Positions 1 to 64,000 of a stretch of DNA of 64,000 nt are shown piece by piece. The notes under the pieces are model-generated. The model worked only from the letters and a program-made list of their open reading frames with translations. It did no database searches and had not been told where the DNA came from. The translations under genes were made by a program, and so were the position numbers. Source of the DNA: Flavivirga sp. 57AJ16 (lineage in GTDB: Bacteria; Bacteroidota; Bacteroidia; Flavobacteriales; Flavobacteriaceae); the NCBI RefSeq assembly GCF_028736925.1, contig NZ_JAQZAT010000006.1, positions 124,001 to 188,000 on the forward strand. Reading direction: 5' to 3'. Each line of letters begins with the position of its first letter. Position 1 is the first letter of the stretch.

Positions 1-65
1 AAATAAAGACACTTAAGCTTAAAACAGAAATAAAGAATCGTTTCATAGTATAAATATTGGATTAA

Positions 66-121
66 AAAAGGCTTTCTAAAAAGTAAGATCCATAATTATA
101 GATACCTTTTAGAGAGCCTTC
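66..121 (-). terminator. Probable intrinsic terminator of the subtilase gene
   Basis: Read on the minus strand, an AAGGCTCTCTAAAA arm is followed about 25 nt later by TTTTTAGAAAGCCTT and a T-run. It lies just past the stop codon of the subtilase gene. The stem has one mismatch. Confidence 0.7.
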
Positions 122-140
122 TATTTCATTTAAATTAATA

Positions 141-1748
141 TTATTTAGACATTTTAGAGGCCATAATTAAAGCATTATAGGCATTAACCATTTTTGCAGA
201 CTTTGTTAAATCTGCAAAAGATCTTACATCATCCGTATTACCTCCAACAACCACTTTTGTTTTCACGGCCAAACCAGAATCCATAAGTATTTGCTTTACT
301 TGGGCCGCACTTAATTTTGGATAGTAAGAACGAATTAAAGCAGCAACTCCAGCAACTGCAGGTGCGGCCATAGAAGTTCCTCCTTTTGTGTCATATTCAT
401 TTTCCGGTGTTGTAGAATACACTTTAGCTCCAGGAGCAAAAACATCCACATTTTTCTTTCCATAATTAGAAAAACCAGCAATGAGTCCAGAACCGTACTT
501 TGGAGCCAAAGCACCAACTCTTATATAGGTATCTGAAACCTCTTGACCATTTACATTGTCATCGGGAAAATTAGGCTCAGTATCTACATCTTTGCTATCA
601 TTTCCAGCAGCATGTACAATAAGCACATCCTTTTTTCCAGCGTAAGCAATGGCATCTCGTACCCAATCGCTATGTGGTGAGTAGCTTTTACCAAAACTTC
701 CGTTTATAATTTGTGCACCATTATCAACAGCATATCTAATGGCCAGAGCGATATCTTTATCGTATTCGTCACCATTTGGCACAGCTCTTATGCTCATAAG
801 GGCCACATTGTTTGCTACTCCATTAGCCCCTTTACCATTATTTCGCTCTGCTGCAATAATACCTGCTACGTGTGTACCATGACTTTCACTTTTCTTAACT
901 GGTTTTACATTGCCATTACCATAAGAAGTGGTAGACATATCGTCTGGATCATCACCATTAACACGTCCTTTAAACGTTTTGTTTAGGTTGTAGTTTAGTC
1001 TTTCATTGATACTTTCCAGGCCATTGGAGATTTCTTTTTTGGCATCGTTCAAAGAGTCCATACCGTTACTGTACATATACTTAGCTATCTGTAAAGCCTG
1101 TTTGAGTTCTTCGTCTTCTGTTTTAACAGCATTGACCTCTGCTTTGGTGTAATCTGCCTTTCCAAAATGTTTGGTTAAAGTGGCATCGGCAGATTTTATT
1201 TGTTGAAAGATTCGTTCGTAGTTTTCTTTGTAACCCGTGTATTTTTTGTATTCTTTATCATACTCGGTCAAAGCTCTGCTATAATCAGGGTGGCTTATAT
1301 CTCCTTTAGCCAAAATTCTAACGAATTCCAATTGCTCATCATAGCCATCTCCTAAAAAATTCCATCCATATATATCGTCTACATAGCCATTGTTATCATC
1401 GTCTATTCCATTGTTAGGCTTCTCTTTTGTATTGGTCCATAAAACATCATCTAAATCCTCATGGTCAATATCAATTCCAGAGTCTATAACAGCAACAATA
1501 ACTTTTTTACCTTTTTTGTTTTTAATAATCTCAGTATAAGCTTTATCAACACTCATTCCCGGAATGGTATCATTTACCAAATCCAAATGCCCCCAATTGT
1601 GTTTTTCTGCTTCAGTTAGGTCTGAAACTTTTAAAGGAATATTGTCAATATTTTCTACAGGTGTTGATAGTATTTCTGCTGTACTACCGCACCCAGAGAT
1701 TAATATAGCTGCAAAGGCAGAAGCTGTTATTGTCTTAATTGTTTTCAT
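141..1748 (-). CDS. S8 (subtilisin-like) serine peptidase, lipoprotein
   Basis: Secreted or outer-membrane-anchored subtilase of 535 residues. A signal peptide ends in a lipobox (LISGC, Cys20). The catalytic triad is visible as Asp89 in VIDSGID, His290 in SHGTHVAG and Ser459 in GTSMAAP. About 160 charged, helix-rich residues lie between the Asp and His blocks, where ordinary subtilases have about 35 to 50; this insertion looks like a lineage-specific coiled region. The oxyanion Asn is in HAAGND near residue 383. There is no obvious propeptide domain and no C-terminal sorting domain. It is followed by a terminator, and the next gene upstream (MBL hydrolase) is 26 bp away on the same strand, so the two may be co-transcribed. 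The substrate is unknown. Family is secure, biological role is not. Confidence 0.93.
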   Translation of the reverse strand: MKTIKTITASAFAAILISGCGSTAEILSTPVENIDNIPLKVSDLTEAEKHNWGHLDLVNDTIPGMSVDKAYTEIIKNKKGKKVIVAVIDSGIDIDHEDLDDVLWTNTKEKPNNGIDDDNNGYVDDIYGWNFLGDGYDEQLEFVRILAKGDISHPDYSRALTEYDKEYKKYTGYKENYERIFQQIKSADATLTKHFGKADYTKAEVNAVKTEDEELKQALQIAKYMYSNGMDSLNDAKKEISNGLESINERLNYNLNKTFKGRVNGDDPDDMSTTSYGNGNVKPVKKSESHGTHVAGIIAAERNNGKGANGVANNVALMSIRAVPNGDEYDKDIALAIRYAVDNGAQIINGSFGKSYSPHSDWVRDAIAYAGKKDVLIVHAAGNDSKDVDTEPNFPDDNVNGQEVSDTYIRVGALAPKYGSGLIAGFSNYGKKNVDVFAPGAKVYSTTPENEYDTKGGTSMAAPAVAGVAALIRSYYPKLSAAQVKQILMDSGLAVKTKVVVGGNTDDVRSFADLTKSAKMVNAYNALIMASKMSK

Positions 1749-1774
1749 GTTTTAATTTTAGTCTTGAATTTTAT

Positions 1775-2635
1775 TTAGTTAAATATATCATGAGAAGTAT
1801 ATGTGTTGTTTAGTCTAACTCCCCTTTCTGTTTTTTGTACGGTGATCATTTCATTATAGGCATCGTGTTCTAAAAACAAGTAGTAATTATTTTCGGCCGC
1901 GATGTTAAGAAATTTTTCTTTTTCGTTAAGTGATAATAAGGGTCTGGTATCGTAACCCATAATATAAGGAAGTGGTAAATGCCCAACAGTAGGCAATAAA
2001 TCTGCCATAAAAGCGATGGTTTTATCCTTGTATTTAATAAGAGGGATCATTTGCTTATCGGTATGGCCGTTAGCAAAAAAGATATCAAAACCAAGTTCTG
2101 AATTATTAAGTAGATCGTTTTTTGGAAGCGATGTGAATTTTAACTGTCCACTTTCTTCTATAGGGATAATATTTTCTTTTAAAAAGGACGCTTTTTCACG
2201 TTTATTTGGTTGTGTTGCCCACAACCAATGATCTTGGTTGCTCCAAAAGTGAGCATTTTTAAAAGCGGGCTCATAGCCTGTTTTATCCTTGTTCCATTGA
2301 ACGCTACCTCCACAATGATCAAAATGTAAATGTGTCAAGAAGACATCAGTAATATCATCAGGATGAAAACCATGTGCTTTAAGAGAGCCTTCTAAAGTGT
2401 GATTTCCCCAAAGATAATAATAGCTAAAAAACTTTTTGGATTGCTTATTCCCCATACCATTATCTATTAATATGAGCCTGTTACCATCTTCAATGAGCAA
2501 ACAACGTGTTGCAAGCTCGATCATGTTATTTGCGTCGGCAGGATTTGTTTTTTCCCATAATGATTTAGGTACAACGCCAAACATAGCGCCACCATCAAGT
2601 TTTAGGTTTCCAGCATTTATGGGAAATAAGTTCAT
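1775..2635 (-). CDS. MBL-fold metallo-hydrolase
   Basis: A 286-residue metallo-beta-lactamase-fold hydrolase without signal peptide, so probably cytoplasmic. The metal-binding signature is clear: THLHFDHCGG near residues 98-107 (HxHxDH), a later His in NGHTDKQ, and a terminal His in LEHD. The layout matches the lactonase/MBL hydrolase families (AhlD/AttM-like, glyoxalase II-like), but the sequence alone does not assign a substrate. It lies directly upstream of the subtilase gene on the same strand. A quorum-quenching lactonase is possible but unproven. Confidence 0.88.
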   Translation of the reverse strand: MNLFPINAGNLKLDGGAMFGVVPKSLWEKTNPADANNMIELATRCLLIEDGNRLILIDNGMGNKQSKKFFSYYYLWGNHTLEGSLKAHGFHPDDITDVFLTHLHFDHCGGSVQWNKDKTGYEPAFKNAHFWSNQDHWLWATQPNKREKASFLKENIIPIEESGQLKFTSLPKNDLLNNSELGFDIFFANGHTDKQMIPLIKYKDKTIAFMADLLPTVGHLPLPYIMGYDTRPLLSLNEKEKFLNIAAENNYYLFLEHDAYNEMITVQKTERGVRLNNTYTSHDIFN

Positions 2636-2714
2636 AGATGGTAAAATTAAACAAATCGCAATAAAAACCGTTATTTGTTAAGAATTTATTAAGAGAATTT
2701 CTATAAATAATTTA

Positions 2715-2743
2715 TTGAAAGAAAAAGTTTTGTGTTAATTTTG
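2715..2743 (+). promoter_or_regulatory. Bacteroidetes-type promoter upstream of the small CxGKCHL gene
   Basis: A TTG at 2715-2717 lies 18 bp before TAATTTTG at 2736-2743, matching the Bacteroidetes -33 (TTG) and -7 (TAnnTTTG) boxes. Predicted transcription start is near 2750, just ahead of the broken gene at about 2781-3144. Confidence 0.6.
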
Positions 2744-2780
2744 CCTGTTATATCTAAATTAGCATATTAATTGAAATTAT

Positions 2781-3144
2781 ATTCCTTCTATTTTATTTTT
2801 TGCTTTCGCTTTAAGGTCAGCTTATAATATTGGGTATGTAGCATTTTCAATTAAACATAGATTATATTATTGAAACCTATTGTGTTAATAAGGAAAAGCC
2901 AGAATTACAATGTCATGGGAAATGTCATTTAGCAAATCAATTGACTGTAAATCCTGTTGATGATTCAAAAGGTACTTCATTTTTGGGCTCGATATTAGAG
3001 GCTTTCATTCCAGTTTATTTTCATAAAAATGCCACTTATTTTTGTTTAGAACAACCCCCTATTTTGGTTAAAAATAATTGGAACTACTGTAATGTATTTA
3101 CCTCCTTAGTTAAGGAAATTTTAATCCCGCCTCCTCAGGTTTAA
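2781..3144 (+). pseudogene. Small CxGKCHL-motif protein, frameshifted
   Basis: The reading frame ending at 3144 encodes a peptide containing YCVNKEKPELQCHGKCHLANQL, typical of a small Bacteroidetes membrane-associated family with a C-x-GKCHL motif after an N-terminal hydrophobic helix (family recalled, function unknown). No ATG is available in this frame: TAG at 2839-2841 blocks it. The hydrophobic N-terminal part (FFAFALRSAYNIGYVA) is instead in the neighbouring frame. One missing base near 2841-2844 (GTAGCATTT where GTAGCACATTT would restore the frame) explains the break. The N-terminal frame has no ATG either, so a second lesion or a rare start is needed. A good promoter is retained upstream. 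A sequencing error is possible. Confidence 0.55.
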
Positions 3145-3575
3145 GACTTTTTTTGGACTTTTTATAATTTATATCTAGGTCTTACCAGGTATGGACCAAC
3201 ATCATTTATAAATTAATGAAGTTGAGAGGTTAGTCCATTCCATAAATTACATTTTATTACATATAACCTCTATGATTTTATGGGTCTACACCTATTGTCT
3301 GGGAAAAGTTGCGAAGTCGAGCATTCAAAACAGATAGTTGAACCACGTCTTTGTCGTGGCAGGCTAATCCCTCTAGATACTGAAACAAGTTCGGCACATA
3401 AAGGGGGATCTCAGGTTTTATACCTTTTATTCATCATGTACTGGTTATAAAATACTAATTAACGTGAGTTCGATGTAAGCATAATATTATCAAGCTGATT
3501 ATCAATAATTTAACCTTGGTTGTCAGGTTGAGCGCAGTCGAAACCCATTTAAATAGCGGTTTTAATGTCCTTTCT
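3145..3575. other. Non-coding stretch with dispersed-repeat fragments
   Basis: No supported gene. It contains TGTCAGGTTGAGCGCAGTCG at 3521-3540, a half copy of the motif that forms the core of the 133-bp MITE at 39.2 kb. A hairpin-prone CCACGTCTTTGTCGTGG lies at about 3342-3358. It reads as accumulated repeat debris next to the REP transposase. Confidence 0.6.
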
Positions 3576-3605
3576 CCGCTGCCGCACGAATCCTTTCGTG
3601 TGGTA
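3576..3605. repeat. REP-like palindrome, left copy
   Basis: This 30-bp segment is the exact reverse complement of 4268-4297. It contains CGCACGAA-TCCT-TTCGTGTG, which folds into a hairpin with a 4-nt loop. Together the two copies flank the transposase gene in inverted orientation, as REP sequences do around REP-associated tyrosine transposases. Confidence 0.85.
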
Positions 3606-3614
3606 TTATACTCA

Positions 3615-4184
3615 TTAACCATAGGTTCTAAACACAACAATATCCTTTATTAAGCCCTGTTCTCCTGCATAATCCATCGCACTACTATAAACATAATCTT
3701 CTGGTTTATAAACCAATCCTGCTTCTACAGGATTTTGATGAATATAATTTATCTTTTGTTCTATAACCTTGTTGCTCCATAGCTCAATAGGTTTATTATC
3801 ATGCCTCCAAAATTGGTAATTCTTAACATTTGACGAAGTCTTAGCTGCTTTCTTAAATTGCTCTAACAAAAAGGACTTTCTACTTTCCTTTGTATTATCC
3901 TTTATGGCTTCTACAATGGCTTTACTTGTAAATCGCTTGAAGTCTCCTAACATTAATTCTGGCTTTTCGCCCTTTATACTTCTGAATATTAAATGCATAT
4001 GATTTGTCATGATGCACCACGATGCAATTTCCATTCCTTTTCTTTGCTGACAAAAAGTTAAGCTATCCAATAAAATGTCTTTGTACATATTACGGGTAAA
4101 AACATCCAGCCAATTTACTACAGCAAAGCTTACAAAATATAAGCCTTCTGGGTTATGAAACTTATAATTTCTGCTCATAATCAA
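3615..4184 (-). CDS. REP-associated tyrosine transposase (RAYT, Y1_Tnp family)
   Basis: IS200/IS605-related single-strand transposase of 189 residues. The HUH signature is NHMHLIF, with the two His of the HxH motif near residue 62. Downstream lie conserved blocks WRHDNKPIELWS and YIHQNPVEAGLV, characteristic of the RAYT subgroup. The catalytic Tyr is probably in this last helix region (INYIHQNP). The start is ambiguous: ATG at 4184, or the second Met (MSRNYKFHNPEG) at 4178, which is more usual for the family. RAYTs are normally single-copy domesticated enzymes that mobilise REP palindromes and are not cargo-carrying insertion sequences. The two exact inverted REPs at 3576-3605 and 4268-4297 support that reading. 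No frameshift is seen, so it may be active. Confidence 0.9.
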   Translation of the reverse strand: MIMSRNYKFHNPEGLYFVSFAVVNWLDVFTRNMYKDILLDSLTFCQQRKGMEIASWCIMTNHMHLIFRSIKGEKPELMLGDFKRFTSKAIVEAIKDNTKESRKSFLLEQFKKAAKTSSNVKNYQFWRHDNKPIELWSNKVIEQKINYIHQNPVEAGLVYKPEDYVYSSAMDYAGEQGLIKDIVVFRTYG

Positions 4185-4267
4185 ATGTAAGAAAAATCCT
4201 GATAATGTTTTTATTAAAAACTTTATTGTTAGGTTGATGCTAAAGTTAAAAACGGCTTATAATTACT

Positions 4268-4297
4268 TACCACACGAAAGGATTCGTGCGGCAGCGG
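4268..4297. repeat. REP-like palindrome, right copy
   Basis: Exact 30-bp inverted copy of 3576-3605, immediately followed by GGG and abutting the 3' end of the SulP gene (stop at 4305). The internal hairpin is CACGAA-AGGA-TTCGTG. It may also influence termination of the SulP transcript. Confidence 0.85.
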
Positions 4298-4304
4298 GGG
4301 ATTC

Positions 4305-6503
4305 CTATTCATGTTCAATAACTTCTTTCAAGCGTTTTCCAAAATCAAATAGTGCTTTAATTTCTTTAATGCTTGCTAAGCGCTGTTTCCCAAAAATCAA
4401 TAAAGACTCTCCGTTAGATTCGACATGGTAATAAGGATTACTTTCAAAAAAGTGAACGAGATCATCATTAAAAAAAGCAGTTATAGCTTCTTCGTTATCA
4501 CCTAATAAATAAAAGCGATTGGAAAAATCGGAATGATTTTGAATAGGGATATCCTTAAACCCGGCAAAGGCATAAACCTTTTCCAAAAAGCCTTCCCTGT
4601 CTAAAGTGAATTCGGGAATGGTATGATCTAATTTTATATGGAGCATGGTAGACCTAATAACTTCCTTGGCTATAAATTCACCTTCCGAAAACTCAATATC
4701 AAATAAATTTAAGATGCTATTTTCATAGGATAATTGATTATAGATATAGTTAATGGTCTTTGTGTTAAAAAATAAAAAATGATTTAAAAAATAGACATGC
4801 CTTAGCTTTTTAGAGTTGTAGTTTAAATGATAATCTTTGGCTAAATCTTCCATGCTTGTTTGGCGTCTGGTAAGATTATTTTTAATAATATTTGGTACAG
4901 GAAGTAAACGCCTTAAAGCAAAAGGGTGTTCGGAGTCTGTATCATGCATATCTAAGCCTATAACATCAAAATGCCCATCTCGTTTTTTAAAGAGTTCCTG
5001 GTAATCATGCATATTTTCCATGACGGTATGATCTACAAAACCACACATTGAAAAATCAACAATAATATCTTTGTCTTCTGGTACGGCATCCAGCTTATCT
5101 TTCAACTTATAATAGTTTAAAAAACTACAAAAATGTTTCACGCTAACGTAATAATTATCTTGTCCTTCTTCTTGATACATTAAAACATTAGGCTTCATAA
5201 CATTTCTAAAAAACAAGGAAACTGTTTTATTGATAACAATATGAATTATCAAAGTGACGATAACACCTGCCAAAATACCTGTTATTAGCCCTATTTTTAA
5301 GGTTACTAACAGGGTTACAAAGAATATAATAAACTGTTCTTTGCCAATAGAGAATATTTTTTTAATAAGGTTAGGAGACGCTAGTTTATACCCAGTGTAT
5401 ACCAAAATAGCCATTAGGGCGGGCAATGGTATTCGGGTTAACTGTGTGGTAAATAAAACTATGAAAAGCACTAAAAAAACGGCATGAAAAAAGTTAGAAG
5501 ACCTGTTGCTCGCACCATTATTTACATTAACAGAGCTACGGGCAATAACAGCTACAACATTTAATCCGCCTAAAAATCCGCTGCCAATGGTTGCCAAACC
5601 AAGTGCCTTAAGGTCTTTGTTTACGTTAGATCTTCTTTTTTCAGGATCTAATTTATCTACTGCTTTTATACTTAATAGCGATTCTATGCTGGCTATAAGA
5701 GTTATGGCTAGCACACTCGACCAAAACGAAAAACTACCAATACTGGAAAAATTCGGTAAGTGCATATCTGCAATAATGGTTTGAATACTAGGAATCCCGG
5801 AAATCATATATTCTTTAGCAATAGGGTTTGCCTCATGTGCTACCAATTCAAAATAATAGCTAAAACCTATGGATAATATAACGATCCACATAGGTGCCGG
5901 TATGAGTTGCAGATATTTATTTCTGATTTTAGAATAAAACAACATGATTGCTAAACTTAATATACCTGCTAAAGTGGCAAAGATCAATCCTTTATTTTGA
6001 TAGTTTAAAGCGTGATTAATGGTAAATGGAATTTCAAACAGGTAATCTAAAGTATCTTCGCACTTGATTTTATGGGCGAGCATAATATGAAATTGTTTGC
6101 CTAAAATAATCAATCCAATAGCAGCTAACATCCCTTGAATGGCTGAAGACGGAAAAAAATCGGCTAATTTCCCCATTCTAAAAAAACCAAGTAAAAGTAT
6201 TAGTATTCCAGAACATATAATGGCAGCATAAGCGCTTTCCAGGCCTAATGCTGTTATTGCTATTAGAAGTACGCCAACCAGACCGTTGCCGGGACCCGCT
6301 ATAGTAACATAACTTCCACCAAAAATAAAAACAACAATGCCTCCCACTATTGCTGATATAATACCAGCTATGGGCGGTGCTTCACTAGCCATAGCCAACC
6401 CTAATCCAAGAGGTAATGCAATAAGGCTAACCACAAAACCAGAAAAAATATTTTTTGGTAATGCACTAAGGAAATCTTTTATTTTATTTTTTTTTGGACT
6501 CAT
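4305..6503 (-). CDS. SulP family inorganic anion transporter
   Basis: A 732-residue SLC26/SulP permease of the inner membrane. About 12 hydrophobic segments occupy residues 15-420, with family motifs such as VVSLIALPLGLGLAMASEAPP near the N-terminus and SIESLLSIKAVDKLDPEKR between later helices. A STAS-like domain follows (VPEDKDIIVDFSMCGFVDHT, about residues 450-540). The remaining C-terminal region of about 190 residues is not a family hallmark and its role is unknown. The start codon overlaps the stop of the upstream universal stress protein gene as ATGA, indicating translational coupling. SulP proteins carry sulfate, bicarbonate or other anions; the pairing with a stress protein fits bicarbonate or sulfate homeostasis but does not settle the substrate. 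Confidence 0.93.
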   Translation of the reverse strand: MSPKKNKIKDFLSALPKNIFSGFVVSLIALPLGLGLAMASEAPPIAGIISAIVGGIVVFIFGGSYVTIAGPGNGLVGVLLIAITALGLESAYAAIICSGILILLLGFFRMGKLADFFPSSAIQGMLAAIGLIILGKQFHIMLAHKIKCEDTLDYLFEIPFTINHALNYQNKGLIFATLAGILSLAIMLFYSKIRNKYLQLIPAPMWIVILSIGFSYYFELVAHEANPIAKEYMISGIPSIQTIIADMHLPNFSSIGSFSFWSSVLAITLIASIESLLSIKAVDKLDPEKRRSNVNKDLKALGLATIGSGFLGGLNVVAVIARSSVNVNNGASNRSSNFFHAVFLVLFIVLFTTQLTRIPLPALMAILVYTGYKLASPNLIKKIFSIGKEQFIIFFVTLLVTLKIGLITGILAGVIVTLIIHIVINKTVSLFFRNVMKPNVLMYQEEGQDNYYVSVKHFCSFLNYYKLKDKLDAVPEDKDIIVDFSMCGFVDHTVMENMHDYQELFKKRDGHFDVIGLDMHDTDSEHPFALRRLLPVPNIIKNNLTRRQTSMEDLAKDYHLNYNSKKLRHVYFLNHFLFFNTKTINYIYNQLSYENSILNLFDIEFSEGEFIAKEVIRSTMLHIKLDHTIPEFTLDREGFLEKVYAFAGFKDIPIQNHSDFSNRFYLLGDNEEAITAFFNDDLVHFFESNPYYHVESNGESLLIFGKQRLASIKEIKALFDFGKRLKEVIEHE

Positions 6504-7348
6504 TGAAGGATTAAGACATCGGTTGGTAACTCTGTTAAGATATGCTCTATATCATGTGGAAATAAACGATCCCAGAAAGTCATTTTACTGGGGGCATTCA
6601 TAACCAATAGATCAGCTCTAGAAATTTGGGCATAATGCCCAATTGAATATCCTTGTTTACCAAAAATAGGCTGTAGTTTTGTAACTACATCTTTGGTGTA
6701 TTTTTCAGGAATATGTTCTATAATATCTTTAATTCTGGAATTTTCCCTAAGCCTTATGCGCTCCTTGATAATATTAGCCTTACGTAAAGATTTATCATCA
6801 TCAACTTTTACCGAAACTTGATCCTGTTTAATTTCTTCAACAATGGTGATTTTTTTTGACTTAAGTTGTTTGCCAACATAAAATGCTGTCTTGATGGTCT
6901 GCTCGGTTTTAGGATCTTTTAATCCATTTACAACAATGTGTTCGCATAGAACACGCTCTACCGAAGGCTTAATTAATAACAATACAGAACATTTTGCTTT
7001 ACGGGTAATCTTTCGGGCAATGGAACCTACATAATATTTTAAAAAACGTTCACGCTGTACGGCTCCAAGAATTAAAAGATCGATATTTTTTTCTTCGGTA
7101 GTGGATAAAATAACGTCTACAGGTCTTCCTGGTTTGTATACAACCTCATAATCAAGATTATCTTTTTCAAAAGGCTTCAAAAAAAAATTAAGCATTTTAA
7201 TTTTATCATCAGAGACCTCTCCAACATGAATTAAAAACAATTTTGATTTAAGGAAAAGGGAGAGTCTTGCTGCCTCATATAGGTTTGCTTTTAAATTAGG
7301 TGAAAATGCAGCACCAATACCAATACTTTTAAATGGTTGTAAAGACAC
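6500..7348 (-). CDS. Tandem universal stress protein (UspA family)
   Basis: A cytoplasmic protein of 282 residues with two Usp domains. The first (about 1-140) keeps the ATP-binding style signature GAVQRERFLKYYVGSIARKI, close to the consensus G-2x-G-9x-G(S/T) but with the first glycine spacing altered. The second (about 145-282) is more divergent and ends in LPTDVLILQ. It is the first gene of a two-gene operon and overlaps the SulP gene by 4 bp. Usp-SulP pairs are frequent in Bacteroidetes, and a regulatory role on the transporter is a reasonable inference. Confidence 0.88.
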   Translation of the reverse strand: MSLQPFKSIGIGAAFSPNLKANLYEAARLSLFLKSKLFLIHVGEVSDDKIKMLNFFLKPFEKDNLDYEVVYKPGRPVDVILSTTEEKNIDLLILGAVQRERFLKYYVGSIARKITRKAKCSVLLLIKPSVERVLCEHIVVNGLKDPKTEQTIKTAFYVGKQLKSKKITIVEEIKQDQVSVKVDDDKSLRKANIIKERIRLRENSRIKDIIEHIPEKYTKDVVTKLQPIFGKQGYSIGHYAQISRADLLVMNAPSKMTFWDRLFPHDIEHILTELPTDVLILQ

Positions 7349-7616
7349 TTTAATTGTTTAGGTTATAAGAGTAGAAAGATAGCATTTTTTTAAAACATTA
7401 AAAGGGCTTAATTAAAATCAATCATTTAATTTTATACGAAAAGTTGCTTTAATCGAAAAGAATTTCTCGACGCTCTGTGTCAAGGTTTTTGTTGATACTG
7501 GCGTCTGGTAGGTTGTCATTCCCGTGCGGTCACTGAGCCTTTCGACTTTAAGACAAACTAAAGCCGAAGCATATCTCTATGGCTCTGTCTCCTGGTTTGT
7601 TTCAAGACATTCTTTA

Positions 7617-7838
7617 TTTAAAGCTACCGAGAGTACACACTATAAAAAAGACACGAATGGTACAAATTCACACGAATCCAATACATTATGGAATAGATTG
7701 GACACGGCATGAATAAGAATTCCTAGACTATATAAGCATGAAATCTGTCAATAGACAGAATAATTAGTGAAAATTTGTGCCATTCGTGTCCAATCTTTTT
7801 ATTGTGCTTTATTTGTGTACTCACAGTAGCTATTTAAA
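7617..7838. repeat. Long imperfect inverted repeat, MITE-like
   Basis: Two arms of about 55-70 bp (about 7617-7673 and 7766-7838) are inverted copies with small indels. Matched blocks are TTTAAAGCTAC...GAGTACAC with GTGTACTCACAGTAGCTATTTAAA, and GACACGAATGGTACAAATT with AATTTGTGCCATTCGTGTC. The loop of about 90 bp has no gene. It could be a non-autonomous element or a long RNA hairpin. No clear target-site duplication was found. Confidence 0.65.
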
Positions 7839-8021
7839 GGAAGGGGTAGGTACAATAAACAGAAACAAGAAACTATAATGATCTAAAATTTCCATAACGA
7901 ACAGTCAATACCCAAGGCAATAATTATAATGAAAGCTACGTGATCGAAAAAACAAATAATTATAAGCACATGAAATGATCTGTTTTACTTAAATTAGTGA
8001 TTTTTATATAGATTTTAAGGG

Positions 8022-9893
8022 ATGATAGAATTAGCTGGAATTATTATTTTAGGAATATTGGCTCAGTGGTTTGCCTGGAAATTTAAAATTCCGGCCATCT
8101 TGCCACTTATTCTCATAGGGTTGTTGGTTGGTCCCATTGCTGCCGAGTTTTTAAGTGAAGATGGCGCTAAATGGATAGAACCTATTTGGAATGGCAAACA
8201 AGGCTTGTTCCCGGGCGAAGGCCTATTCTACTTTGTGTCTTTGGCCATTAGTATTATCCTTTTTGAAGGAGGATTAACATTAAAACGTTCTGAAATAAAA
8301 AATTTAGGACCTGTTATTACTAAATTGATAACATTAGGATCTGCCGTTACTTTTTTTGGAGCAGGGATATTGGCACACTTTATTTTTGAATTAAGTTGGC
8401 AACTGTCGTTTTTGTTTTCTGGGCTTATAATTGTTACGGGACCCACGGTCATTACGCCTATTTTAAGAAATATCCCACTTAGAAAGGATATTTCAACGGT
8501 ATTGAAGTGGGAGGGCATTTTAATTGACCCCATTGGTGCTTTGGTAGCCGTATTGGTATTTGAATTTATTAGTGTTGAAGGCGCTACGGGTTTTACTCAA
8601 ATGGCCTTAATTGAATTTGGAAAAATTGTTCTTTTTGGTACTACTTTTGGCTTTACGTTTGCTCACGCACTAGCCTTTGCTATTAATAAAAAACTAATTC
8701 CTCATTATTTACTAAATGTTGTATCCCTTTCTGCGGTACTATTGGTTTTTGTGGCATCGGAAGTCTTTGCTCATGAATCTGGCTTATTGGCAGTGGTTGT
8801 TATGGGTATGGTTTTAGGCAATAGTAAATTAAACAATATAAAGGAATTACTTTATTTTAAGGAATCCTTGAGTATTTTACTGATTTCCATTCTTTTTATT
8901 TTATTGGCAGCTAACATTAATATTGAAGATTTAATGTTGCTTTATAGTTGGAAGACTGCTTTGCTTTTTGTGGTCATTGTTTTTATTATAAGGCCATTAG
9001 CCGTGTTTTTAAGCACCTTAAAATCTAAATTGAGAACAAAGGAAAAATTATTTATTAGTTGGGTAGGGCCACGAGGTATCGTTGCTGCCGGCATTGCATC
9101 TCTTTTTGGAAGTAAATTAATAAAACAAGGGGTTGAAGGCGCAGAGTATATTACGCCTTTGGTATTTATGATTGTTCTTGGAACGGTTCTGCTTAACGCA
9201 GCTACTGCAAGGCTATTTGCAAAGTTAGTAGGCGTATTTTTAAAAAAATCGGAAGGGATATTAATAGTTGGGGCATCTAAAGTATCTCGGTTAATAGGAC
9301 ACTATTTGTTAGCAAATGAAAGGCATGTTGTTCTTATTGACAGTAACGGGAGAAATATAGAGAAAGCCAAAGAGCTTGGTTTAGAAGCCATAAGCACTAA
9401 TATATATGCCGATAATTTAATGGATAATATTGAATTGAGCGATGTGGGGTATTTAATGGCATTAACAGGTAACTCCGATATTAACAAATATGCTATTAAT
9501 AAGTTTAGTAAACAATTTGGGGAAAATGGCGCCTTTAGATTAGTGACCACTCAAGAAATATTTGGTGATACAAACACCCCAAAAGAAGGTTTGTTTTCCC
9601 ATAAAGATGATTTCAATTCATTGAGCGAGGTGGCCAGAAAGTTTCCTTCAATTCAGGAAATGGAATTGGAGGATAAAGAGCATTATAATAACTTAATTGA
9701 AATTACTAACAAAGACGATGATATTATTCCTTTATTCGTAAAAGATAATGAAGGTGAGCTTCACATTATTTCCTCAAGCAATTTAGATATTCCTAGTATT
9801 GAAAAAGGTTTTCAACTGGTATATTTGGGGAAACCAATTGATGTTGAAGACGTATCTGCTATAGAAGTTAACGCTTCCAATGATAAAGAGTAA
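8022..9893 (+). CDS. CPA1 family Na+(K+)/H+ antiporter with RCK/TrkA-N domain
   Basis: A 623-residue inner-membrane antiporter. Residues 1-400 hold about 12-13 hydrophobic helices, including the ion-binding-type segment GLIIVTGPTVITPILRNIPL and GPRGIVAAGIASLFG, both typical of the NhaP/CPA1 branch. From about residue 410 there is a soluble Rossmann domain (EGILIVGASKVSRLIGHYLL, then VVLIDSNGRNIEKAKELG) of the TrkA-N/RCK type, which senses nucleotides or ions. The acidic C-terminal tail (about 530-623) resembles a TrkA-C remnant. It exchanges monovalent cations for protons in pH and salt homeostasis. It is transcribed alone, away from the SulP/Usp pair, after a 670-bp gap filled by the inverted-repeat element. 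Confidence 0.92.
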   Translation: MIELAGIIILGILAQWFAWKFKIPAILPLILIGLLVGPIAAEFLSEDGAKWIEPIWNGKQGLFPGEGLFYFVSLAISIILFEGGLTLKRSEIKNLGPVITKLITLGSAVTFFGAGILAHFIFELSWQLSFLFSGLIIVTGPTVITPILRNIPLRKDISTVLKWEGILIDPIGALVAVLVFEFISVEGATGFTQMALIEFGKIVLFGTTFGFTFAHALAFAINKKLIPHYLLNVVSLSAVLLVFVASEVFAHESGLLAVVVMGMVLGNSKLNNIKELLYFKESLSILLISILFILLAANINIEDLMLLYSWKTALLFVVIVFIIRPLAVFLSTLKSKLRTKEKLFISWVGPRGIVAAGIASLFGSKLIKQGVEGAEYITPLVFMIVLGTVLLNAATARLFAKLVGVFLKKSEGILIVGASKVSRLIGHYLLANERHVVLIDSNGRNIEKAKELGLEAISTNIYADNLMDNIELSDVGYLMALTGNSDINKYAINKFSKQFGENGAFRLVTTQEIFGDTNTPKEGLFSHKDDFNSLSEVARKFPSIQEMELEDKEHYNNLIEITNKDDDIIPLFVKDNEGELHIISSSNLDIPSIEKGFQLVYLGKPIDVEDVSAIEVNASNDKE

Positions 9894-9997
9894 TCGTTTC
9901 TCATTTCAAACAAGAAATGGTATTCATTTTCTTTTTTCAAAAACGACTGTTCTCTAATAGGAATTGGGACACGTCACCGTAAACACTAACAAGAAGG

Positions 9998-10696
9998 CTA
10001 TAAATAGGTGTTTTTGAAATGCCTCATATCATCAATTACTTTGCCTTTTATAAGCCAGGAAATTCCAAAGGGAACGACTGCTGTTGTTTCAAAAATGAAT
10101 ACATAGTATTTGAAAAACCACAAACCTTTTCCTATCTCTAATTTTTCAAGTATGATCATAAAAAAGATCAGCCCTACGGATATAAAAACAATGTTTCCGC
10201 AAATGCGGTATAATTTATTGTTTATATCGCCCTTATTTCGGGTAAATTTATATTTAGACATCCATCCCATGGAAAGGATAAATATCGCAGCGCTTATTAT
10301 ATGAATAATATTTTTAATCATGTTATCGTGACCAAATAACGGATAATCTTTACGCTCACAAATAAGATCAATGCTTGCACTGGTACTGCCTATGCATTGT
10401 GTTGGAACAAAAACAACAATAAGAGCGGCAAGACCGCCAATGTTGGTAATAAAATCATCACTTATAACTTCAGTAGCAGGGTCTTTTTTATAGCCTTTAT
10501 AAGAAATTAAAAATAAAGCGAAAGCGGATAAAATTATAATAAAGAATAAAGAGGATAATGTGCAATAGTAATAATGACTTATTGAAGCTAGTAACTGCCC
10601 TTTAACAATAAGCAATATAAAAGGAAGACATAGACCTAAGGTTCCTATTAACTTTCTAATTCTATAATCTGAATTTTTAAGTTCTTGATGTACCAT
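9998..10696 (-). CDS. Multi-pass membrane protein of unknown function
   Basis: A 232-residue protein with about seven hydrophobic segments (near 15-33, 45-65, 85-103, 128-148, 165-185 and 195-215), separated by short loops rich in Lys, Asp and Tyr. I do not recognise the family. The Cys residues in VPTQCIGSTSASIDLICERKD sit in one predicted loop and could be a disulfide pair if that loop is periplasmic. There are no partner genes: it is convergent with the antiporter gene and flanked by repeat-containing spacers. Confidence 0.7.
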   Translation of the reverse strand: MVHQELKNSDYRIRKLIGTLGLCLPFILLIVKGQLLASISHYYYCTLSSLFFIIILSAFALFLISYKGYKKDPATEVISDDFITNIGGLAALIVVFVPTQCIGSTSASIDLICERKDYPLFGHDNMIKNIIHIISAAIFILSMGWMSKYKFTRNKGDINNKLYRICGNIVFISVGLIFFMIILEKLEIGKGLWFFKYYVFIFETTAVVPFGISWLIKGKVIDDMRHFKNTYL

Positions 10697-10853
10697 ATTA
10701 GATTCTAGATTAAAGATATTTCATACAATGTACGAAAAAACTTTAAAATTTAATAGTGTCCAATATGCAGTTTTGTTATTTTTATTAGTCCACGCTTATT
10801 GCCTTTGGATTTAAAAAATAATAAGAGAGATTGTCACTCTGGTATAACTCGCA

Positions 10854-10958
10854 TGAATTGCTTCAAAACCACTCGCCTTGATCTTCCCTTAGGGAGAAGA
10901 CCTAATTGTTGTAATTGTCCCCTAGAGGGGATTTTAGGGATGTTTTTGAAGCAATTCA
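10854..10958. repeat. Perfect 15-bp inverted repeat around a hairpin-rich spacer
   Basis: TGAATTGCTTCAAAA at 10854-10868 and its exact complement at 10944-10958 enclose 75 bp. The interior holds a further short inverted pair (TCCCTTAGGGA, and CCCCTAGAGGGG about 10919-10930). No coding potential is supported here. It may be a small non-autonomous element or a dispersed intergenic repeat. Confidence 0.6.
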
Positions 10959-11019
10959 CGTTAAAATCAGATAAAAGATAACAATGGATCTTTTTATCTT
11001 ATAAATGGCCTATACCGCT

Positions 11020-13422
11020 TTAAGCCATAATATGAAGCTCTGTAAATTCCTTATTAAGGACTAATGTATTATCTCCATTAAGTTTAATATCCTTAAAAAG
11101 GATTTCTTCATTATCTACTTGAACTTTAGAAATTTTAAATGGTAAACCGTGCAAGCATAATTTAAACGTTTTGTATGTGGTTATAAACTTACCCGATTTG
11201 TGCTGCTGAATAATCAATTCATTTTCCTTGCCAAGCAATTTAAAGTCCCTTAAACTGTATCTTCCTTTAATGTAATCATAACCATCGGTAGCATCTTCAT
11301 AAACCAAGGAGTTTTCTTTTCCTAATTTGTAATACACATCGAGTAATAGCTCATCGATAACTTTTTCGCCTACATATTGTTGTATGGGGTATTTAGGAAT
11401 AATAGCACCTTCTTTTACAAATATTGGCATGCTATCTAAATCTGCATCTACCCATAATTCTTGTCCGCCACTTACTATTTCATCTGTCCAAAAGTTGTAC
11501 CATTTGCCTCTAGGAATATACATACGCCTCCCCTTTTGGTTAGGGCCTGTAATAGGGCATGCCAGTATTTTTTCTCCAAAGATAAACTCATCATTTCTAT
11601 AATGTGTTTGAGAATCTTTTTGATCGTACAATACCAAAGACTTCAAAATGGGAATACCTTCCTCTGCATAACGCCAAAAGGCAGTGTATAAATAAGGTAG
11701 TAATTGATATCTTAATTCGATAAATTTTCTAACGACATTGGTTACGGTGCTTCCAAAGGCCCAAGGCTCTTGATCTCCATGATCTCCAGAAGAGTGCGTT
11801 CTGCAAAATGGGTGGAAAATACCTAACTGGATCCAACGCGCATACAATTCGCCATTTGGTTGCTCTGCAAATCCGCCAATATCCGATCCTATAAAAGAGA
11901 ATCCAGACATACACATACGCTGTGCTTGTAGGTTCGCTATGTTTAAATGATCCCATGTGGCTACATTGTCTCCAGTCCAGCTCGAGGTGTAACGTTGCGT
12001 ACCAGAATAAGCAGCTCGTGTAATGACAAAAGGTCTTTTAGGATACGAGAATTTCTTTAAACCTTGGTAAGTTGCCCGTGCCATTTGCATACCGTAAATG
12101 TTATGCGCTTTTCTATGGCTACACTGGTTTCCGTCGTAATCATGACGTACATCTGCAGGAAATGTTTTTCCAGGAACGTCCATAACAGCAGGTTCGTTCA
12201 TATCATTCCAAACCCCTTTAACCCCTATGTCTTCAACAAGTTCCTTAAATAAATTAGACCACCAATTTCTTACTTCGGGGTTCGTGAAATCTGGGAAGTA
12301 ACATTCCCCAGGCCATACTTTGCCCTTCATATAAGGACCGTCTGCCCGTTTACAGAAATAATCTTTTTCAAGCCCTTCTTTAAACACAGCATAATCCATA
12401 TCTATTTTAATCCCTGGATCTATAATAACAATGGTTTTAAAACCATCGTCTGCTAATTCCTTAACCATTCTTTTTGGGTCTGGGAAATACTCCTTGCTCC
12501 AAGTAAAACACCTAAAACCTTCCATATAATCAATATCTAGATAGATAGCATCACATGGAATTTGCAATTCTCTAAATTTAGCGGTAATTTCTTTTACGTT
12601 TGATTCTGGATAATAGCTCCATTTACATTGGTGGTAACCTAAGGTCCAAAGTGCTGGCAATTCATGAGGTTTTCCCGTTAAGTCTGTATAGTTTGCAACC
12701 ACATCAGACATTTCCGGGCCATAAATAAAATAATAATTCATTTCACCTCCTTGCGCCCAAAAACTTGTTATGTTACGGCGTTCTTGGCAAAAATCAAAAA
12801 ATGAACGAAATGTATTATCAAAAAAGATCCCATAGGATTTTTTATTATGTAGACCGGTGTAAAAAGGAATGGTTTTATAAATAGGGTCGGTATTTCTGCC
12901 ATAAGCATAAGAATCTGTCACCCAATTTTCAAAACGTTTTCCCTTAAGGTTATTATCTACAGGTTTATCTCCTAGTCCATAATAACTTTCACCAGGCTGC
13001 GCCGTTTTGGACATTTTTACAACATTCCCGCCGTGTTCATAACTTTCTTCCCAATGGAATCCAAGTTCGTCTTCACAAATCAAGGTATTATCCTTAGCAT
13101 CAAAAATAGAAGTGCGTAAGTCTAATTTTGAAATATGACAGATAAGCTTTGCTGTTGTAATAACATAATTATTATCATTTTCGGTAACTTCAAGATGATT
13201 ATAGCCTCTACTTGCATATTTAGTTATGGCATAAGAGAAATCATTTTCAAAAATACCCACTGTCGTAAATCTGAATCGTAGGATACTATCACGGCGGACC
13301 GTAACTTCTAATACAACATTGTTTTCTGTGGTAAATGAGAGTACGTTTAGGTTTTTTTCGTATGAAACTATTTTGGAAGGAAACAGGTTTCCTTTATATT
13401 CTAATTCGGTGTTTAAAATCAT
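11020..13422 (-). CDS. Glycoside hydrolase family 31 alpha-glucosidase
   Basis: An 800-residue cytoplasmic GH31 enzyme, with no signal peptide at the start MILNTELEYKG. The N-terminal beta-sandwich (about 1-230) is followed by a TIM barrel. The nucleophile signature GVWNDMNEPAVMD (about 395-407) contains the catalytic Asp, and SSWTGDNVATWDHL (about 485-498) contains the acid/base Asp. C-terminal beta domains follow. GH31 enzymes release glucose from alpha-1,4 and alpha-1,6 glucans. It lies 140 bp downstream of glgB on the same strand, so it probably acts on glycogen or maltodextrin in the cell, complementing the three synthesis genes upstream. Confidence 0.94.
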   Translation of the reverse strand: MILNTELEYKGNLFPSKIVSYEKNLNVLSFTTENNVVLEVTVRRDSILRFRFTTVGIFENDFSYAITKYASRGYNHLEVTENDNNYVITTAKLICHISKLDLRTSIFDAKDNTLICEDELGFHWEESYEHGGNVVKMSKTAQPGESYYGLGDKPVDNNLKGKRFENWVTDSYAYGRNTDPIYKTIPFYTGLHNKKSYGIFFDNTFRSFFDFCQERRNITSFWAQGGEMNYYFIYGPEMSDVVANYTDLTGKPHELPALWTLGYHQCKWSYYPESNVKEITAKFRELQIPCDAIYLDIDYMEGFRCFTWSKEYFPDPKRMVKELADDGFKTIVIIDPGIKIDMDYAVFKEGLEKDYFCKRADGPYMKGKVWPGECYFPDFTNPEVRNWWSNLFKELVEDIGVKGVWNDMNEPAVMDVPGKTFPADVRHDYDGNQCSHRKAHNIYGMQMARATYQGLKKFSYPKRPFVITRAAYSGTQRYTSSWTGDNVATWDHLNIANLQAQRMCMSGFSFIGSDIGGFAEQPNGELYARWIQLGIFHPFCRTHSSGDHGDQEPWAFGSTVTNVVRKFIELRYQLLPYLYTAFWRYAEEGIPILKSLVLYDQKDSQTHYRNDEFIFGEKILACPITGPNQKGRRMYIPRGKWYNFWTDEIVSGGQELWVDADLDSMPIFVKEGAIIPKYPIQQYVGEKVIDELLLDVYYKLGKENSLVYEDATDGYDYIKGRYSLRDFKLLGKENELIIQQHKSGKFITTYKTFKLCLHGLPFKISKVQVDNEEILFKDIKLNGDNTLVLNKEFTELHIMA

Positions 13423-13562
13423 AAAGAGAGCGTGATTTATTAAATGCCTAAATTACTAAATTTGGCAAGCATTGGTGGTTAGTTTTTATTAAAAAAGTGT
13501 TATGATAATTTGATAAAACACAAATAATCAGTATGATAATTAAATAAAGTGCAAATAAGCCA

Positions 13563-15470
13563 TTATTTAAATTGAAATATAAGGATGCCTAACGGAGGTA
13601 ATGTTATTTCCACCGAAAAATCTTTCCCGTTCCAAGGATCTTTTTTTGTTGCAACCTCTCTTTTGTTTATAACACCACTACCCCCAAATTCTTTGGCGTC
13701 ACTATTGAAAATTTCTTTAATTTTTGATTTTATGGGAATGCCAATTTTGTAATTTTCTCTCACCTCTGGAGTTAAATTACAAACGACGATAACGTTATTT
13801 TTGGAGTTATATCCCTTTCTTATATACGACATGACACTGTTTTCATGATCATCAAAACTAATCCATTCAAACCCTTCACTGCTAAACCCTTTTTCATACA
13901 AAGCAGGCGTCGTTTTATAGAGTTTGTTTAATGCTCTGTAATAGTTTTGAAGGTTTTTGTGCGGTTCGAATTCTAATAGATTCCAATCTAGGCTTTGCTT
14001 AAAATCCCATTCGTTATATTGACCAAACTCACCACCCATAAACAATAATTTGGTTCCTGGGTGCGTAAACATATAACCATATAATAAGCGTAGGTTTGCA
14101 AAACGTTGCCATTCGTCGCCTGGCATTCTACCCAAAAGGGAGTTTTTACCATAAACGACTTCGTCATGAGATAAGGGCAGCATAAAGTTTTCGGTGAAAG
14201 CATATGCCAAACTAAATGTTATATCATTTTGATGGTGTTTTCTATAAATAGGCTCTTTGGAAAAGTACTCCAAAGTATCGTGCATCCAGCCCATCATCCA
14301 TTTCATGCCAAAACCCAATCCGCCAGAAAAAACAGGTTTAGAGACCATGGGAAATGCTGTAGATTCTTCTGCAATGGTTTGAACATCTGGAAAAGAGCTA
14401 TAAACTTCTTTGTTCAGTTCTTTTAAAAAACTAATAACGGCAAGATTCTCTCTACCTCCATAAACATTTGGTTCCCACTCACCATCTTCTCGAGAGTAAT
14501 CTAAAAACAACATAGATGCAACAGCATCCACACGCAATCCGTCTGCGTGGTATTGTTCCATCCAAAAAATGGCATTACTTATCAAGAAGGATCTAACCTC
14601 GTTACGTTCGTAATTGAAAATCAAACTTTTCCAATCCTGATGATAACCTTTCCTTTTATCTGGATGCTCATATAAATGTGAACCATCAAAAAAACCAAGA
14701 CCGTGAGCGTCTTCCGGGAAGTGAGATGGCACCCAATCTAAAATAATGCCAATATCGTTTTGATGTAGTTTATCAACTAGATATTTGAATTCTTCTGGAT
14801 ATCCAAAACGCGATGTTGGCGCAAAATACCCTGTTAGTTGATAACCCCATGAGGGATCGTATGGATATTCCATAATAGGCATGAGTTCTACATGTGTAAA
14901 ATTCATGTCTTTTACATAGTTAACTAAATCTGTTGCCAATTCAAAATAAGACAAAAACCGATTTTCTTCTAAATGTTTTTTCCAGGATCCTAAATGTACT
15001 TCATAAACAGAAAAAGGGGCATCTATAGCATTATGCTTTTTACGCTTATTCATCCAATCGGCATCTTTCCATGTATAGTTATCGTCCCAAACTATTGATG
15101 CCGTTTTTGGTGGATGTTCACAACGCCTTGCATAGGGATCGGCCTTTTCTGTTTTTATATGGTCGTTATAGCTTTCAATGTGATATTTATAGATAGTGCC
15201 TTTTCCTATTAGGGGAATAAAGCCTTCCCAGATACCGCTAGAATCCCAGCGGACGTTTAATTGGTGTGTGCCTTCTTTCCAATGGTTGAAATCACCAATG
15301 ACAGATACGGATTTAGCACTGGGAGCCCATACAGCGAAATAAGTCCCTTCAATACCGTCAATAATGGTGATATGAGAGCCAAATTTTTGATATAGGCGAT
15401 AATGCTTGCCAATTTTAAAAAGATCGATGTCGAAATCTGTAAATAGACTATAGGGTTTTACTGACTTCAT
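13563..15470 (-). CDS. glgB: 1,4-alpha-glucan branching enzyme
   Basis: GH13 branching enzyme of 635 residues, which introduces alpha-1,6 branches into glycogen. The N-terminal CBM48-type module (GTYFAVWAPSAKSVSVIGDFN) precedes the barrel. Catalytic blocks are visible: DWVPSHFP, DGLRVDAVASML with the nucleophile Asp, a Glu in TIAEESTAFP, and LPLSHDEV. Length is typical for the shorter bacterial GlgB lacking an extra N-terminal domain. Its start lies 1 bp after the glgC stop, so the genes are translated together from the glgA-glgC-glgB operon. Confidence 0.97.
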   Translation of the reverse strand: MKSVKPYSLFTDFDIDLFKIGKHYRLYQKFGSHITIIDGIEGTYFAVWAPSAKSVSVIGDFNHWKEGTHQLNVRWDSSGIWEGFIPLIGKGTIYKYHIESYNDHIKTEKADPYARRCEHPPKTASIVWDDNYTWKDADWMNKRKKHNAIDAPFSVYEVHLGSWKKHLEENRFLSYFELATDLVNYVKDMNFTHVELMPIMEYPYDPSWGYQLTGYFAPTSRFGYPEEFKYLVDKLHQNDIGIILDWVPSHFPEDAHGLGFFDGSHLYEHPDKRKGYHQDWKSLIFNYERNEVRSFLISNAIFWMEQYHADGLRVDAVASMLFLDYSREDGEWEPNVYGGRENLAVISFLKELNKEVYSSFPDVQTIAEESTAFPMVSKPVFSGGLGFGMKWMMGWMHDTLEYFSKEPIYRKHHQNDITFSLAYAFTENFMLPLSHDEVVYGKNSLLGRMPGDEWQRFANLRLLYGYMFTHPGTKLLFMGGEFGQYNEWDFKQSLDWNLLEFEPHKNLQNYYRALNKLYKTTPALYEKGFSSEGFEWISFDDHENSVMSYIRKGYNSKNNVIVVCNLTPEVRENYKIGIPIKSKIKEIFNSDAKEFGGSGVINKREVATKKDPWNGKDFSVEITLPPLGILIFQFK

Positions 15471-15471
15471 A

Positions 15472-16737
15472 TTATTCTATTACAAAACCATTAGGGATTA
15501 TAGCGTCTTTTTTAATAACGATGATGCCATCTTTAATCGCATAAGAATCTGTTTCGGTTGGTTCTAAATGCGGACCTCCATTAATTCTTACATCATCACC
15601 AATACAGCAATTTTTATCCAGAATGGCATTTTTTATAAAGCAACGCGCTCCAATACCTATAGAATTTATATTAGGATTCATAATATCCTCTAAATTTTGA
15701 TAATGATCACTGCCCATCATATAGGTGTTTATAATTGTGGATTCGTTGCCAATCCTGGAACGAATGCCTATAACCGATTGTTCAATTTTTGCGGCACTAA
15801 TAATACAACCTTCTGCAACGACTGTTTTATAAAGAGTCGTACCCGCTACTTTTGTTGTAGGGAGCATTCGGGCTCTGGTATAAATACGTTTGGATCTGTC
15901 GTATAAATCGAAATCTGGAATATCTGCCGTTAGTCCAATATTAGCCTCAAAGAAAGAGTCTATATTCCCTATATCCGTCCAGTACCCTTCATATTGATAG
16001 CTTAGTGTTTTATGTTTATCTATATTTTGAGGAATAATTTCTTTACCAAAATCTATGGTAGATTCATCTTTCATTAATTCTACCAGCAAATCTCTATTAA
16101 AGATATAGATACCCATGGATGCAAGATAGTTTCTTCCCTGGGATTTCATTTTGCCACTTACATCAGAGACCCAATCTGGTAACAAACTGGCATCTGGTTT
16201 TTCAATAAAAGAAGTAATAATATTGTTTTCATCGGATTTTAAAATACCGAAGCTTGTGGCGTCTTTTTCGTTTACTGGAATAGTAGCAATTGATATTTCA
16301 GCACTGCTATCTTCATGTGCTTTTATCATAGCCTCATAATCCATCTGATATAATTGGTCTCCAGAAAGAATTAAAGCATATTCAAAATCATTTCTTAAAA
16401 AGTGATGCATGCTTTGGCGAACAGCATCTGCGGTACCTTGAAACCAGCCTTTATTTTCGGGAGTTTGTTCTGCCGCAAGCACATCGACAAAAGCCGAACT
16501 AAAAAAACTAAAATGATAGGTGTTTTTAATATGACGATTTAGTGAAGCCGAATTAAACTGTGTTAATACATACATACGTTTTATATCAGCATTAATACAA
16601 TTTGAAATAGGAATATCTACTAACCTATATTTTCCCGCAATAGGAACAGCAGGTTTAGATCTTGTTTCTGTTAGTGGATATAATCTGGAGCCTTGGCCGC
16701 CCCCTAAAATAATGGCTAAAACTTTATCGTTAATCAT
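15472..16737 (-). CDS. glgC: Glucose-1-phosphate adenylyltransferase
   Basis: ADP-glucose pyrophosphorylase of 421 residues, which makes ADP-glucose, the glucosyl donor for GlgA. The nucleotidyltransferase N-terminus shows GGGQGSRLYPLTETRSKPAVP, and the catalytic Asp block is SGDQLYQMDY. The C-terminal part is a left-handed beta-helix (EGCIISAAKIEQSVIGIRSRIG) that carries allosteric sites in the family. It overlaps glgA by 4 bp and is followed 1 bp later by glgB. The enzyme is the usual control point of bacterial glycogen synthesis. Confidence 0.97.
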   Translation of the reverse strand: MINDKVLAIILGGGQGSRLYPLTETRSKPAVPIAGKYRLVDIPISNCINADIKRMYVLTQFNSASLNRHIKNTYHFSFFSSAFVDVLAAEQTPENKGWFQGTADAVRQSMHHFLRNDFEYALILSGDQLYQMDYEAMIKAHEDSSAEISIATIPVNEKDATSFGILKSDENNIITSFIEKPDASLLPDWVSDVSGKMKSQGRNYLASMGIYIFNRDLLVELMKDESTIDFGKEIIPQNIDKHKTLSYQYEGYWTDIGNIDSFFEANIGLTADIPDFDLYDRSKRIYTRARMLPTTKVAGTTLYKTVVAEGCIISAAKIEQSVIGIRSRIGNESTIINTYMMGSDHYQNLEDIMNPNINSIGIGARCFIKNAILDKNCCIGDDVRINGGPHLEPTETDSYAIKDGIIVIKKDAIIPNGFVIE

Positions 16738-18152
16738 GCTTTTTCTAGTTTAATGGATTTATATAGTTTAATGTATTCTTTCGCAGATGCATCCCAAGAG
16801 TGGTTAATTCCCATAATTTGCACACTTAGTTTTCTGTAAATGTTTTCGTTTTTATAGAGAGAAACACCTCTATCGATAGCATTTGTTATGTCCGAAACGG
16901 TGACTTCTTTATGGGAAATACCGAATCCGTTTTTTTCTGAAATATCTATAACAGTATCTTTAAGTCCTCCAATACTTCTTACAATGGGTATGGTGCCGTA
17001 CCTTAGTGCATACATTTGGTTGAGGCCACAGGGCTCGACCCTTGATGGCATAAGTAAAAAATCGGCACCGGCATAAATAAGATGCGACAAGGATTCGTCG
17101 TATCCTATAAAAGCATTATAGCTGCCTTTATGAGCCTCTTTAAGCCGTTCTAGCTGAATCTCTGTCTCATCGTGACCAGAGCCTAATAATAAGATGGCTG
17201 CGTCTCCTTTTTTAAGGATGCCATTAAATACTTCGGGAAAAAGATCCGATCCTTTTTCTCCTACTAATCTGCCAATAAAGGCAAAAAGAGGTTTGTTAAA
17301 GTCTAAATTAAAGGCATTGCATAAATGCTTTTTATTTGCTTCTTTTCCAGAAACCACTGTTTTGGTAGTATAGTTAGAGATCAAGTAGTTGTCGGTTTCT
17401 GGGTTCCATACGTTCCAATCGATACCATTTAGAATCCCAGAACATTTGGCACTTTCATGATTTAAGAGATTTTCCAATCCGTTGGCAGCTATTTTTAATT
17501 CCTCCATGTAGCTAGGAGATACCGTGGTTACTCTCCAGGCACATTTTATGGCCGCTGCTAATGGGTTTACACTGCCATCCCAATCTAAAAGACCAGCATT
17601 ATTAAAATTAAAAGCAGGAATTAAATTTACTTTTTTATGAGAAAACCATCCTTGGTATTGAGCATTATGTATCGTTAAGATATTTGGTGTGTTTCTAAAG
17701 GGTTCATATTTAAAACTTTCTTGCAGCATAAAAGGGATAAGCCCTGTATGGTGGTCATGACAGTGTATATAATCTGGATATGTGTTCCAGGTTAACATCC
17801 AATCTAAAGCCGCAATTTGAAATGCTAAAAACCGTTCCGTATCATCATTAGAGTAAATATATTCCTTGAATAAAAGTTCGGGAACATCAACAAAAAATAT
17901 GTCAAAACCTAAAAGAGGTTCTTTTAAGGTCAATATTTTAAAAGCATACGATATGTCCCCTAAATCTAATTGAGATTTATAAACAGTATTAAAGGTATTC
18001 GCCTTGGTAAATGTGTTATTATAAAAAGGCATAATAACTTGGGACGAAAATGTGGCACTGTGCTGATATTTAGGCAATGCCCCAACAACATCTGCCAATC
18101 CTCCTACTTTAGCTACTGGGTAGCACTCTGCGCTTATGTGTACAACGTTCAT
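16734..18152 (-). CDS. glgA: Glycogen synthase
   Basis: GT5 glycogen synthase, 472 residues from the chosen start MNVVHISAECYPVAKVGGLADVVGALP, which has the ADP-glucose-binding KVGGL motif. The C-terminal half has the family block PSRVEPCGLNQMYALRYGTIPIVRSIGGLKDTV. An alternative start at 18179 is rejected because the Bacteroidetes -7 box TAATTTTG lies at 18181-18188 on the minus strand, which puts the transcription start inside that extension. First gene of glgA-glgC-glgB. Confidence 0.95.
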   Translation of the reverse strand: MNVVHISAECYPVAKVGGLADVVGALPKYQHSATFSSQVIMPFYNNTFTKANTFNTVYKSQLDLGDISYAFKILTLKEPLLGFDIFFVDVPELLFKEYIYSNDDTERFLAFQIAALDWMLTWNTYPDYIHCHDHHTGLIPFMLQESFKYEPFRNTPNILTIHNAQYQGWFSHKKVNLIPAFNFNNAGLLDWDGSVNPLAAAIKCAWRVTTVSPSYMEELKIAANGLENLLNHESAKCSGILNGIDWNVWNPETDNYLISNYTTKTVVSGKEANKKHLCNAFNLDFNKPLFAFIGRLVGEKGSDLFPEVFNGILKKGDAAILLLGSGHDETEIQLERLKEAHKGSYNAFIGYDESLSHLIYAGADFLLMPSRVEPCGLNQMYALRYGTIPIVRSIGGLKDTVIDISEKNGFGISHKEVTVSDITNAIDRGVSLYKNENIYRKLSVQIMGINHSWDASAKEYIKLYKSIKLEKA

Positions 18153-18180
18153 ATATAATTTTGCATATCTTATAAACATA

Positions 18181-18188
18181 CAAAATTA
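18181..18188 (-). promoter_or_regulatory. -7 promoter box of the glg operon
   Basis: TAATTTTG on the minus strand matches TAnnTTTG. It predicts a transcript start near 18174 with a 5' leader of about 22 nt before the glgA ATG. No convincing -33 box was seen. Confidence 0.5.
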
Positions 18189-18419
18189 TTATCTGATTTT
18201 TTTGATAGATTTTATTTTTAAGGAAAATAAAGTATATATAGGGTTAATTGATATTATTGATAATAAAAATCAAGAAAAATGGACAAACACCTTTGATTTT
18301 TCAAGAATAAAAGGATAAACTTTAGAAAATGGATTTTAATTATTAAAGAGCAAACTTATTAATTGAAGTATAGGATAAATTTATATTTGTTTTTACTGTT
18401 ATTAAAACAGTGGCTAACT

Positions 18420-18649
18420 ATGTTTAAAAAACGCATTTTATTAGGCCTTTTTCTTTTTTGTTTACGAGTGCGCAAAACAGCTACTTAAAAAAGCGGCTTG
18501 ATAATATACAGTTATTAAGGTTATTATCTAATACCATTTCTTTAAGGGCTTTAGAAAGAAGAAAGCGGATATTAAAAGCGCTTTTTAATGTAGATGGTAA
18601 AAGTGATCGAGACCTACTTGAAATCGCAGAGCAAAAAGGATTTATTTAA
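18420..18649 (+). pseudogene. Frameshifted remnant: signal peptide joined to a LuxR-type HTH
   Basis: ATG at 18420 opens a signal peptide (MFKKRILLGLFLF) that runs out of frame at a T6 tract (18454-18459). Adding one T would continue it as LFTSAQNSYLKKRLDN, a plausible signal-peptidase site, and then into the frame ending at 18649. That frame encodes ISLRALERRKRILKALFNV and [17 protein letters not shown], close to the HTH end of the response regulator at 51.0 kb. A -7 box TATATTTG lies at 18382-18389. Only about 76 residues remain, so it is probably the decayed ends of a longer gene, for example signal peptide-TPR-membrane-HTH. It converges with lepA, overlapping it by 4 bp. Confidence 0.6.
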
Positions 18650-20442
18650 TCATTCAGCTTTAAAACAGCCATAAAGGCTTCTTGTGGAATTTCTACATTA
18701 CCGACTTGACGCATACGTTTTTTCCCTTTCTTTTGTTTTTCCAAAAGCTTACGTTTACGGGAAATATCACCTCCGTAACATTTGGCGGTAACGTCTTTAC
18801 GTAATGCTTTTGTGGTTTCTCTGGAAATAATTTTTGCACCAATAGCTGCCTGAATAGGAATATCGAATTGCTGACGTGGTATTAACTCTTTCAGTTTTTC
18901 GCACATTTTTTTACCAATATTCGCCGCATTATCGGCATGGATCAGTGCAGAAAGGGCATCGACCGGTTGCGCATTTAATAAGATATCTACACGAACCAGT
19001 TTTGATTGCTTCATGCCTATGGGGTGATAATCAAAAGAAGCATAACCCTTTGAAACCGTTTTTAAGCGATCGTAAAAATCGAATACAATTTCGGCCAATG
19101 GCATATCGAAGGTTAATTCAACGCGTTCTGTGGTTAAATAGGTTTGATTGGTAATAACCCCTCGTTTTTCGATACAAAGCGACATCACATTACCAACAAA
19201 ATCGGCTTTTGTAATAATAGTGGCTTTTATATAAGGTTCTTCAACACGATCTAAACCAGAAGGGTCCGGTAAATCGGATGGGTTGTTAACAATGATAATT
19301 TGGTCCGGATGTTTTCTTGTAAAAGCGTGATAAGATACGTTGGGAACCGTTGTGATCACGGTCATATCGAATTCGCGCTCTAAACGTTCCTGTATAATTT
19401 CCATATGTAGCATGCCCAAGAAACCACAACGGAAACCAAAGCCTAAGGCAGCAGAACTTTCTGGGGCAAACACGAGGGAGGCGTCATTTAATTGAAGCTT
19501 TTCCATAGAGGCTCTTAGCTCTTCGTAATCTTCCGTATCTACAGGGTAAATACCTGCAAAAACCATAGGCTTTACATCTTCGAATCCAGCAATAGCATTG
19601 GTTGTCGGGTTTTTGGCATCGGTAATGGTATCCCCAACTTTTACTTCTTTAGCTTCTTTAATACCGGTAATAACGTAACCAACATCCCCTGCTTTTATTT
19701 CTTGCCTTGGAAACTGTTTGAGTTTTAAAGTACCGACTTCATCAGCGAAATAATTTTTACCGGTAGCAATAAATTTGATGTTCTGCCCTTTTTTAATGGA
19801 ACCGTTTATTACTCTAAAGTAAGTTTCTACACCGCGAAAAGAATTGTAAACCGAATCAAATATTAAAGCCTGTAAGGGCTCATCTATTTCACCTTTAGGA
19901 GCAGGGACACGCTCTATAATGGCTGCTAAAATATTATCGACCCCAAAGCCTGTTTTTCCACTGGCATGAATGACCTCTTCTGGGTCGCAGCCCAAAAGAT
20001 CAACAATATCATCCGTGACTTCCTCGGGATTGGCACTTGGTAAATCCACTTTATTGAGCACAGGAATAATTTCCAGGTCGTTTTCTAAAGCCAAGTACAG
20101 ATTGGAAATAGTTTGTGCCTGAATGCTTTGAGCAGCATCTACAATAAGTAAGGCACCTTCGCAAGCAGCAATAGAACGGGACACTTCATAAGAGAAATCC
20201 ACATGGCCAGGGGTATCGATTAAATTTAAAATATAATCTTCTCCTTTGTAAGTGTACTCCATCTGTATGGCGTGCGACTTGATTGTAATGCCACGTTCGC
20301 GCTCTAAATCCATACTATCCAGAAGCTGGTCTTGTTTTTCTCTAGCGGTCACAGCGCCGGTATAATCCAATAAACGGTCTGCGAGCGTACTCTTACCGTG
20401 ATCTATATGTGCAATAATGCAAAAGTTTCTAATGTGCTTCAT
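18646..20442 (-). CDS. lepA: Elongation factor 4 (LepA)
   Basis: Ribosomal back-translocase GTPase of 598 residues from the start [19 protein letters not shown]. GTPase motifs are in order: [10 protein letters not shown] (G1), RGITIKS (G2), DTPGHVDF (G3) and NKVDLP (G4). The LepA-specific C-terminus is present ([19 protein letters not shown]). A start at 20475 is rejected because the -7 box TATATTTG at 20472-20479 (minus strand) would overlap it. Ordinary housekeeping copy. Confidence 0.97.
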
Positions 20443-20532
20443 AGTCAAAAAATCTCCATAAAAAAGATGCTGCAAATATAGATGTTTTAGATGAGCTTTA
20501 TCAATATTTTAATTTATTGAAAAAAGCTTAAA

Positions 20533-20712
20533 TTATAACATCATACCACCACAAATACCAAAGCTCACAATAACATAAACAGCTGCCAAAATAAATAATA
20601 CTGTGGCTGCTTTTTTGTTTTTTTCACGAATGGCAAATCCAATAATAGTTAATAAAACAGCAGGACCAAGCATGATAGCTAGTATTAAGTATACCAAACC
20701 ATCTAGATTCAT
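20533..20712 (-). CDS. Small two-helix membrane protein, paralogue 1
   Basis: A 59-residue protein from the preferred start MNLDGLVYLILAIMLGPAVL; an upstream Met at 20751 adds 13 residues. Two hydrophobic helices flank a basic turn (REKNKKAATV), and the end is SFGICGGMML. It is clearly paralogous to the product of 20892-21095, which has a KKPKTAKV turn and ends SLGYCGAMTL. Both end in a conserved YxxISFGxCGxMxL-type tail with one Cys. Function unknown. The association with the radical SAM and Lgt-like genes suggests a membrane role. Confidence 0.7.
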   Translation of the reverse strand: MNLDGLVYLILAIMLGPAVLLTIIGFAIREKNKKAATVLFILAAVYVIVSFGICGGMML

Positions 20713-20891
20713 ATTTCCTTCTAACACCCATTTGAGTATAAAATGTTGCATGTCGACTCGTTCTTTTTAAGTTTAAAAGCCTTGTTCATAAATTCCGTAG
20801 CAACGCTATACCATCTAATCACAGCGTTTTTATATTTAAAAATAGCATTGGTTTTAATACGACATTTTATACTCAAAGGGGTATAAAAATA

Positions 20892-21095
20892 TCATAAAGT
20901 CATAGCGCCACAATAGCCCAAGCTAATTATTAAATAAACCACTGCAATAATACCTAGAACTTTGGCTGTTTTCGGTTTTTTTCGTCTTAAAGTTAGAGCA
21001 ATAATCCCTAAAACAATTGGTATTCCAAAGAAAAAAAACAAAAAAATTAATGCGATGGCAAGATAATCACCGCCTTCTACAAAAAGAGTATTCAT
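20892..21095 (-). CDS. Small two-helix membrane protein, paralogue 2
   Basis: A 67-residue protein with two hydrophobic helices joined by RRKKPKTAKV and ending SLGYCGAMTL. Its start codon overlaps the stop codon of the upstream radical SAM gene (ATGA at 21092-21095), so it is translationally coupled to that gene. It is paralogous to the next gene downstream. Function unknown. The tight coupling argues that it works with, or on the same membrane substrate as, the radical SAM protein. Confidence 0.75.
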   Translation of the reverse strand: MNTLFVEGGDYLAIALIFLFFFFGIPIVLGIIALTLRRKKPKTAKVLGIIAVVYLIISLGYCGAMTL

Positions 21096-22486
21096 AACAG
21101 TTCGTTTCTAAGTACCTCTAATCGCGCTTTTTTATTGTCTCTATAAAACAAATTCATGGTTTCGAATGGGATAATTTTATTGTCTTTATCAACAATATGA
21201 ACGCAGGATTTCTTAATAGCACGTACATCAAAATTATAGGCATCGATAAATTGCATGATAATGACCCGAAATAAGTTATCATAACCCAAATTTGGTGCAT
21301 CGATGTTTGGTAAGCAACACATAATGGACTTTAAGTTTTCTTCGGCGACTTCAACGGAGTTTCCAGTACTAAAAAGTTCTATCATTTTGCCTTGAAGACT
21401 CTCATCCTGCTCATAAATAATAGTGTTTTTACTGTTGTCCAATAAATCATTCGGGTTTATATATCTGGTTAACGGAAACACCTCGCCTCCCAATTTAAGC
21501 GCATATCCCATGACCAAAGCATCTGGATTACAGGGTACGGGAAGCAAATCATCTGGATTAAAAATAGTGGTTTGCTCCATGATTTTTCGACGTACTTCTG
21601 TGAGTGTCATGCGATCGGTTTCAGGATTAAAGTGTTCCAATCTACCAGCAATTTGCGTTGGTTGAAACGTTACGCCCCGAACACATTCTTGTTTTAAGGC
21701 AAAGTCTATTATTTTGCCAATTTCATGATCGTTTAATCCCTTTTGAAGGGTGACCACCAATGTGGTTGACAGATTGAGCCGATTTAAATGTTCAATGGCT
21801 TGCTTTCTTATATCGTTTAAATCGGCACCCCGAAGCTCTTGTAGGACGCTGTTTTCAAAAGAATCAAATTGAAGATAAATTTCAAAATCTGGTGCATAAG
21901 TCTTTAGTCTTTCCGCGAAAGCAAAATCCTTTGCTATTTTAATCCCATTGGTATTCAACATTAAATGTCGAATAGGCAATGATTTAGCATAATCCAGGAT
22001 TTCAAAAAAATGAGGATGGATGGTGGGTTCTCCACCACTAATTTGCACAACATCAGGTTCTTTTTCGTTGGCAACAATGGTATCCAACATCGTTTTTACT
22101 TCTTGTAAAGTTCGGTGTCTTCCGTAAGTTGGCGATGAGCCCGCATAACAGGTTGGGCAGGTTAAATTACAACGATCTGTGACCTCAACAACAGTTAAAC
22201 AGGAATGTTGCTCATGATCTGGGCATAAACCACAGTCGTAAGGACAACCGTAATCTGTTTTAGTATTGAATTTATAGGGTGTTTCAGAAGGTTTATTGTA
22301 GTTTCTTATATTTTTATAATAGGCGATGTCGTCGGCAATTAATACTTTAGAATTACCGTGTTCATTACAGCGTTTTAACATGTACACATGGCCATTTTCG
22401 AATACGATTTTGGCATCGACACGTTTTAAACATTCTGGACAAAGGCTTAACGTGAAATCATAGTAGGTATATTTTCTAACGGGCAT
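21092..22486 (-). CDS. Radical SAM protein with extra cysteine clusters (COG1964/Tes-like)
   Basis: A 464-residue radical SAM enzyme. The SAM-cluster motif is CNLTCPTC (Cys106, 110, 113), followed by SGGEPTIHP. N-terminal to it are a rubredoxin-like CPEC (Cys16, 19) with Cys40, and a second cluster GCPYDCGLCPD (Cys81, 85, 88) with Cys96. This arrangement recalls COG1964 proteins, a group that includes archaeal tetraether synthase (Tes/MJ0619), which joins lipid tails. The assignment to that group is from memory of motif layout and needs a profile search. The start overlaps the Lgt-like gene by 11 bp, and the stop overlaps the small membrane protein gene by 4 bp, so all four genes form one operon. 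The substrate is unknown; a membrane lipid is plausible. Confidence 0.85.
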   Translation of the reverse strand: MPVRKYTYYDFTLSLCPECLKRVDAKIVFENGHVYMLKRCNEHGNSKVLIADDIAYYKNIRNYNKPSETPYKFNTKTDYGCPYDCGLCPDHEQHSCLTVVEVTDRCNLTCPTCYAGSSPTYGRHRTLQEVKTMLDTIVANEKEPDVVQISGGEPTIHPHFFEILDYAKSLPIRHLMLNTNGIKIAKDFAFAERLKTYAPDFEIYLQFDSFENSVLQELRGADLNDIRKQAIEHLNRLNLSTTLVVTLQKGLNDHEIGKIIDFALKQECVRGVTFQPTQIAGRLEHFNPETDRMTLTEVRRKIMEQTTIFNPDDLLPVPCNPDALVMGYALKLGGEVFPLTRYINPNDLLDNSKNTIIYEQDESLQGKMIELFSTGNSVEVAEENLKSIMCCLPNIDAPNLGYDNLFRVIIMQFIDAYNFDVRAIKKSCVHIVDKDNKIIPFETMNLFYRDNKKARLEVLRNELL

Positions 22487-23219
22487 TTTTAAAAAGGTTT
22501 AGAATGGTTTTTTGGTAATAAAGCAAACAAATTAGGCATAATATTTGAATCGTGCTCAATCTGAAAAGATAAAACACATTTGGTTTTAAAAATTCTATGA
22601 AGAACCTGAATGTAAAATAGATGATCATAAACCATTTAAAGAGGTCGCCATTTTTTAAGGTTGATTTGTTTCTGATACGTTTTAAGCCGAAAAACAAAAA
22701 AACTAAAAATATCAATTCGTATAGTGCTACAGGGTGACGTAATAGGCCATCACCCAAATCCATACCGAAAATAAATGTTGTTTTTGTGCCGTAAGTAAAT
22801 TCGTTTACGCCAGATAGAAAGCAGCCTACTCTTCCAATAAAAATACCTAGAATGATAGGAAGCACAAATAAATCACCAGATGATCGAATCTCTCCGATGC
22901 CTTTTTTGGCTATTTCGACACCCAGTAAACCACCAAATAAACCACCCATAATGGTTTTTGTATTAAGTAACTGGATGATGTTTTCTTGAGATATGTTCAC
23001 TAAGGGATTTTCTAAAAACCCAACGAGCCTGGAACCAATCAAGGCACCAAGAGCGGCACCTAAAATGATAGAGAGCCTATTGTTTGACGAAATAACATCG
23101 CTACTTTTCTTTCTTAAAAGTACATAATACCGAAAGCCTATAAAAAATGCGAGGTATTCTAAAACCAGATGGATGTTTATGTTGTAACCAAAAAGAATGG
23201 GTTCGAAGGGGATATTCAA
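22476..23219 (-). CDS. Lgt-like (prolipoprotein diacylglyceryl transferase family) membrane protein
   Basis: A 247-residue inner-membrane protein with about seven helices and the Lgt fold signature GRVGCFLSGVNEF (Arg130) plus YFTFRFFIEFLKPN near the C-terminus. True Lgt has GRxGNFxN and, earlier, FHGGLIG with an essential His. Here these read GRVGCF and LFGGLLG, so the Asn and the His are replaced by Cys133 and Phe95. It is therefore probably not the housekeeping Lgt but a relative with altered chemistry. It is the first gene of the four-gene operon with the radical SAM enzyme. A phospholipid is the natural substrate guess, from the family. Confidence 0.82.
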   Translation of the reverse strand: MNIPFEPILFGYNINIHLVLEYLAFFIGFRYYVLLRKKSSDVISSNNRLSIILGAALGALIGSRLVGFLENPLVNISQENIIQLLNTKTIMGGLFGGLLGVEIAKKGIGEIRSSGDLFVLPIILGIFIGRVGCFLSGVNEFTYGTKTTFIFGMDLGDGLLRHPVALYELIFLVFLFFGLKRIRNKSTLKNGDLFKWFMIIYFTFRFFIEFLKPNVFYLFRLSTIQILCLICLLYYQKTILNLFKNAR

Positions 23220-23287
23220 AAAGCTTAAAATTTGATTTTAAAAATACAACAATATTAGAGCGAATAATTAATTTGATTAAAAAATAG

Positions 23288-23295
23288 TAATTTTG
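23288..23295 (+). promoter_or_regulatory. -7 promoter box of dusB
   Basis: TAATTTTG matches TAnnTTTG and predicts a transcript start near 23302. This favours the GTG start at 23311 over the TTG at 23293. Confidence 0.5.
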
Positions 23296-23310
23296 CCCAA
23301 AATTTGCAGC

Positions 23311-24306
23311 GTGGTAAAAATAGACAACATAGAACTTCCAGATTTCCCATTACTTTTGGCTCCCATGGAAGACGTTAGCGATCCGCCGTTTCGTGCTTTG
23401 TGTAAAGAACAGGGGGCAGATGTTGTGTATACTGAGTTTGTATCTAGCGAGGGCTTAATTCGTAATGCTGCAAAAAGTGTTATGAAGTTGGATATTTATG
23501 AGAAAGAACGCCCAGTAGGCATTCAAATTTTTGGAGCCAATTTAGACAGTATGTTACAAACTATTGATATTGTTTCGGCTTCAAAACCGGATATTATCGA
23601 TATTAATTTTGGATGCCCTGTAAAAAAAGTGGTGAGCAAGGGGGCTGGTGCGGGTATTTTAAAAGATGTGTGCTTAATGGAAAAGCTCACTGCCGAAATG
23701 GTGAAACGCACGGATATTCCAATTACCGTGAAAACACGCTTAGGTTGGGATCACGACTCCATAAAAATAGTTGAGGTTGCAGAAAGGTTGCAGGATGTTG
23801 GTTGCAAGGCGATCGCCATACATGGGCGTACCAGAGCGCAGATGTATAAAGGAGATGCCGATTGGAAACCGATTGCCGAAGTAAAAAACAATCCGCGAAT
23901 GCATATTCCCGTGTTTGGAAATGGCGATATAGTGAGTCCGGAAAAGGCTATGGAAATGAGAGATAGTTTTGGACTGGATGGTGCTATGATCGGTCGTGCT
24001 ACTATTGGAAACCCGTGGTTTTTTAAACAAGTAAAGCATTACTTTAAAACAGGAGAGCATTTAGCGCCTATTTCTTTAGCAGAACGTGTGGAAGCTGCTC
24101 GCAGACATTTGCAAATGGCGATAGATTGGAAAGGTGAAATTCTAGGTGTTTTTGAAACACGTAGACATTATACTAATTATTTCAAAGGGATTCCGCATTT
24201 TAAAGACTACCGTATGAAAATGGTAACTAGCGACCATTCAGCAGATGTGTTTGCTGCTTTTGATGAGGTATTGGAAAAGTTTTCAGATTATCAGTTTACC
24301 GAATAA
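23311..24306 (+). CDS. dusB: tRNA-dihydrouridine synthase B
   Basis: FMN-dependent enzyme reducing uridines in the tRNA D-loop; 331 residues from the GTG start (M)VKIDNIELPDFPLLLAPMEDVS. Family motifs are APMEDVSDPPFR, DINFGCPVKKVVSKGAGAGIL with the catalytic Cys, AIHGRTRAQMYKG, and GDGAMIGRATIGNPW-like LDGAMIGRATIGNPWFF. The GTG is preferred because a TTG 18 bp upstream overlaps the predicted -7 box and most relatives begin at this Val-Lys-Ile-Asp. Monocistronic, convergent with the permease gene. Confidence 0.95.
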   Translation: MVKIDNIELPDFPLLLAPMEDVSDPPFRALCKEQGADVVYTEFVSSEGLIRNAAKSVMKLDIYEKERPVGIQIFGANLDSMLQTIDIVSASKPDIIDINFGCPVKKVVSKGAGAGILKDVCLMEKLTAEMVKRTDIPITVKTRLGWDHDSIKIVEVAERLQDVGCKAIAIHGRTRAQMYKGDADWKPIAEVKNNPRMHIPVFGNGDIVSPEKAMEMRDSFGLDGAMIGRATIGNPWFFKQVKHYFKTGEHLAPISLAERVEAARRHLQMAIDWKGEILGVFETRRHYTNYFKGIPHFKDYRMKMVTSDHSADVFAAFDEVLEKFSDYQFTE

Positions 24307-24334
24307 TTTACTCGATAATTGATCTAGATTTAAA

Positions 24335-24350
24335 CCTGACTGCCGTCAGG
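24335..24350. repeat. Short hairpin in the dusB-permease gap
   Basis: CCTGAC-TGCC-GTCAGG is a perfect 6-bp stem between two convergent genes. It may be a bidirectional terminator or a fragment of a dispersed CCTGCCTGCCGTCAGG-type repeat. No T-run follows. Confidence 0.4.
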
Positions 24351-24427
24351 CAAGTTGCACCAAAGCTTATACCATTTCTTGGAATAAGGGTAATAAAAAC
24401 GCTATTTTTATGGCAAACCCACCAAAA

Positions 24428-25633
24428 TTAATGGTTTTTTACTAATGATTTTGAAATTCTTACGGATGCGATTTTCGAGGCAATACTCCCTAAAACCGAA
24501 ATGGTAATAAGTACAATAAAAAAGTTTTCGACCTTAATGGTCATGGGATAAGCTAAAGATGGCGTTATCATAACTAAACCAAATATTTTTTGAACCCCAG
24601 TGATAATTACAGCTACAATGAGACCTATAATACCACCAACAATACTCATTAAGCTGCCTTGTAAAAAGAAAATTTTACGAATATCCTTTATAGTGGCCCC
24701 CATATTAAAAAGTGTGCTTAAACTTCTCTTTTTGTCTAACATCATCATGATCAACGATCCTATAACGTTAAAAAAGGCAATGATCAATACCAAGGTAAAT
24801 ATTAAATATACGGCAAGGTTTTCGGTGTTTAGCATTTTATAAAGCGCATCGTTAAGCTGTGCCCTGTTTTTTACAACAATTTTATCGCCTATAATAGCTT
24901 GGATTTTTTGCTTGACAAGAGCTTCGTCGACACCTTCATTAAGTTTAAATTCTAAAGCAGATACTTGATTGGGTTTATAATTTAAGAGGTTTTTAGCTAA
25001 ATCAAAGGATGCATATACATAGGTGTCATTTAATGTTTCGTTTATATAAAACACACCAACATTAATAGCATTCACGGTATTAAAGGCATTTTTATTGGAC
25101 GTTATTTGCCCTTTCCCTGGTTTTGGTACGTAAATGTTTATAGGTTTTGATAAATCTAAAACGCCTAGGGATAAATTTTTTGAAATGCCCCAGCCCACTA
25201 CAATATGATTGGACTTTTGACTTAACCAATTGCCATGATCTATTTTGGATTCAATATTAACGACGTCTTTAAATGGCTCATCAACTCCTTTAATCGTTGC
25301 TAAATAGTTTTTATCATTACAGACAATAGCGACACGTTCTTCAATAACTTTAGAGAATAGTGCTATTTCTTCTAAGTCGTTTAGTTTAGAAATTTTATCT
25401 TCAGTCAAAAGAAACGATTTGCCAATTGAGGATTCAGCTTTTAAATCGGGGTCAACGACACTAGAAAACTCAAGTGTGAAATCTTTTAAACCTGCAAAAC
25501 CAGATAGCACAATAAATAATGATGCGGCACCAAGTATAACGCCAATAATGGCAATTATAGTTATAAAATTAATAGCATTGTTACTGCTTTTGGAGCGTAA
25601 ATAACGTTTTGCTATATATAATGGGAAGTGCAT
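24428..25633 (-). CDS. FtsX-like ABC transporter permease (LolC/LolE type)
   Basis: A 401-residue inner-membrane permease. One N-terminal helix follows the LolCE-style start MHFPLYIAKRYLRSKSSNNAINFI. A large periplasmic MacB-like domain (about 45-260) comes next, then three C-terminal helices of the FtsX core (about 275-395). This is the topology of LolC/LolE, which release lipoproteins from the inner membrane, but an ATPase gene (LolD) is not in the vicinity, as is common in Bacteroidetes. It is followed by none of its usual partners. rbfA lies upstream on the same strand at 51 bp, probably in one transcript. Confidence 0.85.
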   Translation of the reverse strand: MHFPLYIAKRYLRSKSSNNAINFITIIAIIGVILGAASLFIVLSGFAGLKDFTLEFSSVVDPDLKAESSIGKSFLLTEDKISKLNDLEEIALFSKVIEERVAIVCNDKNYLATIKGVDEPFKDVVNIESKIDHGNWLSQKSNHIVVGWGISKNLSLGVLDLSKPINIYVPKPGKGQITSNKNAFNTVNAINVGVFYINETLNDTYVYASFDLAKNLLNYKPNQVSALEFKLNEGVDEALVKQKIQAIIGDKIVVKNRAQLNDALYKMLNTENLAVYLIFTLVLIIAFFNVIGSLIMMMLDKKRSLSTLFNMGATIKDIRKIFFLQGSLMSIVGGIIGLIVAVIITGVQKIFGLVMITPSLAYPMTIKVENFFIVLITISVLGSIASKIASVRISKSLVKNH

Positions 25634-25684
25634 GCTTATATTAGTAAATAAATAGGTTTTTAATTTGAAGGTTAAAAAAAGAGA

Positions 25685-26080
25685 TTAAGATTTTTTTCTT
25701 TTGTCTAAAATATTAGGGTCTTTAATAGGGTTTTCTTTTCCTTTTAGGGATTTTTCTATTTGATCAATATATTCTAAAGAGTCGTCTACAAAAAATTCTA
25801 AGTTTGGCATACGTCTTAATTGATATTTAGTACGTTGTGCTAATTCATGTCTAATTAAAGGCGTATTGGATTTTATACCTTCAAGAAGTTCTTTAGCTTT
25901 ATCATTTGGAAAGATACTCAAATAAACTTTAGCGACAGATAAATCTACGGTTACTTTAACTTTAGATACCGATATTAATACACCATGCATTCCCCCTTGT
26001 GTAGCGGCACCTTGTAACACATCAACCAAATCACGTTGTAAAACAGATCCTATTTTTTTTTGTCTTTGACTTTCCTCCAT
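25685..26080 (-). CDS. rbfA: Ribosome-binding factor A
   Basis: A 131-residue 30S maturation factor with a KH-like fold. Recognisable blocks are ESQRQKKIGSVLQRDLVDVL at the start, VDLSVAKVYLSIFP, and RHELAQRTKYQLRRMPNLEFFVDDSLEY, the family signature. The last 20 residues are a Lys-rich tail. It is the upstream gene of a pair with the LolC/E-like permease, an arrangement commonly seen in Flavobacteriaceae. Confidence 0.95.
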   Translation of the reverse strand: MEESQRQKKIGSVLQRDLVDVLQGAATQGGMHGVLISVSKVKVTVDLSVAKVYLSIFPNDKAKELLEGIKSNTPLIRHELAQRTKYQLRRMPNLEFFVDDSLEYIDQIEKSLKGKENPIKDPNILDKRKKS

Positions 26081-26146
26081 ATTGCAAAAATAACGGATAT
26101 TTGAAGATTATCTCATTTTTAGAACGCTATTTTCATATCTTGACGA

Positions 26147-26154
26147 TAAATTTG
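26147..26154 (+). promoter_or_regulatory. -7 promoter box of the epimerase gene
   Basis: TAAATTTG matches TAnnTTTG, about 52 nt before the chosen ATG at 26206. Confidence 0.45.
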
Positions 26155-26205
26155 AGTTAAATTGAAAAGATTCCCTCCTTCGAGGGAATGATAAAAACTT
26201 ATTTA

Positions 26206-26610
26206 ATGAATAAAATAGAACATATAGGAATTGCTGTAAAAAACCTTAAGGATTCTAATGAATTGTTTTCCAAATTATTCGGTGAGCCTCATTATAAAAT
26301 AGAAGAAGTAAAAACAGAAGGTGTTAATACGTCTTTTTTTAAAATTGGGAACAATAAGATTGAATTATTGGAAGCAACCAATGAAGCCAGTCCGATAGCA
26401 AAGTTTATAGATAAAAAGGGAGAGGGCATTCATCATATTGCTTTTGATGTTAGTGATATTGAGGCAGAAATTAAACGCCTTCAGAACGAGGGTTTTAAAG
26501 TTTTGAATGACGTTCCCAAAAAAGGAGCAGACAATAAGTTGGTGGCTTTTTTACACCCAAAATCTTCAAATGGCGTTTTAATTGAGTTATGTCAGGAGAT
26601 AAAGGAATAG
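26206..26610 (+). CDS. mce: Methylmalonyl-CoA epimerase
   Basis: VOC-superfamily epimerase of 134 residues interconverting the (S) and (R) forms of methylmalonyl-CoA in propionyl-CoA metabolism. The start MNKIEHIGIAVKNL is preferred over an ATG 18 bp upstream. The two beta-alpha-beta repeats are seen with metal ligands in EHIGIAV (His), IHHIAFDV (His) and LIELCQE (Glu). The methylmalonyl-CoA mutase genes are not in the window. Transcribed alone, just ahead of the tRNA. Confidence 0.93.
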   Translation: MNKIEHIGIAVKNLKDSNELFSKLFGEPHYKIEEVKTEGVNTSFFKIGNNKIELLEATNEASPIAKFIDKKGEGIHHIAFDVSDIEAEIKRLQNEGFKVLNDVPKKGADNKLVAFLHPKSSNGVLIELCQEIKE

Positions 26611-26659
26611 TTTTTCTTGCTAAGAAATAAAATAAGTAGTAATATTGCACTCCAATTTC

Positions 26660-26733
26660 GGTCCCATAGCTCAGTTGGTTAGAGCACCTGACTCATAATC
26701 AGGTGGTCCTTGGTTCGAGCCCAAGTGGGACCA
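26660..26733 (+). tRNA. tRNA with CAU anticodon (Met or Ile2)
   Basis: Cloverleaf of 74 nt, CCA not encoded. The acceptor stem GGTCCCA pairs with TGGGACC, the D-loop is AGCTCAGTTGGTTAGAGC, and the anticodon stem CCTGA/TCAGG encloses CTCATAA with anticodon CAT. The T-arm is CTTGG-TTCGAGC-CCAAG. A CAT anticodon can be elongator Met or lysidine-modified Ile; the sequence alone does not fully decide. It is not initiator tRNA, whose features (C1 mismatch, three GC anticodon-stem pairs) are absent. Confidence 0.95.
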
Positions 26734-26844
26734 CGCTTAAAAACTGTTTCATTAATTTGAAACAGTTTTTTTGTTTTAAAACGAAGTTATTTTGGGCGAG
26801 AAGTTTATGCAGAGCGTAGTCGAAGTAAGCCCAAGTGGAACCAC
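26719..26844. repeat. tRNA 3'-end direct repeat, att-like
   Basis: The last 16 nt of the tRNA region (26719-26734) recur at 26829-26844 with one mismatch (GCCCAAGTGG[G/A]ACCAC). Site-specific integrases use tRNA 3' ends as attachment sites, so this looks like a left junction left by an island or a small excised element. The 110 bp between the copies holds a terminator and a degenerate fragment GAGCGTAGTCGAA of the dispersed MITE motif. Confidence 0.65.
26739..26772 (+). terminator. Intrinsic terminator of the tRNA gene
   Basis: AAAACTGTTTC, 8-nt loop, GAAACAGTTTT followed by T-rich DNA. The stem is 11 bp and perfect, immediately downstream of the tRNA. Confidence 0.85.
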
Positions 26845-26855
26845 TAGTAAAATCA

Positions 26856-26896
26856 AGGCTTCACAGAGTTTTAACTCTTTGAAGCCTTTTTATTTG
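26856..26896 (+). terminator. Second intrinsic terminator after the tRNA 3'-end copy
   Basis: GGCTTCA and TGAAGCC, with inner AGAGT/ACTCT, form a stem followed by TTTTTAT. It follows the repeated tRNA end, so it could be the original tRNA terminator displaced by a 110-bp insertion. Confidence 0.8.
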
Positions 26897-27466
26897 CAAA
26901 CAACATAAAATTTAACATTTTTAACAAAATTTCATGGCTATTGTTTGATTTTGAGGATTGTTATTTTTAAAGGGCTATTATCTATCTTTTGTAATCGTCA
27001 TAGTTTCCTGAAATAGCATCCTTTTTTGATACTATTCAATCAAGCCAATCTGCTTTAATTTTTGCTCATTCTATCCAATTTACTAAAGAGATATCTAGAT
27101 AGTTATTCCTAATTGCACTTTCAATTTTTGCGTTGAAGATTATATAATAGTAGATGTTAAACGTTAAGGAAGTATCAGGGGCAAGAATTTGCTACAATAG
27201 AAATTGAAAAATATTTCAGCTTAAATTTTTAATTATTCGTTGCCTTTGATTAAAAAAAGGAAATGTTGATAATATGAGTTTTTAACTCATGTAGCAGTAA
27301 AAATTTGATTGCTTTGTTAATAGAGTTATTTTTATATAAAAATATTTATGGAAAAGAAATAGGAGCTTGTTTGGATGAATCAATACATGGCCTTCATAAA
27401 TTTAGGTATTTATATTTTAAAAGTCATTTTTTGGCTTTATAAATCAGAAGTTAGATTAATTAATAA
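26897..27466. other. AT-rich stretch without a gene
   Basis: No supported gene, and no repeat apart from a small palindrome ATGAGTTTTTAACTCAT (about 27277-27293). It starts the accessory region after the tRNA and probably contains the promoter of the HNH gene. Confidence 0.6.
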
Positions 27467-28576
27467 ATGAATAACGAAGTCTTTTATAATATCAGTAAAA
27501 TCATCGAAAGGGATAGCAAGTCTACTACTTACAAATATGCACTTTTACGTGGCGTTATAGATATTATTCAAGACAATTCACCTTACATTACATTTGTTGA
27601 AAATCGAATTCAAATACCAACAGGACTTCTTGTTGAAAAATGGTTATTGTATTACTATCCAATTTTACAATCTCAGACATCAATACCACAAATCAATGGT
27701 GAAATTAATCTTGCTTTCAGTAGTCAGTTTAGCAAATTAATACTTGATTATGAAGATCGTGGAGGTTTTTCTGCATTTTATAATGACCTAAAGAATAAAG
27801 GTATTCCGAAGGATTTGCAAAGTGAATTTCTTGAACTTACCAAGAAGCTTAGAGACACGATTACCAAAATGCCAATGAAGTATATTGGTCGTTCTATAAG
27901 CAATGACTTTTATTCTATTTTCAATTATGAAAGTCAAAGACTTAAGAGATATTCAAACATAGACATAGAAACATTAATTAAAGGTTATGGAACGTTTTCA
28001 ATTCCTTTAGAATACTACGAAGCCTTTAAGATTTTGGGCAGTTTTATAAACGGACAGGATTCTATTCTTTTCAAATGGGCTCAATTTTCTGTAAATGCAT
28101 CAGGGAATAATTTATCAGTTGACAAAGTTCTTAATGAAGTTTTAAAAAGTCCTATCACCGAGAGGAATATTGCTGAATCAAAAAAATTGTACAAAGACAT
28201 CCTTAAAAAGGAAGGTAAAGTATTTTGTGTCTGGACAGGTAGAAGTATTTCAAATTATGATATTGACCATTTGATACCATTTTCTGTATGGAAAAATAAT
28301 GACCTTTGGAATTTACTTCCTTCGGATTCAAGAATTAATAATCAAAAACGAGATAAAATCCCTACGCCGGAAATTATTGAAAGACAAAAAAATCTTATTC
28401 TTGATTATTGGGGAATTATCTTTGAAAGTCAATCAAAAAGATTTCAAAAAGAAATACAAGTCGCTCTTTTAGGAAACCATTCATTTAGTTCTTGGAAAAA
28501 TATTGGCATTTATCAACTGCAAAATAGTTGTAATTATTTAATTGAAAACAGAGGTTTTGAGGGATGGAAAATTTAA
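27467..28576 (+). CDS. HNH endonuclease domain protein
   Basis: A 369-residue cytoplasmic protein. The C-terminal HNH nuclease core reads CVWTGRSISNYDIDHLIPF (DIDH near 265-268), then NNDLWNLLPSDSRINNQKRD, matching the H-N-N/K finger of HNH enzymes. Only one Cys, in VFCVWTG, replaces the usual CxxC zinc pair, so a structural zinc is doubtful. The first 230 residues are helical and resemble no family I can name. HNH proteins with this DIDHxIPFS...NDLWNLLP core often sit in defence islands. Here there is no methylase or helicase partner, and the next genes form a toxin-antitoxin pair. Anti-phage or DNA-damage function is inference. Confidence 0.8.
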   Translation: MNNEVFYNISKIIERDSKSTTYKYALLRGVIDIIQDNSPYITFVENRIQIPTGLLVEKWLLYYYPILQSQTSIPQINGEINLAFSSQFSKLILDYEDRGGFSAFYNDLKNKGIPKDLQSEFLELTKKLRDTITKMPMKYIGRSISNDFYSIFNYESQRLKRYSNIDIETLIKGYGTFSIPLEYYEAFKILGSFINGQDSILFKWAQFSVNASGNNLSVDKVLNEVLKSPITERNIAESKKLYKDILKKEGKVFCVWTGRSISNYDIDHLIPFSVWKNNDLWNLLPSDSRINNQKRDKIPTPEIIERQKNLILDYWGIIFESQSKRFQKEIQVALLGNHSFSSWKNIGIYQLQNSCNYLIENRGFEGWKI

Positions 28577-28834
28577 AGTCAAATCCGAATAATTATTTAA
28601 CCGCTAAGGAAAGTACCTTTCTTTTCCCACCAAAATTATTTTCAATCTAAATTTATTAGTTGGTCAGTACTTCGTTTTATTATTGAACATTTTAAAGAAG
28701 AAAAGAAGCATTTTAAAAAATCGATTTATTTGTGGTCAAATTTAGGTTTTTATCAAGATCATTAAATATGACTTGTTAACTTGCAGTTTTTATCTAGAAG
28801 TAGTTTTATTAAAGTGATGTTCATTATATAGCAA
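28577..28834. other. Short region with a possible gene remnant
   Basis: One frame gives FISWSVLRFIIEHFKEEKK and continues to YLWSNLGFYQDH before TAA at about 28763. It has no convincing start codon and no family match I recognise. It may be the end of a lost gene between the HNH gene and the AbiE pair. Confidence 0.3.
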
Positions 28835-28937
28835 TGTTCAGTGTACATGAACAATGTGAATAAATGAACAAAATATCTATTTTGCTTTAATATTAAATGA
28901 ATGTTCAGTATATTTGAATGTTCATGTTACATGAACA
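28835..28937. promoter_or_regulatory. Three 19-bp operator-like palindromes before the AbiE genes
   Basis: Site A at 28835-28853 is TGTTCAGTGTACATGAACA, site B at 28902-28920 is TGTTCAGTATATTTGAATG, and site C at 28919-28937 is TGTTCATGTTACATGAACA. A and C are near-perfect or perfect inverted repeats; B is imperfect and touches C. Further half sites TGTTCA (28818-28823) and TGAACA (28865-28870) are present. Site C ends 10 bp before the antitoxin ATG. AbiEi antitoxins are known to repress their own operon by binding inverted repeats, so these are the likely operators. Confidence 0.8.
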
Positions 28938-28947
28938 TCGTTTAAAT

Positions 28948-29955
28948 ATGAACAAAATGACTGATTTTGCATATATACAGGAGTTTTTTGATACACTAGA
29001 CTTCCATGTTGAAGTTATCTATCAAAATTATAACCATGAAAAAAAAGAAAGTATCTATACTTTAAATAATGAAATGGTTTATATAGATACAAAAAATGAA
29101 GTAAGACCTCAAAATATAGCTGCTTTTGAAAAGAAAAGAAGCCAGAATTTACCGCTTTTGATCGCGTCAAAATACATTACTCCGAAGTCAAAAAATATAC
29201 TTAAAGAAAAAAAAATAAACTATATAGATAGTTTTGGTAATGCCTATATAAATTTAGAGCACTTAAAAATATATGTAGAGCAAGGAAATGCAAAACCTTA
29301 TTATAGTGATTATTCTAATCTTTTAACACAAACCTCAGGGCAAATTATATTTCAACTTCTTAAAAACCCAGAACAAATAAATGAAACCCAACGCTATTTA
29401 TCTCTTGCGAGTAAAGTTTCGTTGGGCAGTGTAAGTAAATGTATTACAGCTTTGATCGATGAAGGCTTTGTGGTAAAATGGAATAATGAACAAAAATATC
29501 AACTAGTAAGAAGAGATGAATTACTTGATAAATGGATTACAATATTGAATCAAAAAATATTGCCTGCAAATAAAATAGGAAAATACTCTTTTTCTAAACA
29601 AAACAATGCTAATTGGAAAGCTCAATTCTTAAATACAGAAGCACTTTGGGCAGGAGAACCTGCAGCAGCATTAATAACCAATTATCTAAATCCAGAAGCC
29701 TTTACATTGTTTACCGAAAAGAAAAAATCAGAGATTTTAACTGTGTTAAAACTTATTCCAGATAGTAAAGGAGACATAACTCTATATCAGCCATTTTGGA
29801 TAGATAGCTTTCCTATGGAAAGGGTTGCAAACATAAACCATAAAAACGTGGTACATCCTTTAATTATTTATGCACAGTTAATATATAGTAATAATACCAG
29901 AAATATTGAAGCAGCACAGTTAATATATAATGAGTACATCAAACCAAACTTATAA
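28948..29955 (+). CDS. AbiEi-family antitoxin / autorepressor
   Basis: A 335-residue protein from the start MNKMTDFAYIQEFFDTLDF; an earlier in-frame Met at 28918 lies inside operator site C and is rejected. The N-terminal 120 residues are mixed alpha/beta. A winged-helix region (about 130-195) contains LSLASKVSLGSVSKCITALIDEGFVVKW. The C-terminal domain follows. This matches the larger type IV AbiEi antitoxins. The gene overlaps the downstream AbiEii toxin gene by 26 bp, the normal antitoxin-first order. It is expected to repress its promoter through the palindromes just upstream and to counter the toxin. Confidence 0.85.
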   Translation: MNKMTDFAYIQEFFDTLDFHVEVIYQNYNHEKKESIYTLNNEMVYIDTKNEVRPQNIAAFEKKRSQNLPLLIASKYITPKSKNILKEKKINYIDSFGNAYINLEHLKIYVEQGNAKPYYSDYSNLLTQTSGQIIFQLLKNPEQINETQRYLSLASKVSLGSVSKCITALIDEGFVVKWNNEQKYQLVRRDELLDKWITILNQKILPANKIGKYSFSKQNNANWKAQFLNTEALWAGEPAAALITNYLNPEAFTLFTEKKKSEILTVLKLIPDSKGDITLYQPFWIDSFPMERVANINHKNVVHPLIIYAQLIYSNNTRNIEAAQLIYNEYIKPNL

Positions 29956-30778
29956 GCAGTATTCATTTGCACATCACGCAAAAGTCTACGCTATTTTAGA
30001 GACTGTTTTTTCTAAACACGGGATCGTTTATTATTTAATTGGTGCTAATGCCAGAGATGTACAATTATATAAACAAGGTATAAAACCAACTAGAGGTACG
30101 GCAGATATAGATTTCGCAATAATGGTACCGGATTTTAATGTGTATCAAGCTATATTTGACACCTTATGCAGCAACGGTTTTAGAAAGACAAAAGAAGCTT
30201 ATAGATTGGTTTTTGACGAAACAAATACCGTTTTAGACTTGATGCCTTATGGCGAAATAGAACAGGAGTATACTGTGAATTTCACTGACAGGGAATTATC
30301 ATTATCCGTATTAGGTTTTAAAGAAGTGGGACAGCACATAGAAAGTGTAAAAATTTCAGAAGAAAATTATACACTACCGGTATCACCAGTAGAAGGCTTA
30401 ATAATATTAAAATTAATTTCTTGGGAAGATAAACCTGATCTAAGAATAAAGGATTTAGAAGATATTTCCTTTTTATTAGAACACGCATGGCATTTGTATG
30501 AGGATGAAGCCTTTACTAACCATTTGGATTTGTTTGATGATGAATATTTTAGTATGCAAATCGCAGCTGCAAGAATAATTGGCAGAAAGATGGCTTCTAT
30601 TGTAAATCAAAATGAAAAATTAAAACGAACTATTATAAATATTTTGGTAACTAGTATTACTAAAAAGCAGAAGGCCCAAAATCCAGAAATTATATTAGCA
30701 CAAAAAATGAATAAAACTATTGAGGATATTCAAGTCATATTAAGTGCGATTTTAAAAGGAATTAATGATGAACAATAA
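29930..30778 (+). CDS. AbiEii-family nucleotidyltransferase toxin
   Basis: A 282-residue minimal nucleotidyltransferase of the AbiEii (DUF1814-like) toxin group. Motif I is IGANARD (38-43) followed by TRGTADIDFAI, giving the DxD pair Asp59/Asp61; later motifs are LDLMPYGEI and LIILKLISWEDKPDLRIKDLEDI. All catalytic residues appear intact. Known AbiEii/MenT relatives transfer nucleotides to tRNA or other targets and stop growth, giving abortive infection. Overlap with the antitoxin gene implies tight co-translation. Confidence 0.87.
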   Translation: MSTSNQTYKQYSFAHHAKVYAILETVFSKHGIVYYLIGANARDVQLYKQGIKPTRGTADIDFAIMVPDFNVYQAIFDTLCSNGFRKTKEAYRLVFDETNTVLDLMPYGEIEQEYTVNFTDRELSLSVLGFKEVGQHIESVKISEENYTLPVSPVEGLIILKLISWEDKPDLRIKDLEDISFLLEHAWHLYEDEAFTNHLDLFDDEYFSMQIAAARIIGRKMASIVNQNEKLKRTIINILVTSITKKQKAQNPEIILAQKMNKTIEDIQVILSAILKGINDEQ

Positions 30779-30920
30779 ATTTTAGTCATAATTTCAATGA
30801 GATTTATTTAAATTTATTTAAAGGATTTAAACAGCCCCACTTCCAGCACATATCTTCTCCTTCGTTCCACAAGTTGCACTCACAAAAATAAGAGCTTACA
30901 GTTCCGCGCAATATTAGTTA

Positions 30921-30962
30921 TGGCATTTTAGAACACGTTATTTTTGAAAATCTAAAATGCCA
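30921..30962. repeat. 12-bp stem inverted repeat after the AbiE pair
   Basis: TGGCATTTTAGA at 30921-30932 pairs exactly with TCTAAAATGCCA at 30951-30962. It lies in a gene-free stretch between the toxin gene and the next fragment. It could be a terminator without a T-run or part of a cassette-like spacer. Confidence 0.6.
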
Positions 30963-30991
30963 AAACCAATATTTTTAGCCACCGCTAAGTT

Positions 30992-31345
30992 TTGGTTTCA
31001 ATTGTAATTTTTAATCCGACTGTTCCAGGGTATAATAAATGCGCGGAAGGAGAATATTTCTATCAGTACGATTTTAGTGATGACGGAAAAACTTATGGAA
31101 ATCCAGTATTGGAATTTAATGAACGGAATCAAAACGGAATTATCTCAATTCTCGAAAAAGGACTGAAAGGAAAAGAAGTTCAGTTTGTAAAAAATGGGAA
31201 AATCTTAAAATCCAAACTTTACATTGCGGAATTTGACTCGAATTTTAGCTACTCTTATGATTTTACAAAGAGAAATTTTTGGAACAAAATATTCGGACAA
31301 AAAATGGACGGAATAAAAAACGTGTTACAACAAAGCCGTGTATAA
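30992..31345 (+). pseudogene. Truncated hypothetical gene (3' part)
   Basis: The frame ending at 31345 encodes about 110 residues starting near FNPTVPGYNKCAEGEYFYQYDF. No ATG start with a leader is available; the frame begins with a TTG or in mid-domain, and the sequence before it is repeat-like. It looks like the C-terminal part of a longer protein cut off by the accessory-region rearrangement. Family not recognised. The downstream spacer begins immediately after the stop. Confidence 0.5.
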
Positions 31346-31470
31346 TTCATTGCTTTGTCTCTGCTAACTTGGAAAATAAGAATGATTTTCCTCTGGTTCG
31401 TTTTCTTTTGCTAACTTAGTCCTTGCCATTGTAATAAACCATACAGGAACACGTTGGCTGTAATTTAAAA
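31326..31470. repeat. Cassette-like spacer a
   Basis: It contains ACAACAAAGCCGTGTATAATT, the hairpin GGAAAATAAGAATGATTTTCC (31371-31391) and CTCTGGTTCG, and ends with CACGTTGGCTGTAATTT. The same order of elements recurs in spacers b, c and g. Confidence 0.65.
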
Positions 31471-31479
31471 CCTATCAAT

Positions 31480-31812
31480 ATGAAAAAAATAACATTAGCT
31501 CTTTTAATAAGCATTTTATTAATTTCCTGTAGTTCTAATAACTATAATGAGGAATTTATTGGAACTTGGAAAAAAGAAAACTCATCTAATAAACTTCATT
31601 TCTCTGAAGCTGAAAATAATCAATTAAGACTAAAATTTGAGAAATTTAGTGGTAATAGCGAAAATATGATTATGGAATTTGAGGACGAATTTACTGTTAA
31701 AAGTACTATGGGAGAAACACACGCTTCTTATTATACTTATAAGCTAAAAACAGAGGATGGAAAAACCTACATAGTCCATTATACAACTAACGATAAATAT
31801 TTCAAAATGTAA
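31480..31812 (+). CDS. Small lipoprotein of unknown function
   Basis: A 110-residue protein with a signal peptide and lipobox (ILLISCSS, Cys17). The mature part has a beta-rich pattern (EFIGTWKKENSSNKLHFSE), like the lipocalin-type small lipoproteins in Bacteroidetes that start with an F(I/V)GTW strand. Probably exported to the outer membrane. Function unknown. It sits right after spacer a and shares a unit with the next gene. Confidence 0.7.
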   Translation: MKKITLALLISILLISCSSNNYNEEFIGTWKKENSSNKLHFSEAENNQLRLKFEKFSGNSENMIMEFEDEFTVKSTMGETHASYYTYKLKTEDGKTYIVHYTTNDKYFKM

Positions 31813-31880
31813 TGACAATAGATTAAAAAGCTAATTGATTATAATCCCAATCAAAGCTATAAACCCAAATATTGTTAAAT

Positions 31881-32501
31881 ATGAAAGCATTAATCATAAT
31901 TTCAGGAATTATAACATTTCTTATTGGAGCATTATGGAAATTTCGCTTAAAAAAGTATGCCTTTGATAATAGAACAAGTGGTGGGGGTTCAGAATTCAAA
32001 AATTACAGCCATTATAATTTACATTTGTTAGGAAGAGCATTAAGTTCTTTAATGCTTATTGGAGGTATTATTATATGTTTTTATGGTTATGGTTACAATC
32101 CATATGAAAAGTTCTATCCATCCAATTGGAATTCTATGTCCGAACAAGAACAAAGAACATGGAAATATTTTCATGACAGCCCAGAAAAACTTACAAAATG
32201 GAAAGAGGAAAATATGATAAACCCATACGAGCTATTAAAAAACAAAGAGTTTTCGGATTGGACAAAGCAAATGGAGATAGAAACTAATATTTCACATTTG
32301 GTATGGAGAGATTTGGCAGACAATACTGCTAAAAACATAAGTTTTCCAGAACAGGAGAAATTAATGAAAAAATGGCATTTCAATAGAGATATGGTAAAAG
32401 CTGTGAAAAGCGAATATGAATTTGACCCGAATGATCCTCTTGATGTATGGAGAGCTGAACAAAAGAAAAGAGAGGAAGAAAGGAAAAAGTCTGAAAAGTA
32501 A
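31881..32501 (+). CDS. Two-helix membrane protein of unknown function
   Basis: A 206-residue protein from ATG (MKALIIISGIITFLIGALWKF); a TTG 9 bp upstream is not preferred. Two hydrophobic helices (about 2-20 and 50-70) precede a charged, helical soluble tail of 130 residues, rich in Lys, Glu and Trp and ending in a poly-charged stretch (EQKKREEERKKSEK). Family not recognised. It shares a cassette-like unit with the lipoprotein gene 68 bp upstream. Confidence 0.7.
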   Translation: MKALIIISGIITFLIGALWKFRLKKYAFDNRTSGGGSEFKNYSHYNLHLLGRALSSLMLIGGIIICFYGYGYNPYEKFYPSNWNSMSEQEQRTWKYFHDSPEKLTKWKEENMINPYELLKNKEFSDWTKQMEIETNISHLVWRDLADNTAKNISFPEQEKLMKKWHFNRDMVKAVKSEYEFDPNDPLDVWRAEQKKREEERKKSEK

Positions 32502-32505
32502 AAAC

Positions 32506-32655
32506 GACAAACTATGGCTATAAGTAATTGCTTGTTACCGTCTACTTCTGAAAATCCGAGAGGATTTTCAGTTTAGTGTTGTACTTGCAAAGCTAAGTAC
32601 TAAACCACGCAACTACCCATAACCGGGACAGTTGGGCGTAATGTGAATTCGACGA
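32506..32655. repeat. Cassette-like spacer b
   Basis: Contains CTGAAAATCC-GAGA-GGATTTTCAG (32548-32571, perfect 10-bp stem), AAGCTAAGTAC, ACCACGCAACTACCC, and ends with GTTGGGC at 32631-32637. That last box is complementary to GCCCAAC at the other end of the bestrophin unit. Confidence 0.7.
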
Positions 32656-32684
32656 AGTACTAGACATTTTAAAAATATTAAATT

Positions 32685-33746
32685 ATGTACACAAAAAAGG
32701 TTTTCAAAATCAAGGATATGGTAAAATGGACTCGTTTTGAGACCTTATTATTCATAACCATAATTACCATATTTGTAAGTGTTTATTATTTTTTTGATTT
32801 ACAGTGGCTTAAGATTCCTTGGACCCCATTAGCCTTGATTGGTACAGCTGTAGCTTTTGTTATAGGTTTTCAAAACAATTCGGCTTATGGCAGAATTTGG
32901 GAAGCTCGAAAAATTTGGGGCGGAATTGTTAACTCATCTCGAACTTTTGGAATGTTCGTACAAGACATGGTAACAAACGAACATATTATAGAAAAGCAAA
33001 CAGATTCGGAACTACAAAAGCAAATTAAAACACTCACTTACAGGCATATTGCTTGGATGACAGCTCTACGTCATGCCATGAGAGAATCAAAACCATGGGA
33101 AACTGTAGTTCATGAAAAAACAAATAAAGAATGGAGTAAAATAGTAAAACCTCCAGAATGGGAATCGACTATTGAAGAAGATTTAAAACCATACATTTCT
33201 TCACCCGAAATGGGCTATGTATTATCTAAACACAATAAACAAACAGCCTTATTGTATTTGCAATCTAAACACCTACGCCAATTAAAAGAAAATGGATTAA
33301 TTTGGGAGTTTTCTTTTTTACAATTAGAAAGCATTTTGCAAGAACTTTTTACATTACAAGGACAATCAGAAAGAATTAAAAATTTTCCATACCCACGCCA
33401 ATTTGCGACCTTAAATCATTATTTTATGTGGGTTTTTGTGATGCTTCTACCGCTAGCAATTGTTCCTCAATTTGCTGAAATTGGTAAAGATATTGTTGAT
33501 TTACAGCCAATATTTGGAAAACTGTTTATTTGGTTGTCTATCCCATTTTATGTGATTGTTGCTTGGGTTTTTCATACTATGGAAAGAATTGGACGAACTG
33601 GAGAAAACCCTTTTGAAGGGTCTGCTAACGATGTTCCAATTTCAACGATTGCTCGAGGAATAGAAATTGATTTACGTCAAAATCTAGGAGAACACAAAGA
33701 CGAAATTCCGAATCAATTTCCAGTCAATTATGACACACAAATGTAA
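32685..33746 (+). CDS. Bestrophin-family ion channel
   Basis: A 353-residue membrane protein of the bacterial bestrophin (YneE) family, homologous to animal anion channels. It has four hydrophobic regions: about 20-36 and 45-62 (PWTPLALIGTAVAFVIGFQNNSAYGRIWEARKIWGG, the signature), then 245-262 and 278-295 near the C-terminus. The sequence between FIGFQNNSAYGRxWEAR and PLAIVPQF is typical. The length is normal and the frame intact. Bounded by complementary 7-bp boxes in spacers b and c, so it looks like a one-gene cassette. Confidence 0.92.
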   Translation: MYTKKVFKIKDMVKWTRFETLLFITIITIFVSVYYFFDLQWLKIPWTPLALIGTAVAFVIGFQNNSAYGRIWEARKIWGGIVNSSRTFGMFVQDMVTNEHIIEKQTDSELQKQIKTLTYRHIAWMTALRHAMRESKPWETVVHEKTNKEWSKIVKPPEWESTIEEDLKPYISSPEMGYVLSKHNKQTALLYLQSKHLRQLKENGLIWEFSFLQLESILQELFTLQGQSERIKNFPYPRQFATLNHYFMWVFVMLLPLAIVPQFAEIGKDIVDLQPIFGKLFIWLSIPFYVIVAWVFHTMERIGRTGENPFEGSANDVPISTIARGIEIDLRQNLGEHKDEIPNQFPVNYDTQM

Positions 33747-33759
33747 TCGAATGAAAACA

Positions 33760-34045
33760 CTATGCCCAACAACGGTAACCGTTGCGCAACTCATAATTTT
33801 AAATAAAGCAATAAATTTTGACAACAACTAAAAAAAATAACTCATTTAAAATCAATGCATTGTTGTTTTGAAAGCAAAAATAATTAAGTAGGAATTAGAG
33901 TGTTTTATAGTTGTGCAACAGCCACAACGTGTAAAAATAATTGTTTGGTTCTCGCCTACTTGGAAAATCCTACGGATTTTCCTCTGGTTCGCTCCATTTT
34001 TAGTAAGTTAGTTGCTTAAGTACGCAACTATCCTTACATTAAATT
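33760..34045. repeat. Cassette-like spacer c
   Basis: Starts with GCCCAAC (33764-33770) and AACGGTAACCGTT, and may hold two merged spacers. The second part has ACAACGTGTAAAAATAATTG and a GGAAAATCC/GGATTTTCC hairpin (33962-33982), then CTCTGGTTCG. No gene of its own. Confidence 0.65.
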
Positions 34046-34063
34046 TAACTAAAGTATTTTAAT

Positions 34064-35170
34064 ATGAAACAAAAAAAACTTTTCGTATTTATCCTGTCAA
34101 TTTTTATGTCCATAAATATTACTGCACAAAATGCCCCTATTAGAATTGCTGTAATTGGACTTACCCATACGCATGTTCATTGGGTCTTTGGTAGTGAAAA
34201 AAATGGTGATATTGAGATAGTAGGTATAGTTGAAACAAATAAAGATTTGGCTGAACGATATGCCAAACAACATGGATATTCTATGAAAATGGTATTCAAT
34301 ACCATGGAAGAAATGATTGAAGCTACTCATCCAGAAGCGGTTTGCGCATTTGGTACTATCTATGAACATTTAGAGGTTGTTGAAAAAGCAGCTCCTTTAG
34401 GTATTCATGTAATGGTTGAAAAGCCTTTAGCAGTTAGCTTAGAGCACGCAAAAAAAATGGAAGCCCTATCTAAAAAACATAATATCCATTTACTTACTAA
34501 TTACGAAACTACATGGTATCCTTCCAATTATGAAGCCTACAAATTGGTTGAGAAGGATTCTATCGGGGCTATTAAAAAAGTGGTAATAAGAGACGGACAC
34601 AAAGGGCCAAAAAAAATAGGCATTAACAAAGAATTTTTGGACTGGTTGACTGATCCTGTTCAAAATGGCGGAGGTGCAATTACAGATTTTGGCTGCTATG
34701 GTATCAACTTAATGACCTGGTTAATGAAAGGTGAAAAACCACTTACGGTTACGGCTGTAACTCAACAACTACAATCAAAAAATAATCCAAAGGTAGATGA
34801 CGATGCAACTATAATTTTAAAGTATACAAACTCCAATGCAATTATACAAGCCTCCTGGGATTGGCCAATTGGAAGAAAAGATATGGAAATTTATGGTCTA
34901 AAAGGAGTGATTTATGCTGATAATCGATACGACCTGCGTATCCGTATTTCTGAAGGCTATGATGGTTATATTGAACAATCCTTTAAATTGGAGGAAAGGA
35001 AAGCCCCATTCAATGATCCATTTTCTTTATTTGCATCAGTCATTAAAAATGAAACAAGCCTTGAGCCCTTTGATTTATCCTCATTAGAAAACAATATGGT
35101 TGTGATGGAAATTTTGGATGCCGCCATCAAGAGTGCTAAGACTAAAAAAACAATTGAAATTAAAAAGTAA
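34064..35170 (+). CDS. Gfo/Idh/MocA-family oxidoreductase, exported
   Basis: A 368-residue NAD(P)-dependent dehydrogenase-like protein with an N-terminal signal peptide (MKQKKLFVFILSIFMSINITAQN, cut near residue 22), so periplasmic. The Rossmann motif is unusual (IRIAVIGLTHTHVHWVFG), with THTHVH where GxGxxG is common. The dehydrogenase core follows with MVEKPLAV (the conserved EKP) and GGGAITDFGCYGINLMTWLM, which includes the catalytic-type Asp/His region. Exported members often act on sugars or glycan-derived substrates. Transcribed alone between spacers c and d. Confidence 0.88.
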   Translation: MKQKKLFVFILSIFMSINITAQNAPIRIAVIGLTHTHVHWVFGSEKNGDIEIVGIVETNKDLAERYAKQHGYSMKMVFNTMEEMIEATHPEAVCAFGTIYEHLEVVEKAAPLGIHVMVEKPLAVSLEHAKKMEALSKKHNIHLLTNYETTWYPSNYEAYKLVEKDSIGAIKKVVIRDGHKGPKKIGINKEFLDWLTDPVQNGGGAITDFGCYGINLMTWLMKGEKPLTVTAVTQQLQSKNNPKVDDDATIILKYTNSNAIIQASWDWPIGRKDMEIYGLKGVIYADNRYDLRIRISEGYDGYIEQSFKLEERKAPFNDPFSLFASVIKNETSLEPFDLSSLENNMVVMEILDAAIKSAKTKKTIEIKK

Positions 35171-35325
35171 CTACTGTCAACAATGTATAAAAAAAATGCT
35201 GGCTTTATCCTAAACCAATGTTAGTTGCTCGTTTACTATCTTTTGATTTTCCTCTCGGAAAGTCCTCGCGGATTTTCACGCAACGAAACCATAGCCAAAC
35301 ACGTTAGCGGCAACCTGAAAAACAA
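35171..35325. repeat. Cassette-like spacer d
   Basis: Begins with CAACAATGTATAA, has a degenerate GATTTTCC...GGATTTTC hairpin (about 35245-35277), CCATAGCC, and ends with GTTAGCGGC (35303-35311). This last box is exactly complementary to GCCGCTAAC at 36205-36213. Confidence 0.7.
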
Positions 35326-35341
35326 CACTCTCGAAATAAAA

Positions 35342-35698
35342 CTATTTACCGATTATCTTCTTCCTATGTAGTAATCCCCAAAAGTGTAACTCGTCCAAGA
35401 CTTTCTCCAAAGACATTCCGTGTTCCGTGATTGAGTATTGAACTTTAGGGGGAAAACTATCGAACACTTCTCTTTTAACTAACTGATTTGTTTCCAAAAG
35501 TTTCAACTCTTTAGATAAAGTTTTATCTGTAATACCAACAACTTCCCTACTAATTTCTTTAAACCGTTTTGGGCCGCCAGACAATGAAAATAAAATCAAT
35601 AATTTCCATTTTCCCTCAAGGACCTCAAGAGCATCTTTGATAGAAAGCATTGTTTTGGGACAACCACCTTTTGACAACATAACTTCAAGTTTGGACAC
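35342..35698 (-). CDS. HxlR-family winged-helix regulator
   Basis: A 118-residue DNA-binding protein. The HxlR core is CPKTMLSIKDALEVLEGKWKLLILFSL (the conserved Cys near residue 13), then RFKEISREVVGITDKTLSKELKLLE (recognition helix) and VQYSITEHG (wing). The start may be GTG at 35698 or ATG at 35680 (MLSKGGCP), since the GTG abuts the palindromic operator. Divergent from the DoxX gene, from which it is separated by the palindrome, so it probably controls that gene. HxlR/DoxX pairs respond to electrophilic or redox stress in related bacteria. Confidence 0.9.
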   Translation of the reverse strand: MSKLEVMLSKGGCPKTMLSIKDALEVLEGKWKLLILFSLSGGPKRFKEISREVVGITDKTLSKELKLLETNQLVKREVFDSFPPKVQYSITEHGMSLEKVLDELHFWGLLHRKKIIGK

Positions 35699-35740
35699 AT
35701 TACTTTCCTAATGGATAGTGCTATCCAATAGGAAAGTAAT
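35699..35740. promoter_or_regulatory. 42-bp near-perfect palindrome, HxlR operator
   Basis: Left arm 35699-35718 and right arm 35721-35740 are inverted copies with one mismatch over 20 bp, around a TG centre; the core is TGGATAG-TG-CTATCCA. It lies between divergent HxlR and DoxX genes. Symmetry and position indicate binding by the HxlR dimer and joint control of both genes. Confidence 0.85.
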
Positions 35741-35799
35741 ATAAATTAGATAGTAAATATAGATAATTTCGTGTTGTATAATTTAAAAACATAAATACA

Positions 35800-36198
35800 A
35801 TGACAAAGCAAAAAAAATCCAAAGTGTTTAATATTATCTTATGGATATTTCAAGCCCTTTTAGCTGTAACATTTATTTGGGGAGGTGGAATGAAATTATT
35901 TCAACCTAATGACCTACCTTGGTTATGGGTAAATGAAAATCCCGAATTAGTGACTGTTTCAGGTGTTTTTGACTTATTGGCAGGTTTCGGATTGACCTTA
36001 CCTTCTCTTCTTCGAATTCAACCAAAAATGACAATATATGCAGCCTATGGAACAATTGCTCTAATGATTTCAGCAAGTATTTTTCACATTATAAGAGGAG
36101 AAGGAAACCAAATAGGATTTAATATATTCATTTTAATTTCTGCTATATTTATTGCTTGGGGAAGACTGAAAAAAGCACCAATAGAACCGAAAAAATAA
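35800..36198 (+). CDS. DoxX family membrane protein
   Basis: A 132-residue protein with four helices (about 10-30, 45-65, 75-95, 103-122). The DoxX-like block is ALLAVTFIWGGGMKLF. The short intact frame is of normal length. DoxX proteins are linked to redox and thiol metabolism, but the exact role here is unknown. Divergent from the HxlR gene with the palindrome between, so expression is probably derepressed by the same signal. Confidence 0.88.
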   Translation: MTKQKKSKVFNIILWIFQALLAVTFIWGGGMKLFQPNDLPWLWVNENPELVTVSGVFDLLAGFGLTLPSLLRIQPKMTIYAAYGTIALMISASIFHIIRGEGNQIGFNIFILISAIFIAWGRLKKAPIEPKK

Positions 36199-36199
36199 A

Positions 36200-36415
36200 A
36201 GGCAGCCGCTAACAAAGATGTGTATATGTAATGCGGGGTGAAATGTTAAACGGAAACCTCTGTGCTTCTATTCAGCTCGCAGTTAGTATATTTATGAACA
36301 AAAATTAAAAAATATAAAAGCAGCTCGCTAACGTTCGTGTCGATTTTAAACTATCGCTTTCAAATCCCGCACTACACATACACATATATGAAACCGTTGG
36401 TAACAATTTGAATAC
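36200..36415. repeat. Cassette-like spacer e
   Basis: Begins with GCCGCTAAC (36205-36213). It has arms GATGTGTATATGTAATGCGG (about 36217-36236) and CCCGCACTACACATACACAT (about 36366-36385), inverted copies with 18 of 21 matched. It ends with GTTGGTA (36396-36402), nearly complementary to TATCAAC at 38487-38493. Confidence 0.7.
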
Positions 36416-36425
36416 AACCCAAAAA

Positions 36426-37730
36426 TCATTGTTTCAAACCAATAGTCTCGGGTTTACCTTTTAAGCCCAACCCCTTAACATTACCCTTTTCATCTAGAAA
36501 AAATTCCCATTCCAAAGCTTGTTCAGCAAAATAAAAAGTAGTGTTAGAAGATGGTACTAATTCTTCTTTTCCATCTATTGGGTCTGGCCGAAGATATAGT
36601 TTGTTTCCCTCTTCAGTAATGTGTAATAACCCAAAACCTTTTGAAAGGTAAGTGCCCACATAGTTTTTATAAAGGGAAGTATCAATATTGTAAACGGTAC
36701 GCTTTTCAGGAATTTTAAATGGTTTTCCCTCCCATATATTTCTTACCGCTCCGTAAACACCTTTCCAATTAGAGCCCGAAACATTATGTAGATAAATAAA
36801 CGTTTTTTTAGTATTCATATAGCGTTGTAAGCTTGACCTCTTGCTTTCTCCATCACCTACTATATATGCTTCGTTGACATTATCTGTTTTATGGAGCCGC
36901 CAAGCAAAACCGTAATCACTTAAAGAACCATCATTTAAAGGTGTCATCTCAAAAGACCTTTTCAAGACTTCTTGCGACAGTAATTGATTTGTATATAATG
37001 CTTGGTCAAATAAATATAAATCGTAGGCCGTAGAATGAATATGGCCTTCTCCTAAAGGCGGTCCGACATTGACAGACAATGGCATACCATTAATTGCCTG
37101 TTCTTTATTGTAAACAAAACTATTAACCATACCAAGTGGCTCAAAAATATTGTGTTTTATAAACACTACAAAAGGTGCTCGTGAAACCTGTTCGACTATT
37201 GCTGCGAGCAGCATATAATTGTCGCCATTGTAACCAAATTTATCACCTTTTATAGTGTTTTCAGGTTTGTATTTGGCTACTAATTTTATTATTTCATTTG
37301 AAGTGTAAACTTTTGTACTGTCTTGGTAAGTAGCAACGGTAGGCTGAAACCTGGGCAAACCACTTGTCATATTTAAAAGGCTTTCTATAGTAACATGCTG
37401 ATAAGGAAGTTTAGGAAAATAATCGGTCAATTTGTTATCAAGTTTTATATGCCCTCTATCCACAAGCATTAATATAGCTACTGCTGTAAAAGCCTTACTT
37501 ACCGAAGCAATATCTAAAGAGGTTTCTTTTGTGATTTGATTATCGTTTTCATCTTTTCCATAAGCATTATAAAAACGAAGTTTACCTTTTTCAGCGATTA
37601 ATAGCTGACCGTCAAATAACTGATTTTCGGATACTATTGTAAGTACTGAATCAATTTGGGCTGTCCATTCTTGCCCATAAGAATTTATGAAAGCAATAAA
37701 AAAAATAGAAATAAAGAATATGTGTCGCAT
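36426..37730 (-). CDS. Serine hydrolase of the beta-lactamase/class C fold
   Basis: A 434-residue exported enzyme (signal peptide MRHIFFISIFFIAFINSYGQ). The nucleophile motif SVSK is in LDIASVSKAFTAVAIL. The second motif is FGYNGDNYMLLAAIVEQ, where YSN-type is usual, so the Asn is displaced. The third, GEGHIHSTAYDLYLFDQALY, stands near the H/KxG site. A C-terminal lipocalin-like domain follows. Families of this kind are esterases or peptidases acting on envelope substrates, not necessarily beta-lactamases. It lies 82 bp from a membrane-bound LuxR regulator on the same strand. Confidence 0.85.
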   Translation of the reverse strand: MRHIFFISIFFIAFINSYGQEWTAQIDSVLTIVSENQLFDGQLLIAEKGKLRFYNAYGKDENDNQITKETSLDIASVSKAFTAVAILMLVDRGHIKLDNKLTDYFPKLPYQHVTIESLLNMTSGLPRFQPTVATYQDSTKVYTSNEIIKLVAKYKPENTIKGDKFGYNGDNYMLLAAIVEQVSRAPFVVFIKHNIFEPLGMVNSFVYNKEQAINGMPLSVNVGPPLGEGHIHSTAYDLYLFDQALYTNQLLSQEVLKRSFEMTPLNDGSLSDYGFAWRLHKTDNVNEAYIVGDGESKRSSLQRYMNTKKTFIYLHNVSGSNWKGVYGAVRNIWEGKPFKIPEKRTVYNIDTSLYKNYVGTYLSKGFGLLHITEEGNKLYLRPDPIDGKEELVPSSNTTFYFAEQALEWEFFLDEKGNVKGLGLKGKPETIGLKQ

Positions 37731-37811
37731 AATAAATAGTATTAATCATCCAAAGATGAAAAACCCAATTAGTAATAAAAAATACAGAATATAGATTTTG
37801 AATAGACAAAT

Positions 37812-38390
37812 TCAAATTTGTCTCAAAACATCGAGCAAATTAGTCTCTGGAGATAACAACATCTTCTTTCTTAATCGATAACGAGCAGTATTTACACTTG
37901 ATGGGGCTATATTTAATTCCAACGAAATATCTTTACTACTTAAACCGTCAATGAGCATTTCAGCAATCAAAACATCATTTTCAGTTAATTGTGAATATTT
38001 TAAATGCAAACGTTCTTGAAAACTAAGACCTTTTTTAAGTTTTATTGATAGCTTTTCCCTTAAATTATATCTATAATTTAAAACTGTTTTGATGCTACGC
38101 CTACGGTTTGAGACCCTCATCCATAGCATAATGGATAATACTAACGAAGCAAATACGATAAAGAACCAACCTCTTTCTTGCATAAACAATACTTGCATTC
38201 TGTTTTTTTCTAACATATAAGCATCCGACGGCCTACTGCTCTTTATTAGTGCTAATACTTCAGGCTCAATAGCAGTATTTGTAAATTTTGCATACCCAAA
38301 TGACAACAATAAAACGACACCTAACACAAAAAGAAAGTGATAAAACGAGGGTCGTATTAATAGTTTTCTTATACTACATTTGAATTTCAA
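37812..38390 (-). CDS. Membrane-anchored LuxR-type regulator
   Basis: A 192-residue protein. Two hydrophobic segments (about 16-34 and 75-92) enclose a short non-cytoplasmic region, and a C-terminal HTH follows (SQLTENDVLIAEMLIDGLSS, KDISLELNIAPSSVNTARYRLRKKM). This is a transmembrane one-component regulator that probably senses an envelope signal. It is co-directional with the serine hydrolase gene 82 bp downstream, which may be its target. Confidence 0.85.
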   Translation of the reverse strand: MKFKCSIRKLLIRPSFYHFLFVLGVVLLLSFGYAKFTNTAIEPEVLALIKSSRPSDAYMLEKNRMQVLFMQERGWFFIVFASLVLSIMLWMRVSNRRRSIKTVLNYRYNLREKLSIKLKKGLSFQERLHLKYSQLTENDVLIAEMLIDGLSSKDISLELNIAPSSVNTARYRLRKKMLLSPETNLLDVLRQI

Positions 38391-38469
38391 AATCTTAATA
38401 GGCTTTATGATGCTGCAATTTAATAGAGTATTTTAATCTTTTCAATAGACAATATATAGATTTCAACAT

Positions 38470-38695
38470 TTTTGTTAAAAAATTGCTATCAACAATGTAC
38501 ATAAAAAATAGGGTAATTTTGGCTTAATCGGATAGGTTTTGATTGTTTTCAATGCCACCAAATTTTTAATTTTGTATTTTTATAACAGAAAAGGTAAAAA
38601 AGAAAACTAAAAATGTGGCGCTTTGCACAACCGAATGCAAACAGTTTACTTTCTGCCCAGCTTTTCATATACAGGACCTTTAGCAACAAGTAAAA
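38470..38695. repeat. Cassette-like spacer f
   Basis: Begins with TATCAACAATGTACATAAA, related to CAACAATGTATAA in spacer d, and ends with TTAGCAAC (38680-38687). That is complementary to GTTGCTAA (39205-39212) after the SRPBCC gene. No gene in it. Confidence 0.6.
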
Positions 38696-38701
38696 ACGAA
38701 T

Positions 38702-39196
38702 ATGGAGAATTTTGATTGGACATCATACACTAAGAAAATTGCCATTAAATCTACTTTAACAGAGATATATAATGCTTGGACTAAAGCATCTGAATTAGAA
38801 AAATGGTTTTTGAAAAAAGTTGATTTCAACAGACCAGACCATTCGTCATACAATAAAAACGAAAATGTTGTTGAAAACGTATTATATACTTGGTATTGGT
38901 ATTTGTATAGTGAACCGATGAAAGGTAAAATAACAAAAGTCAATGGTAAAGATTATATCCAATTTACCTTTGAAGGAGAATGTTTAGTGGATGTTCTGCT
39001 TGAAACAGATAATGACTATATTATCGTAACCCTAAAACATCATAACATTCCATTAGATAATAAATCCAAACAATATGTTCGGCTTGGTTGCACAAACGGC
39101 TGGACTTTTTATCTTACTAATTTAAAATCCATATATGAAGGTGGAATTGATTTAAGGAATAAGAATGAAAAATTTTCACCAATGATTAATAACTAG
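38702..39196 (+). CDS. SRPBCC (AHSA1-like) domain protein
   Basis: A 164-residue cytoplasmic protein with a START/AHSA1-type fold: ITIKSTLTEIYNAWTKASELEKWF-like region (here KIAIKSTLTEIYNAWTKASE), then an extended beta-sheet region (YIQFTFEGECLVDVLLETDND). AHSA1-like proteins bind small hydrophobic ligands or act with Hsp90; here the role is unknown. The reading frame is intact. The gene forms a single-gene unit between spacers f and g with 8-bp complementary ends. Confidence 0.82.
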   Translation: MENFDWTSYTKKIAIKSTLTEIYNAWTKASELEKWFLKKVDFNRPDHSSYNKNENVVENVLYTWYWYLYSEPMKGKITKVNGKDYIQFTFEGECLVDVLLETDNDYIIVTLKHHNIPLDNKSKQYVRLGCTNGWTFYLTNLKSIYEGGIDLRNKNEKFSPMINN

Positions 39197-39199
39197 AAA

Positions 39200-39485
39200 A
39201 ACCAGTTGCTAATACTGCATATAAGCTATGGCTTGGTCCAATGTCATTAAGTTAAGGCAGTAATGTCAGTCTGAGCGCAGTCGAAGACCAATTGGAGTTC
39301 TAGTTTTATTAGCATTTCGACTGCGCTCAATGTGACAAAAAGGGGCAAATTTCCTTAACTTAATGACATTGGGCTTGGTCTGTCCACACTTGGAAAATCC
39401 TGTGGATTTTCCAAAGCCAGTTTTTATCTTGATAGGTTCGTACCAAGACGCGTCATAGCCATATACCAAACGTTGTGTACATAAA
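39200..39485. repeat. Cassette-like spacer g (interrupted)
   Basis: Starts with GTTGCTAA (39205-39212), ATATAAGCTATGG and, after the MITE, CTTGGAAAATCC...GGATTTTCC (39390-39413), then CATAGCC and CGTTGTGTACATAAA (39472). With the MITE and one target copy removed, the rest reads like spacer c. It ends ahead of the AraC gene. Confidence 0.7.
39239..39371. mobile_element. 133-bp MITE with 9-bp target-site duplication
   Basis: Termini CAATGTCATTAAGTTAAGG (39239-39257) and the exact inverse (39353-39371) form a 19-bp perfect terminal inverted repeat. The nine bases GGCTTGGTC flank it on both sides (39230-39238 and 39372-39380), a target duplication. Inside, a second pair carries TGAGCGCAGTCGAA and TTCGACTGCGCTCA. 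It has no coding capacity, so it is non-autonomous; the mobilising transposase is not in the window. Confidence 0.9.
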
Positions 39486-39544
39486 ACCATTCCTATTATT
39501 TTTCAAAATCTGAATTATATGTTTGAATTTCATAAATTTGTGAA

Positions 39545-40453
39545 ATGAAAAAAACATTGGAAATAGAAGATTTTTATGTCGAAAATCTAAAGTGGGTTCC
39601 TGAAAATCTAAAATCATCGATTGGACATTTTAACGTATTTAGGTTAGAAGAATTTTCGGGTCTTGATCCCAAACCTATGCCCTATAGTCGAAAGGATTAC
39701 TATAAAATAAGTCTGATTGTAGGTAAAAGCAAAGTACATTATGCAGACAAGACAATTGAAATAAATAACCAGGGCCTATTGTTTGCAAATCCACAAATAC
39801 CTTACAATTGGGAACAGGTAGATAGCCAGTTATCAGGTTATTTTTGCGTTTTTACAGAAGCCTTCTTTAATCAGTATGGAGATTTGAATAAATATCCTGT
39901 TTTTCAGCCAAGTGGAAATCAAATTTTCAATTTAACTACAGAAAACAGCGCTAAATTCGCTGCGATATTTGAGCAAATGTTTACTGAAATTAATTCAGAT
40001 TATACGTTTAAGTATGACATTCTCAGAAACCTTGTTTTTGAGCTTATTCATTCAGGAATAAAATTAGATCCAGTAACTTATAGGGTTGACTATCAATCCA
40101 ATGCCTCAGAACGAATATCTTCTATGTTTATAGAGCTTCTTGAAAGACAATTTCCAATAGAAAACACAAGCCAGAAGATTAAATTAAGAACAGCTAAGGA
40201 CTATGCAAATCAATTGAACGTTCACGTAAATCATTTAAACAGGGCATTAAAAGAAGTCACTGGAAAATCCACTAGTTCTTTAATTACAAGACGACTTACT
40301 AAGGAAGCCAAAATACTTTTAGCACATACCCATTGGAATGTTTCAGAAATCGCGTACGCTCTAGGTTTTGAGGAGACTTCTCATTTTTCCAATTTTTTCA
40401 AGAAACATATCCAGCAATCACCAATTCAATTCAGAAAAAACAAAATTGTTTGA
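39545..40453 (+). CDS. AraC-family transcriptional regulator
   Basis: A 302-residue protein with an N-terminal cupin-like sensing domain (about 25-160) and a C-terminal double helix-turn-helix (about 200-302). Its AraC signature is VSEIAYALGFEETSHFSNFFKKHIQQSP. Cytoplasmic. The SDR gene is 88 bp downstream on the same strand, a frequent AraC-oxidoreductase arrangement, so it probably activates it. Ligand unknown. Confidence 0.92.
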   Translation: MKKTLEIEDFYVENLKWVPENLKSSIGHFNVFRLEEFSGLDPKPMPYSRKDYYKISLIVGKSKVHYADKTIEINNQGLLFANPQIPYNWEQVDSQLSGYFCVFTEAFFNQYGDLNKYPVFQPSGNQIFNLTTENSAKFAAIFEQMFTEINSDYTFKYDILRNLVFELIHSGIKLDPVTYRVDYQSNASERISSMFIELLERQFPIENTSQKIKLRTAKDYANQLNVHVNHLNRALKEVTGKSTSSLITRRLTKEAKILLAHTHWNVSEIAYALGFEETSHFSNFFKKHIQQSPIQFRKNKIV

Positions 40454-40541
40454 TTTTTACAACTACTTGGTTGAATTGGGTAATTCCTCCCAATGAATTC
40501 TAATGATCTTTGTATGGTTCAATAATTAAAAAATAATACAA

Positions 40542-41303
40542 ATGAATCAGAGTAAAATAGCACTAGTAACTGGAGGTAGTAGGGGTTTGGGGAAAGATAT
40601 GGCGTTAAACCTAGCGAAAAAAGGATTGGATCTCATCATCACCTATCATTCTAACGAAGCTGCCGCAAAAGAAGTAGTCTCAGAAGTAGCAGAAATAGGA
40701 CAAAAAGCTATGGCTTTACAGCTAGATGTGGCCGAGTACAGTGAATATGAACCATTTTTCAAGAAGTTATCTGATGTTCTTCAGGAAAGTTATAATACAT
40801 CAACTATTGATTATTTAATCAATAATGCTGGAAGTATTGCACCAGCTCCCTATATTTCAGCAACAATAGATGAATTCAAAGATATGATTCATATCCACCT
40901 TATGGGGCCATTTTTCATTGCGCAAAATGCCCTTCAAATAATGAATGATGGTGGTGGCATTGTCAATATCTCAACTGGATTGACACGTTTCACAACTCCT
41001 GGCTTTGCTACCTACGCATCTATGAAAGGTGGTTTAGAAATTTTAACTAAATACCAAGCAAAAGAATTGGGAGAAAGAAAGATAAGAGTAAATAGTGTTG
41101 CGCCTGGAGCAATAGAAACAGATATAATGGGAGGTGCTGTAAGGGATAATGCTGAACTCAATAAGGCATTAGCAGAAGACACAGCTTTGGGACGTGTTGG
41201 TGTACCTAGTGATGTTGGTTCTGTGGTTGCATTCCTCTGTACAGAAGATGCAAAATGGATTAACGGACAGAGAATTGAAGTATCAGGAGGAGCGAACTTA
41301 TAG
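40542..41303 (+). CDS. SDR-family oxidoreductase
   Basis: A 253-residue NAD(P)-dependent classical short-chain dehydrogenase. The cofactor motif is TGGSRGLGKDMA (TGxxxGxG), NNAG is present, the active-site Ser is in VNISTG, and the catalytic pair is YASMK. The 253-residue length is standard. Substrate unknown. It follows the AraC gene and ends before a strong terminator, so it is the last gene of this unit. Confidence 0.93.
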   Translation: MNQSKIALVTGGSRGLGKDMALNLAKKGLDLIITYHSNEAAAKEVVSEVAEIGQKAMALQLDVAEYSEYEPFFKKLSDVLQESYNTSTIDYLINNAGSIAPAPYISATIDEFKDMIHIHLMGPFFIAQNALQIMNDGGGIVNISTGLTRFTTPGFATYASMKGGLEILTKYQAKELGERKIRVNSVAPGAIETDIMGGAVRDNAELNKALAEDTALGRVGVPSDVGSVVAFLCTEDAKWINGQRIEVSGGANL

Positions 41304-41317
41304 TACTTAAAAAAATA

Positions 41318-41465
41318 CTACCACTAACAAAGTATAAAATCAATAGCAGTTTGGTTGTGAACCAAACTGCTATTTTGTTTATTTGAGTATATTGCTATCC
41401 CAAAAGCAAGTGAGTTTTAATCTGCTAATGCTCTTATGCTAAACGTATATAAGTAATTACTCAAA
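41318..41465. repeat. Cassette-like spacer h
   Basis: Starts with CACTAACAAAGTATAAAATC (41322-41341), related to the other spacer starts, and holds the terminator of the SDR gene. It ends with a less regular AT-rich part. Complementarity with the left end of the unit (GTTGTGT at 39472) is only partial. Confidence 0.5.
41350..41388 (+). terminator. Intrinsic terminator of the SDR gene
   Basis: AGCAGTTTGGTT-GTG-AACCAAACTGCT followed by ATTTTGTTT: a perfect 12-bp stem with a 3-nt loop, about 50 bp after the stop codon. Confidence 0.9.
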
Positions 41466-41479
41466 ACTTAAAATAAAAA

Positions 41480-41782
41480 ATGAAGAAGATAATATTGACA
41501 ATCACATTATTTGGAACTTTTTTATCCGTAAAAGCGCAAGATGAAACAGTTAATGGTAAATTAACTGTTGATGGACCTATATGGAAAATATTTACATACC
41601 ACAGGTAACAATGCAACTGGTGCTTTATTTACTCACCCCGGAAATCAAAATTTATATTTAGGAGCAGGTAAAGATCAAAATGGCAACAAAAATGAAATCA
41701 TATTATATAATTTGAGTTGTGACGGAGGGTGTCATGTTCCCATTTTTGTTGCAAGTCCAATTAACAGGATAGGGATAATATA
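41480..41782 (+). pseudogene. Broken VGIGTT-family secreted protein gene
   Basis: ATG at 41480 starts a signal peptide (MKKIILTITLFGTFLSVKAQDE) with the typical AQ cut site, running to TAA near 41608 after VNGKLTVDG. The next frame (MDLYGKYLHTTGNNATGALF) then continues to TAA at 41782 and ends without the family's usual coiled C-terminal module. A +1 shift at about 41570 splits the two halves. Content (TVNGKLTVDG, GNQNLYLGAG) relates it to the secreted proteins at 46-56 kb. It abuts cutC by 4 bp. Confidence 0.65.
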
Positions 41783-41786
41783 AGAA

Positions 41787-42422
41787 ATGAAGAACAGAGA
41801 TTATTTAGTGGAAGCCTGTGTAGAGGGATTGGATCAGGTCATACGAGCGGAAAAACAGGACGCGGATCGTGTGGAGCTCTGCGCGCGTTTAGATTTGGAT
41901 GGTCTCACACCAGATGTTGAAACCATTAAAGCCGCTTTTAAGCATTGCAAAATACCCATTAGGGTTATTATACGTCCGCGTGAGGGCGGTTTTGTTTATT
42001 CAGCTTCAGAGTTGGATCAAATGAGGGAAAGCATTCAAGTTTGTAAAAACATAGGCGTTGAGGGTGTTGTTTTTGGAATAACGACGGAAGAAAACACACT
42101 TGATATTTTGGCAATTGAAGAGCTTGCGTATTTTGCTGCCCCGCTAAAAGTGACCATTCATAAAGCGATTGATGCGGTGTCTAGTCCACTGAATGAATTG
42201 GACAGGCTCATGGGAATAGATAACATTGATGCCATACTCACCTCGGGTAAAGCGCCAACATGGGAAGCAGGTCAGGCATTGATTAAGGAACTTATTAAAA
42301 AAGCAGCAGGCCGTATACAAATTATTGCCTGTGGCAAGGTGACCGATGAAAATATCGTGACAGTACATAGAAGGATTCAATCCACTGCTTATCATGGTAA
42401 ACGAATTGTTGGAAAATTATAG
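41787..42422 (+). CDS. cutC: Copper homeostasis protein CutC
   Basis: CutC-family TIM-barrel protein of 211 residues, slightly short against the usual 240 or more. Family blocks are EACVEGLDQVIRAEKQDADRVELCARLDLDGLTP and VIIRPREGGFVYSASELDQM at the start, and KVTDENIVTVHRR and AYHGKRIVGKL at the end. Despite the name, copper binding is not established for most members. It directly follows a broken gene and closes the accessory region. Confidence 0.88.
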   Translation: MKNRDYLVEACVEGLDQVIRAEKQDADRVELCARLDLDGLTPDVETIKAAFKHCKIPIRVIIRPREGGFVYSASELDQMRESIQVCKNIGVEGVVFGITTEENTLDILAIEELAYFAAPLKVTIHKAIDAVSSPLNELDRLMGIDNIDAILTSGKAPTWEAGQALIKELIKKAAGRIQIIACGKVTDENIVTVHRRIQSTAYHGKRIVGKL

Positions 42423-42523
42423 GATTGCTAGGGAAACAGAAATATTCTCTTTTAGAACCTGCAACTATGATCTAGGTAAAAAACATAACAAATTCATTAA
42501 TTGAAATCAGGTATTAAATAAAA

Positions 42524-43036
42524 TTACCCAAAACTCTTTAAAAGCACATGTGCTTGCAGATAATGTTTTCTGGTTCTAAAGTTCTTTTTCTTTTCAAAAT
42601 GGAGATTAATGATCTCACCAAATTTCGTTTTTTGTTCAAGATGGTGTATCAGTTTTAGTATGTTGTTATAATGGCCTTCAATACTAAATTGATATGTTTT
42701 AACCGATAAATCATTATTTTCAATCACATGAGGTTCTAAAAAATGAACCACTTTCAAGTCATGACTACTTGCTAAAGTATTTATTGTTTTTAAAAGATTG
42801 TTTTGAACAGAACTTCCATAAATCTGATACTTGTTTAAAATAGAGTCATAATATTTTTGCTTCTGTTTTAAAAGCGATAACTGTTTGGGCGTATTTTTAA
42901 GCAACAATGCTTCTTGCTGTAAACCATTATGCTCATTTTTCAGTATTATAGTTTTAGAAATGGCTAAATCGTAGCATAGGATTAAGGTGAATATAAATCC
43001 AGCAACCAGCAGTATATTTTTAGATTTATTGGTCAT
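42524..43036 (-). CDS. PilO/GspM-like assembly protein
   Basis: A 170-residue protein with one N-terminal helix (about 9-28) and a periplasmic coiled region (about 30-75, LLKNTPKQLSLLKQKQKYYD), then an alpha/beta domain ending KKNFRTRKHYLQAHVLLKSFG. This is the layout of PilO/GspM, the partners of PilN/GspL in the inner-membrane assembly platform. Low sequence identity is expected for the family. It is last in the operon and overlaps the PilM/N-like gene by 11 bp. Confidence 0.7.
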   Translation of the reverse strand: MTNKSKNILLVAGFIFTLILCYDLAISKTIILKNEHNGLQQEALLLKNTPKQLSLLKQKQKYYDSILNKYQIYGSSVQNNLLKTINTLASSHDLKVVHFLEPHVIENNDLSVKTYQFSIEGHYNNILKLIHHLEQKTKFGEIINLHFEKKKNFRTRKHYLQAHVLLKSFG

Positions 43037-44234
43037 CGGTCATGTTAATTTTTATACTAAAATGGGACGCGGTCATTTTTAAATCACTATAGTCCAATAC
43101 TTCTATACTATGAACCCAATCCACATTTTCTAAATTAGAAATCCATTCAGAATATAGTTCACTGTCATTGGAATCTCCAGAGACGATCATGGTATTTTTT
43201 TTCAGTGCTATTGTTTTATCTTTTTTTATTTTTTTCTCTAAAGGCTGATAAGTTATTTCAGAGAGCAATATGGACTTGGGTAAACTATTAACAATAGCAT
43301 TGATGTAAAAAGAGCTTTTAGACGAGCTGCTTTTAAGCATATCATCGGTCATTTTTTGTAACTTGCCAACAGTTTCATGTAGTTTTACAACCTTCTCTTT
43401 GGCAGCTTGGTTTATTTGTGAAGCTTCATGCAATACTTTCGTTTTTCCAAAATAGAAGTTGAAAAACAGAAAGTTTACCATTAAAACTCCTAAAATAAAA
43501 AGAAGCCCTGTTTTCAAAAACTGATTAAAAAAGCGAATTTGCCTGTAGGTATTTAAAAGTGCGTCCTTTTTGTTTTTATAATTTGTAAAAGACTGGTGAT
43601 TATGTACAATAAGACCCAGTGCTCCAGATAATGATAGGACATGGCTATTGGAGACTGTTAGTCCATTAACATAGTATTGCTTTTTTTGAATGGTTTCGTT
43701 TAAGTCCATGGACTTCATTAAACCATTTTCGGTGGTTATAGAGGTGTTTGAAGTTAAAATAACAGTCTCGTCTATGTAGTTAACAACACTAGCCAAGCTG
43801 GTATTTCCTAAGGAAAAGTTCAGAATATATAAATTATTATCGGTGTACGATTTAATAAGGGCATCTATATAGGATTGCCTACAAATTGAGACAAAAAAGA
43901 GAGTGTCCTGTTTTAATATTTCATAATAAAACTCTGAGGCATTGATATTTGGAAATGCTTTGTTAACAAGTTTTAAATCATCTGTCTGTTCACTTTTTAA
44001 GGTTTTTGTTAAAACATGTTCGTTATTAACTATTAGGAAAATAGGTTGCTTTTTTGGAAGTTTATGGGTGAGTTCCTTAACGCATGATGAAGTAAAGACC
44101 TCATTAATATCAACGGCTTTTTTTGTTTTCTTTAAAACGGTTGAATAAATGATGGGCTCATCATCATGGATGGCATGCTCAACACCACAATATTGATTCC
44201 CGTATAAAAGATATGACCTTAAATGCTCTAACAT
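43026..44234 (-). CDS. PilM/PilN-like (GspL-type) inner-membrane protein
   Basis: A 402-residue protein from MLEHLRSYLLYGNQYCGVEH at 44234; an upstream Met at 44312 would be inside the secretin gene. The first 230 residues form an actin-like, PilM-type soluble part. One helix (about 245-265, LKTGLLFILGVLMVNFLFFN) follows, then a coiled and ferredoxin-like periplasmic part with the PilN-style INAIVNSLPKSILLSEITYQP. GspL and PilM-PilN fusions have this order. The start shares one base with the secretin stop (TAATG). Confidence 0.72.
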   Translation of the reverse strand: MLEHLRSYLLYGNQYCGVEHAIHDDEPIIYSTVLKKTKKAVDINEVFTSSCVKELTHKLPKKQPIFLIVNNEHVLTKTLKSEQTDDLKLVNKAFPNINASEFYYEILKQDTLFFVSICRQSYIDALIKSYTDNNLYILNFSLGNTSLASVVNYIDETVILTSNTSITTENGLMKSMDLNETIQKKQYYVNGLTVSNSHVLSLSGALGLIVHNHQSFTNYKNKKDALLNTYRQIRFFNQFLKTGLLFILGVLMVNFLFFNFYFGKTKVLHEASQINQAAKEKVVKLHETVGKLQKMTDDMLKSSSSKSSFYINAIVNSLPKSILLSEITYQPLEKKIKKDKTIALKKNTMIVSGDSNDSELYSEWISNLENVDWVHSIEVLDYSDLKMTASHFSIKINMTDDQ

Positions 44235-46444
44235 TAATAGATAATAGTTGGTTTGATAAATACAGTCAGTTTGGCTTTGGAAGCCTCCCGTTTTCTGGAA
44301 CTGAACAACCATTTAATAATAGGGACGCGAGCTAAAAAGGGCACTCCAGAACCCGAATCGTTTTTTACTTGCTCCTCCAATCCGCCAAGTACGACGATAT
44401 CCTGATCCTGTACCCGAATAATCGAACTAAATTCCCGCGAGCTAATATCTGGTGGTGCATTCTCATCGATACGAGTACCAAAACTGGATTGAATAACAAA
44501 AATGTCGAGTGTGACCTGCCCATCGCCAGACACTAATGGTTTTATAGTTAAACCAAGTTCGGCATCAATGGGCTCGTAATTGGTTATTTCAGAAGTTTGA
44601 GGATTATCGGTTCCATATATATTACGTTGTGTCACCGTATAATAAGAAGTTTCTCCATTAGAGAACGTAGCGCGATGCCCATTTAATGTAGAAAGTTTGG
44701 GTGTTGATTTAATTTTTAGATTTCCATTGCTCTCCATGGCTTTGACCGTAGCAAAAAAGTTAGGGACTACTTTCCCTAAATTTAATCTGTCAAAACCACT
44801 AAACCCGTTAATGACCTTATTGATGGTTTTAGCACCTAATGTAAAATCGGTTTTTGGGAAAATGCTTCCTTTTGTTTCAGAAGGTTCGTCTCCTATGCCC
44901 CAACTTACGCCGGTTTCTATGGTGTTATTTTTATTGACCTCGACAAACATGGCCTCTATCAATACAACAGGAACGGTTTTATCTATATATGCAATAAAAT
45001 CTTTAAGCCGCTCAATTTTAGTACTAGTACCTGTTACATACAAACTATTGAGCTCATGGTCTATTTTAATGTCTAAATCCTGTGCGATTTCATCGGGAAT
45101 AATTTCGTCAATGGTTTTAGCAGTGTTATTGGATGTACTGTTTAGTCCGTTATTATAATTGCTGGTACTGGATACGTTCCTGTTTCGATTTATCCCAGTA
45201 GAATTGTTAACGGAACCCGTGTAGCTTTGACCATAGCTTTGGTTGTAATCAGAGCCATAACGATTATAGTTACTGCCATTATAATTACTCCTTCTTCCTA
45301 CGGTTCTACTTCTGCTACTTCCCCCGGATGGATCGGAGAATAACTCTACCGAACGGTGCATTAAATGAATCACTTCTACCTTGCGAACACTTAATTGATT
45401 TTCGGTTCCGAAATAGTAGATATTCCCTTCTTTTTTGAAGGTAAAAATGTTGCCATTAGAATTAGAAGCACTTGGATTGGAATTTTGAGGCCTATTGGTG
45501 TTAGCAGGCGTCGCTTGTAAGTTTGTATTTGCTCCATCTGAATTAGATTCAAACATTTTAACTAAAAGGTCGTCAAACGAAATGGAAGCCGCTTTAAATG
45601 TTGTAGTTCCGGCTTTATCTAAAGGGGTCGCTGTAAATACATCGATATGAAGAGCACTGCCAATATCGTTAATAATGTCTTTTATAGGCGTATTGTTAAA
45701 ATCGACTTCCAATAATTTGTTTTCTGGATCTAAAACTTTAAAACTTAAATTTTGACCTCTTTTTAATCGAGGATTAGGTTGATTCTGGGCGGTAGCAGGG
45801 GTGTTGTCTTCAAATACATAAAAGTTGTCTTTTGTTTTTTCTGTGTATAGATTATTGGCCAATGCGAGTTTGTCCATAGCGGTATCAAAAGGCATATCTT
45901 TTATATAGGAGGTCAAGGTTTTGTTTTCTAAACCGGGCGTAAATACGAGGTTTTTGGCACTTTCGTCCATAATACGTTTAAAGACGTCGTACAACTTGTC
46001 ATTTTTGGCATCGATAGTGATCGTGTTCCTTTCTGGGTTATACATTATGGGAATTACCCGTTTTTCGGGGACTTCTACAGGAGGAACATATTTTTTAATA
46101 GAAAGAATGCTCCCTGTAAAATCTATGGTCAAATCATATTCTTTACATAAGAACACCAATAGGTCGGATACCGTGACATTGGAAAAATTATTGTTGGCAA
46201 TGTTTATTTGATTAAGCTCTGGTGAAATATTTATGTTAACTCCGTGCGTGTTGGAGATTGCCAAGATAAAATTAGACAGCGTAATGTTGTTTACACTTAT
46301 TTCGGTTTTTGCTTGTTCTGTTAACCCAGGGTTTTCGACCGAAAGTAATTCCAGTTGGTTTTTTATTGTTTCGATACGATTCTCTGTTTGAGAGAGCAGA
46401 AAACAGGGTATAAAACAGAGTAGTGTAAACAGTATTTTTTTCAT
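44234..46444 (-). CDS. Secretin (GspD/PilQ family)
   Basis: A 736-residue outer-membrane channel protein with signal peptide MKKILFTLLCFIPCFLLSQ. N-domains, including a STN-like module (about 45-120) and two N1-type modules, precede an Asn/Ser/Tyr/Gly-rich linker (about 370-450). The C-terminal secretin core has VPVVLIEAMFVEVNKNNTIE and ends with VPFLARVPIIKWLFSSRKRE, the family signature, then TVFIKPTIIY. The low-complexity linker is not usual in proteobacterial secretins. Forms the pore of the type II/IV-pilus-like machine with the GspE, pilin and platform genes around it. Confidence 0.92.
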   Translation of the reverse strand: MKKILFTLLCFIPCFLLSQTENRIETIKNQLELLSVENPGLTEQAKTEISVNNITLSNFILAISNTHGVNINISPELNQINIANNNFSNVTVSDLLVFLCKEYDLTIDFTGSILSIKKYVPPVEVPEKRVIPIMYNPERNTITIDAKNDKLYDVFKRIMDESAKNLVFTPGLENKTLTSYIKDMPFDTAMDKLALANNLYTEKTKDNFYVFEDNTPATAQNQPNPRLKRGQNLSFKVLDPENKLLEVDFNNTPIKDIINDIGSALHIDVFTATPLDKAGTTTFKAASISFDDLLVKMFESNSDGANTNLQATPANTNRPQNSNPSASNSNGNIFTFKKEGNIYYFGTENQLSVRKVEVIHLMHRSVELFSDPSGGSSRSRTVGRRSNYNGSNYNRYGSDYNQSYGQSYTGSVNNSTGINRNRNVSSTSNYNNGLNSTSNNTAKTIDEIIPDEIAQDLDIKIDHELNSLYVTGTSTKIERLKDFIAYIDKTVPVVLIEAMFVEVNKNNTIETGVSWGIGDEPSETKGSIFPKTDFTLGAKTINKVINGFSGFDRLNLGKVVPNFFATVKAMESNGNLKIKSTPKLSTLNGHRATFSNGETSYYTVTQRNIYGTDNPQTSEITNYEPIDAELGLTIKPLVSGDGQVTLDIFVIQSSFGTRIDENAPPDISSREFSSIIRVQDQDIVVLGGLEEQVKNDSGSGVPFLARVPIIKWLFSSRKREASKAKLTVFIKPTIIY

Positions 46445-46570
46445 GTGTTTGTTTTAATTGTTTTTCAAAGGCCACATGTAACATCCATAATAATCATTCC
46501 GCTATATGTCAAATTTTTAGCCATAGATGTTTCATTCAATGTATATTTATGCGCTAATTTATAGTATATA

Positions 46571-47479
46571 TTATTCTTTTGTTTTTAAAAGTAGAGTGAC
46601 TTGTTTTTCTAATAATTCGATACGCTCTTTTTGTGTTTTAAGTGTATTGTTTTCTTGTTCTAAATGTTTGATGCGCTTTTCCTGATTGATGGTGTAGAGC
46701 GTGAGTTCTTCTATTTTCTCAAGAAGTTTTAAATTCATTTCCTTAAGCTTAATGCCTTCCGCTTCCATTTCTTTTGCCGATGGGATATTAGGTAAGTGTC
46801 CTTGTTCGGCAATGTAGTTTTCTACCTCGGTTAATGTTTTTAGGGCATAATCTTTATAAAACACATAGTCCGGAGCTACAGCACCTAATAAATCGACTTT
46901 GACTTCTTGAGTATGGATGTTGCCCTTAACGGCTAGTTTGGCATCAGGGCTTGTCGTTCCAATAGCTACATTGCCCCAAGGAATAACAACTTGACCTCCA
47001 TTAGAATCGTATTCAGGAACTCCTAGAATAATTTTTTTGTTCCAACCACTAGTAATTGTTAAATCTCGACCATTCATTTCAATGAGCCCACTTAGATTAT
47101 CTTTTTGAGATAGTTTTAGGCCCCAATTTGGAGCTTCATTTTCATGTGTTATCTTAAATTGGGGGTTTGAGGAACTTTTTATATCCAAAAGGGTTAAAGG
47201 ATTGTTGGTGCCTATGCCAACCCTACCATCAGATGTTAAGGTTAATAAATTTGACCAAACCGAAGTATCATGTCTGGTTTGAAAGTTTAATAGTGTTTTT
47301 CCTCCTGGGTCATCGTTTATTATTCTATGTCCAAAACCAGAGCCATAATTGGATGAAGTCCAAGTAATGGCTTTATTTATATATGGGTTTGCATTTAAAT
47401 TATCGAAAGTTGTTGTTTGTGCATTTAATTGTATAGTTGCAAATAAGCTAAGGCTAAAAAAGCATAATAGTTTTTTCAT
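46571..47479 (-). CDS. Secreted VGIGTT protein with coiled C-terminal module, paralogue M2
   Basis: A 302-residue protein with a signal peptide (MKKLLCFFSLSLFATIQLNAQ). The middle part carries RVGIGTNNPLTLLDI and VAIGTTSPDAKLAVKGNIHT. The C-terminal 100 residues are conserved in all paralogues: APDYVFYKDYALKTLTEVEN, GHLPNIPSAKEM, LLEKIEELTLYTINQEK, then a coiled coil. Such modules are seen in surface and tail-fibre-like proteins. Located between the gspE and secretin genes on the same strand, so it is likely exported by that machine. Function unknown. Confidence 0.8.
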   Translation of the reverse strand: MKKLLCFFSLSLFATIQLNAQTTTFDNLNANPYINKAITWTSSNYGSGFGHRIINDDPGGKTLLNFQTRHDTSVWSNLLTLTSDGRVGIGTNNPLTLLDIKSSSNPQFKITHENEAPNWGLKLSQKDNLSGLIEMNGRDLTITSGWNKKIILGVPEYDSNGGQVVIPWGNVAIGTTSPDAKLAVKGNIHTQEVKVDLLGAVAPDYVFYKDYALKTLTEVENYIAEQGHLPNIPSAKEMEAEGIKLKEMNLKLLEKIEELTLYTINQEKRIKHLEQENNTLKTQKERIELLEKQVTLLLKTKE

Positions 47480-47483
47480 GGTC

Positions 47484-48398
47484 TTAATTGTTTTTAGAGC
47501 TTAAAAGAATTTCTATTTTTTGTAATCGATCTTCCAGGTTTTTGATAATGTCTTTTTGACTTTGTAGCTCATTTTTATAAGCCTTTATTTCTTTTTCCTG
47601 ACCAATGGTATAAAGCGTGATCTCTTCTATTTTCTCAAGAAGTTTTAAATTCATTTCCTTAAGCTTAATGCCTTCCGCTTCCATCTCTTTTGCCGAAGGG
47701 ATATTGGGTAAGTGCCCTTGTTTGGCAATGTAGTTTTCTACCTCGGTTAATGTTTTTAGGGCATAATCTTTATAGAAGACATAGTCGGGTGCTACAGCTC
47801 CCAATAGATCTACTTTAACCTCGTTGGTATGGATGTTGCCTTTTACAGCTAGTTTGGCGTCGGGGGTTGTGGTGCCGATACCTACGTTACCATTATCTTT
47901 AATAATTAACCTGGTAATTCCTTGTGTTCTAAAAAAATGATTATCAACACCAATACCTGTTTGACTTCTTCCATAATATGCATTAGAGCCATTCCAGAAC
48001 AATAATTGTGTAAAAGAACCTGATCCATTATCACCTAATATCGCATTATTGGCGGCAAGTGCTAAGCCATCATCAAAACTAGCATTTATATACAATTTCT
48101 TTAGCGGATTGGTTGTGCCTATACCAACGTTTCCAAATTGGTCAATTCGCATAAAAGTATTTGTTCCTCCACGAACAAAATCTAACTTACCATATTGAGT
48201 ATTCAATATATCCCAAGTATTGGCTTGGTTGTTAAAAAGCCGAATTCCTATGCCATCTCCCCCTTTTATTTCAAGGTCTTTGTTTGGACTTGTTGTGCCA
48301 ATACCCGCACTCCCACTAGTAGGAAAGGTATTCTGTGAGTTTATTTGTATTGTTACAAATAAGCAAAGGCTACAAATTATTAAGTGTTTTTTTATCAT
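47484..48398 (-). CDS. Secreted VGIGTT protein with coiled C-terminal module, paralogue M1
   Basis: A 304-residue paralogue of the next gene, separated by only 4 bp. The signal peptide is MIKKHLIICSLCLFVTIQINSQ. The middle has SAGIGTTSPNKDLEI and NVGIGTTNPLKKLYIN; the final 130 residues are nearly identical to M2 (VDLLGAVAPDYVFYKDYALK, GHLPNIPSAKEMEAEGIKL), while the N-terminal halves differ. Such domain-specific divergence suggests recombination between paralogues. Part of the secretion operon. Confidence 0.8.
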   Translation of the reverse strand: MIKKHLIICSLCLFVTIQINSQNTFPTSGSAGIGTTSPNKDLEIKGGDGIGIRLFNNQANTWDILNTQYGKLDFVRGGTNTFMRIDQFGNVGIGTTNPLKKLYINASFDDGLALAANNAILGDNGSGSFTQLLFWNGSNAYYGRSQTGIGVDNHFFRTQGITRLIIKDNGNVGIGTTTPDAKLAVKGNIHTNEVKVDLLGAVAPDYVFYKDYALKTLTEVENYIAKQGHLPNIPSAKEMEAEGIKLKEMNLKLLEKIEEITLYTIGQEKEIKAYKNELQSQKDIIKNLEDRLQKIEILLSSKNN

Positions 48399-48427
48399 TT
48401 TTTAAAATATTTAATGACCATTATGGT

Positions 48428-49834
48428 CTAATCAATTAACAAAGCATAAACCTCTTCTATAGAAGTGATACCTTTTTTTATAAGTTCGGTAGCGTTTTGT
48501 TTTAAGGTGGTAATATGATGTTCTTCTAAATACCCATCGATTTCCAGATCGTTATTTTTAATATGTGGGACCAAGGTTTTGGTAATGGGTATAATCTCAT
48601 AGATGGCTTTCCTCCCTATATACCCCGTATGATAACATTTTGGGCAGCCGATAGCCTTATAATGGGTTATTAGATCTTTAGGAACACTGTAATTTTTGGG
48701 AAAAAGATCTTTTGTGATGGGGGCTTTTTCTTTACAGTGATCACATAATTTCCTAACCAATCGTTGTGCAATACTAACATTTAAAGTGCTGGCTATTAAA
48801 AACGCAGGAATCCCCATATCTATAAGCCTTGATATAGTGGCCCAAGCAGAATTGGTATGGATGGTGGAAAGCACCAGATGCCCGGTTAAAGCCGCCCTAA
48901 TAGCCATATTAGCGGTCTTGACGTCGCGAATCTCCCCCACCATAATAATATCCGGATCCTGACGTAAAAAAGTACGCAGTGCACTGGTAAAATCCAGCCC
49001 TATATTTTCTTTTAACTGTACCTGATTAATCCCTTCGAGCGTATATTCAATAGGGTCTTCAATGGTTACGATATTGGTTTTGTCGTCATTGAGCAATTTT
49101 AAAGTGGCATACAACGTGGTTGTTTTTCCAGAGCCCGTTGGTCCGGAAATAAGCACAATGCCGTTGGGGTTTTTAATGGCTTCCTTATATGTTTTTAGTT
49201 CCCTATCCGTAAAACCTAAATCCTGAATGTCTATATGGTTGGCATCCTTGCTTAAAATACGCAGTACTATTTTTTCACCGTGTAAGGTCGGTAGACTAGA
49301 GACCCTAATATCAAATTCATCTGTTTGCGTTTTAACCGTAATACGGCCATCCTGAGGCAGCCTTTTTTCAGAAATATCCAGACCTGCTTTTATTTTGAGT
49401 TTATTGACTATAACGGGATATTCAGATAAGGCAATAATAAAATGTTCTTTCAGCTTACCGTCTAAACGAAAACGGACCCTGCACTTGTGTTCATAGGGTT
49501 CAAAATGAATATCACTACTGCCAATATCTTTGGCAGATAACAATAACTTTTCAAGAAAATCATTAGTATAATGTAAATCTTCGGCCTTATTAAAATCCTT
49601 TTTCCTAAAATTATTGGATAGATATAAGTTAATATTTTCAGAAGTTTCAGGAAGTAGCTCAATTTTTTTTCCAAAAACAACATGCAATTCCCTTTTAAGG
49701 CTTTCGGTAAGTGTATCTGTTTTAAATACGAGTGTTCCATTTTGGGACTCAACAGGAATAATTTTATAATGATAAGCTTGTTCACTGCTTAAGAGTTGTA
49801 ATAGATCGGTTGGAATGGTATATTTATTATTCAT
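48428..49834 (-). CDS. GspE/PilB-type assembly ATPase
   Basis: A 468-residue cytoplasmic secretion ATPase. The Walker A motif is GPTGSGKTTTLYATL, the Asp box is TIEDPIEY, and Walker B is DPDIIMVGEIRD. The His box (LVLSTIHTN) and a tetracysteine zinc element (CDHC and, 30 residues later, CPKC) are all present. The N-terminal 100 residues are short compared with PilB. It powers pilus or pseudopilus assembly in the same operon as the pilin and secretin genes. Confidence 0.95.
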   Translation of the reverse strand: MNNKYTIPTDLLQLLSSEQAYHYKIIPVESQNGTLVFKTDTLTESLKRELHVVFGKKIELLPETSENINLYLSNNFRKKDFNKAEDLHYTNDFLEKLLLSAKDIGSSDIHFEPYEHKCRVRFRLDGKLKEHFIIALSEYPVIVNKLKIKAGLDISEKRLPQDGRITVKTQTDEFDIRVSSLPTLHGEKIVLRILSKDANHIDIQDLGFTDRELKTYKEAIKNPNGIVLISGPTGSGKTTTLYATLKLLNDDKTNIVTIEDPIEYTLEGINQVQLKENIGLDFTSALRTFLRQDPDIIMVGEIRDVKTANMAIRAALTGHLVLSTIHTNSAWATISRLIDMGIPAFLIASTLNVSIAQRLVRKLCDHCKEKAPITKDLFPKNYSVPKDLITHYKAIGCPKCYHTGYIGRKAIYEIIPITKTLVPHIKNNDLEIDGYLEEHHITTLKQNATELIKKGITSIEEVYALLID

Positions 49835-49838
49835 AAAG

Positions 49839-50315
49839 TTAAATAGTATAAATGTTTACATAACCAGACCATTGAACCAAATAGATAGCTAGAAAAAACA
49901 AGCTCATATAACCAGCAAGAGGCACCGTCATCACTTTTTTATTTTTAGATAATGCCAGATGTAAGACCAATGAAAAAATAAGGGCGCTTATAAAAAGAAC
50001 AATAAAAGAAACGGTAGTGCATATAAATGACACCGCAACAAACAACAGTAAATCACCCAGTCCAACCGTTTTTAAAATAGAAGTTTTAAGCTTAAGCTTT
50101 GCGTATAAAGAAATAATTAAAACGAATATTAGGATAAAGGCCAGGTTCATTTTTAAAGCATTATAAAATAACTCTGGAAGTGTATTGTTGTAAAAGAGCC
50201 ATGCGCATAACAACCCAATGATTGGAAATAAAAACCAATACACGAGCCGTTCCTTAAAATCCTGAAAAAAGACAAAAAGAAGGGACACCGTTAATAGGAT
50301 CTTTATAAAAACCAT
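49839..50315 (-). CDS. A24-type prepilin peptidase
   Basis: A 158-residue membrane protein with about six helices and the two catalytic Asp of type IV prepilin peptidases: Asp19 in FFQDFKERL and Asp88 in VGLGDLLLF (GxGD motif). The cysteine-rich N-methyltransferase domain of larger PilD is missing, as in the short A24 enzymes. It processes the pseudopilin encoded by the adjoining gene (stop-start spacing of one base). Confidence 0.88.
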   Translation of the reverse strand: MVFIKILLTVSLLFVFFQDFKERLVYWFLFPIIGLLCAWLFYNNTLPELFYNALKMNLAFILIFVLIISLYAKLKLKTSILKTVGLGDLLLFVAVSFICTTVSFIVLFISALIFSLVLHLALSKNKKVMTVPLAGYMSLFFLAIYLVQWSGYVNIYTI

Positions 50316-50801
50316 CTAGTCTTTTATAATTTGTTTTGGCGTTCCGTTTTCGTCTATTTCCCATACATTAAAAATACCATCACCATCAAAATCCGTAATA
50401 GCGGTAGCCTTTGCCTTAAAACTGTTATTTGTGGCACTTAAGATCTCATAAGTATAATTACTGGTGCCATTTTCATTAACTGTTTTAGGCGCTTCAAAAT
50501 CTATCTCGTTCAGGTCCGGGCTATATTTTGAGTACATATACCTATATGAAGTTTGCGAATTGTAAATAAACTTTAGTTGGGTTTGGGCTTCTACACTTTT
50601 GGTTTTACTAATTAATGGCATTAAATTAGGGAGGGCCAATAATAGCAAGATGCCTATTATGACAAGAACAATTAAAACTTCTTGTAAATTATAGGCGGGT
50701 AATTTTAATGTTTTTGTCGGTTCGTATCTATTATTTTTTTTGGCCGATGCCATTTGGATCTTAGCCATAACAGGTGTTATTAAATTTCTAGTCAAGCGCA
50801 T
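50316..50801 (-). CDS. Type II/IV pseudopilin (GspG-like)
   Basis: A 161-residue prepilin. The processing site is PA^YNLQEVLIVLVIIG, with Ala36 at -1 and Glu41 at +5, followed by the hydrophobic helix. A C-terminal DFDGDGIFNVWEIDENG motif looks like a calcium-binding loop, as in GspG. The leader is long (36 residues from the first Met); starts at Met12 or Met17 would shorten it. First gene of the operon. Confidence 0.85.
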   Translation of the reverse strand: MRLTRNLITPVMAKIQMASAKKNNRYEPTKTLKLPAYNLQEVLIVLVIIGILLLLALPNLMPLISKTKSVEAQTQLKFIYNSQTSYRYMYSKYSPDLNEIDFEAPKTVNENGTSNYTYEILSATNNSFKAKATAITDFDGDGIFNVWEIDENGTPKQIIKD

Positions 50802-50940
50802 TTGGTCTTGTTTTTATAATGTTTATGATACAACCCCTATTAAATAAAGAGTTATTTTTTGATTTGATAATCAATGGTTTAAAATAAGTTTGGCAAGCAG
50901 ATTAAACAGCTCCAAAATACAAATTATTATGGTAAAATGA

Positions 50941-50968
50941 CTAAGGAATAACCTTAGAAAAACTAAGG
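50941..50968. promoter_or_regulatory. CTAAGG half-site cluster
   Basis: CTAAGG (50941-50946), CCTTAG (50952-50957) and CTAAGG (50963-50968) lie at 11-bp steps, upstream of the pilin operon. Related TAAGG/CCTTA pairs occur at 51772-51808 and 52028-52041. A binding array for the adjacent response regulator is possible, but a terminator hairpin is not excluded. Confidence 0.4.
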
Positions 50969-51001
50969 ATTTCTATTCGTTTTATGTGGCTCTTGAAAAA
51001 A

Positions 51002-51676
51002 TTATAAAACCCCGTATTCCTGAGCTGTTTTTATCAAGACTAAATCACTTTTTTTAGAAACATTAAAGGTTTGTTTTAATAAGCGTTTTCTTCGTTCTAT
51101 ACCACCAATAGACAAATTGATGGTTTTGGGCAAATCTTTCATTTTTGTGCCTTTAGACAATTCGTATAGTAGTTGTCTGTCTTTTTCATCTAAATTAAAA
51201 TCATTCATTACGTTTTTTCTTAATAATTCCAAAACGGTTTTAGTATAATAGGGGGTATCATTCAATACCATTTTAATAGCCTCAGTAAAGTGGTTAAAAC
51301 CAGCCTCCCCTTTAATTAAAAAGCCTTCTGGGTTAATATTATTAAAAATATTGTTTATTCGGTAGTTATTGTTAAGATGTGTCGATACAACTATTTTGGT
51401 ACTATTGAATAATTGACGTATAACTTTCCCTAAGTCTTCCCCAGACAAAATAGTGCCATCCTTAGAAGGGGGCAAACTAATATCTAAAAAAATTAAATCG
51501 TATGGATTTGTTTTAAAGGCGTTTTTCAATTTTAACATGGCCGCATCACAATTTGTCGCTGTGTCAATTTCAAAAACAAAATTTGCATTTGTACTTAAAT
51601 AGGAAAAGATTCTTTCGTAATATTCAATTATTGCTAGATGATCATCAATAATCAAGACGTGGAGGGGTTTGCTCAT
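51002..51676 (-). CDS. LuxR/NarL-type response regulator, orphan
   Basis: A 224-residue regulator. The receiver has the acidic pair in LIIDDHLAII, the phospho-acceptor Asp in DLIFLDISLPPSKDG and a conserved Lys in FLIKGEAG. The C-terminal HTH is DRQLLYELSKGTKMKDLPKT, then NLSIGGIERRKRLLKQTFNV. No histidine kinase lies nearby. It sits between the secretion operon and the array of secreted proteins, so it may control either. Its HTH resembles the decayed copy at 18.4 kb. Confidence 0.9.
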   Translation of the reverse strand: MSKPLHVLIIDDHLAIIEYYERIFSYLSTNANFVFEIDTATNCDAAMLKLKNAFKTNPYDLIFLDISLPPSKDGTILSGEDLGKVIRQLFNSTKIVVSTHLNNNYRINNIFNNINPEGFLIKGEAGFNHFTEAIKMVLNDTPYYTKTVLELLRKNVMNDFNLDEKDRQLLYELSKGTKMKDLPKTINLSIGGIERRKRLLKQTFNVSKKSDLVLIKTAQEYGVL

Positions 51677-52109
51677 CTTTATTTTATATAATTAAAACTA
51701 ATATTATTGTGGTGGTAGTAATAACAGCTCTATTGTAACAGCTAATCTATAAATAATATTTAAAATTTAGATAAGGTAAATCCGTATTTTTATTGAGGTT
51801 TTACCTTACTTTTTTTACTTGATAGTTTAGGACATGAATTTAGGTTTTTGATTCATTTTAAACTACTGTAAAACAACAATTTATGTTTTTTTTTGTAATA
51901 TCTGTAGAATTATTAAAGCACAGTTTGTTTTCTCTATTTTTCGTTTAAGCGCCTTAAATAGGCTTTTAAGCTCTAATGTGTGGTTTTTAAAAACCTTACA
52001 AAAAAAAGATAAAAACCTTATACATTATAAGGAAAACCTTAGCTGTTTTTTTATTGCAATACGGTAGTTTTAGCGTGTTTATAATAACTGACAAAAAGTG
52101 TTTGAATCA
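51677..52109. other. Regulatory intergenic region
   Basis: No gene. Contains TAAGGTAAA (51772-51780) and TTTACCTTA (51800-51808), a 9-bp inverted pair, and TAAGG/CCTTA at 52028-52041. It lies between the divergent regulator and secreted protein array. Confidence 0.5.
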
Positions 52110-52263
52110 ATGAAAAAATATGACCTAACTTTTTTATTCTGCTTTTCAATGACTGTCCTGTTTTCACAGATGACGGCAACAAAAGCTTATAGAGGAGCGG
52201 TCAAAAGTTTTAAAAGATCAAGCTGAAACTATTAAAAAAATACAAGAAAAATTAAACAATTAA
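52110..52263 (+). pseudogene. Deletion scar: signal peptide joined to paralogue C-terminus
   Basis: ATG at 52110 encodes MKKYDLTFLFCFSMTVLFSQ, a typical export signal. At about 52177 the DNA becomes a copy of the 3' end of the next gene (QQKLIEERSKVLKDQAETIK in another frame, ending KLNN stop at 52263). The central domains are missing and the frames do not match, so it is a non-functional fusion left by recombination. Confidence 0.75.
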
Positions 52264-53356
52264 AATTATGAAGAGAATTCTTTTATTTAGTCTTTTTACC
52301 TGCAATGCAATCATAGCCCAGGTTACAGATACTGGAGATAACGTTGGTATAGGAACGACAACACCTTCCTATAAATTGGATGTAGTAGGGACAGTGAAAG
52401 CAGATAAAGGAATTTTGACAAGTGTTCCTCCTGACGGTTCTGTTTTTGCAAATTATCGAGACAGAGAAAATAAAAGTTTAATTTTTTCAGCAGGAACACT
52501 TGTTGATAATGATTCGCAGAGCAGGACTTTTAATTACTATGAATTTCCAGTTTCCAATTTAGACCCAAAAGCTGTAAGCTATCTAGCTATTGAAGATAGA
52601 AATTTCAACTCGAGACTTAGGTTTCAGGGGGTTACAGGTGGTTCTACCGACTTTCTTTTATTTGGTAAAAACCAAACGCAATATTTTTATGTAAAAGATG
52701 ATGGTAATTCTAACGTTTTTATGCATTTACCAAAAGCAAATAGTAGAATTGTAATTGCTGGTTATGGTGATTATTTGCCAGAGCACAAATTAGTAGTTAA
52801 AGATGGGAGTGCTTTAATAGAAGGCAATATTATTACCAATAATAAAATTGGTATTGGTGTTACATCTTCAGAGATTCCAGCAGATTATAATTTGGCAATA
52901 GCAGGAAGAATTATAAGTGAAGAAGTAAAAGTGCAATTAAAAAATTCTGGATGGCCAGATTTTGTTTTTGAAAAAGACTACAATTTACCAACACTTAAAG
53001 AAGTCGAACAACATATTAATGAGAAAGGGCATTTACAAGATATTCCTTCTGCTAAAGATGTAGCTTCAAATGGTATTCTACTTGGCGATATGCACGCTAA
53101 ACTTCTTCAAAAAATTGAGGAATTGACCCTTTATACGATAGAGCAACAAAAGCTTATAGAAGCGCAATCAAAGGCTTTGAAAGATCAAGCTGAAACTATT
53201 AAAAAAATACAAGAAAAATTAAGCAATTAAAATTATGAAGAGAATTCTTTTATTTAGTCTTTTTACCTGCAATGCAATCATAGCCCAGGTTACAGATACT
53301 GGAGGTAACGTTGGTATAGGAACGACAACACCTTCCTATAAATTGGATGTAGTAGG
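52177..53356. repeat. 213-bp direct repeat, two copies 967 bp apart
   Basis: Copies at 52177-52389 and 53144-53356 are nearly identical, each spanning a paralogue 3' end, the 4-10 bp gap and the next start plus 120 bp. Exchange between them would delete or duplicate one whole gene unit. Confidence 0.85.
52268..53230 (+). CDS. Secreted VGIGTT protein, paralogue P1
   Basis: A 320-residue protein with signal peptide MKRILLFSLFTCNAIIAQ, then NVGIGTTTPSYKLDVVGTVK. The middle (about 45-200) is variable. The C-terminal module is WPDFVFEKDYNLPTLKEVEQ, GHLQDIPSAKDV, then KLLQKIEELTLYTIEQQ and a coiled coil. It shares its first 120 bp and 3' end with P2 (direct repeats). Exported, probably surface-exposed; function unknown. 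First intact gene of a four-gene array with gaps of 2 to 5 bp or an overlap. Confidence 0.8.
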   Translation: MKRILLFSLFTCNAIIAQVTDTGDNVGIGTTTPSYKLDVVGTVKADKGILTSVPPDGSVFANYRDRENKSLIFSAGTLVDNDSQSRTFNYYEFPVSNLDPKAVSYLAIEDRNFNSRLRFQGVTGGSTDFLLFGKNQTQYFYVKDDGNSNVFMHLPKANSRIVIAGYGDYLPEHKLVVKDGSALIEGNIITNNKIGIGVTSSEIPADYNLAIAGRIISEEVKVQLKNSGWPDFVFEKDYNLPTLKEVEQHINEKGHLQDIPSAKDVASNGILLGDMHAKLLQKIEELTLYTIEQQKLIEAQSKALKDQAETIKKIQEKLSN

Positions 53357-54149
53357 AACTGGGCGGTTTTCTAATGATTTGTTAATTGGAGACCCAAATG
53401 GAGCAAGAACAGAGATTAATACGAACCTTAACCATAAGATTTATGCACCAACAAATAAAAAAACTATTGATTTAGATGGAAATTGGAAGGGAGGAGGCTA
53501 TGTTGGTGTATATAGAGCTGATAATGGTAAAATGGGTGTAAGTATAGAAAGTAAACCTGATTCAGGACATTATAACAATAGTTTGGTAATTCAAGAATTA
53601 AGGCTTGATGATTTAGATAAAAATGCAATAAAGCTTAGCTCTGCAATACTCTCTGGTGATACTGAGCCGACCAATTTTATGCATATGCCTTACCAAAATT
53701 CTGTTATAGTTATTGGAGGCTGGGGAGATTATAAAAAAGGACAAGGTTATGGTTTAATTAATAAGTTAAAAACCAGTTTCGAGAATGATGTTTATGTTGA
53801 AACAGGCAACGTAGGCATCGGTACCACCACCCCAGACGCAAAACTAGCCGTAAATGGTAACATCCATACCAAAGAAGTAAAAGTGGATTTAACAGGTTGG
53901 AGCGATTTCGTTTTTGAAAAAGACTACAATTTACCAACACTTAAAGAAGTCGAACAACATATTAATGAGAAAGGGCATTTAAAAGATATTCCATCAGAAA
54001 AAGAAGTGGAGGAAAAGGGTATTCTGCTTGGAGATATGAATGCAAAGTTACTTCAAAAGATCGAGGAATTAACACTTTACACAATTGAGCAAGAAAAGAA
54101 ATTAAACATCTTACTTGAAAAAATTGAAAAATTAGAGAATAAAAAATGA
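53235..54149 (+). CDS. Secreted VGIGTT protein, paralogue P2
   Basis: A 304-residue paralogue, 4 bp after P1. The signal peptide and first 40 residues are almost the same as in P1 (MKRILLFSLFTCNAIIAQ, DTGGNVGIGTTTPSYKL). The middle differs, with GNVGIGTTTPDAKLAVNGNI near residue 195. The C-terminal module is WSDFVFEKDYNLPTLKEVEQ and GHLKDIPSEKEV. The mosaic of near-identical ends and unrelated middle suggests shuffling of the variable domain. Confidence 0.8.
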   Translation: MKRILLFSLFTCNAIIAQVTDTGGNVGIGTTTPSYKLDVVGTGRFSNDLLIGDPNGARTEINTNLNHKIYAPTNKKTIDLDGNWKGGGYVGVYRADNGKMGVSIESKPDSGHYNNSLVIQELRLDDLDKNAIKLSSAILSGDTEPTNFMHMPYQNSVIVIGGWGDYKKGQGYGLINKLKTSFENDVYVETGNVGIGTTTPDAKLAVNGNIHTKEVKVDLTGWSDFVFEKDYNLPTLKEVEQHINEKGHLKDIPSEKEVEEKGILLGDMNAKLLQKIEELTLYTIEQEKKLNILLEKIEKLENKK

Positions 54150-54150
54150 C

Positions 54151-55032
54151 ATGATAAAGACAATAATCTATGGTGTTGCAATACTACTAACGTTCAACAT
54201 ATATTCCCAGACCGAACTTACCAATACCGTTAGTGTTGATGCGGCCGGATGGAAAAGAGTAGCTCAACTTAATGGGGCTTCTGGAAGAGGGTATCACGAA
54301 GTTATTTTAATGACTACGGGTGGAGATTCTGCTCCTAGAGTTGCTAAAATATCGTGGCTAAAGGGTTGGTCTAGTTATGGTGGTCTTAACCTTGTTTCTA
54401 TAAGCGATAATGGTTACTGGACAGAAGCTAGAATAACTTACGATGGAACAAAAGCTTATTTAGAAGTTAATTTCACCAAGGTTATTAATTCGATGAATAT
54501 CTATTTTAATCAATCTGCTTGGGTTGGTGGTAATATTTTTAGTGGAGCACTGCCTAATGGAGGTGATACCGTTATTCTAACTTCAAAATTTGGAAGACTG
54601 AATTTTGGAGAAGACGACTTTTTCCTTGCTTATAATGGCAATGTAGGTATTGGTACAACAGCTCCCGATGAAAAACTTGCCATAAATGGAAAAATACATG
54701 CCAAAGAAGTACGTGTTGATTTAACAGGTTGGAGTGATTTTGTCTTTGAAAGCACTTATAATTTACCTTCTTTAAATGAGGTGGAAATATATATCAAGGA
54801 AAAAGGTCATTTAAAAGATATACCATCAGCCAAAGAGGTTTTAGAAAACGGAATCTTAATTGGAGAAATGGATGCAAGACTTTTGCAAAAAATAGAAGAG
54901 CTAATGCTATATACCATTCAACAAGAAAAGGAATTAAAGTCAAAAGAATCTAAAATAAAGAGCTTAGAAGACGTATTGAAAGAACAAGATAAAAGACTCA
55001 AGAAAATAGAAAAATTAATAAGCAATGAATAA
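54151..55032 (+). CDS. Secreted VGIGTT protein, paralogue P3
   Basis: A 293-residue protein with signal peptide MIKTIIYGVAILLTFNIYSQ. The N-terminal domain (about 25-150; AAGWKRVAQLNGASGRGYHE) is unlike P1/P2, recalling viral tail-knob or collagen-type trimer heads. Then come NVGIGTTAPDEKLAINGKIH and the C-terminal module FVFESTYNLPSLNEVEIYIK, GHLKDIPSAKEV. Overlaps the next gene by 8 bp. Confidence 0.78.
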   Translation: MIKTIIYGVAILLTFNIYSQTELTNTVSVDAAGWKRVAQLNGASGRGYHEVILMTTGGDSAPRVAKISWLKGWSSYGGLNLVSISDNGYWTEARITYDGTKAYLEVNFTKVINSMNIYFNQSAWVGGNIFSGALPNGGDTVILTSKFGRLNFGEDDFFLAYNGNVGIGTTAPDEKLAINGKIHAKEVRVDLTGWSDFVFESTYNLPSLNEVEIYIKEKGHLKDIPSAKEVLENGILIGEMDARLLQKIEELMLYTIQQEKELKSKESKIKSLEDVLKEQDKRLKKIEKLISNE

Positions 55033-56314
55033 ATACTATTTTTTATTTTTTATATGCCTTTTGTCATTATACGCTGAAGCACAAACAGTTGTGGAAACAG
55101 TATCATCAGGAACATCAGGTGATGCTACATTAAAAATTGAGGCTGATACGGATAATAATAATGAATCAGACAACCCTAGAATTGAGTTAGTGCAAGATGG
55201 AGGAGGTTTAGGAGCCTATATAGGGTTTAATGCAGATTGGGGTGGTGTTGCTCCAGATAACCTTTTTAGAATAGGTACAAGATACTCGAATGTTGATAAC
55301 TATAATAGAATTGTCATTAATGGGCAAAATGGAAATATTGGTATGGGAACATCGAATCCAAATGGAAAGTTGGATATATACGGCGCAAACTCAAACACAA
55401 CCAATTTAATTTTATCTGCTAATTATATAGATAAACACCGTTGGAGATTTAATACTATTGATAGAGGATATGCTATAGATATGGATATCACTGTATCAGA
55501 TGGGGCTGATAATCAAGAAGCTGTATTAAAACTGTCGAGGTCAAATTCTACAAGACCAGAATTTCAGTTATATAATAATGCTATTGTAGCGAATAATGGA
55601 AATGTAGGGATAGGAACAGCAACTCCAGAATACAAACTACATGTTACATCAGGTGGTCAAATTAGAAAAACTACATTAGGAGTCACTTTGGCTTCTGCTG
55701 AAAATAGTTGGATTAGAGATGAATGGCTTACAGGCAGCTATGGTCCAGCTAAATGGAATCAATCAATAGCTAAATGGGTTCGTCCTTCGGGTACTTATAA
55801 TGATATTGGAGGTATAGTATATCAAGATGAGGGGACTTATTTTCTTCGTGATGGAGCAGGAACTCAATTAGAATATACTAATGCTGAATTTTTGAACAAT
55901 GCATTTATGTTTGCTCATATTATTACAGGCAACATCGGCATCGGTACAATAACACCAGACTCCAAGCTAACCGTAGCAGGTAAAATACATGCTCAAGAAG
56001 TAAAAGTAACTATAAATGCAGGAGCAGATTTTGTTTTTAATGATGATTATAAACTTCCCTCTCTAAAAGAAGTCGAGAAATACATAAAAGAAAACAAACA
56101 TTTGCCAGAAATAGCCTCAGAAAAAGAGATGCAAGATAACGGTCTTCTTTTAGCAGAAATGAATATAAAATTACTCCAAAAAGTAGAAGAATTAACACTT
56201 TATACCATACAACAAGACAAAAAATTAAAAGAACAAGATGCTACCAATCAAGAACTCAAAGAACGTCTTTTAAAATTGGAACACTTATTATTGAGCAACG
56301 ATCAGAAAAATTAA
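55025..56314 (+). CDS. Secreted VGIGTT protein, paralogue P4
   Basis: The largest of the array (429 residues), with signal peptide MNKYYFLFFICLLSLYAEAQ. It has three repeats of the motif: NIGMGTSNPNGKLDIYG, NVGIGTATPEYKLHV and NIGIGTITPDSKLTVAGKIH. The C-terminal module is DFVFNDDYKLPSLKEVEKYI and KHLPEIASEKEM, then a long coiled coil (LQKVEELTLYTIQQDK). Followed after 34 bp by the Skp/OmpH-like gene, likely in the same transcript. Confidence 0.8.
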   Translation: MNKYYFLFFICLLSLYAEAQTVVETVSSGTSGDATLKIEADTDNNNESDNPRIELVQDGGGLGAYIGFNADWGGVAPDNLFRIGTRYSNVDNYNRIVINGQNGNIGMGTSNPNGKLDIYGANSNTTNLILSANYIDKHRWRFNTIDRGYAIDMDITVSDGADNQEAVLKLSRSNSTRPEFQLYNNAIVANNGNVGIGTATPEYKLHVTSGGQIRKTTLGVTLASAENSWIRDEWLTGSYGPAKWNQSIAKWVRPSGTYNDIGGIVYQDEGTYFLRDGAGTQLEYTNAEFLNNAFMFAHIITGNIGIGTITPDSKLTVAGKIHAQEVKVTINAGADFVFNDDYKLPSLKEVEKYIKENKHLPEIASEKEMQDNGLLLAEMNIKLLQKVEELTLYTIQQDKKLKEQDATNQELKERLLKLEHLLLSNDQKN

Positions 56315-56348
56315 ACGAATAAACCCATAAACAGATAAACTTTTTTAA

Positions 56349-56885
56349 ATGAACAAACTAGCATTCCCAGTATCCTTAATTGCCATAGCAGCAAGTATTT
56401 TTTCTTTTTTTTATATACAATCAAACTCAGAACTGGTCTATGTAGATGTTAATAAACTTCTAGACGGTTACAAGCGTACCAAAATTGTAAAAGCAGCATT
56501 CGAAGCCAAGGCCAAAACCCTTAATGCCAATGTAGATAGCTTAATGACCGATTGGCAAAAAGAACTGAAAACTTATGAAAAAGAACGTTCTAAAATGAGT
56601 AAAAAAGAATTGGAGCTTAAACAGCAATTATTAAGTAATAAACAACAACAAATAAATAATTACCAGCAGGCCATACAAAAACAGATTCAGGAAGCAGATA
56701 AAAAATCAACCCAAACAGTGATTAATGATATCAATGATTATATAAAGGAATATGGCAAAAAGCACAACCATAAAATCATATTTGGAGCCAGTGGTGGCGG
56801 TAATATTATGTATGCCGATGAGGGAACAGATTTAACCCAAGATGTTTTAAACGGACTTAATGCAGAATTTGAAGGGGAAAAGTAA
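56349..56885 (+). CDS. OmpH/Skp-family periplasmic chaperone
   Basis: A 178-residue protein with an N-terminal helix (SLIAIAASIFSFFYI, signal or anchor) and the Skp/OmpH layout: a start strand (LVYVDVNKLLDGYKRTK), a long coiled-coil tentacle (about 55-130, Lys/Gln-rich) and the closing strand (HKIIFGASGGGNIMYADEGTDLT). Skp-like proteins hold unfolded outer-membrane or secreted proteins in the periplasm. Its place right after the secreted protein array suggests a dedicated chaperone for these or for the RHS-type proteins downstream. Confidence 0.85.
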   Translation: MNKLAFPVSLIAIAASIFSFFYIQSNSELVYVDVNKLLDGYKRTKIVKAAFEAKAKTLNANVDSLMTDWQKELKTYEKERSKMSKKELELKQQLLSNKQQQINNYQQAIQKQIQEADKKSTQTVINDINDYIKEYGKKHNHKIIFGASGGGNIMYADEGTDLTQDVLNGLNAEFEGEK

Positions 56886-56964
56886 AAAGCTAGAAAGGCA
56901 GGAGTCCGGAGCTAAGAGTCTAATAAGACAACATTAACCTAAGCTTAAAAGATAATATAAAAAT

Positions 56965-57666
56965 ATGTTACATAAAGATCAAAAAAGATTGAAGTCAAAA
57001 AATCTGATGCTAGGATTATTTGGAGCTTTAAACTTTAAGCTATCAGCTCCCAGCTTTCAACTTCCAACTTCTGTCTTCGGTCTTCTGACCATAATATTTT
57101 TTTCTAGCTGCACCCAAAAAACATTCAATAACGAATCCGAACTCTTAGAGTACATAAAAACTCCTGAAAATGGCTATACCCAGCATAAAACTATAAATGG
57201 TGTAGATTATACCCTAATGTATCACCCTACGGATATGTTGGTAAAGCAAGAGCTAGGAGATAGCGTTAACGGTAATAAAATTAATGCATTACGTAACAAG
57301 TACAACAAATACCTGTACTTTAATTTAAGCATGAGTAAAAACAATCAAGAGCTATTAAGTGTAGCCCCAAAAAACAGAAACGAATTTGGAGCCATGGTAA
57401 ATCAATTGGCATTTGGAATGAACGAAAAGGTGCATGTGTACACGCCAAGTAAAGACACTTTAGAAATGGCGGATTTTATTTATCCGCGTATGTATGGTAT
57501 GAGTAGGGCTACTACCATCATGTTTGTATATCCTAGAGACAATGAAGCACTAAAACAGGAGTATTTAAATTTCACTATAGAAGATTTAGGGCTGTATACG
57601 GGAGAAGTGAAATTTAAAATTCCAATAGAAAAAATCAAGAAAGAACCTATGCTAAAATTTAACTAA
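56965..57666 (+). CDS. Lipoprotein of unknown function with an odd N-terminus
   Basis: A 233-residue protein with a lipobox FFSSC (Cys49). The 48 residues before the Cys include FKLSAPSFQLPTSVFGLLT, encoded by an AGCTTTCAACTTCCAACTTC-like repeat that is a known type of dispersed repeat, so the usual short signal peptide seems to have been altered by a repeat insertion. The mature domain (VDYTLMYHPTDMLVKQELGD) is not recognised. The stop overlaps the next start by 1 bp (TAATG), so these two are coupled. Confidence 0.65.
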   Translation: MLHKDQKRLKSKNLMLGLFGALNFKLSAPSFQLPTSVFGLLTIIFFSSCTQKTFNNESELLEYIKTPENGYTQHKTINGVDYTLMYHPTDMLVKQELGDSVNGNKINALRNKYNKYLYFNLSMSKNNQELLSVAPKNRNEFGAMVNQLAFGMNEKVHVYTPSKDTLEMADFIYPRMYGMSRATTIMFVYPRDNEALKQEYLNFTIEDLGLYTGEVKFKIPIEKIKKEPMLKFN

Positions 57667-58244
57667 TGAAAAAAAGTTTATTTCTTTTTTTTACAATTTG
57701 CAGCTTTATACAATTAGCAAATGCCCAGTTACAGAGCTGCGAATTAATCCTTAGCAATGGTAGTAAATCAATTGTTCAAGGAAAAATAGGCGGTTCCAAA
57801 TTTAAGTATAAGTTATCCGGTCAAAATAAAATCCATAAAATCCACTTTTCTGAAATAGGCTCTGTAAAAGTTAATTATTCTGAAGATGATTTTAAAATAT
57901 ACAAATATTTTAAGGTAGAGAGTTCGGGCAAATTTAAAGTCTTAGAAGAAATCGAAAAAGGTAAAGTATCCTTATACATAACCAGTTCTAGTGGTTACAT
58001 GAACCCATTCGCTTCAGGAATGGGTAGAATGCCCTATACCATAGAAAATTACTATCTAAAAAAGCAAAGCGACGATGAAGTTATCCATCTTGCTTCCAAT
58101 CGGTTATTTTCTAAAAATTTCATAGAAGGCTCAACAGCGTTTTTTAAAGATTGTGAAGATCTGACCAATAAAATCAAGAACAAAGAATTAAAAAAAAGAG
58201 ACATTATAGAAATTGTCAAATTCTATAATAATCATTGTAATTAA
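57666..58244 (+). CDS. Exported protein of unknown function
   Basis: A 192-residue protein with signal peptide MKKSLFLFFTICSFIQLANAQ. The rest is Lys-rich with beta strands and a short Gly/Met loop (SGYMNPFASGMGRMPYTIEN). Family not recognised. Translationally coupled to the lipoprotein gene and 13 bp before the SpvB/RHS-type gene, so probably part of the same export operon. Confidence 0.65.
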   Translation: MKKSLFLFFTICSFIQLANAQLQSCELILSNGSKSIVQGKIGGSKFKYKLSGQNKIHKIHFSEIGSVKVNYSEDDFKIYKYFKVESSGKFKVLEEIEKGKVSLYITSSSGYMNPFASGMGRMPYTIENYYLKKQSDDEVIHLASNRLFSKNFIEGSTAFFKDCEDLTNKIKNKELKKRDIIEIVKFYNNHCN

Positions 58245-58257
58245 ATAAAAACACCCA

Positions 58258-61200
58258 ATGAAGAAACTCCAATTACCTTTTTTGAAACCGATAACCATAT
58301 TTGGTTTCATTATTATTTTAATTATAAGTTCAATAGCTACAAAGCTATATGCCCAAGGACCAAATGCTCCAGAAGCTGCAAGTTTTGAGCCCATAGATGC
58401 AACAGATATGGTAAACCTGTCAACAGGAGATTTTACCTATGTTTTACCAATAATAAATGTGCCCTCGCCAGAAGGCGGCTACCCATTAGCATTGGCATAC
58501 CATGCAGGAATTGCTATGGATCAAGAAGCATCTTGGACAGGTTTAGGCTGGAACCTAAATGCGGGAGCCATAAACCGATCAGTAAATGGTTACCCGGACG
58601 ATTATAATAATGTATTACTCACTGAGTATTTTTACGATGAAGGTGATGAAGAATCTATCTACAGTTTGTCTTTAGGATATTCAGCCTATGGTGCGGCATC
58701 TGTTGGTTTGGGGTTTTCATGGGGAAGTAATAGAAGTTTAGGAGGCTATGTAAGTGTTGGTTATGGGTTTGATTTGGGAGGAGATAATAAGCTTGGGGGT
58801 TCAATAAAAGCGGGTACAGATGGTGTTGGTGTGAATTTAGGGCTAACTACCAGTGGAGGGTTATCGGTTGGTGTTGGAGCAAGTACTAATGGGGGCTTAG
58901 GTGGTTCAATAGGCTTTGATAATAACGGTACAGGTTTTAGCGTCTCTAGTAATGGAAGTGTTAATATTAGCATCGCTCAAGAAAGTGGAAAAGACAACAC
59001 TGTGTCTTTAGGAATAACATTGTCTTCTAATGGTATTGGTATTGATGCTGGTGTAACAAATAAAACAGGAAATGATGTTGATGGAGGCCTTGGTGGTGGT
59101 TTGAATCTTCAATTTGAAAATACTGTTAACATGGGTAATTATACGACTAAAACCAGTGGTTGGCAAGTGCCGCTATCTGTGCCGACACCTATAGGTGTTT
59201 TTAGTTTGTCATTTGGTAAGCAGAAATTCAGGTATTATTTAGGAAAAAAAGATAAGAATATTGTTAATGGGCCTATTTATTTTTATGAAGGAACAAGTAA
59301 TCAATACATATATACATTAACTGCTTTTCATTCGTCAACAGGTCAAATCTTATATAGGAAAACATTTGATTCTCTAGCTGAGGCAACAGCTGAGGCTAAT
59401 TCAATTCCATTTTGTCAAAGTGGAAATCCAGATGCAAACTGTAGTATAGATGAGACTGAAAAAAAAGAAGCTTTTATGGATATTTATGAAGTTCCGCTAG
59501 ATGCGAATGATTTTTCAATTAAATCTAAAATGGATATTGATAATGCTATATTTCCAAGCTATGATAATTATAATATTCAAGCTCAAGGTTTGTCTGGGAG
59601 CATGTCATCTAGATTGTTTGAAAATGGAAATTTATTTGGTTTAGCAAACAAAGAAAATAATCTAGGTTACGAATTAAGATATTCTTTGGATGGTTCTACT
59701 ACTGATTTCCCTAATTATGTTCAATTTGATAGCAAGCCTTATTTTTATCTCGATAATGAAATCAGTACTTATTTAGGGGTTAATGAAGCTTCTTTTAATT
59801 ACAATACCGCTAATAGTGATATTTTATCATATTATAATAATGGTGTAGAACTTACGGCAAAACCCAGACGTAAGAACGCAACTTATGTAGACTATTTTAC
59901 CAATGAAGATATAAGTGCCAATTATAATTCCATAAAATCTAATGGGTATTTGCTTCCTGAAATAGGGTATGATGCGCTTCTTAATTCAAACATCCCTGAG
60001 GATGCCATTGGAGCTTTTAAGATAACATCACTTGATGGTAAAACGTATCACTATTCACTACCTGTATATAACCATGAAACAGTTACCCGAACATTTGGTA
60101 CTATAGCTGCTAGACCTAATGAGAGCCAATCCTATTTTGAAAAGCGCCAGTTAGAACCTTATGCAACACATTGGTTGCTAACAGCCATTACTGGTCCAGA
60201 TTTTTTTGACACCAATAACAATGGTGTTGCAGATAAAGGAGATTATGGTTATTGGGTAGCCTTTGAGTATGGTAAATGGTCTGATGCTTTTGCTTGGAAA
60301 AGCCCTTATGCAGAAGATTATTTTATAGACCAGAATAATAGTGATATTAAAACATGGATAAGGGGGCGAAAACAGGTTTATTACCTAGATAAAGTTAAGA
60401 CAAGAACACATACAGCCTTATTTATAAAAAGTCCTCGTAACGATGCTTTGTCTTCGCAATGGAATTATAAATCTGTGGTCCATCTTGATGATGAGGACCA
60501 AACCAGCAGTGCTTATCAAGCACGTTTTACTATTCCAGAACAAGAGCCTTTAAAATTGGACAAAATAATTTTAGTAAAAGAAGAAGATGATACATTGGAT
60601 AGAACTTATAGTGCATCTAATGAGAACCATATTGATATACTGTATAATAATTCAAGTAAGCCTTTAGAAGAGGCATGGTATAACTTGAAAGATAATGTGC
60701 TAGATATTAGCGATAATATTAATAGTATTCTGCCTAAAGCATTGAAAGTAGTGGATTTCCAGTACGATAATAGTTTGGTTGTTGGTAGGCCAAGGACGAA
60801 TTTACCTTCTTATGGTAGTTTGACGTTAAAATCTGTTCACTTTAAAGGTAAACAGGGAGAAGAATTAATCCCCTCATACAGTTTTGGCTATAATAACACC
60901 TCATATACATATAACAAAGATGATAAAGATGGGTTTGGTTATTATATAAATGATAATAGCTTGTGGTCTTTAAATGAAATTACAACACCACAAGGGGGAA
61001 AAATTCAAATAAATTATGAGAATAATAAGTTTAAAAGTGTAGTAGGGCATACTATTATTTTTAAAGAAAATGATGAAAACTTTGAAGCTTCAATTTATGG
61101 TTCTGATAACAAATCGTATAGTTTTAAAAATTTATCTAATATGGATTATAACTTTTTGATTGGTCAAAGAGTAGATATCAGTTTTAATAGGTTTATATGT

Positions 61201-63219
61201 GATGGACAGCAGTATGTTCGTTTATTAACATATTCAGGAAAAGGGACTGTAACACAACAGCTTGGAACCCAAGAGTACTTAGTAACAGCAGATGCTGCAT
61301 ATAGTGTTTCAGGGCCAATTTTTAATTGTGTTGACCTATCACCTAAATACCATAAAAATGTTTTAGAAATTACTGCTCCTGTAGATAAAACCTATGTGTA
61401 TAATAATGGAGGTGTCAGGGTCTCAAGTTTAGTCACTACAGATGGCACAACTTCAAATACTTATACAACCAAATACAATTATGGTGAAAATGGAGATGGA
61501 ATAGGCTATATAAGTTATTTGCCTTTTGCACCTGAGTTACAGAAAGAGTTGCCCTACAGTGCCGAATTACCACCACCAAGAGTCATGTATGAATATGTGT
61601 CTATGGAAGCTTTAGGTGCAGATAATCAATCAGAAGGTAAAATACAGTATAAATTTAAAGTCTTAAAAGAGAAAGAAGCAAACGACATTAAGTTTGGCGA
61701 CTTATATGAGATAGACGTTACAACACAAGAACATACAAACAACACAGCAAATAAAGACGTTGTGGTGAGCAGCTATACTGTAAAAGATAACCTAGCAGCA
61801 TTGGGTCAATTATTGGAGGTGTCTACATTTAATAATGAAGATCATTTACTTAGTAAAATAGAAAACACCTATTACAGTCCTACTGATCAAACCCCTAACC
61901 AGGTTGGGGTTACTAAAGAGGCCTACCAAACCTATAAAATTGTAGATTATACAGATAACACCTCTCAAAAAGATAGATGGTTGGTAAATTCGTCTGCAAG
62001 AATAAAATATCCAAACTTACTAAAACATTCAACCGAATATAAAGGAGGTTTTGAATTCACCTCAGAGTTTGGAGAGTTAGACGGTATTACCGGTAGAGCC
62101 AATGAAATATTATCGGTGGCAAGCGATGGTACAGAAATAAAATCTAAGTCAGTTCCTGCTTACCATAAATACCCAGATATGGGATCTAAAGTAGATGATG
62201 TAGATAACGAAAATATGTTATCACAAAATACAGCAAATTATACCTTTATTAAAGACCCTGTAAGTGGAAACTGGAAAGAAACAGGTGTAGAAATATCTAC
62301 TTGGAATAACAATTGGAGTTATAGGTCAAATAGTGGTTCTGAAACTTTAGAAACGGATAACGATGCTAAAGTTTGGCGACGACATAAAGAATATGTTTGG
62401 GAAGGAGACCTTAACGATGATGGAACCTTAAAAAATTTCTCAGATAACTTTAATTGGGCATCAACATCCCAATCTTCAGAGTGGAAAGAGGTATCAGAAA
62501 TTACAAAATATTCGCGTTACTCATCACCTTTAGAATTCAAGGATATAAATGATAATAGAGCTTCAACTAAAATGGGAGATAAAGATTCCAAGGTTTTAGC
62601 AACAGGTAATTCTTGGTATGGAGAGATGTATTATAGTGGTGCAGAATATAAATCTGGAGGCATTTATTTAGAAAATGAGATTAAAGGAGCTGTATACCAA
62701 TCATCAGAAAAGTGGCATACAGGTAAATACTCTGTAAAACTAAATACAGGGAATGAATTTGGAGTAGTTTTAAAAGCGAATGAACATAGAGCAGAGCGCT
62801 ACAAAATCTCTGTTTGGGTTCATAAAGACAACTACTTTAATGCCCAAATTAAAATAGGCTCCGGGTCTTCAACAGTTTTAAATGGAGAGGTTACTCCTGC
62901 GGGAGATTGGGTGTTAATGAACCATTATATGACATTAAGCGCCAGTGAACAAAATGTGGTGTTAACTTCTGGAGGAGGTAATGTATATTTTGATGATTTT
63001 AGAATACATCCTATGCAATCTTCAATGACAACATATGTCTATAACGAATGGGATGAACTAACGTTTATTACAGATGCAAACAACCTATCTGTTTGCTTTG
63101 TTTACGATTCACAAGGAAGATTGACCGAGACCTATTCCGAAATTATTGATGTACCAGGCGTTATAACCGGAGGGTTTAAAAAGACAAGCGAGAATATTTA
63201 TAACTATAAAAATCAATAA
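58258..63219 (+). CDS. Large SpvB/RHS-type secreted protein
   Basis: A 1653-residue exported protein (signal peptide near residues 1-32, ending SIATKLYAQG). The start of the mature part (EPIDATDMVNLSTGDFTYVLPIINVPSPEGGYPLALAYHAGI, then EASWTGLGWNLNAGAI) is the conserved N-terminal of Bacteroidetes SpvB/TcaC-RHS-type proteins. A Gly/Ser-rich repetitive stretch (about 143-245) follows. The middle has YD-type shells; a jelly-roll-like domain (about 1480-1600; GKYSVKLNTGNEFGVVLKAN) precedes a final YDSQGRLTETY. It lacks a visible toxin domain or sorting domain. It is followed 6 bp later by another RHS-type gene. Confidence 0.8.
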   Translation: MKKLQLPFLKPITIFGFIIILIISSIATKLYAQGPNAPEAASFEPIDATDMVNLSTGDFTYVLPIINVPSPEGGYPLALAYHAGIAMDQEASWTGLGWNLNAGAINRSVNGYPDDYNNVLLTEYFYDEGDEESIYSLSLGYSAYGAASVGLGFSWGSNRSLGGYVSVGYGFDLGGDNKLGGSIKAGTDGVGVNLGLTTSGGLSVGVGASTNGGLGGSIGFDNNGTGFSVSSNGSVNISIAQESGKDNTVSLGITLSSNGIGIDAGVTNKTGNDVDGGLGGGLNLQFENTVNMGNYTTKTSGWQVPLSVPTPIGVFSLSFGKQKFRYYLGKKDKNIVNGPIYFYEGTSNQYIYTLTAFHSSTGQILYRKTFDSLAEATAEANSIPFCQSGNPDANCSIDETEKKEAFMDIYEVPLDANDFSIKSKMDIDNAIFPSYDNYNIQAQGLSGSMSSRLFENGNLFGLANKENNLGYELRYSLDGSTTDFPNYVQFDSKPYFYLDNEISTYLGVNEASFNYNTANSDILSYYNNGVELTAKPRRKNATYVDYFTNEDISANYNSIKSNGYLLPEIGYDALLNSNIPEDAIGAFKITSLDGKTYHYSLPVYNHETVTRTFGTIAARPNESQSYFEKRQLEPYATHWLLTAITGPDFFDTNNNGVADKGDYGYWVAFEYGKWSDAFAWKSPYAEDYFIDQNNSDIKTWIRGRKQVYYLDKVKTRTHTALFIKSPRNDALSSQWNYKSVVHLDDEDQTSSAYQARFTIPEQEPLKLDKIILVKEEDDTLDRTYSASNENHIDILYNNSSKPLEEAWYNLKDNVLDISDNINSILPKALKVVDFQYDNSLVVGRPRTNLPSYGSLTLKSVHFKGKQGEELIPSYSFGYNNTSYTYNKDDKDGFGYYINDNSLWSLNEITTPQGGKIQINYENNKFKSVVGHTIIFKENDENFEASIYGSDNKSYSFKNLSNMDYNFLIGQRVDISFNRFICDGQQYVRLLTYSGKGTVTQQLGTQEYLVTADAAYSVSGPIFNCVDLSPKYHKNVLEITAPVDKTYVYNNGGVRVSSLVTTDGTTSNTYTTKYNYGENGDGIGYISYLPFAPELQKELPYSAELPPPRVMYEYVSMEALGADNQSEGKIQYKFKVLKEKEANDIKFGDLYEIDVTTQEHTNNTANKDVVVSSYTVKDNLAALGQLLEVSTFNNEDHLLSKIENTYYSPTDQTPNQVGVTKEAYQTYKIVDYTDNTSQKDRWLVNSSARIKYPNLLKHSTEYKGGFEFTSEFGELDGITGRANEILSVASDGTEIKSKSVPAYHKYPDMGSKVDDVDNENMLSQNTANYTFIKDPVSGNWKETGVEISTWNNNWSYRSNSGSETLETDNDAKVWRRHKEYVWEGDLNDDGTLKNFSDNFNWASTSQSSEWKEVSEITKYSRYSSPLEFKDINDNRASTKMGDKDSKVLATGNSWYGEMYYSGAEYKSGGIYLENEIKGAVYQSSEKWHTGKYSVKLNTGNEFGVVLKANEHRAERYKISVWVHKDNYFNAQIKIGSGSSTVLNGEVTPAGDWVLMNHYMTLSASEQNVVLTSGGGNVYFDDFRIHPMQSSMTTYVYNEWDELTFITDANNLSVCFVYDSQGRLTETYSEIIDVPGVITGGFKKTSENIYNYKNQ

Positions 63220-63224
63220 TAACT

Positions 63225-64000
63225 ATGAAGAATATTCTAACCTCTTTAATGTTATTGCTAACATTTGGACTATTTGCCCAAGAAGATATGAATTGGGTAA
63301 TTACAAAAACATTTGATATAAACGGAAATGTTACCTCAAACACCAAATCTTATTTTGATGAGTTAGGTAAAGGTTTACAAACACAAAGTATAGATTTAAA
63401 AACAGGAAAAACTTGGGCAACACAAACTTTAAACGACGCAAAAGGAAGACCTGCATTACAGTCTCTAAGTGCTCCTATTAGAAGTGATGGAACATTTCTG
63501 TATTCTTCAGGCTTTATAAAAAAGACAAACGGTAACCCATATACAAATTCAGATTTTGAAAGCAATCCCGAAGATCCAGAAAAAATAGGAAACCAAACAA
63601 ACTCTTTGGGGTGGTACTACAGTGAAAATAACACAAATGAATCCTATCAAGATGTAACCGATTATCCTTTTGTAAGGACTATATATAGCAAACTTAATCC
63701 GGGAAGCACTTTAAAAGCTATCGGGGGGAATAAGATAAATGTAAATGGGCAGGAACAATGGCTTAATGGTTTTACCTATACCATGCCAGCAGCCCAAGAA
63801 ATGTATTATGTATTTGGTAAAGGGTATTTTGGCACACCTGATACAGTTGAACCTTCAGAAGAAGTTATTACAAAGTTCTACAAAACTGTAAATATAGATG
63901 TGCATGGTGTTGAATCTGTTTCGTTCTCGGATGGTGAAGGTAAATTATTAGCCGTTGCACGTTCTGGAGGCAATGTTAAATATGAAGTGGTTTCTGTAAT
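63225..64000 (+). CDS. RHS-type protein (5' part, runs off the window)
   Basis: Starts at ATG 63225 with signal peptide MKNILTSLMLLLTFGLFAQ, then MNWVITKTFDINGNVTSNTK and GRPALQSLSAPI, typical of the N-terminal region of flavobacterial RHS-repeat proteins. No stop appears in the 258 visible codons, so the gene continues beyond 64000. The C-terminal toxin or repeat region is not visible. Same strand as and 6 bp after the SpvB-type gene. Confidence 0.85.
   Translation, partial: MKNILTSLMLLLTFGLFAQEDMNWVITKTFDINGNVTSNTKSYFDELGKGLQTQSIDLKTGKTWATQTLNDAKGRPALQSLSAPIRSDGTFLYSSGFIKKTNGNPYTNSDFESNPEDPEKIGNQTNSLGWYYSENNTNESYQDVTDYPFVRTIYSKLNPGSTLKAIGGNKINVNGQEQWLNGFTYTMPAAQEMYYVFGKGYFGTPDTVEPSEEVITKFYKTVNIDVHGVESVSFSDGEGKLLAVARSGGNVKYEVVSV

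What the first reader, a model, noticed from the sequence alone, without database searches (positions are those of the whole stretch)
30900..41465. Integron-cassette-like array without an integrase
Single or paired genes in both orientations, each with its own signals, are separated by related spacers of 130-290 bp. Four units show complementary end boxes: bestrophin (GTTGGGC 32631 / GCCCAAC 33764), HxlR-DoxX (GTTAGCGGC 35303 / GCCGCTAAC 36205, 9 bp), serine hydrolase unit (GTTGGTA 36396 / TATCAAC 38487, one mismatch), SRPBCC (TTAGCAAC 38680 / GTTGCTAA 39205). Boxes of the GTTRRRY/RYYYAAC kind pair this way in integron cassettes, where the left box of a unit matches the core of its own attC. 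Spacers share CAACAA-GTATAA starts and GGAAAATCC/GGATTTTCC hairpins. Bacteroidetes-type cassettes of this sort are, as far as I know, poorly described.
Basis: partly seen in the sequence, partly recalled or inferred. Interest (0 to 1): 0.85.

Follow-up and report, generated by a model that had tools for sequence, protein, structure and literature searches.

The report
Overlooked integron-like system in Bacteroidota
The stretch is a worn array of mobile gene cassettes from an integron-like gene-capture system found in many Bacteroidota bacteria, whose likely recombinase lacks the domain by which integrons are normally recognised, which may be why it was overlooked.

Summary
In detail: all four box pairs lie where stated, and the spacers belong to a real site family. 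A covariance model built without the window (R1) finds seven sites on one strand at 31.3-41.5 kb. R1 matches occur in 175 of 199 family genomes. In relatives the sites separate arrays of small genes, and each unit's left box matches its own right box (87 of 97 neighbouring pairs against 146 of 1118 others). In one genome four copies of a unit, gene plus downstream site, end at the GTT core. That is cassette behaviour. The likely recombinase is a XerA-type tyrosine recombinase without the IntI-specific insert; its 3' end usually faces the array and a putative palindromic attI follows its stop codon. The window's genome has one on another contig. The window array is a degenerate, integrase-less outlier at a hypervariable tRNA-Met locus; its boxes alone do not beat shuffled controls. 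It works like an integron but fails the IntI criterion. The open-access papers searched describe no such system, though Bacteroidota are listed among phyla with integrons. Recombination was not tested. Confidence that this is an integron-type system: about 0.9.

The parts
31325..31459 (+). attC-type site 1
   Evidence: R1 59.9 bits, E 3.8e-11
31453..32512 (+). unit with 110-aa gene, lipoprotein-like by its N-terminus (31480-31812), and 209-aa gene (31872-32501); boxes not complementary
   Evidence: 6/10
32506..32637 (+). attC-type site 2
   Evidence: R1 74.4 bits, E 1.7e-14
32631..33770 (+). bestrophin cassette; left box GTTGGGCGTAATGT against right box reading GTTGGGCATAGTGT
   Evidence: Bestrophin_2 1.7e-44; boxes 9/10, reached by 126 of 400 shuffles
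33764..33787 (+). possible collapsed attC remnant CAACGGTAACCGTTG
   Evidence: R1 12.6 bits, not significant; reading from sequence
33782..33919 (+). possible ORF-less mini-cassette (GTTGCGCAACT ... GTTGTGCAAC)
   Evidence: sequence only; speculative
33922..34050 (+). attC-type site 3, right core lost
   Evidence: R1 64.5 bits, E 3.2e-12
34051..35181 (+). GFO/IDH/MocA oxidoreductase unit (gene 34064-35170); left box degenerate
   Evidence: Pfam; boxes 5/10
35175..35309 (+). attC-type site 4
   Evidence: R1 41.5 bits, E 7.1e-7
35303..36213 (+). HxlR (-) / DoxX (+) cassette; an 85% identical copy in another genus has homology ending at these boxes
   Evidence: (9/10)
36207..36402 (+). attC-type site 5, long form; 72-74% identical over about 150-190 bp to sites in two other genera
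   Evidence: R1 26.1 bits, E 0.0026
36396..38493 (+). serine hydrolase (-) + LuxR-type regulator (-) cassette
   Evidence: Pfam; boxes 8/10
38487..38685 (+). attC-type site 6, long form, right core mutated
   Evidence: R1 29.9 bits, E 3.6e-4
38679..39213 (+). AHSA1/SRPBCC cassette with mutated cores
   Evidence: Pfam 9.3e-9; boxes read from sequence
39199..39478 (+). attC-type site 7, interrupted by an inverted-repeat element at 39238-39372
   Evidence: only the right part scores, 14.7 bits, not significant; repeats I2 and I5
39472..41328 (+). AraC-type regulator + short-chain dehydrogenase unit; boxes not complementary
   Evidence: Pfam; sequence
41322..41452 (+). attC-type site 8
   Evidence: R1 41.3 bits, E 7.9e-7

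Best explanation
The window holds a degenerate cassette array (CALIN-like) of an integron-type system of Bacteroidota. A tyrosine recombinase of XerA type, here called the cassette integrase, would recombine folded attC-type sites with each other and with a palindromic attI just after its own stop codon. The crossover would lie at G|TT of the GTTR core, so that units of one or a few genes plus their downstream attC are inserted next to attI, excised, duplicated and reshuffled. Shown by sequence: the site family, its base-paired stem, the box complementarity, unit copies ending at GTT, the usual int-attI-array layout, and no gene over the IntI cut-off in the 12 genomes. Inferred: that this integrase is the catalyst, that single strands recombine, that the strand is chosen through conserved A.C mismatches that read G.T on the other strand, and that the window array was left beyond reach of attI and decayed. 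The window units would be stored or co-opted accessory genes in both orientations, each perhaps with its own promoter (not tested).
For: Site family: 17-pair outer stem, 96.7% of 756 cells paired against 24-38% when slid, 11 pairs with double changes; RNAalifold finds a 12-pair stem on its own. Recurrence: 175 of 199 family genomes; 92 of 296 phylum genomes; 47 sites at E<=0.05 in the own genome, 150 of 5750 candidates scored. Box complementarity: 87 of 97 cognate pairs >=8/10 against 146 of 1118 non-cognate, 14 loci; 71 of 76 against 698 of 5776 in G146. Units: four copies of one unit in G025 (437-441 nt, 95.9-99.8%) share gene and downstream site and part right at the next GTT, while what lies upstream differs. 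HxlR-DoxX unit shared with G176 at 85%, homology ending at both boxes. Layout: 21 of the 30 best integrase loci have an R1 site within 1.5 kb, each downstream and co-oriented; five of the nine misses have under 1 kb to the contig end. 49 of 51 sites at named loci likewise. 102 of 102 sites in five stretches of two genomes are on the integrase strand. attI: perfect palindrome with arms 9-12, 5-6 nt before GTTR, in 19 of 30 loci; arms >=8 in 1 of 600 shuffles. The box after it matches the first downstream attC in 24 of 25 loci (16 of 17 placed by the palindrome, 8 of 8 placed by eye). Co-occurrence: integrase in 125 of 175 attC-positive and 2 of 24 attC-negative genomes.
Against: No recombination was shown and no circular intermediate seen. 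Two of eight integrases first picked (G022, G013) show no significant site in the 20 kb fetched, G013 being at a contig end. G012 and L153 have sites on the other side of the integrase. Window-only complementarity is not significant; three of seven window units lack matching boxes. The own integron on C14 shows one cassette, and its attC has lost the right core near the contig end. The copies in G025 could in principle have arisen by homologous recombination between shared sequences, though the ends at GTT argue against it. Counts by R1 are capped (16 scored per genome, 11). Relatives of the integrase occur on plasmids of other phyla without known cassettes.
Confidence: 0.88

Rival explanations
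1. The sites are mobilised by a canonical IntI acting in trans or in the past; the XerA-type gene beside the arrays is a passenger.
For: Canonical IntI is common in other classes of the phylum (84 of 296 genomes over cut-off), and some of those genomes also give R1 hits.
Against: Only one of those 84 is of the window's class; 0 of 12 genomes has one; R1 finds nothing in six fetched canonical IntI loci, up to 1.5 kb each side; the XerA-type gene usually sits beside the array in one orientation with the putative attI directly at its stop.
Confidence: 0.06
2. The spacers are ordinary intergenic hairpins (terminators or REP/MITE-like repeats) that spread on their own, and genes between them are fixed.
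For: They contain GGAAAATCC-type hairpins; an inverted-repeat element is inserted in one (39238-39372).
Against: Left and right boxes of one unit match each other far more than other combinations; the duplicated unit is gene plus downstream site; sites keep one strand relative to the integrase, G012 and L153 excepted.
Confidence: 0.03
3. The window block is a genomic island at tRNA-Met; its attC-like sites are relics with no role in how the genes arrived.
For: What follows tRNA-Met differs among most of the 11 same-genus genomes viewed (G002 and G006 share one cargo), and in their up to 20 kb only one R1 hit was found, a 64-nt one 17 kb away in G008; AbiE-like and HNH genes precede the array; window sites are degenerate.
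Against: HxlR-DoxX homology with another genus ends at its boxes; four units keep complementary boxes. Both may be true: a cassette array carried into, or built at, a hypervariable locus.
Confidence: 0.3

Closest known systems
Integrons (IntI / attI / attC), including sedentary chromosomal integrons and CALINs
   Same: Cassette = gene(s) + own attC; AAC/GTT cores; left box complementary to right box of the same cassette; attI beside the integrase; large co-oriented arrays with many unknown genes; satellite arrays without integrase. (General integron features partly recalled.)
   Different: Integrase lacks the IntI-specific insert (64-66 residues between KGxKDR and HxLRH in 29 of 30 family loci, one not measurable, against 107 in 6 of 6 canonical IntI) and scores below the IntI cut-off; the integrase gene usually points toward the array; attI is a variable palindrome; box complementarity runs about 10 nt, often plus 3 after a mismatch; conserved A.C mismatches in the stem (43 and 45 of 45).
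Reverse-oriented integrons of Spirochaetota
   Same: Integrase reversed relative to the classical layout (passage in PMC9668308).
   Different: Those are reported there as IntIs; here the IntI-specific region is missing.
XerA / XerC / XerD recombinases
   Same: Best solved matches by sequence: 4a8e (XerC-like), 2a3v (IntI4) and 5hxy (XerA). The own integrase passes the NCBIfam XerA cut-off NF040815, whose public name already reads 'site-specific tyrosine recombinase/integron integrase'; some plasmid relatives bear that name.
   Different: Extra N-terminal ~100 residues in most members, NPLD/SPLD-like C-terminus, place beside cassette arrays; the seven Xer rows form a separate branch with support 100.

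Membership tests
Integron | IntI: tyrosine recombinase with the additional IntI-specific domain | tested here: not met
   0 of 12 genomes with a gene over the TIGR02249 cut-off; the best hits skip profile positions about 180-239; spacing 64-66 against 107 residues
Integron | Tyrosine recombinase beside the array | tested here: met
   21 of 30 loci with a site within 1.5 kb downstream; 0 of 8 other tyrosine recombinases of the own genome
Integron | attI next to the integrase gene, joined to the first cassette | tested here: met
   by layout only: palindrome + 5-6 nt + GTTR in 19 of 30; next box matches first attC in 24 of 25; recombination not tested
Integron | attC: imperfect hairpin with AAC/GTT cores and paired arms | tested here: met
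Integron | Mobile unit is gene plus its own attC, crossover in the G|TT core | tested here: met
   by sequence comparison: four copies in G025; HxlR-DoxX in G176, where no R1 site is recognised
Integron | Recombination of the attC bottom strand as a single strand | not testable with these tools
   bottom strand folds more stably in 38 of 45 sites, suggestive only
Integron | Promoter Pc driving the first cassettes | not tested
   none
CALIN (attC cluster without integrase), for the window array | At least two clustered attC sites, no integrase beside them | tested here: met
   seven sites by own model R1; no Phage_integrase match on contig C49; IntegronFinder itself was not run

The most novel reading that the evidence does not exclude
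Bacteroidota carry a separate lineage of integrons built around a XerA-type recombinase that recombines cassette hairpins without the IntI-specific domain, uses a sequence-variable palindrome behind its own stop codon as attI, and marks the recombining strand by A.C / G.T mismatches instead of the extrahelical bases known (recalled) from classical attC sites. The trait thought to make an integron integrase would then be only one of at least two solutions, and cassette arrays, one of them with 77 sites here, would be a normal part of flavobacterial genomes.
Probability: 0.6. Interest if true: 0.93.

Novelty: new variant of a known kind. Interest (0 to 1): 0.88.

Why it matters
Integron surveys of which I saw passages require the IntI-specific domain (PMC9668308, PMC2426708), and one attC survey used models from 11 taxa without Bacteroidota (PMC8352920), so such a system could escape them. 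IntegronFinder 2.0 reports only In0 earlier and one complete integron (Salinibacter) in Bacteroidetes (PMC9024848, passages). If right, a large gene-capture system in a very common phylum has been overlooked, its cassettes (some with Shedu-like, HerA-like and toxin-like genes) become findable with a simple model, and the question of what turns a Xer recombinase into an integron integrase becomes testable with a natural second case.

Tried and rejected
Rfam gave no relevant family in 26-44 kb. Searching the own genome with one spacer as plain DNA found only itself; the sites vary too much for BLAST, hence the covariance model. Plasmid BLAST of the HxlR-DoxX unit gave only a partial match in the HxlR gene and one unrelated hit. 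Synteny through CutC failed because CutC sits elsewhere in relatives; the lolE-rbfA-tRNA-Met flank worked. Bestrophin relatives were sought in viral contigs: none. The tree (quick method, 80 rows, one row with a branch of length 10, IntI represented by six close rows from other classes) puts IntI and Xer on branches of support 100 outside the cassette integrases but does not settle which is nearest; two of my groups in it hold mixed rows (a Spirochaetota row, three Bacillota rows). I first took the mismatch at box position 11 for invariant (1% match); in G146 it is A-A in 35 and A-G in 34 of 76 units, so it is common, not universal. The palindrome test used 25 of the 30 loci plus five named ones; 19 of 30 passed, and several of the other 11 look like imperfect palindromes by eye only. 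For one search partial and non-significant R1 hits, and named loci with few sites, were left out. In one search, two of four fragments from relatives also had sites: L034, a truncated member of the family, and L035, a 148-aa fragment. Structure prediction could not be run. Relatives of the integrase occur on plasmids, many of Proteobacteria, one named TnpF, so the protein family is not confined to integrons.
Full report
1. Window. The array spans about 31.3-41.5 kb. Genes: a 110-aa lipoprotein-like and a 209-aa protein, bestrophin, GFO/IDH/MocA oxidoreductase, HxlR/DoxX, serine hydrolase plus LuxR-type regulator, AHSA1/SRPBCC, AraC-type regulator plus short-chain dehydrogenase. Taken alone they are weak: a free search in dinucleotide-shuffled spacers does as well in 46 (HxlR-DoxX), 126 (bestrophin), 145 (serine hydrolase) and 399 (SRPBCC) of 400 trials; for the last two the free search picked other boxes.

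2. Relatives. One spacer (36196-36420) hits two other genera of the family at 72-74%. Both hits lie in long arrays of small, mostly co-oriented genes with a related site between many of them. Forty-five such sites from seven loci of five genomes, none from the window, were aligned. RNAalifold finds a 12-pair outer stem with double changes in 9 pairs. My 17-pair version has 96.7% of 756 cells paired, 24-38% when slid, and only 4 one-sided (G-U type) cells, which fits DNA rather than RNA pairing. Two A.C mismatches are conserved, 43 of 45 (the other two C-G) and 45 of 45; they read G.T on the bottom strand, and the bottom strand folds more stably in 38 of 45.

3. Model search. R1 finds in the window: 31325-31459, 32506-32637, 33922-34050, 35175-35309, 36207-36402, 38487-38685 and 41322-41452, all +, E 1.7e-14 to 0.0026; no other window place reaches E 0.01. 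An eighth site, interrupted by an inverted-repeat element, scores only 14.7 bits. Own genome: 47 sites at E<=0.05 in several clusters, 150 of 5750 candidates scored. Family: 175 of 199 genomes; phylum: 92 of 296 (16 and 11 candidates scored per genome).

4. Cassette logic. With R1-placed boxes in 14 loci, 87 of 97 neighbouring unit ends match at >=8 of 10, against 146 of 1118 other combinations; the window's share is 2 of 6 against 2 of 43. In G146, 77 sites in 59.7 kb, 71 of 76 against 698 of 5776. In G025 one unit occurs four times (437-441 nt, 95.9-99.8%). The copies share the gene and the downstream site and part right after the next GTT; what lies upstream differs in every pair. HxlR-DoxX of the window has an 85% copy in G176, another genus, with homology ending at both boxes; that DoxX is otherwise rare (4 of 198 other family genomes at E<=1e-12), and R1 recognises no site in G176's copy.

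5. Integrase. No gene passes the IntI cut-off in 12 genomes. The best IntI-like hits in eight of them belong to one family (open frames of 355-406 aa in seven, 284 in G012) that skips the IntI insert. The own member (C14) passes the NCBIfam XerA cut-off, 241.4 against 220 bits, and aligns to 2a3v (IntI4) in two pieces with 45 chain residues left out between them. Between KGxKDR and HxLRH there are 64-66 residues in 29 of 30 family loci (one not measurable), against 107 in 6 of 6 canonical IntI. Of the 30 best loci, 21 have an R1 site within 1.5 kb, each downstream of the 3' end on the same strand (one also weakly on the other strand); of nine misses, five have under 1 kb to a contig end. Control: 0 of 8 other tyrosine recombinases of the own genome (8 of the 13 other matches); two of four fragments from relatives do have sites. 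Of 80 named loci (the best 80 of 589), 17 carry sites, all titled Bacteroidota (Winogradskyella, Seonamhaeicola, Algibacter, Zunongwangia, Algoriphagus, Rufibacter, Alkalitalea and others); 49 of 51 sites are downstream and co-oriented, two in L153 are not.

6. attI. Right after the stop codon 19 of 30 loci have a perfect palindrome with arms of 9-12 bp, of different sequence in different genomes, 5-6 nt before GTTR; arms of 8 or more appear in 1 of 600 shuffles. The box that starts there matches the right box of the first downstream site in 24 of 25 loci: 16 of 17 where the palindrome placed it, 8 of 8 where I placed it by eye; own genome 10 of 10 letters. So the order is integrase, attI, cassettes, with the integrase pointing at the array. 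In G012 the array lies on the other side.

7. Where the window stands. The left flank (lolE, rbfA, epimerase, tRNA-Met) is conserved in 11 same-genus genomes. What follows differs among most of them (G002 and G006 share one cargo), and none has the window's array proteins there (tblastn, ORFs of 100 aa or more; one genome shows only 2.5 kb). R1 finds one 64-nt match, 17 kb away in G008. In G001 the right flank follows 3 kb after the left one, so the block is an insertion relative to G001. Window sites are degenerate, and they sit on another contig than the integrase. I read it as a decayed satellite array.

8. Known or new. Passages seen: IntegronFinder 2.0 found only In0 earlier and one complete integron (Salinibacter ruber) in Bacteroidetes (PMC9024848); IntI searches require the IntI-specific domain (PMC9668308; PMC2426708); an attC survey with 11 taxon models does not mention Bacteroidetes (PMC8352920). 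Against full novelty: a review lists Bacteroidota among phyla with integrons (PMC8618304), canonical IntI exists in other classes of the phylum (84 of 296 genomes, one of them in the window's class), and NCBI's name for the XerA family already reads 'site-specific tyrosine recombinase/integron integrase'. Ten searches of the held open-access library (listings, often only the top rows of many) showed no description of this system; preprints and most subscription papers are not held.

9. Cargo in relatives' arrays includes a Shedu-like SduA, a HerA-like ATPase, a PLD-family protein, a Gp49-like toxin-family protein, cation efflux and Fur-like proteins and others; 9 of 20 had no Pfam match. This is a chosen sample of 22 array proteins: 20 by Pfam, seven by PADLOC, two of them new.

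Noticed in passing
L239-L241 (G146:C1:184000-243700): 34 of 76 cassettes in this array form one related family of about 290-350 bp; ten of the 76 have no ORF of 50 aa. A perhaps largely non-coding, multi-copy cassette (promoter, small RNA or selfish cassette?).
   Followed up: partly
window 39238-39372; a shared 14-nt motif in L025 at 18731: 135-bp inverted-repeat element (outer arms 20 bp perfect) inserted inside an attC-type site; looks like a MITE/REP-type element.
   Followed up: partly
window 26660-26734 and onward; loci L223-L233: tRNA-Met followed by different cargo in most of the same-genus genomes viewed: a hypervariable hotspot.
   Followed up: partly
window 27467-30778: HNH endonuclease and an AbiEi/AbiEii-like pair (AbiEii below its Pfam cut-off) left of the array.
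   Followed up: no
window 33764-33919: A 24-nt possible collapsed attC (CAACGGTAACCGTTG) followed by a possible ORF-less 140-bp cassette.
   Followed up: no
N-terminal ~100 residues of the cassette integrase (alignments A2, A3): Region with conserved W/WY positions and no confident Pfam match in seven members scanned; function unknown, absent from the G012 member.
   Followed up: no
L235 (G176:C1), 940-2200: The HxlR-DoxX copy sits beside tRNA-Leu, with a tRNA-like fragment repeated on the other side.
   Followed up: no
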